DNA from: an uncultured Bacteroidales bacterium | GTDB taxonomy: Bacteria > Bacteroidota > Bacteroidia > Bacteroidales > F082 | DNA: 35,801 bases | NCBI GenBank assembly: GCA_947164955.1 | Contig: CAMUYT010000009.1 | Span: 1-35,801 of the forward strand | Direction of reading: 5' to 3' | Shown here: in pieces, positions 1-35,801 of the stretch | Numbering within the stretch: position 1 is the stretch's first letter | Layout: each line of letters starts with the position of its first letter | Notes under the pieces: generated by a model | What the model was told of the DNA's origin: nothing | What the model saw: only the letters and a program-made list of their open reading frames with translations | Databases searched by the model: none | Position numbers and translations under genes: made by a program

Positions 1-304
1 GTGCATCAAAGGCACATCGGGCATCCTGCTGATGACCTTGGACGAGGCCCAGGACCGTCGCGTGACCAACTGCATCCGCTGCGGTCGCTGCGCGATGGCC
101 TGCCCGATGGGCTTGCAGCCGTTCCTGCTCCACAAGATCGCCAAGCACAACGATTTTGACGAGACGGAGAAGAACCACATCATGGACTGCATCGAATGCG
201 GCTCGTGTGAATTCACCTGCCCCGCCAACATCCCGCTGCTCGACTACATACGCTACGGCAAGGCCAAGACCGGTGCGATTATCCGCGCCCGAAACCAAAA
301 ATAG
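1..304 (+). CDS. rnfC: RnfC, electron transport complex subunit C (3' end only)
   Basis: This is the C-terminal part of the soluble NADH/FMN- and Fe-S-carrying subunit of the Rnf complex, which moves electrons between ferredoxin and NAD+ at the cytoplasmic membrane. The reading frame is open from base 2 and stops at 302-304; the true start lies upstream of the window. Two complete 4Fe-4S ligand sets are visible, CIRCGRCAMACP followed about 40 residues later by CIECGSCEFTCP. That pair, followed directly by rnfD-G-E-A, is diagnostic of RnfC. The ATG at 32 is internal and should not be taken as the start. A 99-base spacer with an inverted repeat separates it from rnfD. Confidence 0.95.
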   Translation, partial: CIKGTSGILLMTLDEAQDRRVTNCIRCGRCAMACPMGLQPFLLHKIAKHNDFDETEKNHIMDCIECGSCEFTCPANIPLLDYIRYGKAKTGAIIRARNQK

Positions 305-316
305 TTTGTAGTTTGC

Positions 317-385
317 AGTTGTTCAGTTATTCAGTTGAAACAAACGACTAACTGAACAACTAAACAACTGATTAACTGAACAACT
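317..385. repeat. Inverted repeat with two alternative right arms between rnfC and rnfD
   Basis: AGTTGTTCAGTTA at 317-329 is perfectly complementary to two later copies of TAACTGAACAACT, at 349-361 and 373-385. The transcript could therefore form either of two 13-bp hairpins. No T-run follows, so it does not look like a terminator. It could be an mRNA processing or stability element inside the operon. Confidence 0.7.
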
Positions 386-403
386 CGAAAAAACATTTCA
401 ACA

Positions 404-1399
404 ATGAACAAATACACAATATCCGGTTCGCCGCATGTGCATTCGACGGAAAACACGAGGAAGATCATGTATCGCGTGATTCTCGCATTGGTTCCGGCCC
501 TGCTTGTGGCCATTTACTATTTCGGCTGGTATGCCTTGCGCCTCACCATCGTTTCGGTGGCAGCCTGCATGCTGACCGAATGGCTCATCCAGAAATTCCT
601 CATCAAGGGCCCTTTGACCATCAACGACGGCTCGGCCGCGCTGACGGGTCTGCTCCTTGCCTTCAACGTGCCTGCCAACCTTCCCATCTGGATGGTCATC
701 GTGGGCAGCGTCATCGCCATCGGCGTTGGCAAGATGGCTTTTGGCGGTTTGGGTAAAAACCCCTTCAACCCCGCTCTGGTAGGCCGTGTGTTCATGCTCG
801 TGTCATTCCCGACCGCCATGACCACCTGGCCGCAAGCCCAGCCCATCTTTGAGAAAGGCTTCTTCGCCGATGCCGTCACGGGTCCCACCCCACTCGGCAT
901 CTTGAAGGAATCGGGCGTTGGCACGTTGGCCGAAGCCGGCGACATGCAGTTCTTGGACATGGTTCTCGGTAACCGTGGCGGTGCCTTCGGCGAGGTTTGC
1001 GCCATCGCCCTGCTGCTCGGTGCGATTTACCTCATCTGCCGCAAGGTCATCGACCTCTGGACACCGCTGAGCATCCTGCTCACCGTGTTTGTGTTCACTG
1101 GCATTTGCCACCTCATCAACCCAGCCCAATACATCGCCCCGTGGTATCATTTGGTTTATGGCGGTCTCATCCTCGGTGCCTTCTTCATGGCCACCGACAT
1201 GGTGACCACACCCATGACCACACAAGGCAAAATCCTATTTGGCTTCGGTGTGGGTGTCATCACGGTGGTGATCCGTCTTTGGGGAGCCTATCCCGAAGGC
1301 GTTTCGTTCGCCATCCTGATCATGAACGCCCTCACGCCGCTCATCAACAAGGCCTTCAAGCCGCAAGTTTTCGGAGTCGTCAAAACCGCTAAAAAGTAA
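404..1399 (+). CDS. rnfD: RnfD, electron transport complex membrane subunit D
   Basis: RnfD is a polytopic inner-membrane subunit of the Rnf complex, homologous to NqrB, and carries a covalently attached FMN. The 331-residue product has the usual family length and many hydrophobic segments. It contains the conserved blocks NDGSAALTGLLLAFN (about residues 74-88) and GGLGKNPFNPALVGR (about 114-128). The flavinylation site lies in DAVTGPTPLG, with Thr162 as the likely FMN acceptor. Here the usual (S/T)GAT reads TGPT, with Pro in place of Ala. The ATG at 404 puts the conserved start of the family in frame. rnfG begins 5 bases after the stop, so the two are cotranscribed. Confidence 0.95.
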   Translation: MNKYTISGSPHVHSTENTRKIMYRVILALVPALLVAIYYFGWYALRLTIVSVAACMLTEWLIQKFLIKGPLTINDGSAALTGLLLAFNVPANLPIWMVIVGSVIAIGVGKMAFGGLGKNPFNPALVGRVFMLVSFPTAMTTWPQAQPIFEKGFFADAVTGPTPLGILKESGVGTLAEAGDMQFLDMVLGNRGGAFGEVCAIALLLGAIYLICRKVIDLWTPLSILLTVFVFTGICHLINPAQYIAPWYHLVYGGLILGAFFMATDMVTTPMTTQGKILFGFGVGVITVVIRLWGAYPEGVSFAILIMNALTPLINKAFKPQVFGVVKTAKK

Positions 1400-1404
1400 G
1401 TGTT

Positions 1405-1995
1405 ATGGCAAAGAAAGAATCTTCACTTAAGAATATGCTCATCGCCCTCTTCGTCATCACGGCGATTTCGGGCGGGCTCCTTGGCCTCGTCTACGGCATG
1501 ACCAAAGACGCTATCGCCGAGGTCGACTTGAAGAAGAACCAAGCCGCCATCGAAGCGGTGCTCCAGACGGGTACGCCCATCGACCGCCTCGAGGAGGCCA
1601 CCATCGACGAATTGCCCTGCAACTTAGCCTACGACGCACAAGGCAACCTGCTTGGCGCTGCCGTCAAGACCTACTCGAACGCCGGTTTCAACGGCCGCAT
1701 CGAGCTGATGGTCGGCATCCTGACCGACGGCACCATCAACGCCGTCTCGGTGCTCTCGCAAAGCGAGACCCCAGGCTTGGGCGCCAACATGGTGAACCCG
1801 AAATTCAAAGACCAATTCAACGGCAAGAACCCGAACAATGGCTACAAGCTGACCGTCAAGAAAGACGGCGGCGACGTGGACGCCATCACCGCCGCCACCA
1901 TCACCTCACGCGCCTTCAGTGGTGCCGTGCAGCTGGCCTGCGACGCTTTTGAAGCCCACAAAGCCGAATTCATGAAAGGAGGAAATGCACAATGA
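1405..1995 (+). CDS. rnfG: RnfG, electron transport complex FMN-binding subunit G
   Basis: RnfG is a single-pass membrane protein whose FMN-binding domain lies outside the cytoplasmic membrane and passes electrons within the Rnf complex. The 196-residue product has one N-terminal membrane segment (about residues 10-31). A conserved SETPGLGA motif sits at about 120-127. The flavinylation motif is DAITAATITS, with Thr165 as the likely covalent FMN site. Its stop codon overlaps the rnfE start by four bases (ATGA at 1992-1995), consistent with translational coupling. Confidence 0.95.
   Translation: MAKKESSLKNMLIALFVITAISGGLLGLVYGMTKDAIAEVDLKKNQAAIEAVLQTGTPIDRLEEATIDELPCNLAYDAQGNLLGAAVKTYSNAGFNGRIELMVGILTDGTINAVSVLSQSETPGLGANMVNPKFKDQFNGKNPNNGYKLTVKKDGGDVDAITAATITSRAFSGAVQLACDAFEAHKAEFMKGGNAQ
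1975..1982 (+). promoter_or_regulatory. Strong Shine-Dalgarno for rnfE inside rnfG
   Basis: AAAGGAGG lies nine bases before the rnfE ATG and within the last codons of rnfG. Strong Shine-Dalgarno sequences are uncommon in Bacteroidota, and other genes in this window lack one. Here it supports the overlapping start of rnfE at 1992. Confidence 0.6.
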
Positions 1996-2585
1996 GTAAC
2001 AACTTGAAAACCTTTACCAAGGGCCTCATCAAAGAGAACCCGATCTTAGTGCTACTGTTGGGCTGCTGTCCCACCCTGGCCACCACCACCAGCGCCATCA
2101 ACGGCATGTCGATGGGCTTGGCCACCACCTTCGTCCTCATCATGTCGAACTTGGTGATCTCCTTGCTCAAGAACTTCATTCCCGACAAGGTGCGCATCCC
2201 CTGCTTCATCGTCGTCATCGCTTCATTCGTGACCATCGTGCAGTTGGTAATGCAGGCTTACGTGCCCGACATCTACGAGACCCTTGGACTGTTCATCCCG
2301 CTTATTGTGGTGAACTGCATCGTTCTCGGTCGCGCTGAGGCTTTCGCCTCGAAGAACCCCGTGTGGCCTTCGATCCTCGACGGTGCCGGCATGGGCTTGG
2401 GCTTCACCCTCGCCTTGACCGTGTTGGGCTGCATCCGCGAGTTCCTCGGCAGTGGCTCGGTGTTTGGCCTCACCATCCTTCCTGAGACGGCCAACATCCT
2501 GCTCTTCATCCTGCCTCCAGGCGCTTTCATCTGCCTCGGCTTCCTTATCGCTATTGTCAACCAATTCAAGAAAGAAAATCACTAA
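1992..2585 (+). CDS. rnfE: RnfE, electron transport complex membrane subunit E
   Basis: RnfE is one of the two homologous six-helix membrane subunits (RnfA/RnfE, like NqrD/NqrE) that form the ion-translocating core. The 197-residue product shows the family signatures LLGCCPTLA (Cys25/Cys26) and PLIVVNCIVLGRAEAFA (Cys109). The cysteines in these half-helices ligate the intramembrane 2Fe-2S cluster shared with RnfA. The start is fixed by the four-base overlap with rnfG and the Shine-Dalgarno at 1975-1982. rnfA follows after three bases. Confidence 0.95.
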   Translation: MSNNLKTFTKGLIKENPILVLLLGCCPTLATTTSAINGMSMGLATTFVLIMSNLVISLLKNFIPDKVRIPCFIVVIASFVTIVQLVMQAYVPDIYETLGLFIPLIVVNCIVLGRAEAFASKNPVWPSILDGAGMGLGFTLALTVLGCIREFLGSGSVFGLTILPETANILLFILPPGAFICLGFLIAIVNQFKKENH

Positions 2586-2588
2586 GCC

Positions 2589-3191
2589 ATGAAATACCTT
2601 ATCATCATACTTTCGACCATCTTGGTCAACAACGTGATCTTCAGCCAGTTCTTGGGCATCTGCCCTTTCCTGGGCACTTCCAAGAAGACCTCTACCGCAT
2701 TGGGCATGGGTGCCGCCGTCATCTTCGTCTTGACGTTGGCCACCCTCGTGACATGGCTCACCAACCGCTACATCCTGATGCCGTTGGGCTTGGACAAGTT
2801 CATGCAGACCATCGCCTTCATCCTCATCATCGCCGCCTTGGTGCAGATGGTGGAGATCATCCTGAAGAAAATCAGTCCGTCGTTGTATACCGCTTTGGGC
2901 GTGTTCCTGCCGCTGATTACGACCAACTGCGCCGTGTTGGGCGTTTCGCTGACCGTGGTCACGAAGGAGTTCAACTATGGCGGTGTGGCCCACATGCTGA
3001 GCCTTGGCGAATCGGTGGTGTATGCCGTCGGCATCGCCTTAGGTTTCGCCATGGCCTTGATCATCTTTGCGGGCATCCGTGAGCATATCGACCTGATGGA
3101 GCCACCCAAGGGCATGAAAGGCACGCCTATCGCCCTCATCACCGCTGGCATTTTGGCTATGGCCTTCATGGGCTTTACGGGCGTGGTTTAA
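2589..3191 (+). CDS. rnfA: RnfA, electron transport complex membrane subunit A
   Basis: RnfA is the partner of RnfE in the membrane core of the Rnf ion pump. The 200-residue product contains FSQFLGICPFLG (Cys25) and PLITTNCAVLGVS (Cys114), the conserved cysteine half-helices of the family, and several hydrophobic helices. It is the last gene of the rnf operon here. No further gene follows in the same run, and a long hairpin with a T-run lies about 125 bases downstream. The gene order C-D-G-E-A matches the usual rnf order in Bacteroidales; rnfB is presumably upstream of the window. Confidence 0.95.
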   Translation: MKYLIIILSTILVNNVIFSQFLGICPFLGTSKKTSTALGMGAAVIFVLTLATLVTWLTNRYILMPLGLDKFMQTIAFILIIAALVQMVEIILKKISPSLYTALGVFLPLITTNCAVLGVSLTVVTKEFNYGGVAHMLSLGESVVYAVGIALGFAMALIIFAGIREHIDLMEPPKGMKGTPIALITAGILAMAFMGFTGVV

Positions 3192-3196
3192 GGCCT

Positions 3197-3247
3197 GCGG
3201 ACAGCTCGTCCACAGATTGCCAACTTCGCGGACAGTTCGTCCATAGA
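3197..3247. repeat. Two 20-bp direct repeats after rnfA
   Basis: GCGGACAGCTCGTCCACAGA (3197-3216) recurs as GCGGACAGTTCGTCCATAGA (3228-3247), 18 of 20 bases identical, 31 bases apart. Each copy holds a short GGAC/GTCC inverted pair. It lies in the 393-base non-coding stretch between rnfA and the first protease gene. Function unknown. Confidence 0.65.
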
Positions 3248-3316
3248 CATGTGCCCAAAACGCAGGGACTCACGTCGCCTGCTTACCAATATGCCGTCCC
3301 TACGGGACTTTGTAGG

Positions 3317-3387
3317 ACACGGATTGTACGGATGGACACGGAACATATTTTTCCGTGAAAATCCTGGCAATCCGTGTTACTTTTTTT
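3317..3387 (+). terminator. Long segmented hairpin followed by T-run, probable end of rnf transcript
   Basis: Three nested arms pair in order. ACACGGATTG (3317-3326) pairs with 3368-3377, GGAT (3330-3333) with ATCC (3361-3364), and CACGGAA (3337-3343) with TTCCGTG (3351-3357). Seven T residues follow at 3381-3387. A smaller GTCCC-TAC-GGGAC hairpin precedes it at 3296-3308. The position after rnfA suits a terminator. The structure also resembles an interspersed palindromic element, and it may be both. Confidence 0.5.
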
Positions 3388-3399
3388 GCAGCGATAAAG

Positions 3400-3465
3400 C
3401 AATACGTGATGAAGGTCACCATGGCGGACGGCACGACGTTTTCGGACAAGGTGGTGAAGGAATGA
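3400..3465 (+). pseudogene. Remnant of a T9SS-secreted protein gene (C-terminal tail only)
   Basis: Read in frame, these bases give QYVMKVTMADGTTFSDKVVKE followed by TGA, written here in two parts to show its elements: a beta-strand 'YVMKVTMADGT' and the terminal 'DKVVKE'. This is how T9SS type A sorting domains end. The reading frame upstream does not resemble such a domain; it runs back into the hairpin and T-run at 3317-3387. No start or sorting-domain PNP motif is present. I read it as the surviving tail of a deleted or disrupted gene. Its last 17 bases recur exactly at 7281-7297. It may also be chance similarity. Confidence 0.45.
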
Positions 3466-3519
3466 ACCGCCTTCAACGCCATTTCACAAAGGATTTTTTC
3501 GGTTTTAATCGATTATCTA

Positions 3520-3549
3520 ATTGATTATCAAAACAAAGTCGTAACTTTA
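3520..3549 (+). promoter_or_regulatory. Bacteroidota-type promoter for the first C25 protease
   Basis: TAACTTTA at 3542-3549 matches the -7 consensus TAnnTTTG at all but the last base. ATTG at 3520-3523 could serve as the -33 element, 18 bases upstream. The start codon lies 35 bases downstream. Confidence 0.45.
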
Positions 3550-3584
3550 CGGCTTCTTTTTGTTTTGCATCGAATCGTGACATT

Positions 3585-6500
3585 ATGAAACATACGCTAC
3601 TCACTTTAACAATGGCACTTGCGCTCAGCGCCGCCGCCTTCGGGCAAACATTCACCGTCGTCGACTCCGACCGCAACCACGTCAGCCTGCGCTTCAGCTT
3701 CGACGACTTCAGCATCGACACCGTGGTTCGCAATGGCGAACAAATGCACGCCATCGCCTCGAAAGGCATCGTCGTGCCCAACGACTACGGCTTCCCCGCC
3801 CTACCCACCTTCAACCGCTATATCGCCCTGCCGCAGGGCGCAAAAGCCATCGTTGAAGTCAGGACAAGGCGCGACGAGCGCATCGACGGCATCAACATCG
3901 TACCATCGGAAGGCGGCCAATTCGAGAACGAGCCAGAGTTGCCCTTCTTAAAGGATCCGAAAGTGTATGCTTCCAACAGCTTTTACCCCTCCGAGACCTA
4001 TTGTGTTGCCGAACCCCAGCAGTTGCGAGGCGTGGATGCCATCCACCTGGGCATCAGCCCGTTCCAATTCAACCCGGTGACGCACGAGTTGACCGTCCAC
4101 CGTGAGATGGATATTGACATCCGTTTCGAAGGCGGTAACGGCCATTTTGGCGACGACCGCCTACGCTCGCCCTATTGGGATCCCATCCTCCGAAACAACA
4201 TCCTCAACCACGAGAGCCTTGAACCCATTGACTACGACGCCCGCAAGCAACAATGGTCGCAAACCAGGGCCACTGGCTGCGAATACCTCATCATCACGCC
4301 CGACAACGACGCCTTCTATGCCGCGGCAAAGGAGCTTGCCGACTACCGCCTAAGGCAGGGCATCCTCACCAAAGTGATGCGTGTCACCGAGACTGGCGCC
4401 TACGACCATATTACATTAAGACAATGGTTCAGGGATATCTATGCCAATTGGGACATCCCTCCCGTGGCCGTTTGCCTCGTCGGCGAGAGCGGCACCAACC
4501 TGCAGCAATACGTGCCAGGTTACCGCACGCTGCATCCCATCGACGACTTCATCACATCCGACAACCCATACGCCGACATCGACGACGACCACCTGCCCGA
4601 CATCTGTTTCAGCCGCCTCATCGCCCAAAACGAGTCGGAACTGCCCGTCATCCTTGGCAAACAGATTGAATACGAGTACACCAACCCCGTCACCGACCTA
4701 TACTATTACAACCATCCGCTGACGGCATCAGGGTGGCAGGACACCAAATGGTTCCAAGTGGTCATCGCCACCATCAGCGGCTACTTGACCCTACACGGCA
4801 AGACACCCGAGCGCATCAACGAGGTCTACTCCGGCACGCAGGGCCCCAACTGGTCGACTGCCGCCAATACCTCGACCGTGGTCAACTATTTTGGTCCAAA
4901 TGGCTTAGGCTACATACCTGCCACGCCCGACGAACTAGGGGGCTGGACAGGCGGCACGGCTGACCAAGTCATCAGAGCCATCAACCATGGCGCCTATCTC
5001 ATACAACACCGCGACCACGGCTGGAACACCAAATGGTACCAACCCGAAATCTATACCACCGACTTCGGCGACATCTACAATGTGAACAAGGTGAGTTACC
5101 TTATTTCCGTCAACTGCCGCACGGGTATGTTCGACTCGTCGACCACCTGCTTCACCGAAGCCCTCCTCCGCATGACACGCGACGGCCAAAACGCCGGCAT
5201 CGTAGGCGCCATCGCCCCTGTGGGGCAGACCTATTCCTTCGCCAACGACGCCTTCCTTTGGGGTGTATGGGACCATTTCGATCCCTCCTTCCTCCCCGAC
5301 TACGGGCCTTTTGCGGACCATCCCAGCACTTGGATGCCTTCCTTTGCTTGCGTGGCAGGCAAATATTTCCTGAACACCCACGTCTTCCCCAACTCCAACG
5401 AAAGCCAGTGCACCACCATCTTCAACACCTTTCACACCCATGGCGATGCCTTCTTGAGGATTTTCACCGACATTCCACAACCCATCACCACCATCCACGA
5501 CGATAGCATTCAATGCTACGAGCCGTTCCACATCACCGCACCCGAAGGCTCGCAAATCGCCTTGACAGCGCAGTACGGACGGCAATGGCACATTGTAGCC
5601 ACGGCCACGGGCACGGGAGAGGAGCAGACGATGACCATTTCGGAAAACGTCCCCGTCCAGAACATCCACCTCACCATCACCGGAAAGAACCTCTTGCGTC
5701 ATGAGGAGGACCTCCCACTCACACCCTTCGACAGGCCTTTCGTCGTAGTCGACAGCATAGCGATGAACGATGTCGGGCTCGCGTTGCACTACAACCAGCA
5801 GGCTTTCGCCGACATCCAAATGACCAACATAGGTTTGCAGGCTTGCAATGGAGGCACTGTCACCATGACCGCAGCTTCAGAGCAACTCACCGTCACGCAA
5901 GGCGAGACCTCGTTTGGCCCCCTCCCATCAGGAACGAGCCAGTTCATCGGCGATGCCTTCCAAATCGCCCTCAGCGACGACATCCATGACTTGACCCACC
6001 TGCCCTTCACCCTCACCACCCAATTCGGAGACGAGACTTTCACCCAAGAATTCGAGATTGAAGTCATGGCGCCCAACATCACAGCCGAGTTGATCGAGAT
6101 TGACGACGCGGCAGGCAACAGCAACGGTAGACTCGACCCTGGCGAATACGCCCGTCTCATCTTCCGTGTGTCCAACACCGGCCATTATGTCGCCGAGAGC
6201 CCGCGCATCTCGTTGGCCAACAACGAAGGATACGTCCGCGTTATCACCCCCGAAACCACGATAGGCGATATGGAAGTGGACGATGTGACGACGGTCGCCT
6301 TCGACGTCTACGTCGAGTACAGTGCGGGCGAGGTGCCCTACCTCCACCTGTTGTTCCGCACTGCCATCAACGGACTGCGGTTAGAGCAAGACGTCCAATG
6401 CACGATAGGCTTCGTGATGGACAGCTTCGAAAAAGGCTTTTTCGAGCCTGACTATTGGACCAACGACCCGCTGCATCCATGGCAAATCATCAGCGGCGCA

Positions 6501-7073
6501 AACGCTCCCGACGGAGAATACAGTGCCAAGTCGGGCACCATCGACCACAGCGAGAGCTCGGAATTGACTTTGACCTTCACATCGACGGAATCGGGAAAGA
6601 TCCACTTCTTCCGCAGAGTGTCGAGCGAGGCCAACTACGACTTCCTCAACTTCTTTATTGACGACGAGGAGCGCGACAATTGGTCGGGTGAGCATTGGTG
6701 GACGGAATACGGCTATAACACCGCACCTGGGCGACACGTGTACAAATGGTCATACACCAAGGACCACTCCGTCAGCAGCGGCTCCGACTGTGCTTGGATC
6801 GACTACATCACCTTGCCGCCACATTTGGACGGCAACGACGAGCAAAGCGGTGCCCCCTTGATCGTGCATCCCAACCCCACCACCGACCAAATCACCGTCG
6901 AGCTTGAGCGCGACGGCGACTTCACCGTGAAAGTCTACGATGCCAAGGGCCAGCTTGTAGAACAGCAGCGCAACGCCAAGGTGGTCGAGCTGAAAGGCCA
7001 TCCCGCCGGGATGTACCACATCGTGGTAGAGCAGGACGGACGACGCTGGAGCAGCAGGATCATAAAGATGTAG
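3585..7073 (+). CDS. Secreted C25-family (gingipain-like) cysteine protease with T9SS sorting domain
   Basis: This is a 1162-residue surface or secreted protease. The order is: signal peptide (residues 1-21, ending AFGQ); C25 propeptide-like region (about 25-200) closing with RLRSPYWDPIL; catalytic C25 domain (about 230-600); Ig-like and spacer domains; a jelly-roll, cleaved-adhesin-like domain (about 945-1083); and a T9SS type A sorting domain from VHPNPTTDQ (about 1093) to the end. The expected catalytic pair is present: His478 in HRDHG and Cys511 in SVNCRTGMF. The sorting domain implies export through the T9SS and removal or anchoring at the cell surface. The substrate cannot be read from the sequence. 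PorU, the C25 sortase of the T9SS, is an alternative, but the adhesin and sorting domains fit a cargo protease better. Confidence 0.9.
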   Translation: MKHTLLTLTMALALSAAAFGQTFTVVDSDRNHVSLRFSFDDFSIDTVVRNGEQMHAIASKGIVVPNDYGFPALPTFNRYIALPQGAKAIVEVRTRRDERIDGINIVPSEGGQFENEPELPFLKDPKVYASNSFYPSETYCVAEPQQLRGVDAIHLGISPFQFNPVTHELTVHREMDIDIRFEGGNGHFGDDRLRSPYWDPILRNNILNHESLEPIDYDARKQQWSQTRATGCEYLIITPDNDAFYAAAKELADYRLRQGILTKVMRVTETGAYDHITLRQWFRDIYANWDIPPVAVCLVGESGTNLQQYVPGYRTLHPIDDFITSDNPYADIDDDHLPDICFSRLIAQNESELPVILGKQIEYEYTNPVTDLYYYNHPLTASGWQDTKWFQVVIATISGYLTLHGKTPERINEVYSGTQGPNWSTAANTSTVVNYFGPNGLGYIPATPDELGGWTGGTADQVIRAINHGAYLIQHRDHGWNTKWYQPEIYTTDFGDIYNVNKVSYLISVNCRTGMFDSSTTCFTEALLRMTRDGQNAGIVGAIAPVGQTYSFANDAFLWGVWDHFDPSFLPDYGPFADHPSTWMPSFACVAGKYFLNTHVFPNSNESQCTTIFNTFHTHGDAFLRIFTDIPQPITTIHDDSIQCYEPFHITAPEGSQIALTAQYGRQWHIVATATGTGEEQTMTISENVPVQNIHLTITGKNLLRHEEDLPLTPFDRPFVVVDSIAMNDVGLALHYNQQAFADIQMTNIGLQACNGGTVTMTAASEQLTVTQGETSFGPLPSGTSQFIGDAFQIALSDDIHDLTHLPFTLTTQFGDETFTQEFEIEVMAPNITAELIEIDDAAGNSNGRLDPGEYARLIFRVSNTGHYVAESPRISLANNEGYVRVITPETTIGDMEVDDVTTVAFDVYVEYSAGEVPYLHLLFRTAINGLRLEQDVQCTIGFVMDSFEKGFFEPDYWTNDPLHPWQIISGANAPDGEYSAKSGTIDHSESSELTLTFTSTESGKIHFFRRVSSEANYDFLNFFIDDEERDNWSGEHWWTEYGYNTAPGRHVYKWSYTKDHSVSSGSDCAWIDYITLPPHLDGNDEQSGAPLIVHPNPTTDQITVELERDGDFTVKVYDAKGQLVEQQRNAKVVELKGHPAGMYHIVVEQDGRRWSSRIIKM

Positions 7074-7118
7074 ACAAAAGGGAGGCATGCCCATTGGCCG
7101 CCACAAATGATTTTTTTG

Positions 7119-7126
7119 TAGTTTTG
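7119..7126 (+). promoter_or_regulatory. -7 promoter element directly before the mini-ORF
   Basis: TAGTTTTG is a perfect TAnnTTTG match. It ends five bases before the ATG at 7132, so transcription would start at or next to the start codon. The mRNA would be leaderless, or the ORF is not the functional product. Confidence 0.45.
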
Positions 7127-7131
7127 CAGGC

Positions 7132-7299
7132 ATGAAACGGTGGTTACCCATAGCGTTCCTGTCGTGCATTGTGGCGTTTTCGGCCTGCAACCGACCTGTT
7201 GAGACGCAAAATCTTGCGTCTCTACCCCGTGCCAATCCGGCGTTGCAGGTCATCGACAGCGAAGGACGCAAATGCGTCCGCAAGGTGGTGAAGGAATAA
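7132..7299 (+). CDS. Small lipoprotein-like ORF with T9SS-like tail, probably a gene relic
   Basis: The 55-codon ORF begins with a convincing lipoprotein signal peptide: KR at residues 2-3, a hydrophobic core, and the lipobox FSAC with Cys19. It ends GRKCVRKVVKE, which resembles the end of a T9SS sorting domain. The middle consists largely of two hairpin-forming sequences (7201-7222 and 7264-7279). A lipoprotein signal and a T9SS tail with nothing between them suggest that a larger gene collapsed by internal deletion and took up palindromic repeats. Its last 17 coding bases match those of the remnant at 3400-3465. Alternatively it is a genuine tiny lipoprotein. The rest of the 383-base gap between the two protease genes holds no other gene I can support. 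Confidence 0.4.
   Translation: MKRWLPIAFLSCIVAFSACNRPVETQNLASLPRANPALQVIDSEGRKCVRKVVKE
7201..7279. repeat. Two palindromic hairpins, one of the GAGACGC family
   Basis: GAGACGCAA (7201-7209) pairs with TTGCGTCTC (7214-7222) around a 4-base loop. GGACGCA (7264-7270) pairs with TGCGTCC (7273-7279) around a 2-base loop. The first has the same core as the hairpins at 18420-18447 and 29039-29058. Confidence 0.7.
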
Positions 7300-7385
7300 A
7301 ACGGCCTCTCATCGGGGCATTTGGGGGAACTAAAACCCAAAAAATCACGCTGTAACGAAAAAAACTGCATTTCGCAGAGAAAAAG

Positions 7386-7416
7386 TTTCACAATCCAAAA
7401 AAAGTGCGTATCTTTA
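7386..7416 (+). promoter_or_regulatory. Bacteroidota-type promoter for the second C25 protease
   Basis: TATCTTTA at 7409-7416 matches TAnnTTTG except at the last base. TTTC at 7386-7389, 19 bases upstream, is a plausible -33 element. The ATG at 7457 follows after a 40-base leader. Confidence 0.45.
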
Positions 7417-7456
7417 CGCGTTTTTTATTTTATAATTTGGTATAAAACAACAGCCT

Positions 7457-10400
7457 ATGAAATTGTCCTTACGCATTTCCCTCGTGACCGCCATGATGGC
7501 TTGGACCATGGTTGCCAACGCCCAGACGCGAGACTTCAGCTTCACCAACACGGCCCCAAGAGAAGGCCTCACCGTTGAGCAAGACACCCGCTCGGGCATC
7601 CAGATGCGCCATGCCCTGAAGCAAGTGAGCATCATCGGCATCACCGACAACGGCTATACGGGCGACGTCATCCAAGGCGGCACCGGCATCAGCCTTCCCG
7701 CCAACGCGGGCGAGCCTAACCTGCCTGCCTTCAGCCGCTTCGTGGCCGTGCCCAACGGTGCCACCGCCCACATCGAGATGGGCTACCGCAGCATGACCAC
7801 CGTCCGCAACGTCGACCTGATGGCCGCAGCACCCATCAAGTTCGACACCGACGACACGCCCAACACCTACGAGAAAAACCCTGGCATCTACAACACCAAC
7901 GCCTTCTTCCCCGAACAGCCCGTCACCGTCAGCGAGCCTTTCAGCCTGCGTGGCGTGCAAACTGTGGCCGTCACCGTGGTGCCCTACCAATACAACCCTG
8001 TCACCAAGGAGCTGCGCGTGTATGACGACCTCCAGTTTGGCGTGCGCTTCGACGGCGGCAACGGCGAGTTTGGCGACACGCGTCTGCGCTCACCTTATTG
8101 GGATCCTATCCTTATGCAGAACTTAGCCAACTACGACCAGCTGCCCCAAGTCGACTATGAAGCCCGTATGCAAGAATGGGCAAACAGCCGTCCCACGGGT
8201 TGCGAATACCTCATCGTCATCCCCAACAACGAGAGCTTCCGCACCTATGCCAACCAGCTGCGCGACTACCGCATCCAGCAAGGCATCCTCACCGAGGTGA
8301 AGAGCCTCGCCGACATGGGCTGCACCACCACCGACATGATGAAGGCCTATTTCCACAATGCCTATAACTCATGGGACATCCCGCCGGCGGCCGTATTGCT
8401 CCTTGCCGACCACAACACCAACATGGGCACGGGCATTCCCGCCGAATACACCTGGCACTCCTCCGACTACGGCAACTGCATCACCGACAACGGCTATGCC
8501 GACGTCAACGGCGACCTGCTGCCGGAGATGGCCTTCAGCCGCCTCGTGGCCGCCAACGCCAACGAAGCCCAAATGATGGTGAGCAAGCAGCTCGAATACG
8601 AATACACCAACCCCAACATGGACGCGGCCTCCTACGACCACCCCATCACCGCCTTGGGCTGGCAGACGCAACGCTGGTTCCAGATCTGCTCCGAAGTGGT
8701 GGGCGGCTATTGGCGCAACCAAGGCAAGCACCCCGTGCGCATCAACGCCATCTATAGCGGCACGCCTGGCAACAGCTGGTCGAGCAACCAAAACACCTAT
8801 ATGGTCGTCAACTACTTCGGTCCCAACGGTACGGGCTACATCCCCGCCACGCCTTCCGAACTCGGTGGCTGGACCGGTGGCACCGGTGCCCAAGTCGTGC
8901 AAGCCGTCAACAACGGCTGCATGCTGCTCCAACATCGCGACCACGGCTACTACCAAGGCTGGGGCGAACCCGACTTCAGCACTAGCAACGTGGCCCAAAT
9001 GAACAACGTAGGCAAGATGACCTTCGTCAACACCATCAACTGCCAGACCGGTACCTTCGACTATAACAACGGTTGCCTCATCGAGGCCTTCATGCGACGC
9101 ACCTACAACAACCAGAACGCGGGAGCCGTGGGCTGCATCGGGCCCACGCAGACCTCCTATTCGTTCGTCAACGACACCTACGCTTGGGGCATGTACGACC
9201 AATACGACCCGCAGTTCCTTCCTGACTTCGGTCCCTATGCCAACTACGAGGGCAACTGGCGTCCCGCTTTCGGCAACGTGGCCGGAAAATACTTCCTGCA
9301 ACAAAGCTCATGGCCTTACAACACCCAAAACAAAGCCATCACCCACAAGATGTTCACCGCCCACTGCGACGCTTTCCTGACGCTCTACACCCAGGTCCCA
9401 CAAACGATGACCGTCACCCATCCCACACAAATCACCTCCTCCACGACCAGCATCAACGTGAGTGCCCCTCAGGGCACCGTCATCGCCTTGACGCGCAACA
9501 ACCAAATCCTTGCCGTGGCAACGGCTACCGGTGCCAGTCAGACCATCACCTTTGCCACCCAACCCTCCAACAGCACCATCACCGTCGTGGGCACCAAGCA
9601 AGACTATCGTCGCTACGTGGGCAGCATCACCGTCATTAGCGAACCCGAACTGGTCCTCACTGAGGTGACCGTCAATGATGGCAACAACGCCCAACTTGAA
9701 TACGGAGAGCAGGCTTCGTTCGACATGGTCATCAAAAATGTGGGCGACTTGGCATCGTCCCTTGCCACAGCCACGCTCAGCACCCGCACACCCCTATTTG
9801 TCACCATCAACCAAAACACAGCCACCATCCCCGCACTGAGTCCCAACCAAACCACCGACCTCACCGAAGTGTTCGGCATCACCGTGGCCAGCAACGTGCC
9901 CAACAATACCCGGATCGACTTCACCCTCACGATGGTCAGCGGCAACCACACTTGGACCTCCAACTTCAACGTGACCGCCTATGCACCTGCCTTCAGCATT
10001 AGCGAGACGATGACCGTCGACGATGGCAGCAACGGCAATGGCCGCCTCGACCCAGGCGAGACTGCACAAGTGCACTTACTTTACACCAACAACGGCGACG
10101 CCGAAGCGCACGACGTTGTGGCCACCCTCACTTCACTTAGCGAATACATCAGCATCAGCGACCCGACCATCAACACGGCCACCGTGGCCCCCAGCCAAAG
10201 CATTGAATTGACCTACACCGTCGGCATCGATGCCAACATGCCACGCGGTGAGACCGCCGAACTCCATTTGGAAGTGACCGCCGGTCCCTACTCCAACACT
10301 TACGTCTTCGCCCAACGCGTTGGACTTGACATTGAAAGCTTCGAAAACGGCATGGAGGTCCTTGAATGGGAAAACGACTCCGACCATCCTTGGACCATCG

Positions 10401-12067
10401 TCGGTACCGATCCCTATTCTGGGAGTTACTGTCTGCAGTCGGGCACCATCGGCAATAACGAGACTTCGACGCTGAGTATCCTCTTTGATGTGGAGAACGA
10501 GTCCGACGAAATCCGTTTCTTTAGGAAGGCTGACAGCGAACTGAGCGGTGACTTCCTGCGTTTCTATATCGACAACGAACTGCAACAAGAATGGAGCGGA
10601 GCCCTCAACTGGCGTGAGATGAGCTTCCCCGTGACCCAAGGCGAACACACCTTCACTTGGGCTTACGAAAAAAACGCCAGCATGACCTCAGGCGCCGACC
10701 ACGTCTGGATTGACGAGATCCTCTTCCCTGTGCAACATATTTCCTTCGCTTGCGAAGCCGGCAACGACCAAGAGACATGTTTCTTTGGAGAATTTGAATT
10801 GACAGGCACCGCCATCGGATATGAAACCGTGGAATGGACCAGTGACGGCGACGGAATCTTCAGCCATCCCAACGAACTCGCCACGACATACCAACCCGGC
10901 ACCCTGGACTGCCAACGAAAAACCGTCAACTTCACCCTCACCGCCGTCAACGCTGCAGGCGACACGCTTAGCGACCATGCGACAGGCACCCTTCACGAGG
11001 AAGCCAACATCGAGATGGTAGCCTCAGCCGACATCTGCGAAGGCGAGACCTACCAACTCAACGCCATCGTGACCGAATCGGATCATTTCGATTGGGACTT
11101 CGTTGGCGACGGTCAAATAGGCGACCCAAACAACCCCGTCACCACCTACATCCCTGGCCCGATGGACATCGAAAACGGCTTCGTTCCTTTCTATCTCTAC
11201 GCCCACGGGCTATGCGGTGACGCACTAGCCGAATTCACACTCAACATCCACCGACCCCAAAGCATCGAATTCAATGTGTCCTCGTGCAATCCCTACACTT
11301 GGAACGGCATCGAATATGGCGAGGAAGGCGACTACGAACAAACCCTGCAAAGCGTTTATGGCTGCGACAGTATCGTCACGATGCACCTCAGCCTTGTTGA
11401 CACCATCTATGAATCGGAGTTTGAAGCGACCGGCTGCGACAGCTACGAATGGTTTGGCGAGACCTACACGGAGAGTGGCGACTTCCAACACATCATGCAG
11501 ACAGCCTATGGCTGCGACAGCATCGTCACCCTTCATCTCTCCATGGGATACACACCCATTGTTGAAGCCATTGAAGGCAAGAGCGAAATCGACGTGTTCT
11601 ATGAGCCCAGCAGCACCTATGCCGTGACCGGCGATGCCTTTGTCGACACCCTTGTTTGGGCCATCGTGCCCAGCGAGGCAGGAACGATAAGCATGGAGAG
11701 CGACACAGCCATCGTAACCTGGAGCAGCACCTACAAGGGCGAAGCCTGCATCATGGTGACCGCAACGAACGACTGTGGCGCCACCGAGCAGCGTTTGAAC
11801 GTCAACGTCAAGAACTCGACGGGTGTCGACGAGCAAGCCATCGATGCCAAGGTCTTCCCCAATCCGACACAAGGTCATGTCACTGTTCAGGCCAAAGGCC
11901 TATGTCGATTGCTCGTGGTGAATGCCCTCGGCCAAGTCGTCGTCGACGTTGAGCTCCGTGCCGACGAGCATACGTTGGACCTGAGTCGCTTCGGTCGGGG
12001 CATGTACCTAATGCGCATCTATACCGAACAAGGTGTAGGCACACAGCGATTGACTGTCGCCAAATAA
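7457..12067 (+). CDS. Large secreted C25-family (gingipain-like) protease with adhesin and GCDS repeats, T9SS cargo
   Basis: The 1536-residue product begins with a signal peptide ending VANAQ (about residue 23). A propeptide region ends at RLRSPYWDPIL. The catalytic C25 domain has His496 in HRDHG and Cys529 in TINCQTGTFD. Then come CARDB/Ig-like domains, a jelly-roll adhesin-type domain (about 961-1093) and two PKD/Ig-like units (about 1095-1268). Two Cys-paired repeats follow (about 1274-1362), each ending GCDSIVT, of the type abundant in the downstream array. After a further Ig-like unit comes a T9SS sorting domain starting VFPNPTQG (about 1466). It is closer in sequence to the protease at 29129 than to the one at 3585. 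A strong terminator follows at 12104-12130. Confidence 0.9.
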   Translation: MKLSLRISLVTAMMAWTMVANAQTRDFSFTNTAPREGLTVEQDTRSGIQMRHALKQVSIIGITDNGYTGDVIQGGTGISLPANAGEPNLPAFSRFVAVPNGATAHIEMGYRSMTTVRNVDLMAAAPIKFDTDDTPNTYEKNPGIYNTNAFFPEQPVTVSEPFSLRGVQTVAVTVVPYQYNPVTKELRVYDDLQFGVRFDGGNGEFGDTRLRSPYWDPILMQNLANYDQLPQVDYEARMQEWANSRPTGCEYLIVIPNNESFRTYANQLRDYRIQQGILTEVKSLADMGCTTTDMMKAYFHNAYNSWDIPPAAVLLLADHNTNMGTGIPAEYTWHSSDYGNCITDNGYADVNGDLLPEMAFSRLVAANANEAQMMVSKQLEYEYTNPNMDAASYDHPITALGWQTQRWFQICSEVVGGYWRNQGKHPVRINAIYSGTPGNSWSSNQNTYMVVNYFGPNGTGYIPATPSELGGWTGGTGAQVVQAVNNGCMLLQHRDHGYYQGWGEPDFSTSNVAQMNNVGKMTFVNTINCQTGTFDYNNGCLIEAFMRRTYNNQNAGAVGCIGPTQTSYSFVNDTYAWGMYDQYDPQFLPDFGPYANYEGNWRPAFGNVAGKYFLQQSSWPYNTQNKAITHKMFTAHCDAFLTLYTQVPQTMTVTHPTQITSSTTSINVSAPQGTVIALTRNNQILAVATATGASQTITFATQPSNSTITVVGTKQDYRRYVGSITVISEPELVLTEVTVNDGNNAQLEYGEQASFDMVIKNVGDLASSLATATLSTRTPLFVTINQNTATIPALSPNQTTDLTEVFGITVASNVPNNTRIDFTLTMVSGNHTWTSNFNVTAYAPAFSISETMTVDDGSNGNGRLDPGETAQVHLLYTNNGDAEAHDVVATLTSLSEYISISDPTINTATVAPSQSIELTYTVGIDANMPRGETAELHLEVTAGPYSNTYVFAQRVGLDIESFENGMEVLEWENDSDHPWTIVGTDPYSGSYCLQSGTIGNNETSTLSILFDVENESDEIRFFRKADSELSGDFLRFYIDNELQQEWSGALNWREMSFPVTQGEHTFTWAYEKNASMTSGADHVWIDEILFPVQHISFACEAGNDQETCFFGEFELTGTAIGYETVEWTSDGDGIFSHPNELATTYQPGTLDCQRKTVNFTLTAVNAAGDTLSDHATGTLHEEANIEMVASADICEGETYQLNAIVTESDHFDWDFVGDGQIGDPNNPVTTYIPGPMDIENGFVPFYLYAHGLCGDALAEFTLNIHRPQSIEFNVSSCNPYTWNGIEYGEEGDYEQTLQSVYGCDSIVTMHLSLVDTIYESEFEATGCDSYEWFGETYTESGDFQHIMQTAYGCDSIVTLHLSMGYTPIVEAIEGKSEIDVFYEPSSTYAVTGDAFVDTLVWAIVPSEAGTISMESDTAIVTWSSTYKGEACIMVTATNDCGATEQRLNVNVKNSTGVDEQAIDAKVFPNPTQGHVTVQAKGLCRLLVVNALGQVVVDVELRADEHTLDLSRFGRGMYLMRIYTEQGVGTQRLTVAK

Positions 12068-12103
12068 GTGCGATTTCCTCCATCTGTATCGATTTCAATC
12101 CTC

Positions 12104-12130
12104 AAAAAGCGGCCTTAAGCCGCTTTTTTT
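12104..12130 (+). terminator. Rho-independent terminator after the second C25 protease
   Basis: GCGGC (12109-12113) pairs with GCCGC (12119-12123) around CTTAA, extended by A-runs against the seven T residues at 12124-12130. It separates the protease from the five-gene array. Confidence 0.85.
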
Positions 12131-12183
12131 GTCTTTTTTTCAACTTTTTTCCCATTTAAGGTGTTATTATTCGGGATTTTGTG

Positions 12184-12191
12184 TACATTTG
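12184..12191 (+). promoter_or_regulatory. -7 promoter element upstream of the five-gene array
   Basis: TACATTTG is a perfect TAnnTTTG match 40 bases before the start codon at 12232. I see no convincing TTTG at the -33 position. With a terminator just upstream, this is the likely start of the array transcript. Confidence 0.5.
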
Positions 12192-12231
12192 TCGGTTGAA
12201 TTAGAAAACAATCGATAAACAATATCACCTT

Positions 12232-13335
12232 ATGAACAAGATTACGAGAATCCTTTGTGTGGCCATGATGCTCCTGGTCATGCCGTTGAAACAGTTTGGG
12301 CAAAGATTCAATGAGAACATTATTGAAATTGAATTGTCTACTTTCAGTAACCCCGACTTTCGGTATTGTCTACTTTCAGCAATCGCCAGTGATAACAACA
12401 TCTCATATTTAATAGATGAAGAATCCAGCAGTGTTCTGTTATCTTGTGCAAATGATTCATGGGACGATCAGCAATTTCATTTTTACTATAATGATATAAT
12501 GAATCGTGCCACCAATGAATTCAATTTTTATACACAAGCGAACAAAGAAGCCCAAGGAATCACCTTCTCCTCTTGGAAAGAAGCCCTGCCTCAAGATCTT
12601 TTCGTTTTGTTATTTAGACAACTACTTATCGAGAATCCGAGCTTTAGAGATGGAAATCAAACATGTGCCAACTCCGATCCTTTCTGCACCACTGATGTTG
12701 TTACATTCCATGTAGACGCTAGTGCAAGTGGAGTTTGTGAAAATGGACCAGATTACGGATGCATGAGCAGTTACACCCAGAGACCTCCATTTTGGTTTCA
12801 TATGAAAATCGGTGTAGCTGGGACGTTTACCATCCAAATAACCAATAGTAATGGGCTTGATTTGGATTTCTGCGCTTGGGGTCCTTTCAGCGACCCTGTA
12901 GCTCCTTGTCCGAATCAACTTACTGCCGATAAAATCATCGACTGCGATTCCCCATGGAACACAGTACAAGAATGCACTGTACCTGCGTCTGCTCAAGTTG
13001 GACAATACTATCTTTTGGTTATCACGAAATACTCTTCTGGTTCAACCGACATTACATTTCAAAAGGTACCAGGCAGTGGCCCCGGAGAAACTGACTGTGG
13101 CATTTTACCAGGTATCGCTACCAATAATGGGCCTTATTGCGTAGGCGAAACAATACAATTAAATGTAAATGCTCAAGATGGAGCCTCTTACAATTGGACT
13201 GGGCCTGGAGGATTCACCTCTACCCAACAAAACCCTACCCGTCCAAACTGTACTATGGCTATGGCAGGTATTTACACCTGCGTTACTAGTGTTGGAACCC
13301 AATCTACCACTGCTACCACAGAGGTAACTATCTAT
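12232..13335 (+). other. AT-rich 5' segment within array gene 1
   Basis: Sampled 60-base lines here are roughly 28-48% GC, against about 60% just after position 13340. The change is abrupt, near the Ig-to-PKD boundary. Where the protein matches array gene 2 almost residue for residue (TDCGILPGIATN, then GPYCVGETI), the DNA differs at many third positions, with A/T in place of G/C. A foreign or anciently diverged allele joined to a local 3' half would explain this. Confidence 0.7.
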
Positions 13336-15666
13336 CCCCAGCCTACGGCCAACTTCAACTTCACCTCGGTATGCCGTGGCACGCCGACGCAGTTCACCAG
13401 CACCTCCACCACCAATCCCAGCGGCCAACAGATCCAAAGCTACCAGTGGAACTTCGGCGATGGCCAGACTGGGACGGGGCAAAACGTCACGCACACCTAT
13501 GCCAACGCTGGCAACTACACCGTGACGCTCACCACCTCGTGTGGCAACGGGCTGTGCACCAGCACCAAGACCCAAAGCGTGCCCGTGTATGCCGCCCCTG
13601 TAGCCTCGGCCACGGCCCAACCCAACACCGTCATCTATGGCGGCGTGTCGACCCTCACCGCCAATGCCGGTGCCACCGGCTCGTTCAACTTCCATTGGGA
13701 GCCCGCCAACATGGTCGTCAACGCCAATGCGCAGACCACACAGACCGTTCCTTTGACCGCTTCGCAGACCTACACCGTGACTGTCACCAACCCACAGGGC
13801 GGCTGTAACAGCACGGCCCAAGTCACCGTCAGCATGGAAGGCTCCAACATGACCGCCATGGCCTCTGCCGATGCCTATGAGCTCTGCGAAGGCGAGTCGA
13901 CCACACTCCATGCCCAAGCCTCAGGCGGCACTGGCAACTACACCTATACCTGGAGCCCAGCCAACACGCTTAACAACGCTAGCATTGCCAACCCCGTGGC
14001 CACTCCCCCCGTTGGCGTCACCACCTATACCTGCAACGTGAGCGATGGCATCACCGGACAAAACGTCAGCGTCACAGTAATGGTCCACCCCAACACCGAA
14101 GCCGACATCTACCAAACCATCTGCGAAGACGACACCTACAACTTCTTCGGCCAAGACCTGAACACACCCGGCGTGTATGACCACACCATCGAGACCCAAT
14201 ATGGCTGCGACAGCACCATCCATCTCCATCTCGACAACTGGCAAGTGTATGAAACGCCCATCACGCGCCATTTCTGCCAAGGCGAAAGCTACCAGTTCTT
14301 CGACCAAAGCCTTTCGGCTAGCGGCATCTATTACCACACCCTCGAGTCGGTACACGGCTGCGACAGTGTCATCAAGCTCAACCTCATCCAAGACCCGAGC
14401 TACGAAGTGTTCCTCACCGAGTCGACCTGCGAAGGCGGCCCTGGCTATTACTTCTCCCCCTTGGACATCTTCCTCCAGCCTGGTGCATACTCGCTCGACT
14501 TCGAGACCACCGCTGGCTGCGACAGCATTGTGCTCCTCCTTGTCGAGGAATCGGAATACAACTCCAAGAACTACAATGTCTCCATCTGCGCTGAGCAATA
14601 CACTTGGCCTTCAAATGGTGAAACATATTATGAATCAGGAACTTACTACGACACCATATCCTATCCCAACTCCTGCGACAGCACCCTTGTGCTCAACCTT
14701 GAGCTGAGGCCCAGCTACAGCAACGATGTCGTCGTTACCAGTTGCGACAGCTACCGCTGGAAGAACGATGCCTACAACGTGGACATCACCTACACGGAGA
14801 GCGGTGTCTACCACCATTCCTACATCAACTCCTATGGCTGCAACAGTGAGGCGACGCTTTACCTTACCGTGAACGACCACGACGAGGAGGACTTCACCGT
14901 TGCCGAAGAGGAGAGCTGCGACAGCTATTTCTGGGATCCGCAAGGCCACGAGATCATTTACACCGACCACGACGACCTGGAATACACCATGTCGGGTACC
15001 TATCACCGCACCTACAAGAACATCTACGATTGCGACAGCTTGGTGACGATGAACGTTCAGTTTGAATACACGCCCCATCCCACCGACATCCAACCCATGG
15101 ACGCCACCAACGAGGCTCCCCACTGGGTAGTCACTGCCACCGAGTTCCAAATCAACTCCTACGACTTCAACTTCTGGGACACCAACCCCAACTGCCACTG
15201 GGACACCGTCACATGGACCTGTGACGAGGCGCCCAACTGGGTGCTTGAGCCCTTCGGTTCCATTGGCCAATGTTGTAAGGTATATGTGCTGAACTATGTA
15301 GAGGACACCCTTTGGCTGAGAGCACGCGCCTTTAACCGTTGCACCAACGAAGGCGTGGAGCAGCGCTACTGGCTCGTTTGCTCGTTCTATGGCGTGGAAG
15401 AGATGGAGAGCAGCCTCGCCAACTTCGACGTCATCCCCAACCCCAACAACGGACAGATGCGACTCGACTTCGAATACCTCACCGGCAACATCGACGTGAG
15501 GGTATACGACATGAAGGGTTGCCTCATCGACAAATTCCAGACCTTCAACGCCAACGGACCTTATTCATACACCTACAACATGAAGGCCAAGAACGACGGC
15601 ATCTACTTCTTTGTGGCCACCAGTAAGGAAGGCACCGTAGCGAAGAAAGTCGTAATACAACGCTAA
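12232..15666 (+). CDS. Large secreted mosaic protein, array gene 1 (PKD, six GCDS repeats, T9SS cargo)
   Basis: The 1144-residue product has a signal peptide ending QFGQ (about residue 24) and an uncharacterised N-terminal domain of about 120 residues. A Cys-rich beta domain follows (about 145-285), containing DPFCTTDV, GPDYGC and DLDFCAWGPF. An Ig-like unit (YCVGETI) and a PKD domain (about 372-452, with YQWNFGDG) come next, then two more Ig-like units. Six Cys-paired repeats of about 45-55 residues span about 627-943. The array-wide module runs from YTPHPTDIQPMD to VCSFYG (about 945-1056), and a T9SS sorting domain begins VIPNPNNG (about 1066). The overall look is that of a surface adhesin or matrix protein; no catalytic motif is visible. 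The first 1.1 kb differs sharply in base composition from the rest. Confidence 0.85.
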   Translation: MNKITRILCVAMMLLVMPLKQFGQRFNENIIEIELSTFSNPDFRYCLLSAIASDNNISYLIDEESSSVLLSCANDSWDDQQFHFYYNDIMNRATNEFNFYTQANKEAQGITFSSWKEALPQDLFVLLFRQLLIENPSFRDGNQTCANSDPFCTTDVVTFHVDASASGVCENGPDYGCMSSYTQRPPFWFHMKIGVAGTFTIQITNSNGLDLDFCAWGPFSDPVAPCPNQLTADKIIDCDSPWNTVQECTVPASAQVGQYYLLVITKYSSGSTDITFQKVPGSGPGETDCGILPGIATNNGPYCVGETIQLNVNAQDGASYNWTGPGGFTSTQQNPTRPNCTMAMAGIYTCVTSVGTQSTTATTEVTIYPQPTANFNFTSVCRGTPTQFTSTSTTNPSGQQIQSYQWNFGDGQTGTGQNVTHTYANAGNYTVTLTTSCGNGLCTSTKTQSVPVYAAPVASATAQPNTVIYGGVSTLTANAGATGSFNFHWEPANMVVNANAQTTQTVPLTASQTYTVTVTNPQGGCNSTAQVTVSMEGSNMTAMASADAYELCEGESTTLHAQASGGTGNYTYTWSPANTLNNASIANPVATPPVGVTTYTCNVSDGITGQNVSVTVMVHPNTEADIYQTICEDDTYNFFGQDLNTPGVYDHTIETQYGCDSTIHLHLDNWQVYETPITRHFCQGESYQFFDQSLSASGIYYHTLESVHGCDSVIKLNLIQDPSYEVFLTESTCEGGPGYYFSPLDIFLQPGAYSLDFETTAGCDSIVLLLVEESEYNSKNYNVSICAEQYTWPSNGETYYESGTYYDTISYPNSCDSTLVLNLELRPSYSNDVVVTSCDSYRWKNDAYNVDITYTESGVYHHSYINSYGCNSEATLYLTVNDHDEEDFTVAEEESCDSYFWDPQGHEIIYTDHDDLEYTMSGTYHRTYKNIYDCDSLVTMNVQFEYTPHPTDIQPMDATNEAPHWVVTATEFQINSYDFNFWDTNPNCHWDTVTWTCDEAPNWVLEPFGSIGQCCKVYVLNYVEDTLWLRARAFNRCTNEGVEQRYWLVCSFYGVEEMESSLANFDVIPNPNNGQMRLDFEYLTGNIDVRVYDMKGCLIDKFQTFNANGPYSYTYNMKAKNDGIYFFVATSKEGTVAKKVVIQR

Positions 15667-15713
15667 CTTATTTTCAACTACACAAATACACCTATTTTAA
15701 TTTCTAACCTAAG

Positions 15714-18413
15714 ATGAACAATTTTTGCAGAATCGCTGTTGTGGCACTTTTGCTGCTTTGCGCACCCTTGAGACAATGGGCGCAAACACCCTATAGGCAA
15801 TATGCCGATGAAGGCGTTTTGTTGAACTTCCATGAAATCGAGAATATCGACTTCAGGCTTTACCTACTGTATAACATGGGTATGGACGAGAGGTTCTCGC
15901 TTCTCGCCGAGGAAGAAAACGGCCACTTCGTGGTAACCCCTGGCAGCACGCGTTCCAACAGCAGTTTTTTTGAGGCCTTCGAGTCGTTCTACAACGACAC
16001 GTACGCCGATTTCGTCCTTCTCTCGAAGAACGACATTCTCGACCGCTTCCCCGTATGGAAGGAAAGCGTCTCACCGTTCCACTTCACGTCAATCATGATG
16101 GACCTCTTCGCCGACCGCGTGCCCACCATCAACAACCACTGCATCGATTCCGACCCCTTCTGCACCTCTGATGTCATCACCTTCGATGCCGCCATGACGA
16201 GCCAAACCGCCGACGAGCTTGAAGGAACCCCAATTGAAGACGGCTGCATTGGTTCGTCTTACAATCCTTCATGGTATCACATGAGAATCAACACTTCGGG
16301 CCAATTTGTCATCCACGTGGAAGGCCACGATCCCACCACGAATGTTGAAAGAGACGTGGACTTCTGCATGTGGGGGCCTTATGAAGACCCCACCTCACCT
16401 TGCGTGGCTCAACTCACCATAGACAAAATCATCGACTGCAACTTCTCAGCATCGTATTCGGAAGACATTTATTTGGGCTATGACGGCGATAGTCATGTAC
16501 ACCAAACCAGCCATGGCACGATCAACTACCACATGCCTGAGACAGGTGAGTACTACATCCTGATGATCACCAACTATTCGCGCCAACCTTGTACGATCTC
16601 GTTCACCAAGACCGAGAACTCTGGTCCTGGCACCACCGACTGCGGCATCTTGCCTGGCATCGCCACCAACGATGGTCCCTACTGCGTGGGCGAGACCATC
16701 AACCTGACAGTCACCACACAAGCCGGAGCCACCTATGCATGGTCTGGTCCCAACGGCTACACTTCGACTTTGCAAAACCCGGTCTTGCCCAACTGCACCT
16801 ATGAGATGGGCGGCATCTACAGCTGTGTGACCACCGTTGACGGACAAACCACCAGCGGCGAAACGGAGGTAGTCGTCTTCCCCGAACCCGTGGCCAGCTT
16901 CAATGCACCTGCCGTTTGCGAAGGCGAGACCACACAGTTTACGAGCACGGCTTCGACCTCCCCCGCAGGGCACGAAATCGACGGTTTCCATTGGGACTTC
17001 GGCGACGGCAGCACCTCTGAAGAGGAAAATCCCAGCCACACCTACGCTTCGGCTGGTACCTATACCGTGACGTATACGGTGCACACCGGCAACGGCAGAT
17101 GTGAAGATGCCATCACTCAAGAAGTCACCGTCAACACCATGCCGGTGCCCACGGCCAGTGTCAATCCCACTTCGGTCATGTTTGGCGGCGTGGCGACACT
17201 CAGCGCCACGGCAGGCGTCGAAGGCTCGTTCAACTACCATTGGGAACCAGCCAACATGGTGACCAACCCCAACTCGGCAACGACACAGACCGTGCCGCTC
17301 GAAGAGACACAGGTCTACACCGTGACCGTCACCAACAACGAAGGCGGTTGCACAAGCACGGCACAAGTCACCGCAGTGATGGCAGGCTCTAACATGAGTG
17401 CCACCGCCACGGCCGACGATTACTCGCTCTGCAACGGCGAATCGACCACCATACACGCCCTCCCCATTGCGGGCACCGGTAATTACACCTACAGTTGGAC
17501 CCCTGCTAGCTCGCTCAGCAACCCCAACACGGCCAATCCCACTGCCACCCCACCGCTGGGGAGCACCACCTATAGTTGCCACATCAGCGACGGCATCACC
17601 ACCGTGGATGTCAGCGTGACTATCGTCGTCCATCCCCTGCAGGTGAGTGACTTCACTGTGGAAGAAAGCGAGAGTTGCGACAGTTACTATTGGGATCCTA
17701 TGGGACACACCATCGTTTCTACCGACCACGAAAATCCCACCTTTGACCGTTCGGGGACCTACCACAGGACCTATCTCGACCAAATGGGCTGCGACAGCGT
17801 GGTGACCATGACCGTTGATTTCGAATACACGCCCCAACCCACAGACATCCAACCGATGGATCCCTCCAACACCACTCCCCATTGGGTGATTACCGCTACG
17901 GAGTTCCAAATCAACTCCTACGACTTCAACCTATGGGACACCAATCCCAACTGCTATTGGGACAGCGTCAGTTGGAGTTTCGACCAACCCGTCGACTGGG
18001 TGCTTGAGCCTTTTGGCGACCGTAACACCTGCTGCAAAGTACACGTCCTTGAACAAGTGGACGACACTGTGTGGCTCGAAGCCCATGCCTACAACCGCTG
18101 CGCGCCACAAGGTATCACACAGCGTTATTGGCTTGTCTGCTCGTTCTACGGCATCGACGACAACGACCTTCCCGTGTCATTTGACGTGACGCCCAACCCC
18201 AACAACGGACTGATGCAGCTCCATTTCGACCCGATGGAAGGGAACGTCGAAGTGCGCGTCTACGACATGAGAGGCACGCTCATCGACCAATTCCAAACCC
18301 AAAACGAAAGTTACTACGACTATGACATGAGTGCCACGGCTGACGGCATCTACTTCTTTGTTGCCACCTGCAAGAGGGGCACTATGACCAAGAAAGTCAT
18401 TATCCAGCAATAA
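15714..18413 (+). CDS. Secreted mosaic protein, array gene 2 (PKD, one GCDS repeat, T9SS cargo)
   Basis: This is an 899-residue paralogue of array gene 1 with the same order of parts. A signal peptide ends QWAQ (about residue 24). An N-terminal domain is followed by the Cys-rich domain with DPFCTSDV and DVDFCMWGPY, then the Ig-like unit YCVGETI. A PKD domain has FHWDFGDGS, and Ig-like units follow. A single Cys-paired repeat (SCDSYYW ... GCDSVVT) comes before the shared module YTPQPTDIQPMD ... VCSFYGIDD and the sorting domain with VTPNPNNG. It lacks five of the six repeats in gene 1, which accounts for most of the length difference. It starts 47 bases after gene 1 with no terminator between, so the two are probably cotranscribed. 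It is GC-rich throughout, unlike the 5' part of gene 1. Confidence 0.85.
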   Translation: MNNFCRIAVVALLLLCAPLRQWAQTPYRQYADEGVLLNFHEIENIDFRLYLLYNMGMDERFSLLAEEENGHFVVTPGSTRSNSSFFEAFESFYNDTYADFVLLSKNDILDRFPVWKESVSPFHFTSIMMDLFADRVPTINNHCIDSDPFCTSDVITFDAAMTSQTADELEGTPIEDGCIGSSYNPSWYHMRINTSGQFVIHVEGHDPTTNVERDVDFCMWGPYEDPTSPCVAQLTIDKIIDCNFSASYSEDIYLGYDGDSHVHQTSHGTINYHMPETGEYYILMITNYSRQPCTISFTKTENSGPGTTDCGILPGIATNDGPYCVGETINLTVTTQAGATYAWSGPNGYTSTLQNPVLPNCTYEMGGIYSCVTTVDGQTTSGETEVVVFPEPVASFNAPAVCEGETTQFTSTASTSPAGHEIDGFHWDFGDGSTSEEENPSHTYASAGTYTVTYTVHTGNGRCEDAITQEVTVNTMPVPTASVNPTSVMFGGVATLSATAGVEGSFNYHWEPANMVTNPNSATTQTVPLEETQVYTVTVTNNEGGCTSTAQVTAVMAGSNMSATATADDYSLCNGESTTIHALPIAGTGNYTYSWTPASSLSNPNTANPTATPPLGSTTYSCHISDGITTVDVSVTIVVHPLQVSDFTVEESESCDSYYWDPMGHTIVSTDHENPTFDRSGTYHRTYLDQMGCDSVVTMTVDFEYTPQPTDIQPMDPSNTTPHWVITATEFQINSYDFNLWDTNPNCYWDSVSWSFDQPVDWVLEPFGDRNTCCKVHVLEQVDDTVWLEAHAYNRCAPQGITQRYWLVCSFYGIDDNDLPVSFDVTPNPNNGLMQLHFDPMEGNVEVRVYDMRGTLIDQFQTQNESYYDYDMSATADGIYFFVATCKRGTMTKKVIIQQ

Positions 18414-18419
18414 GAATTT

Positions 18420-18447
18420 GTTGAGACGCGCCAAGGCGCGTCTCAAC
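18420..18447. repeat. Perfect 13-bp hairpin of the GAGACGC family between array genes 2 and 3
   Basis: GTTGAGACGCGCC (18420-18432) pairs perfectly with GGCGCGTCTCAAC (18435-18447) around a two-base loop. No T-run follows, so it is not a standard terminator. It lies 17 bases before the next start codon, where it could affect translation or mRNA end formation. Confidence 0.8.
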
Positions 18448-18464
18448 CCCATTTATAAACCATT

Positions 18465-21400
18465 ATGAAACGCCTTTACTATATTATCGGATTTGTTCTT
18501 GTCTTCGGCTGCTTCCTCTCTCCCGCAGCCGCACAAAACACCTCTACCCAAGGCAAGGAGTTTTGGCTCACCTTCATGCACAACGGGTTCAGGGACCACA
18601 CCAGTGGCGGTGGTTGGATTACCACGCAGGTGCTCATCAGCGCCAAGCGCGACTGCACAGGCACAGTAGCCAATCCACTCACAGGATGGCAGCAGGAGTT
18701 CTCGGTCAGGGCCAACAGCATCACCACGGTGGAAATTCCTGAGGCTCAAGGCTATCACGACCAAAACAATTACGAGACAATCAGCCAGAAAGGCATCAAG
18801 GTGGAGGCCAACGACACCATCTCGGTGTATTGCACCAACATCGCCTACGTTTCCTTCGACGCTTCCTTCGTGTTGCCCACCGAAAGCCTGGGCGATGAAT
18901 ACATCATCCAGAGTTTCGACCAATCGACCGATGGAGGCAATGCCGGCAACGGTTATGTCATCTATAACGAGACCAGTGCTTTCGCTATCGTGGCCACCGA
19001 AGACAACACCGTCATCGACATCACACCGAAATGCAACACCTTAGGCGGAAGGCAGGCGGGCGAGACCTTCAGCATCACCATGAATGCCGGCGAGACCTAC
19101 CATGTGCGCTCGACGAGGTCGGGAGTCAACCGCGACCTCAGCGGCACCAAGATTTTGGCCGCCGACTGCAAGAAAATCGCCGTCTTCAACGGCAACACCC
19201 TCACCTGCGTACCCACCAACACCGGCAACGGCTTCGACCACATCTTCGAGCAAGCCATGCCCTTGCGCTCATGGGGCAAGCAGTTTGTGGTGACCTCATC
19301 GCTGCACCGCACCCGCGACTTCATCAAGATCACCTCGAGCGCCAACGACAACATCGTCACCAAGAACGGTGAGGAACTGACCACCCTGAGGGAAGGTCAG
19401 TCCTACACTTTCTATATGCCCGTAGCCGAACAGTCGTGCTACCTCGAAACCACGCAACCCAGCGCGGTCTACCTCACCCACAACTCGAGTCACGACTTCT
19501 ACTACAACCCCCGCGAGCTTGGCGACCCCTCGATGGTTTGGATCGCCCCCGTCGAGCAACGCATCAGTGACGTCACCTTCTCCACCTTCGACCATGCGGG
19601 CATCAACATCACCAACCATTGCGTCAACATCATCGTGGAAACCGCCGACACCGCCAACGTCTACCTCGACGACGCGCAAATCCAACCTCGTTCGTTTAGT
19701 CGCGTAAACGGAAACGACTCTTTGAGTTTCACAAGATTAGATATCGACCACGGCGTACACCGAATCGTTTGCCCCAACGGTTTCAACGCCCACGTGTACG
19801 GCTTCGGCGATGCCAAGGGCTATGCCTATCTCGTCGGCTCCAACGCCATCGACTTGAGCACCAACCTCACCATCAACGGTGAGGTGATACTGCCCAACGA
19901 AAGCTTCCAATATTGTGCCGACATGCCCATCACCTTCAGTGCAGAAGTCAACCAACCCGACTATGAAATCCTTTGGGACTTTGGCGATGGCACCACCAGC
20001 GACCAAAACCCCACCACACACACCTTCAGCGAAAGCAGGGTCTACGATGTTTCGGTAGCCATCACCACCAGCGAAGGCGGTTGTACCGGATCGGCGAGCA
20101 ACACGACCACATTTAGTATCGACGCCACACAACAATACATCGTCGAACATGACGAGGTTTGTTCGGGCGAGCTATACAGCGGCTTTGGGTTCAACAATGT
20201 GCACATCCTCAACGACACCCTACTGACGCGCCTGCAAGCCAATCCCATCCATGGCGAATGCCAAGATTCGGTGTTGGTTTACATCACCGCCAACGAACAG
20301 TACCACATCCCCATCGAAGACAGCCGTTGCTGGCAAGGCGAGCCTGGGCTCTACGACGACTATGGCTTCAGCTTCGTATATGACCAGCCCGGCACCTACG
20401 ACCGTCAGCTCAACCTGCTCACCGTGCAAGGCTGCGACAGCATACTCAACCTCCATCTTACTGTTGCCTCGCAAGTGACCCACGAATTCAGTCACCATGA
20501 ATGTGGCAGCAGTTACGTTTGGGATGGACAAACCTACACTGCCCCAGGCGATTACGAACGAGCCTACGTTGCCTTAGGCGGTTGCGACAGCATCGTCACC
20601 ATGCACCTCACCATGGGGATGCCCCAACACACCACATTCGACACCATCACATGCAGCACCTTCCACTGGAACGGGCAAGCCTACAGCCAAAGCGGCACCT
20701 ACCAGCAGACGTTCACCACCATCGATGGCTGCGACAGCATCGTGGACTGCCACCTCACCCTCTCGGGCAACGTTGAAGGCGCCACGGCCAACATATCCGA
20801 ATGCGACTCCTATTTCTGGATCGACTCCACCTATACCCAATCCGGCCTCTATGAGAAGACACTCTCGACCGCCTTGGGATGCGACAGCCTCGTGAGGCTC
20901 AACCTCGATTTGGAATACACCCCCAACCCCACCGACATCTATCCCGCCGACCCCGAAAACACAGCCCCCCATTGGGTCGTCACGGCCACCGAATTCCAAA
21001 TCAACGATTATGAGTTCACGTTGTGGGACAACAACCCATCATGTCATTGGGACTCCGTCGCTTGGGCCTTCGAAGACCCCAGTGTTCAGTGGGTGCTCGA
21101 ACCTGACACGAGCGGTAATCTCCCAGGACGAACCTGCAAGATTTATGTCTTGAACCACATCGACGACACCGTGTGGCTCAACGCAAAGGTCTATAACCAG
21201 TGCCATCCCCAAGGCGTTGAACGACGCTATTGGTTTGTGTGCTCGTTCTATGGCCTCGACGACATCGACCCTGCCGCCCATCCTGCAACCTTCACCGTGA
21301 TCCCCAACCCCAACAACGGTGAGATGAGCCTCAACTTCGAGCATCTGACAGGCAAGATCGACATCAAGGTGTACGACATGAGCGGCAGCCTCATCGACCA

Positions 21401-21530
21401 CTTGCAGACTTACAGTGCGACCGACCGCCACACCCTGCCCTACCAATGCACTTCGCGTGCAAAAGGCATCTACTGCTTCGTCGTCACTGGCAAAGAAGGA
21501 ACCGTGACAAGAAAAATCATTGTCCAATAA
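18465..21530 (+). CDS. Secreted IgGFc-binding-like mosaic protein, array gene 3 (PKD, GCDS repeats, T9SS cargo)
   Basis: The 1021-residue product has a signal peptide ending AAAQ (residue 24). A long N-terminal region (about 25-470) matches the IgGFc-binding-protein-like family of Bacteroidota. Its marks are STQGKEFWLTFM near the start, then FVLPTESLGDEYIIQSF, IVATEDNTVIDITP and FEQAMPLRSWGKQFVVTS. A PKD domain (about 482-552, ILWDFGDGTT) follows. Then come five Cys-paired repeats, several ending GCDSI, the shared module YTPNPTDIYPAD ... VCSFYGLDD, and a T9SS sorting domain starting VIPNPNNG (about 944). The family name comes from a mammalian mucus protein; binding to IgG or mucus is not shown by the sequence. 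The gap from gene 2 is 51 bases and holds only the hairpin. Confidence 0.85.
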   Translation: MKRLYYIIGFVLVFGCFLSPAAAQNTSTQGKEFWLTFMHNGFRDHTSGGGWITTQVLISAKRDCTGTVANPLTGWQQEFSVRANSITTVEIPEAQGYHDQNNYETISQKGIKVEANDTISVYCTNIAYVSFDASFVLPTESLGDEYIIQSFDQSTDGGNAGNGYVIYNETSAFAIVATEDNTVIDITPKCNTLGGRQAGETFSITMNAGETYHVRSTRSGVNRDLSGTKILAADCKKIAVFNGNTLTCVPTNTGNGFDHIFEQAMPLRSWGKQFVVTSSLHRTRDFIKITSSANDNIVTKNGEELTTLREGQSYTFYMPVAEQSCYLETTQPSAVYLTHNSSHDFYYNPRELGDPSMVWIAPVEQRISDVTFSTFDHAGINITNHCVNIIVETADTANVYLDDAQIQPRSFSRVNGNDSLSFTRLDIDHGVHRIVCPNGFNAHVYGFGDAKGYAYLVGSNAIDLSTNLTINGEVILPNESFQYCADMPITFSAEVNQPDYEILWDFGDGTTSDQNPTTHTFSESRVYDVSVAITTSEGGCTGSASNTTTFSIDATQQYIVEHDEVCSGELYSGFGFNNVHILNDTLLTRLQANPIHGECQDSVLVYITANEQYHIPIEDSRCWQGEPGLYDDYGFSFVYDQPGTYDRQLNLLTVQGCDSILNLHLTVASQVTHEFSHHECGSSYVWDGQTYTAPGDYERAYVALGGCDSIVTMHLTMGMPQHTTFDTITCSTFHWNGQAYSQSGTYQQTFTTIDGCDSIVDCHLTLSGNVEGATANISECDSYFWIDSTYTQSGLYEKTLSTALGCDSLVRLNLDLEYTPNPTDIYPADPENTAPHWVVTATEFQINDYEFTLWDNNPSCHWDSVAWAFEDPSVQWVLEPDTSGNLPGRTCKIYVLNHIDDTVWLNAKVYNQCHPQGVERRYWFVCSFYGLDDIDPAAHPATFTVIPNPNNGEMSLNFEHLTGKIDIKVYDMSGSLIDHLQTYSATDRHTLPYQCTSRAKGIYCFVVTGKEGTVTRKIIVQ

Positions 21531-21547
21531 TTCCACTGCGTTATTAT

Positions 21548-21582
21548 TTTGTCATGAGGTGCACCTAATTAATATATATTTG
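21548..21582 (+). promoter_or_regulatory. Promoter with internal palindrome before array gene 4
   Basis: TATATTTG at 21575-21582 is a perfect -7 match. TTTG at 21548-21551 is a possible -33, though the 23-base spacing is long. Between them lies the perfect 10-bp palindrome AGGTGCACCT (21557-21566), a possible operator. The promoter position favours the ATG at 21601 over an in-frame ATG at 21520, which would overlap array gene 3. Confidence 0.5.
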
Positions 21583-21600
21583 CGCACTAAAACTGACAAA

Positions 21601-24201
21601 ATGAGAGGCTTATACGACAAACTATTGATATTCATAGCCCTTGTATTATCCATACAAGGACTGAAAGCACAAGACGTCACGACCGAAGGCACCGATTTCT
21701 GGGTGTCGTTTATGGGCAATGGATTTGAAAACAACAGCACCAACGGTAGTCCCTACCTTATCAACCAGTTGTTGATCAGTTCAAAACAAGACTGCACAGG
21801 CACCGTCACCAATCCCAACAACCCCAATTGGTCCATCGACTTCACCGTGGCCGCCAACAACATCGAGTTTATCGACATTCCCAAGGAGCAAGCCTACGCT
21901 GAGCTCACGGAGTACAGCAGTCCTGTCAACAAAGGCATCTTTGTACATACCACGGCCCCCGTCTCGGTCTACTGCGTCAACGCGGCCCGCTATTCCTTCG
22001 ATGCCTCCAACGTATTGCCCGTGGAAGCTTTGGGCGACGACTACATCATCCAGACCTACGACCAATCGGAATCCGACTTTGGTGAACACTCCAGTGCATT
22101 CCTCGTCATCGCCACAGAAGACGGTGAGACCACTGTCGACATCACGCCCAGCGTGAAAACCCTCGACGGCAAGGCCGCTGGCGAAGAGTTTTCGGTCACA
22201 CTCCAAAAAGGCCAGGCCTATCAAGTGCGTTCACACAAGGACTTTTCATATTGGGGCAGTAACGAAAGTCGCGATTTGAGCGGGTCGAGAGTGACAGCGC
22301 GCGACTGCAAGAAACTCGCGGTCTTCAACGGCAACACGCTGACCACCGTGCCGCAGACAGGCAACGACTCCGACTGCATCTTTGAGCAGGCCATGCCTAT
22401 CCAGGTATGGGGCAGGAAGTTTGTGGCTACCGCCTCGCTGGGACGTCAGGCGCAAGAAAACGACTACATCAAAATCACTTCGGCGCACGACGACAACGTC
22501 ATCTATAGGAACGGGACTGTGTTTGCCACCCTCAACGCCAACGAATCGCAAACCTTCAGCCTGTCGCAAACCGATGCCTCGTGCTACATCGAGGCCACTT
22601 ATAGCTGTGCCGTCTACCTATATAACCATTCCAACTCGGGCAGTGCCACTTCAAAAGGTGCGCCCAGCATGGTGTGGATCGCCCCCATCGAGCAGCGCAT
22701 CGAGGAACTTACGTTTTCCACCTTCACCGACCCCAGCCCTGGCCATGTCACTGTCGACAAGCACTACGTGAACATCATCGTCGACAGCGAAGACGTGAAC
22801 GACGTCACCCTCGACGACAATGTCATCGACGCATCGCAATTCCGCCCAGTGAATGGTTCGAGCGACTACATGTTCTACAGGACCGAAATCGACCATGCTG
22901 CACATCATCTGTCGTGTCCCAACGGTTTCAACGCCCATGTGTACGGCTTCGGCAACGCCACGGGTTATGCCTATATGGTGGGCTCGAAAGCCGCCGACCT
23001 CTCCACCACCATCAGCGTCAACGATGAGATCACTGTGCCCAACGACACCATTATCAACTGCTCCTTGGTCACCCTGACCTTCAACGCCGACGTCAACCTG
23101 AGCGGCTATTCCTTGGTTTGGGACTTTGGCGACGGCACCTCAAGTACTGAAAATCCGGTGCAACACACCTATGAGGAATACGCTTTCTACAAGGCTACGC
23201 TGCAAGTCAACACCCAAGCCGCCCCTTGTGGCGGTGGTTCCACCTCCAACACCTACGACCTCTTCATCGATGCCCGTCGCGAGCCCGACCTCAACTATAA
23301 CGACAGCATCTGCGCTGGCGAATTCTATACTGGATACGGCTTCACCGACGTCCTCATCACGAGCGACACCACGTTGACCCGCGAAGAGCCCAGCGCCATC
23401 AACCCCAGCTGCATGCGGCTCGTCAACGTCGCCATCACTTGTACCCCCATCCTCAACGGTGAGACCATCAGCGAAAGCGGACACTGCGACTTTTTTGAGT
23501 GGAACGGCAACACCTACACTGAGCCTGGGCTCTACACCGACACCATTTCCAACGGTGACGGCTGCCTCAGTGTCGTCCACCTCGACCTTGACCTTCAATA
23601 CTCCCCCAACCCCACCGACATCTACCCTGTCGACGCAGCCAACACGGCCCCGCACTGGGTTGTCACTTCCACCGAGTTCCAAATCAACGACTACGATTTC
23701 ACCTTGTGGGACAACAACCCTGCCTGCTATTGGGACACTGTAGTCTGGAGCCTTGAAGGCAACGTGCATTGGGTGCTGGAACCCCAAGGCGAGAAAGGAG
23801 AACGCTGCAAGATGTATGTGCTCGACAGGATTGAGGACACCATTTGGTTGACCGCCAAAGTATACAACGGTTGCGCGACAGCAGGTCCCATCGAGCGCCG
23901 CTATTGGTTCGTCAGCTCGTTCTATGGCATCGACGATCCTTCAGCCACTTCAGCTACCTTCGATGTGACCCCCAACCCCAGCAAGGGGCAGATGACCCTG
24001 CATTTCGACAACCTGACAGGCCCCATCGACGTCAAGGTGTTGGACATGAGCGGCGAAATCATCGATAACATACAGTTATTCAACGACATGGACAAAAACG
24101 TTTTTCCTTATCAACTCGGCCACCGCGCTGCTGGTGTCTACTTGTTTGTGGCCACAGGCCGCGAAGGTAGCCTGACGAAAAAAGTCATTATTTGCCCATA
24201 A
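21601..24201 (+). CDS. Secreted IgGFc-binding-like mosaic protein, array gene 4 (T9SS cargo)
   Basis: The 866-residue product is read from the ATG at 21601, which opens a proper signal peptide (ending LKAQ, residue 24). The longer in-frame start at 21520 would place 27 non-signal residues in front and overlap gene 3. The N-terminal IgGFc-binding-like region has TTEGTDFWVSFMGNG, NVLPVEALGDDYIIQTY and CKKLAVFNGNTLT. A PKD domain (about 485-560, LVWDFGDGTSS) is followed by two degenerate Cys repeats, the shared module YSPNPTDIYPVD ... VSSFYGIDD, and a sorting domain with VTPNPSKG. The usual Cys of VCSFYG is Ser here, and the last residues are VIICP, an unusual ending with a Cys near the terminus. 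It probably has its own promoter. Confidence 0.85.
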   Translation: MRGLYDKLLIFIALVLSIQGLKAQDVTTEGTDFWVSFMGNGFENNSTNGSPYLINQLLISSKQDCTGTVTNPNNPNWSIDFTVAANNIEFIDIPKEQAYAELTEYSSPVNKGIFVHTTAPVSVYCVNAARYSFDASNVLPVEALGDDYIIQTYDQSESDFGEHSSAFLVIATEDGETTVDITPSVKTLDGKAAGEEFSVTLQKGQAYQVRSHKDFSYWGSNESRDLSGSRVTARDCKKLAVFNGNTLTTVPQTGNDSDCIFEQAMPIQVWGRKFVATASLGRQAQENDYIKITSAHDDNVIYRNGTVFATLNANESQTFSLSQTDASCYIEATYSCAVYLYNHSNSGSATSKGAPSMVWIAPIEQRIEELTFSTFTDPSPGHVTVDKHYVNIIVDSEDVNDVTLDDNVIDASQFRPVNGSSDYMFYRTEIDHAAHHLSCPNGFNAHVYGFGNATGYAYMVGSKAADLSTTISVNDEITVPNDTIINCSLVTLTFNADVNLSGYSLVWDFGDGTSSTENPVQHTYEEYAFYKATLQVNTQAAPCGGGSTSNTYDLFIDARREPDLNYNDSICAGEFYTGYGFTDVLITSDTTLTREEPSAINPSCMRLVNVAITCTPILNGETISESGHCDFFEWNGNTYTEPGLYTDTISNGDGCLSVVHLDLDLQYSPNPTDIYPVDAANTAPHWVVTSTEFQINDYDFTLWDNNPACYWDTVVWSLEGNVHWVLEPQGEKGERCKMYVLDRIEDTIWLTAKVYNGCATAGPIERRYWFVSSFYGIDDPSATSATFDVTPNPSKGQMTLHFDNLTGPIDVKVLDMSGEIIDNIQLFNDMDKNVFPYQLGHRAAGVYLFVATGREGSLTKKVIICP

Positions 24202-24202
24202 A

Positions 24203-24235
24203 ATTGCCGCTTTTCAGAAAAAAGTTGTATTTTAG
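24203..24235 (+). promoter_or_regulatory. Weak candidate promoter before array gene 5
   Basis: ATTG (24203-24206) and TATTTTAG (24228-24235; one mismatch to TAnnTTTG) are 21 bases apart. GCCGCT and AGCGGC could pair across the same stretch. Transcription from upstream is an equally good alternative. Confidence 0.3.
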
Positions 24236-24262
24236 CGGCACAATTCATTAAAATTCAAAGTC

Positions 24263-27139
24263 ATGAAGTATCTGAGAACAATTTTTGTCACCATAGCCTT
24301 TTTCCTTGCCGTTCCCTTGGCCCTTGAAGCCCAAGACACCTCGACGCAAGGTACCGAGTTCTGGGTCTCGTTTATGAGCAACGGCCACAAATACCATCCC
24401 GACGCGCCCAATGACGGCAACTGGGTGCTCACCCAGCTCCTCATCAGCTCGCAACACAACTGCAACGGCACCATCAACAACCCGCAAACGGGATGGTCGA
24501 GGACATTCACGGTGCAGGCCAACAACATCACAACCGTTGAGATTCCCGAGAGTCAAGCCTATATCGACGACCAATCGGAGCAGGTGTTGAGCAAAGGGCT
24601 GCAAATCACCACCGACAGTGTCGTGTCGGTCTTCTGCACCAACATCGCCCACCTCTCCTTCGATGCCTCGTATGTGCTCCCCGTACAGAGCCTGGCAAGC
24701 GACTACATTGTTCAGACCTACAACCAGTCGCATTCTGCAGGCAGCTCCAACCCTTACCAACGCATCCACGAAACCAGCGCTTTCCTTATCGTGGCCACCG
24801 AAGACAACACCACCATCGACATCACGCCAACAGCGCTGACCTTGGGCAACCATGCCGCCAACCAGACCTTCAGCATCACGATGGACAAGGGGCAGGCCTA
24901 TCAAGTGCGTTCCAACAATAGCGTCAACGAGCGCGACCTCAGTGGTAGCACCATCACCGCCCACGATGGCAAGCCCATCGCCGTATTCAATGGCAACACC
25001 CTCACCGCCATCCCCACCAATGCCAGCAGCTACGACCACATCTTTGAGCAAGCCATGCCCATACAGTCGTGGGGCAAGAAATTCGTGGTGACCGGTTCGC
25101 TCGAACGCGAGAGAGACTGGGTGAAAGTGACCTCTGTGGAAAACGGCAACCAAGTGCTGAAAAACGGCGAGTTGATTGCCACGCTCAACCAGAATGAGTC
25201 CCACATCTTCGAACTGACCAGCAACGAAAAGTCATGTTTCATCGAGACCAGCGGTCCTGCCGCAGTCTACCTATACAACAACACCCGAGGTGGCAACAGC
25301 ATCGGCGACCCGTCGGTGGTGTGGATCGCCCCCATAGAGCAACGCATCGACGACATCACCTTCACCACCTTCAACAACGAACACATCAACATCGACACCC
25401 ACCACGTCAACATCATCGTCGACCGCAATGACATCGGCACGGTCAGTCTTGACGGCAACCTGCTGCCTGCCAGCGCATTCGAAAACGTGGCCGGCTCAAA
25501 CGAGTATTCCTTCACCCGCCAAGACATCCCCCATGGCGTGCACCATCTGGAGTGTCAGCACGGTTTCAATGCCCACGTCTACGGATTTGGCACCGCCAAA
25601 GGCTATGCCTATCTGGTGGGCTCGAAGACCATCGACCTCAGCACACAGGTCACCATCAACGAGACCACGGTGCCCAAACAAGGCACCTATGAATACTGCC
25701 CCAACGAAACCATCAACTTCGCGGCCGACGTCAACTACGAAAACTACGAGCTCACATGGGAATTTGGCGATGGCGCCACGAGCACGCAGAACCCTGCCAC
25801 CCACACCTATGCCGAGAAGCGCGTCTATGAAGTGACCCTCACGGTCACCGCCAGCGGCAGAGCCCAAGACATCTCACACTACTACGTCGACACGCGCACC
25901 CACACCATCACTGAAAACGCAGAGATTTGCAGCGGCAGCACCTACACCGGCCATGGCCTCAACGTGACCATCTATAACGACACCATTCTAGGCCTGGAAA
26001 TCGACAACGACCAACACCCTGTCTGCAAAGACAGCCTGCTGATCTACTTCACGGCCTTGCCTGCCATCTATGCCACATACAACGACACCCGTTGCTGGTT
26101 TGGCGAGCCGGAGACCTACAACGCGTACGGCTTCAACTTCGTTTATGACCATCCTGGCGAATACAACGAGCAAATCACCCATCCCAACCCCGAAGGCTGC
26201 GACAGCATCATCGACTTGCACCTCGTGGTAGCCGACCGCATCGTCAACCCCGACCCCATCGAATACATCGGCTGCGAGGCCTCGTTCACCTGGAACGACG
26301 TGACCTATACCGAGAGCGGCGACTACGAACAAGTGCTGGTTTCGGACATGGGCTGCGACAGCATCATCCAGCTCCATATCGTGCTGGACGAAGCCGTTGA
26401 AGGCGGCACCGACACCATCGCCGGGATGTGCACCGCCTACGAATGGCACGGTCACTTCTACGACCAGCCTGGCTTCTATACCGACACCATCCCCAACAGC
26501 ATCGGCTGCGACAGCATTGTGCACCTCCAACTCACCATGTCGCTCACTCCCGACCCCTCGGAGATCCAGCCTATGGACACGCTGACCGCCAACCCGCACA
26601 TGGTCATCTCGGCCACGGAGTTCGACATCCACTCTTACGACTTCACCCTCTACGACAGCAACCCAGGCATGGTTTGGGACTCGGTGGTTTGGAGCTTCGC
26701 CACCGACAACAACGAGTGGGAGTTGCGTCCCTTTGGCGAAGGCGACCGCTGCTGCAACGTCGTCGTCACCAACCGCGTGGAAGACACGGTTTGGCTGGTG
26801 GCCAAGGTGTATGACCCATGCCACCCTGGCGAAAGCATCGAGCGGCGCTATTGGCTGCTCTGCACCTTCTATGGCGTCGATGAAAACGACGTCGCCACTT
26901 TCGACATCATCCCCAACCCCAACCAAGGCGCGATGACCATCATCACCCAAGGCGAGAAAGGCGATGCCGAAGTCAAAGTCTACAACATGACCGGTGTTTT
27001 GGTCGACCAATTCGTGCTCAACACCGATTCGCAAGGCCGATATGCCTACAACCTAGGTGGCTATCCTAGTGGCATTTACCTCATGGTATTCCACCAACAG
27101 GGCAAAAACACTACAAAAAAGTTCGTCATAACAAAATAA
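24263..27139 (+). CDS. Secreted IgGFc-binding-like mosaic protein, array gene 5 (PKD, four GCDS repeats, T9SS cargo)
   Basis: The 958-residue product has a signal peptide ending LEAQ (residue 24). The IgGFc-binding-like region has DTSTQGTEFWVSFMSNG, YVLPVQSLASDYIVQTY, IVATEDNTTIDITP and FEQAMPIQSWGKKFVVTG. A PKD domain (about 475-545, LTWEFGDGATS) comes next. Four Cys-paired repeats follow, three ending GCDSI. The shared module is the most diverged of the five: it begins LTPDPSEIQPMD, lacks the Cys of the NPxCxWD motif (NPGMVWD), and ends LCTFYGVDE. The T9SS sorting domain starts IIPNPNQG (about 885). I see no terminator after it; an AT-rich gap with a new promoter leads to the next gene. Confidence 0.85.
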   Translation: MKYLRTIFVTIAFFLAVPLALEAQDTSTQGTEFWVSFMSNGHKYHPDAPNDGNWVLTQLLISSQHNCNGTINNPQTGWSRTFTVQANNITTVEIPESQAYIDDQSEQVLSKGLQITTDSVVSVFCTNIAHLSFDASYVLPVQSLASDYIVQTYNQSHSAGSSNPYQRIHETSAFLIVATEDNTTIDITPTALTLGNHAANQTFSITMDKGQAYQVRSNNSVNERDLSGSTITAHDGKPIAVFNGNTLTAIPTNASSYDHIFEQAMPIQSWGKKFVVTGSLERERDWVKVTSVENGNQVLKNGELIATLNQNESHIFELTSNEKSCFIETSGPAAVYLYNNTRGGNSIGDPSVVWIAPIEQRIDDITFTTFNNEHINIDTHHVNIIVDRNDIGTVSLDGNLLPASAFENVAGSNEYSFTRQDIPHGVHHLECQHGFNAHVYGFGTAKGYAYLVGSKTIDLSTQVTINETTVPKQGTYEYCPNETINFAADVNYENYELTWEFGDGATSTQNPATHTYAEKRVYEVTLTVTASGRAQDISHYYVDTRTHTITENAEICSGSTYTGHGLNVTIYNDTILGLEIDNDQHPVCKDSLLIYFTALPAIYATYNDTRCWFGEPETYNAYGFNFVYDHPGEYNEQITHPNPEGCDSIIDLHLVVADRIVNPDPIEYIGCEASFTWNDVTYTESGDYEQVLVSDMGCDSIIQLHIVLDEAVEGGTDTIAGMCTAYEWHGHFYDQPGFYTDTIPNSIGCDSIVHLQLTMSLTPDPSEIQPMDTLTANPHMVISATEFDIHSYDFTLYDSNPGMVWDSVVWSFATDNNEWELRPFGEGDRCCNVVVTNRVEDTVWLVAKVYDPCHPGESIERRYWLLCTFYGVDENDVATFDIIPNPNQGAMTIITQGEKGDAEVKVYNMTGVLVDQFVLNTDSQGRYAYNLGGYPSGIYLMVFHQQGKNTTKKFVITK

Positions 27140-27181
27140 AAACCAATCAATTACAATAAAATATCAAAAAAATCGTTGAAA

Positions 27182-27215
27182 ATTGTAAAAGATAAAGCCT
27201 AAATCCTTACATTTG
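27182..27215 (+). promoter_or_regulatory. Bacteroidota-type promoter for the lipoprotein/beta-barrel pair
   Basis: TACATTTG (27208-27215) is a perfect -7 match, with ATTG at 27182-27185 as a possible -33, 22 bases upstream. The 5' leader holds a short hairpin, TCTCTC-ATT-GAGAGA (27232-27246). Confidence 0.5.
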
Positions 27216-27267
27216 CCAGATTATTTTTTTCTCTCTCATTGAGAGACTCATCCATAGCACTAAAAAG

Positions 27268-28110
27268 ATGAAGAAGTACGTATTCAGAACCTTGGTTTTC
27301 ATTTGTGGGTTGACCCTGCTCAGCTCATGCATGAAAGACGATCCGGAACACAACTCGACCATTTATTACGGTTACCAACAGATTCCGAACATCAACGAGT
27401 TCATGCCGCAGTCGCTGTTGCAAGCTTTCAGCAATTACCTTTATTACGGCGACGAGCCGCCCAGAATTGAAGGATGCTATGTGGCCGACAACACCTTTAT
27501 CACTGATGTCATCCTGGCTCCTGGCAGTCCCTGGCTGAATGCCCCCACTCCCATCCCGACACCGCAGTACTTCGAATTCTTCGAGCAACACAAAGGCATT
27601 GCCAAGATGCGTTTCAAATACCCCAAAGGCAATCCTGGCGAATACACCTACTTCGTGGAGCGTTCCGACCCCGACACGACCTTCGCCATCGTCACGGCCA
27701 CGCCCGATTTCTTCATCAACGACACCATTGCCCCTTCCTATTTCCAGAACGGCAACTACCAAGAAGAGAACTTCAGCCATGTGTACATCATGGGTAACGA
27801 CCCCTACTTCACGGCCTATTACTACGAAATCCGCGACATCAAGTCGAAGGCGCAGCCGCTGAACGCCGTGATTTTCTCCGGCAAGATCGACAAGGAAATG
27901 GTGGTGCAGACCGACACCGTCAACAACACCAGCGACACCACCTACATGCGCGTCATCAGAGACCTGAGATGGGGCATTGAGACAATGAAATACTACCACG
28001 AAGGCACCAGCATCTCGCAAATCATCAGCTTAGGCTTCCTTCCCTCGAAAGGCGATGCGATGATCCTGAAGAACGAAGGCGTCGTGCACACCGGTGAATT
28101 TCCCGAATAA
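27268..28110 (+). CDS. Putative outer-membrane lipoprotein of unknown function
   Basis: The 280-residue product starts with a short basic end, a hydrophobic stretch and the lipobox LLSSC. Cys21 is the predicted lipid attachment site, followed by MKDDPE. The mature part is rich in aromatic residues and prolines, with no motif I recognise. I see no sorting domain, so it should reach the outer membrane by the lipoprotein (Lol-type) route rather than the T9SS. The next gene starts 24 bases later, so the two are probably an operon, and a joint role with the beta-barrel protein is likely. Confidence 0.75.
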   Translation: MKKYVFRTLVFICGLTLLSSCMKDDPEHNSTIYYGYQQIPNINEFMPQSLLQAFSNYLYYGDEPPRIEGCYVADNTFITDVILAPGSPWLNAPTPIPTPQYFEFFEQHKGIAKMRFKYPKGNPGEYTYFVERSDPDTTFAIVTATPDFFINDTIAPSYFQNGNYQEENFSHVYIMGNDPYFTAYYYEIRDIKSKAQPLNAVIFSGKIDKEMVVQTDTVNNTSDTTYMRVIRDLRWGIETMKYYHEGTSISQIISLGFLPSKGDAMILKNEGVVHTGEFPE

Positions 28111-28134
28111 CAACAACCCAAGAACGCTAGAAGA

Positions 28135-29013
28135 ATGAAAAAGTCAACCATCATAATTCTCGTCACCCTTCTTTTCATTGGCGGCACTGCCAAAGCCCAG
28201 TTCAGGAAGCCCCTGCAATCGGCCAGCAACAGAGTGAATTCATCGGAGGCCAAGTACAACATCGGCCTTTCGGGCGGTCTCACCTCAACATATTGGGTCC
28301 ATTTCGGCGGGACCAAGACGCAATACAACGCCCCGTTCAACTTCGGCCTCATCGGTGGCCTCACCCTCGAACGCATGATCAACGGCAACACCTCCGTCAG
28401 CCTCGAAGGATACTATGCCATGCGCAAGACGCAACTCAACTACGAGGTACTCAACTTCCCCGTGGCCCTCAACGAGAACAAAGACTTTTACCGTCAGTTT
28501 GACGCCGAATACCAAGAGGTGGACGTGCAAGCCATCCTTACCTACTACCTCTCCAAGGGCAACCTCAGACCCTACGTATTTGTTGGACCGCGCGTCAGCG
28601 TGCCGCTCAACGGCACCTCCGTGTGGACGAAACAAGAGATCCTCAACTATGGCACGCCTGAGCAGCAGATCAGCGAAACAGGTGGCAGCATCGACACCGT
28701 TACCTTCAACGGCCAAAACGCCCGCCAATTCAACGTGGGTTTGGTGGCTGGCGTCGGTCTGCTCTACAAGCTCAACATCGGCAACTATTATTTCCTCATC
28801 AAGGCCGACGTTTCGGGCCATGCCGCGGTCATCAACTCGTTCACCAGCGAAGAAATCAACGGCGAGTCGCAAAACGTCATCGGTGCTTCCTACATCGACC
28901 CCTATCTGCTGGGCAAGCGCTTCAACACCGACGTCACCGCGAAGATCACCCTCATGTTCCCGCTAAAGAAGCAACTGCAAGGTGCTTGCATCAGATGGGG
29001 CGAGTATGACTAA
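28135..29013 (+). CDS. Outer-membrane beta-barrel protein (PorT-like family)
   Basis: The 292-residue product has a signal peptide ending AKAQ (residue 22). It then alternates short beta-strands in the style of small Bacteroidota barrels: YNIGLSGGLTSTYW, FGLIGGLTLERMI, VSLEGYYAM, PYVFVGPRVSVPL, FNVGLVAGVGLLYKL and a last strand VTAKITLMFPL. This fits the broad PorT-like/OMP_b-brl group. Membership is by general pattern, and I would not claim it is PorT itself. It is the second gene of a two-gene unit with the lipoprotein, closed by a terminator at 29031-29064. Confidence 0.75.
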   Translation: MKKSTIIILVTLLFIGGTAKAQFRKPLQSASNRVNSSEAKYNIGLSGGLTSTYWVHFGGTKTQYNAPFNFGLIGGLTLERMINGNTSVSLEGYYAMRKTQLNYEVLNFPVALNENKDFYRQFDAEYQEVDVQAILTYYLSKGNLRPYVFVGPRVSVPLNGTSVWTKQEILNYGTPEQQISETGGSIDTVTFNGQNARQFNVGLVAGVGLLYKLNIGNYYFLIKADVSGHAAVINSFTSEEINGESQNVIGASYIDPYLLGKRFNTDVTAKITLMFPLKKQLQGACIRWGEYD

Positions 29014-29030
29014 AAAATTGGAAAAAGAAC

Positions 29031-29064
29031 AAAAAAAAGAGACGCAAAATTGCGTCTCTTTTTT
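29031..29064 (+). terminator. Rho-independent terminator with GAGACGC-family hairpin
   Basis: GAGACGCAA (29039-29047) pairs with TTGCGTCTC (29050-29058) around AA, extended by an A-run on the left and TTTTTT at 29059-29064. The flanking A/T runs make it usable in both directions. It has the same core as the hairpin at 7201-7222. Confidence 0.85.
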
Positions 29065-29081
29065 GTTTTATGCTAACTTTG
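29049..29081 (+). promoter_or_regulatory. Bacteroidota-type promoter for the third C25 protease
   Basis: TAACTTTG (29074-29081) is a perfect -7 match. ATTG at 29049-29052, inside the preceding terminator hairpin, is 21 bases upstream and may act as -33. This supports the start at 29129 rather than an in-frame ATG at 28982, inside the previous gene. Confidence 0.55.
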
Positions 29082-29128
29082 CACCTCGTAAACATGACAA
29101 ACAAGTAACATCAATAAATTCAACAAAC

Positions 29129-32100
29129 ATGAGAAAACCATTACCTATTCTTCTTGCCGTTGCGCTGTTAGCCATGATTGGCCATACCGCATGGGCACAG
29201 ACCTTCGATTACCCCGTGAAAGGGAAGCAAGGTTTCAACCTAACGGAGAAGACCCGCGACGGCCTTCACATCACCTATAATCTGGGGCAGATGAGTCTGA
29301 ATCAGCTCACCTACCGCGGCGAAGAGATGACCGAAATCAGCATCTCGGCCATCGGTCTCCCATGTGACGCCGGGATGCCCAACCTCCCCACAGAGAGCCG
29401 CATGATGGCCATCCCCAATGGCGCCACTGCCACCCTCAGCGTGGTGAACGTTGAGACCGAAGTCATCCACAACGTCAACATCGCGCCCGCCCTTCGCATC
29501 CAATCGGAGAACGAAGAGCCCGACATGAACTACGTGAAGAACATGAACGTCTACACCAAGAATGCCAACTTCCCCGTCGAGCCCTTCGTCATGGGCAGCA
29601 GCTACATCCGTGGCGTCGACGCGGTCACGGTGGCCATCACGCCCTTCCAGTACAACCCCGTCACGAGAGACCTGACCGTCTTCACCCATGTGGAGCTTGC
29701 CGTCACCTTTGAAGGCGGCGACGGGCACTTTGGCGAAGACCGGCTGCGTTCGCCCTACTGGGACCCCATCCTCGCCACCGAGTTGTTGAACTACGACCAA
29801 CTGCCCGTCATCGACTATGAGAAACGTATGCAGGAATGGCTGCGCGACGACAAAGACGGTGCCGAATACCTCATCATCACGCCCAACAACGACGCCTGGG
29901 CCGAATATGCCAACCAGCTGAAAGAATACCGCACGCGCCAAGGCATCCTCACCGCTGTGTATCGCCTCGACGAGATGCCCGCCACTACTACCAACCAGAT
30001 GAAGGAATGGTTCCACAATGCCTACCACACCTGGGACATCGCCCCTGTGGCCGTCTGCCTGCTCGGTGACCACGGCACCAACATGGGCCAATACATCCCT
30101 GCCGAGACCACCAGCCACCCCTCCAACGGCAGCTGCATCACCGACAACCGTTATGCCGATGCCGAGGGCAACGACAACTTGCCCGACATGGTGTTTTCGC
30201 GCCTGATTGCCGAGACGCCCGCCCAACTGCCCGTGTTCGTCGGCAAGCAATTGGAATATGAATACACCAACCCCAACATGGATGCGAGCTTCTATGAGCG
30301 TCCGATCACCGCATTGGGCTGGCAGACCGAACGTTGGTTCCAGCTCTGCTCAGAGGTGTTTGGCGGCTACATGCGTCTCAAGGGCTACAACACCAACCGC
30401 ATCAACTGCATCTACCAAGGCAGCCCGGGCAGCATTTGGTCGAGCAACCAAAACACCTCGATGGTAACCAGCTACTTCGGTCCCAACGGCACAGGTTACA
30501 TCCCTGCCTCACCGAGTGAGCTTGGCGACTGGAACAACGGCTCGCCCGAGATGGTCGTTCAAGCCGTCAACCAAGGCGCTTTCTGGCTGCAACACCGCGA
30601 CCACGGCTTGGAGACCGGCTGGGGCGAACCCGCAGTGCGCAACACCCACGTCGCCCAGATGAACAACGTCGGCAAGTTGCCCTTCGTGATGTCCATCAAC
30701 TGCCTCACGGGTAAGTTCAACTACAACAGCGACTGCTTCGCCGAGGCTTGGATGCGCCGCACCTACAACGGCGAGAACGCCGGTGCCGTCGGTGTGCTCT
30801 GCCCCACCGAGACCTCCTATTCGTTCGTCAACGACGCCTACGTCTGGGGTGTCTACGACCTCTTCGACGGCGATTTCATGCCCACCTACGGCCCCTATGC
30901 CGCCAACACCGGCAACTGGATGCCCGCCTTCGGCAACGTGGCCGGCAAATACTTCCTTGCCCAAAGCAACTGGCCCTACAACACTGAAAGCAAGGACATC
31001 ACCTACACCATGTTCACCGCCCACTGCGATGCCTTCCTGCGCGTCTATACCCAAGTGCCGCAACAGATGGACGTTACCCATCCCGAAGTGGTGCTGGCAG
31101 GCCTGGGCGAAGTCACCATCACCGCCCCTGAAGGCTGCATGATCAGCTTGGTGAAAGACAACGGCGAAGGCGGTTGGGAGATCCTGGCCGTGGCCACCGC
31201 CACTGGTGACCCGCAAACCATCGAGTTTGTGCCCCAAGTGCCGCCCACCGAAATCAACCTCATCGTCACGGGACAGAACTACCTCCGCTATGAGGCCGTC
31301 ATGGGCGTCATCCCCGCCGATGGTCCCTACATTGTTTACGACAGCAGGGTCATCCACGACAACAACGGCAACAACCAGCTCGACTTTGGCGAGACCATCA
31401 ACCTCGACATCGCCATGAAGAACGTCGGTAGCGACCCGATGCAAGCCTTCGAAGCCGTGCTTGAGAGCGAGTCGGAATACATCACCATTACCAACGGCAC
31501 CGCGCAATTTGAAGGCCTCAATCCCAATGCGACCCAAACCGTTGCGAATGCCTTCTCGTTCACCGTGGCCGACAACGTTCCCGACAACACCAGCAACCGC
31601 TTCACCATCACGGTGACCAATGGCGACGATGTGTATGTCAGCAATCTGGCCATGAAAGCCTATGCCCCCATCTTCGACCTCAAAGGTCTGCAAATCACCG
31701 AAGTGAACGGCAACGGCAACGGTCGCTTGGATGCTGGCGAAACCGCCCAACTCAGTTTCCCGATTGAGAACAAAGGCCACGCCGATGCCGCCGTCACCAC
31801 CGCAACGCTGCAAATGCTTTCGCCCTACATCACCATAGCCGAAAGCAACGTCAGCTTCGAAAGCCTGAACGCTGGCGAGACGGCGACTGCTGTCTACGAC
31901 ATCACCATCAGTGAGGAGACCCCGACGGGCTATACCTGCCCTCTCGTCCTCAACGTCACCTCGGGCCGCTATGCCGCCCAACGCGACTATGCCGTGAAAG
32001 TCGGCCTCATTCTGGAAGACTTCGAACTCGGTGAGTTTGGCGAAGGCTGGACCAACGACCCACAACGTCCATGGACGTTTGTTGGCGACGATGCCTACGA

Positions 32101-33991
32101 AGGCACCTACTGCGTGAAGAGCGGCGGCGCTGGCGTGAGCAACATGACCTCCAGCCTAACCCTGCGCCACGAAGCCGGCTCGAACGACAGCATCTCCTTC
32201 TATTATAAGGTGTCGTCGGAGAGCGGATACGACAAACTGCATTTCTACATCGACAACACCGAAATGGGCACCTGGTCGGGCAATGTGAGCTGGACCAAGG
32301 CCACCTTCCCCGTCGGTGCTGGCGTGCACAGCTACCGATGGAGCTACACCAAGGACCAAAGCGTCAACAGCGGCAGCGACTGCGGCTGGATCGACTTCAT
32401 CGGCCTGCCTGCCGAACGCGTCATGGCGGGCACCGCTGGCTACGACGTGACCACCTGCGCTGGTAATGAAGCCCAGATCGTGGGCTACGCCATCCACTAC
32501 GACAACCTGCAATGGACCACCTCGGGCGACGGTACCTTCGATGATGCCACCATCCCGATGCCCATCTATACCCCTGGCGCACAAGACATCGCCAACGGTC
32601 AAGCCACACTGACGCTCACCATCAACGGTGGCGGCGAGACCATCACCGACGAGATGACTGTCAACATTATCCAAAGCGTTTCTGTTACAACACCTGATGG
32701 CGCTACCATGTGTGCCGTTAGCGAACCTCAACCCATATTCGCGGTAGCTGGAGGAGACTATACCGAGATCACTTGGACTACCAGCGGCGACGGTACATTT
32801 GAAGATTCTCATGCCTTAACGACCAACTACACCCCAGGCCCGCAAGACATTGAAAACATGTATGTTGAGTTGACCATAACGGCCACCTCAGAGGCTTGCA
32901 GTGCCGCAGAGACGATGTATCTTACCTTCAGCGAGCTTCCGCAACTGACCTTGAATGCCGAAAGCATCGAGATTTGCGAAGGCGAACCCGCTTCCATGAG
33001 TTTCACGCTTGCCGGCACCGACATCTATCCTCCTGTCGACCTGCACTTTGTCGTCACCCTCGATGGCGAAGAACATGTCTATGAAAATGCTGGCAGCCAC
33101 AGCATCGAGCTCGGCAACCTTGAAGCTGGAGAGCACGTGTTCAACATCAATTCGGTGCGCAACAACTTCTGCCAAGTCGATTACGAAGCTGGCGAACGCA
33201 CCTTCACCGTCACAGTGAATGCCGCACCTACGATGACCATCGGCGAAGTGCCCGCCAGCATCTGCGAAGGCGAAACCGTCAATGTCGAATTCAACTTCAC
33301 TGGCGTGGCTCCCTTCACCGTGGAAGCCAACGGGATGGACGGCTTCACGGCGGAAAGCGACAACTACACAATGACGCTCACTCCTGCCGCTACCGTCGGC
33401 GCCACTTTCACTAAGGTAACCGACGCCAACGGCTGCGAAACCGCCTTTGAACAGGCCGTCAACATCACCGTGAACACCATTGCCGAGCAGCCCGAAATCA
33501 GTGGCGACGCCGAATTGGACGTGCGCCTCACGCCCACCACGACCTACACCGTCAGCAACGACGTGGAAGTGGGCTTCAGCATCGCGCCTGAAGAGGCTGG
33601 CACCCTCGTTCCCGCCAACGACGGCAAGAGCGTCGTGGTCACCTGGAGCAACGAGTACAAAGGCCAAGTGGTGCTGACCGCCACGCCTGTTTCGGAATGC
33701 AACAACGGCGAGGGCACACTGGACATTCTTGTCAAGAACTCGACCGATGTGAACGAACACAACCTCAACGCGGCCATCTACCCCAACCCGACCGACGGCA
33801 ACGTCACCATCGAAGCTGAGGGTATGCAACGCCTCACCGTGGTGAACGAACTTGGCCAGGTGGTATACGACGCCGAAGTGAACGGTGATTCCGCCACCCT
33901 GAACATGAGTGCCTTCGGCACGGGCGTGTTCATGGTTCGCATCTATGCCGAGAACGGCGTGGGCGTGAAACGGGTGACAGTGATCCGTTAA
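29129..33991 (+). CDS. Large secreted C25-family (gingipain-like) protease with Ig/PKD-like tail, T9SS cargo
   Basis: From the ATG at 29129 the product is 1620 residues, opening with a signal peptide that ends TAWAQ (about 24). An upstream in-frame ATG at 28982 would add 49 residues running through the terminator and promoter, so it is rejected. A propeptide region ends at RLRSPYWDPIL, and the C25 catalytic domain has His492 in HRDHG and Cys525 in SINCLTGKF. Then come Ig/CARDB-like domains and a jelly-roll adhesin-type domain (about 962-1095). Two TTSGDGTF-type PKD/Ig units (about 1104-1270), three further Ig-like units (about 1273-1538) and a T9SS sorting domain (from YPNPTDGN, about 1549) complete it. 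It resembles the protease at 7457 closely but lacks GCDS repeats. Part of the coding DNA near 32660-32900 is somewhat more AT-rich. Confidence 0.9.
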   Translation: MRKPLPILLAVALLAMIGHTAWAQTFDYPVKGKQGFNLTEKTRDGLHITYNLGQMSLNQLTYRGEEMTEISISAIGLPCDAGMPNLPTESRMMAIPNGATATLSVVNVETEVIHNVNIAPALRIQSENEEPDMNYVKNMNVYTKNANFPVEPFVMGSSYIRGVDAVTVAITPFQYNPVTRDLTVFTHVELAVTFEGGDGHFGEDRLRSPYWDPILATELLNYDQLPVIDYEKRMQEWLRDDKDGAEYLIITPNNDAWAEYANQLKEYRTRQGILTAVYRLDEMPATTTNQMKEWFHNAYHTWDIAPVAVCLLGDHGTNMGQYIPAETTSHPSNGSCITDNRYADAEGNDNLPDMVFSRLIAETPAQLPVFVGKQLEYEYTNPNMDASFYERPITALGWQTERWFQLCSEVFGGYMRLKGYNTNRINCIYQGSPGSIWSSNQNTSMVTSYFGPNGTGYIPASPSELGDWNNGSPEMVVQAVNQGAFWLQHRDHGLETGWGEPAVRNTHVAQMNNVGKLPFVMSINCLTGKFNYNSDCFAEAWMRRTYNGENAGAVGVLCPTETSYSFVNDAYVWGVYDLFDGDFMPTYGPYAANTGNWMPAFGNVAGKYFLAQSNWPYNTESKDITYTMFTAHCDAFLRVYTQVPQQMDVTHPEVVLAGLGEVTITAPEGCMISLVKDNGEGGWEILAVATATGDPQTIEFVPQVPPTEINLIVTGQNYLRYEAVMGVIPADGPYIVYDSRVIHDNNGNNQLDFGETINLDIAMKNVGSDPMQAFEAVLESESEYITITNGTAQFEGLNPNATQTVANAFSFTVADNVPDNTSNRFTITVTNGDDVYVSNLAMKAYAPIFDLKGLQITEVNGNGNGRLDAGETAQLSFPIENKGHADAAVTTATLQMLSPYITIAESNVSFESLNAGETATAVYDITISEETPTGYTCPLVLNVTSGRYAAQRDYAVKVGLILEDFELGEFGEGWTNDPQRPWTFVGDDAYEGTYCVKSGGAGVSNMTSSLTLRHEAGSNDSISFYYKVSSESGYDKLHFYIDNTEMGTWSGNVSWTKATFPVGAGVHSYRWSYTKDQSVNSGSDCGWIDFIGLPAERVMAGTAGYDVTTCAGNEAQIVGYAIHYDNLQWTTSGDGTFDDATIPMPIYTPGAQDIANGQATLTLTINGGGETITDEMTVNIIQSVSVTTPDGATMCAVSEPQPIFAVAGGDYTEITWTTSGDGTFEDSHALTTNYTPGPQDIENMYVELTITATSEACSAAETMYLTFSELPQLTLNAESIEICEGEPASMSFTLAGTDIYPPVDLHFVVTLDGEEHVYENAGSHSIELGNLEAGEHVFNINSVRNNFCQVDYEAGERTFTVTVNAAPTMTIGEVPASICEGETVNVEFNFTGVAPFTVEANGMDGFTAESDNYTMTLTPAATVGATFTKVTDANGCETAFEQAVNITVNTIAEQPEISGDAELDVRLTPTTTYTVSNDVEVGFSIAPEEAGTLVPANDGKSVVVTWSNEYKGQVVLTATPVSECNNGEGTLDILVKNSTDVNEHNLNAAIYPNPTDGNVTIEAEGMQRLTVVNELGQVVYDAEVNGDSATLNMSAFGTGVFMVRIYAENGVGVKRVTVIR

Positions 33992-33994
33992 TGT

Positions 33995-34066
33995 TTGTAG
34001 GGCTGTCACATCGTGGCAGCCGCAGGTTGAACGTCCTGCGGCTGCCGTGATACGACAGCCCTACAA
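33995..34066. repeat. Large near-palindromic element after the third protease
   Basis: Two 31-base arms (33995-34025 and 34036-34066) pair at 27 of 31 positions around a 10-base loop. Perfect blocks are TTGTAGGGCTGTC, ATC and GGCAGCCGCAG, interrupted by two 2-base mismatches. It lies four bases after a stop codon and looks like an interspersed palindromic (REP-like) element. Confidence 0.85.
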
Positions 34067-34154
34067 CCGTGATACGACAGCCCTACAACCATGGTACGAC
34101 AGCCCTACAAACCATGAAAATAATTGCGGCTGCCGTGATACGACAGCCCTACAA
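34047..34154 (+). repeat. Four spaced copies of a 20-bp unit
   Basis: GTGATACGACAGCCCTACAA occurs at 34047-34066 and 34069-34088, with a variant (ATGGTACGAC...) at 34091-34110 and a further exact copy at 34135-34154. The last copy is preceded by GCGGCTGCC, as in the right arm of the palindrome, which suggests partial duplication of that element. Short ORFs across this stretch are repeat artefacts. Confidence 0.85.
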
Positions 34155-34163
34155 GCCCAAAAC

Positions 34164-34200
34164 AAAAATGGCTGGCCTCTCCAGGTCAGCCATTTTTTTT
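34164..34200 (+). terminator. Strong rho-independent terminator before the ATPase gene
   Basis: AAAAATGGCTG (34164-34174) pairs with the stretch from CAGCCA at 34187 into the T-run. CCT/AGG extends the stem to a CTCC loop. Eight T residues follow at 34193-34200. It ends the protease transcript and may work in both directions. Confidence 0.85.
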
Positions 34201-34215
34201 GCAATTCCGAGCCCA

Positions 34216-34249
34216 ATTGGCTTCATTTTTCAAAAAAAACGTATCTTTG
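34216..34249 (+). promoter_or_regulatory. Bacteroidota-type promoter for the ATPase gene
   Basis: TATCTTTG (34242-34249) is a perfect -7 match. ATTG (34216-34219) is a possible -33, 22 bases upstream. The start codon at 34304 follows a leader of about 50 bases. Confidence 0.55.
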
Positions 34250-34303
34250 CACTGCAAAAACGGTCGCCATCGACACCTATTTTTGCAGTAAACAAGAAGT
34301 GCT

Positions 34304-35614
34304 ATGGAACAAATCATCGAAAGGAAACAACTCGTAAACGACTTACTCTCAAAAAGATGGAACGGAAAAGTCAAGATTATCACCGGAATACGACGCTGCG
34401 GCAAGTCGTTTCTGTTGTCGACACTCTACAAGAAACGTCTCCTTGACGAAGGCGTGACCGATGATTGTTTTGTGGAGATAGCCCTCGACAGGAAAACAAA
34501 CATCAAATACAGGAACCCCAACCTGCTTTTTGATTATGTCGTCAACAAGACGCAAGACCCAGACAAACGATACTATGTTTTCATCGACGAGATACAATTG
34601 TCTTTTAAGATCAAAAACACCGACATCGACGAGCGTCTGGTTCCCGAAGAAGACCGCGACCTGCTCTACACTACTTTCTACGACATCCTCAACGAGCTCG
34701 CATCACGAAAGAACCTTGACGTATATGTGACTGGCTCCAACTCAAAGATGTTGTCAAAAGACATCATCACCAATTTCCGTGACCGTGGCACTGAAATCAA
34801 AGTCTATCCTTTGTCATTCAAGGAATACTACCCTGTTTCAGGACTGGAAAAAACCGAAGCATTCGAAGAATACCTGACCCATGGCGGCATGCCTTTGGCT
34901 GTCCTCCAACCCGATGAAACCGAAAAAAGAAAATATCTCAAGGACCTTTTCGAAAACGTATTCTTAAAGGACATCATTGAGCGTTACAGGATCAAGGATG
35001 ACGAGGTGTTGTCGGCCTTGGTGGATTCCTTATCGTCGTCGGTGGGATCGCTCACCAATCCGCACAACCTTGCCAATGCAGCAGGTTCGCTGATGCATCG
35101 TAGCACATCCGACCACACCATCAAGAACTATATCGATTATCTGGAAGACGCCTACCTGTTTATGGGCGCCAAGCGATACGACATAAAGGGAAAGAAGTAT
35201 TTTGACAGCACCCAGAAATACTATTCCATGGATTTGGGGTTGCGCAATGCCCGGCTCAACTTCAGGCAACAGGAGCGCTCACATCTGATGGAGAACCTGA
35301 TTTTCATGGAGCTCGTCCGCAGAGGCCATAATGTCGATGTCGGAGTGGTGGAACTCACCAAAGTCATCGACGGCAAAAAACAGAAGTCGCAATATGAGAT
35401 CGACTTTATCGTAAATACGGGCAGGGAAAAAATATACATCCAGTCTGCCTTGAACGTTGATACTGAAGAGAAACGACTGCAGGAGACCCATTCCCTGAAA
35501 AACACAGGCGATTTCTTCAGGAAGATGGTCATTCTCGACGGCTCGGCCAAGCCATGGGTCGATGATGAAGGGATCACCTATGTGGGGGTGATTCCGTTTT
35601 TGCTGGAAGACTAG
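34304..35614 (+). CDS. AAA-family ATPase with DUF4143 domain
   Basis: The 436-residue product has the AAA_14/DUF4143 architecture, widespread and of unknown function in anaerobes. A Walker A motif GIRRCGKS (residues 28-35) binds the nucleotide. Walker B is VFIDEIQ, with Asp95 and Glu96, and a sensor-like VTGSNSKML (142-150) follows. The DUF4143 part begins after YPLSFKEYY (about 168-176), and its end has YEIDFIVNTG, resembling the degenerate PD-(D/E)xK-like fold described for this family. There is no signal peptide, so it is cytoplasmic. It stands alone, with its own promoter and terminator, and nothing ties it to the secreted proteins upstream. Confidence 0.9.
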   Translation: MEQIIERKQLVNDLLSKRWNGKVKIITGIRRCGKSFLLSTLYKKRLLDEGVTDDCFVEIALDRKTNIKYRNPNLLFDYVVNKTQDPDKRYYVFIDEIQLSFKIKNTDIDERLVPEEDRDLLYTTFYDILNELASRKNLDVYVTGSNSKMLSKDIITNFRDRGTEIKVYPLSFKEYYPVSGLEKTEAFEEYLTHGGMPLAVLQPDETEKRKYLKDLFENVFLKDIIERYRIKDDEVLSALVDSLSSSVGSLTNPHNLANAAGSLMHRSTSDHTIKNYIDYLEDAYLFMGAKRYDIKGKKYFDSTQKYYSMDLGLRNARLNFRQQERSHLMENLIFMELVRRGHNVDVGVVELTKVIDGKKQKSQYEIDFIVNTGREKIYIQSALNVDTEEKRLQETHSLKNTGDFFRKMVILDGSAKPWVDDEGITYVGVIPFLLED

Positions 35615-35621
35615 CCGTCAG

Positions 35622-35659
35622 AAAAAAAAGGATGGCCGTGTCTCACGACAGGGTCATCC
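35622..35659 (-). terminator. Terminator for the minus-strand gene at the window end
   Basis: GGATGGCC (35630-35637) pairs with GGTCATCC (35652-35659) with one G-T wobble, and TGTC (35639-35642) pairs with GACA (35647-35650). On the minus strand the hairpin is followed by eight T residues (A-run at 35622-35629). Confidence 0.75.
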
Positions 35660-35687
35660 CAAAAGTAATACAAATGAATCAAATGAC

Positions 35688-35714
35688 CCGTCCCCGGGAG
35701 GGACGGTTTTTTTG
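35688..35714 (+). terminator. Terminator for the ATPase gene
   Basis: CCGTCCC (35688-35694) pairs with GGGACGG (35700-35706) around a 5-base loop, followed by TTTTTTT at 35707-35713. Confidence 0.85.
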
Positions 35715-35732
35715 TATCTTCTTACGATTAGA

Positions 35733-35801
35733 TTAGTCTTCTTTTCTGCGCTTGCCAAGCAGGTAGGCACCAGCCAAACCAGCCAGCACCACGATGCCTT
35801 C
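35733..35801 (-). CDS. 3' end of a minus-strand gene encoding a C-terminally membrane-anchored protein
   Basis: Reading the minus strand from the window edge gives 22 residues and then TAA. A hydrophobic run (IVVLAGLAGAYLLG) is followed by KRRKED. A short membrane segment followed at once by a basic cluster at the extreme C-terminus is typical of CTERM/LPXTG-like sorting tails or tail-anchored proteins. The motif that would identify the class lies outside the window. A matching terminator sits just downstream at 35622-35659, which supports that this is a real gene end. Confidence 0.65.
   Translation of the reverse strand, partial: EGIVVLAGLAGAYLLGKRRKED

What the first reader, a model, noticed from the sequence alone, without database searches (positions are those of the whole stretch)
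12232..27139. Tandem array of five T9SS-secreted mosaic proteins with a shared C-terminal end and swapped N-terminal heads
Five consecutive same-strand genes encode proteins of 866-1144 residues. All end in Cys-paired repeats, then the same module, then a T9SS sorting domain. Genes 1-2 carry one head (GPDYGC-type domain, Ig, PKD) and genes 3-5 another (IgGFc-binding-like, PKD). A family that keeps its C-terminal end while exchanging heads looks like a diversifying surface system. That is inference; the architectures are read directly from the translations.
Basis: partly seen in the sequence, partly recalled or inferred. Interest (0 to 1): 0.75.

Follow-up and report, generated by a model that had tools for sequence, protein, structure and literature searches.

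The report
Surface protein genes swapping head domains
Five neighbouring genes of an uncultured gut bacterium make secreted surface proteins with a common C-terminal end, and in one of the two gene families the N-terminal head is replaced as a cassette between relatives while the rest of the gene stays put, which points to a surface recognition system kept diverse by recombination.

Summary
Confirmed: five same-strand genes (12232-27139) share a ~108-aa module and a T9SS sorting domain; genes 1-2 carry one head (family A), genes 3-5 an IgGFc-binding-like head (family B). The array is a conserved locus of one genus, with 3-6 module genes in 23 arrays read.

'Swapped heads' is right but misplaced. 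A and B coexist as stable families. What is exchanged is the head within family A. Arrays G071 and G110 are 95% identical over ~34.7 kb except two stretches: one A head, and a segment of the neighbouring C25 protease. Of 17 close A pairs, 6 (at least 4 events) have heads under 60% nt identity; of 17 close B pairs, none. Across 48 A genes both halves of the head travel together (r 0.88), the Ig domain is intermediate, and module and sorting domain are uncorrelated with the head (0.08-0.13).

Heads form about five classes shared across genomes; gene 1 carries a class with strongly deviant GC3. The head is predicted as an alpha/beta domain plus a PPC/collagen-binding-like beta-sandwich. Best reading: surface-displayed adhesin or recognition proteins diversified by homologous recombination. 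Ligand and selecting agent are unknown. A variant of a known kind (P. gingivalis surface-domain exchange).

The parts
12232..15666 (+). gene 1, family A, 1144 aa
12304..13101 (+). head cassette of gene 1 (class 2), GC3 0.36 against 0.73 in the body
13144..13329 (+). Ig_2-like domain of gene 1 (below the Pfam cut-off); in the family this is the crossover zone
13339..13584 (+). PKD domain of gene 1
14137..15039 (+). six Cys-paired repeats of gene 1
15061..15384 (+). shared module, copy 1
15433..15657 (+). T9SS sorting domain of gene 1
15714..18413 (+). gene 2, family A, 899 aa
15786..16643 (+). head cassette of gene 2 (class 3)
17820..18143 (+). shared module, copy 2
18192..18404 (+). T9SS sorting domain of gene 2
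18465..21530 (+). gene 3, family B, 1021 aa
18858..19802 (+). IgGFc_binding domain of gene 3
20910..21245 (+). shared module, copy 3
21300..21524 (+). T9SS sorting domain of gene 3
21601..24201 (+). gene 4, family B, 866 aa
22000..22947 (+). IgGFc_binding domain of gene 4
23593..23919 (+). shared module, copy 4
23971..24192 (+). T9SS sorting domain of gene 4
24263..27139 (+). gene 5, family B, 958 aa
24662..25585 (+). IgGFc_binding domain of gene 5
26537..26866 (+). shared module, copy 5
26906..27130 (+). T9SS sorting domain of gene 5
27268..28110 (+). P6: predicted lipoprotein, no Pfam family; follows the array in relatives
28135..29013 (+). P7: outer-membrane beta-barrel (OMP_b-brl_2)
29006..33991 (+). 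C25 (gingipain-type) protease directly downstream of P7, with T9SS sorting domain
32891..33448 (+). counterpart, by alignment, of the C25 segment that is replaced between close relatives
3585..7073 (+). C25 protease upstream of the array
7457..12067 (+). C25 protease upstream of the array
404..3191 (+). Rnf/Nqr subunit genes (404-1399 NQR2_RnfD_RnfE, then FMN_bind, Rnf-Nqr, Rnf-Nqr), the left border of the locus

Best explanation
The genes encode large proteins exported by the type IX secretion system and, as type A sorting-domain proteins, most likely fixed to the cell surface. A stalk of Ig, PKD and Cys-repeat domains and a lineage-specific module stand between the anchor and a distal head. 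Family A (genes 1-2) works as a cassette system: a ~270-residue head (alpha/beta domain plus PPC-like beta-sandwich), with some or all of the following Ig domain, is replaced by homologous recombination between relatives. In the best-bounded case one crossover lies at the start of the gene and the other at the Ig/PKD border. About five head classes circulate through the genus. Family B (genes 3-5) showed no head replacement in close pairs. A segment of the C25 protease downstream is replaced in the same way. Shown by computation: architecture, locus conservation, head replacement, sharing of head classes. Inferred: surface anchoring, ligand binding by the head (adhesion or recognition), and selection for diversity by phage, toxins, hosts or competitors. 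Not known: the ligand, the route of DNA uptake, any role of P6 and P7.
Against: All sequences come from metagenome-assembled genomes. Only the G110 event is bounded by conserved sequence on both sides; in the other three the 200 nt upstream are only 21-37% identical, and two of them are paralogues within one array. Head classes are not random on the tail tree: 19 changes against a shuffled mean of 25.6, as low in 0 of 200. With best-match averaging, heads still correlate with P7 (r 0.36, 0 of 2000 permutations as high), and in the 18 arrays with every part r is 0.24-0.31. Rnf identity is 86-95% where heads are 80-87% identical, so long-lived shared alleles fit as well as recent transfer. No binding, export or anchoring was tested.
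Confidence: 0.6

Rival explanations
1. Ordinary paralogue family: tandem duplication and vertical divergence, with heads simply evolving faster than tails.
For: Arrays grow and shrink (3-6 module genes), and single-gene forms exist in the genus. Head labels are partly clustered on the tail tree.
Against: Fast evolution does not give heads 80-90% identical above tails 31-45% identical, nor a sharp replaced block within 95% identical DNA. Clade tests reject it. Family B with the same tails behaves differently.
Confidence: 0.07
2. Assembly or binning artefact: strain mixtures in MAGs joined heads and bodies of different strains.
For: All genomes are MAGs, some with 3-8% contamination.
Against: The G110 head gene lies inside a 151-kb contig and the G057 one inside a 133-kb contig. 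The G071 head recurs in G057, and the conflict runs through 48 and 97 genes from many assemblies. Family B on the same contigs shows no such pattern.
Confidence: 0.05
3. Self-recognition: heads bind heads of the same class on neighbouring cells, as in Myxococcus TraA, and exchange of the head changes the group.
For: A few deep classes; pairs of the same class within an array are rarer than in shuffles (6 of 43 against a mean of 12.5, fraction 0.0056).
Against: The rarity may reflect gene position and relatedness, which the shuffle ignores. One array usually shows two or more classes at once, which would blur identity. Nothing tests head-head binding.
Confidence: 0.12
4. Adhesins for different substrates (plant fibre, mucus or matrix proteins, protozoa): head classes differ in ligand, and exchange tracks niche rather than rarity.
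Against: A shared fold shows no function. No link of class to host or niche was tested.
Confidence: 0.3

Closest known systems
Porphyromonas gingivalis surface-domain rearrangement and allelic exchange (PMC5266723; abstract, passages and section 19 seen)
   Same: T9SS surface proteins, C25 proteases among them, whose domain variants (Kgp catalytic domain, Kgp C-terminal adhesin domain, fimbriae, RagAB) form a mosaic unrelated to strain phylogeny; the authors propose negative frequency-dependent selection.
   Different: There within one species. Here an unnamed head family on tandem non-protease genes, classes shared across a genus, and a sister family with the same tail that is not exchanged. 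The replaced segment of the neighbouring C25 gene is the closest parallel; homology of that segment to the Kgp adhesin domain was not tested.
Type IX secretion substrates with type A sorting domain
   Same: Sorting domain over the cut-off in 5 of 5 genes.
   Different: The ~108-aa module before the sorting domain was found only in one genus; the P6/P7 pair has no assigned role.
Type B substrates with cognate PorP/SprF shuttle proteins (PMC12618676, abstract seen)
   Same: A large secreted protein encoded beside an outer-membrane barrel gene.
   Different: The sorting domain here is type A, and P7 hits OMP_b-brl_2, not a PorP/SprF family.
Myxococcus TraA kin-recognition receptor (PMC6626042, PMC5562445; abstract starts in a search listing only)
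   Same: A polymorphic domain on a conserved surface receptor.
   Different: No evidence of homotypic binding here; no homology claimed.
PPC / clostridial collagen-binding domains
   Same: Predicted fold of the C-terminal half of the head.
   Different: 8-11% identity; no Pfam family above cut-off and no PDB sequence match.

Membership tests
T9SS type A substrates | C-terminal type A sorting domain | tested here: met
   5 of 5 genes over both curated cut-offs
T9SS type A substrates | N-terminal Sec signal peptide | tested here: inconclusive
   Hydrophobic N-termini read by eye in 5 of 5; no signal-peptide program was run
T9SS type A substrates | Export and attachment to the surface | not testable with these tools
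   needs an experiment
IgGFc_binding (PF17517) | Profile match over the curated cut-off | tested here: met
   Genes 3-5, 194-205 bits against a cut-off of 25.6; the name does not show that they bind antibody
PPC / collagen-binding domain | Beta-sandwich fold | tested here: met
PPC / collagen-binding domain | Sequence profile match | tested here: not met
   No PPC match among the Pfam families listed at E <= 1 for 7 heads; fold alone does not make it a member
Allelic domain exchange of surface proteins | Replacement of a bounded segment within otherwise near-identical DNA | tested here: met
   One event bounded on both sides, three more with conserved bodies
Allelic domain exchange of surface proteins | Phylogenies of segment and rest conflict | tested here: met
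Programmed antigenic variation (silent cassettes, shufflons) | Silent head copies, or a recombinase and repeats nearby | tested here: inconclusive
   The listed head matches in 173 family genomes lie in open frames of 433 aa or more, but the list was cut. One weak inverted repeat near the gene 1 head, not followed. The genome is 73% complete
PorP/SprF shuttle (for P7) | PorP/SprF profile match | tested here: not met
   The only Pfam match over its cut-off is OMP_b-brl_2

The most novel reading that the evidence does not exclude
A genus-wide pool of about five head alleles, moved as N-terminal cassettes between species and displayed two or more at a time on a common T9SS scaffold, acts as a surface recognition code kept diverse by balancing selection. 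The IgGFc-type genes are its constant partner, and a coupled second variable segment sits in the neighbouring C25 protease.
Probability: 0.3. Interest if true: 0.78.

Novelty: new variant of a known kind. Interest (0 to 1): 0.6.

Why it matters
It is a natural experiment with a built-in control: one gene family whose head is exchanged, beside a sister family with the same tail whose head was not seen to be exchanged. It names a domain, its classes and its crossover zone, so the question of what drives surface diversity in uncultured gut Bacteroidales can be tested with purified heads and long-read metagenomes.

Tried and rejected
Docking of the tail to P6/P7: a first analysis gave tail-P7 r 0.88 and partial r 0.91, but its control used whichever C25 paralogue scored best. 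With the C25 gene directly beside P7 as control the correlation is as high (0.80), so the coupling is the background of the whole locus and the claim was dropped.

Literature: nine searches of the held library. None of the listings showed this locus or head family in title or abstract start; this is no proof of absence. Seen: PMC5266723 (abstract, passages, section 19), PMC12618676 (abstract), PMC5080379 (passages); every other paper as a listing only.

Rows dropped or chosen: the 22 arrays of relatives were chosen because they held several module hits; most of the 38 relative loci because they held head or module hits. One more fetched piece (L153, 100 bases) was filler and not used. Genes without a sorting-domain match or with the head starting after residue 60 were left out of the 97 and 64. 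In 8 of the genomes (G044, G045, G062, G086, G094, G106, G122, G135) the A-type gene stood without the Rnf and C25 neighbours in the stretch read. Two A pairs at 79 and 84% carry mis-called starts. The number of head classes depends on the cut (8, 6 or 5). The clade tests used groups named after the trees were seen.

Full report
What is there. The window is contig C9 of a 2.39-Mb genome, 72.8% complete. Five same-strand genes encode proteins of 1144, 899, 1021, 866 and 958 aa. All five end in a T9SS type A sorting domain, preceded by a module of about 108 aa with 35 invariant columns among the five copies. Tails of the two head families match at 38-51% identity. Genes 1-2 have a head without a Pfam family above cut-off; genes 3-5 have IgGFc_binding, found nowhere else in the genome. 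Cys repeats number 6, 1, 4, 0 (one degenerate) and 3. Two more module genes lie elsewhere in the genome.

How widespread. The module was found in 56 of 173 genomes of the family, all in the window's genus (1 of 16 genera), and in the class sample only in the own genome (1 of 295). The head is wider: 114 of 173 family genomes and 11 of 16 genera, and 39 of 149 class genomes, own included, mostly its C-terminal half. Named records are Bacteroidales or Bacteroidia assemblies, many from rumen, deer, buffalo or horse samples.

The locus. In 23 arrays, the window's included, 3-6 module genes stand together: 2-3 of family A and 1-4 of family B. In 22 of 23 they are followed by P6 and P7; the other ends at a contig edge. 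A C25 protease lies in 19 of 23 stretches read and an RnfD-like gene in 8 of 23 (Rnf identity). In two arrays A and B genes alternate. Simpler forms exist in the genus. Eight genomes have one A gene with an RnfD-like gene, P7 and C25 in the stretch read, and a P6 match in four of them. Ten have two A genes, P6, P7 and one B gene. So the window holds an expanded form of a conserved locus.

Head exchange, direct. Arrays G071 and G110 are about 95% identical from 49 to 34810 of the G071 stretch, apart from two gaps: 15816-16633 at the head of one A gene, and 33665-34241 in the C25 gene downstream of P7. At the head, identity is 95-100% up to the ATG, 33-65% to about +960, 62-83% to +1140, then 90-100%. 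G057 carries the G071 head; the G110 head is of the class of window gene 1. Over all close pairs (tail at 85% nt or more), 6 of 17 A pairs but 0 of 17 B pairs have replaced heads. The six reflect at least four events: one bounded on both sides, two between paralogues of one array, one (G095 against G118 and G127) with divergent upstream DNA.

Head exchange, genus-wide. For 48 A genes the head classes need 5 changes on the head tree and 19 on the tail tree (shuffled mean 25.6, so some clustering remains). Clade tests reject agreement both ways. By domain, the two halves of the head travel together (r 0.88), Ig is intermediate, and PKD, module and sorting domain form a second block (0.46-0.59); PKD, module and sorting-domain identity does not differ between same-class and different-class pairs. 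For 97 A genes the head-tail correlation is 0.09, for 64 B genes 0.42. P6, P7, the adjacent C25 gene and the tails correlate with P7 or with each other at 0.70-0.89, but A heads with P7, P6 or their own tails only at 0.10-0.15. Results that temper this: in the 18 arrays with every part, head-P7 r is 0.24-0.31, and best-match averaging gives 0.36, which no permutation reached.

A second hotspot. In the C25 protease downstream of P7, a segment of some 190 residues is 41% identical between G071 and G110 where the rest is 95%, and 23% identical between G109 and G132 where the rest is 87-94%. Over 15 full-length copies the identity of this segment correlates with the rest at 0.17-0.22, while the parts before and after it correlate at 0.83. 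The window's counterpart is 32891-33448.

Head classes. Average linkage at 45% identity gives classes of 39, 25, 13, 11 and 9 (6 or 8 classes at stricter cuts). Class 1 is the tightest (75% or more), across arrays whose tails and P7 are 30-41% identical in the pairs listed; Rnf identity between such genomes is 86-95% where measured, so long-lived shared alleles and transfer both fit. Head GC3 is below body GC3 in 22 of 22 genes of classes 1 and 2, and in 29 of 39, 21 of 25 and 6 of 11 of classes 3, 5 and 4. Window gene 1 is the most extreme of the 48 (0.36 against 0.73). Same-class pairs within an array are rarer than in shuffles (6 of 43 against 12.5), with the caveat of gene position and relatedness.

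Mechanism. Most likely the proteins reach the surface through the T9SS, and heads are replaced by ordinary homologous recombination of incoming DNA, with crossovers near the gene start and in the Ig/PKD stretch. P6 of the window has a lipoprotein cysteine followed by M-K-D-D-P, which fits the optimal surface export signal C-X-K-(D/E)2-X of Capnocytophaga (passages of PMC5080379); the strict pattern fits 19 of the 41 P6 starts printed, counted by eye. A docking role of P6/P7 is a guess.

Known or new. P. gingivalis mixes domain variants of its T9SS surface proteins independently of phylogeny, C25 proteases included, so the principle is known. New here, as far as nine library searches show, are the head family, its classes shared across a genus, the crossover zone, and the contrast between two families with one tail.

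Noticed in passing
G000:C48 (L166) 7934-13642: Another carrier of the family A head: an open frame of 1902 aa that runs off the contig, with the head at residues 1411-1659. Other genomes of the genus have the head in frames of 2000-3500 aa.
   Followed up: no
L073 (G000:C6) 5707-9690: A module gene without a family A head, followed by weak P6-like and P7-like genes (18 and 24 bits): the trio 'secreted protein, lipoprotein, barrel' may occur outside the array. Similar trios in G103:C7 and G138:C47.
   Followed up: partly
32891-33448: Counterpart of a segment of the downstream C25 protease that is replaced between close relatives; a second variable hotspot of the locus.
   Followed up: partly
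12190-12206 and 13035-13051: A 17-nt inverted repeat (88%) brackets most of the low-GC head of gene 1; may be chance.
   Followed up: no
L092 (G124:C2) 12151-17019: A family A gene of 1622 aa with extra tandem PKD domains (seven Ig/PKD stretches matched): stalk length varies too.
   Followed up: no
34304-35614: AAA_14 plus DUF4143 ATPase gene at the right border of the window; not linked to the array by any result here.
   Followed up: no
L072 (JAEEJK010000047.1): A record titled Prevotella sp. holds a family A gene with the module otherwise found in one genus of another label; perhaps mislabelled or mis-binned.
   Followed up: no
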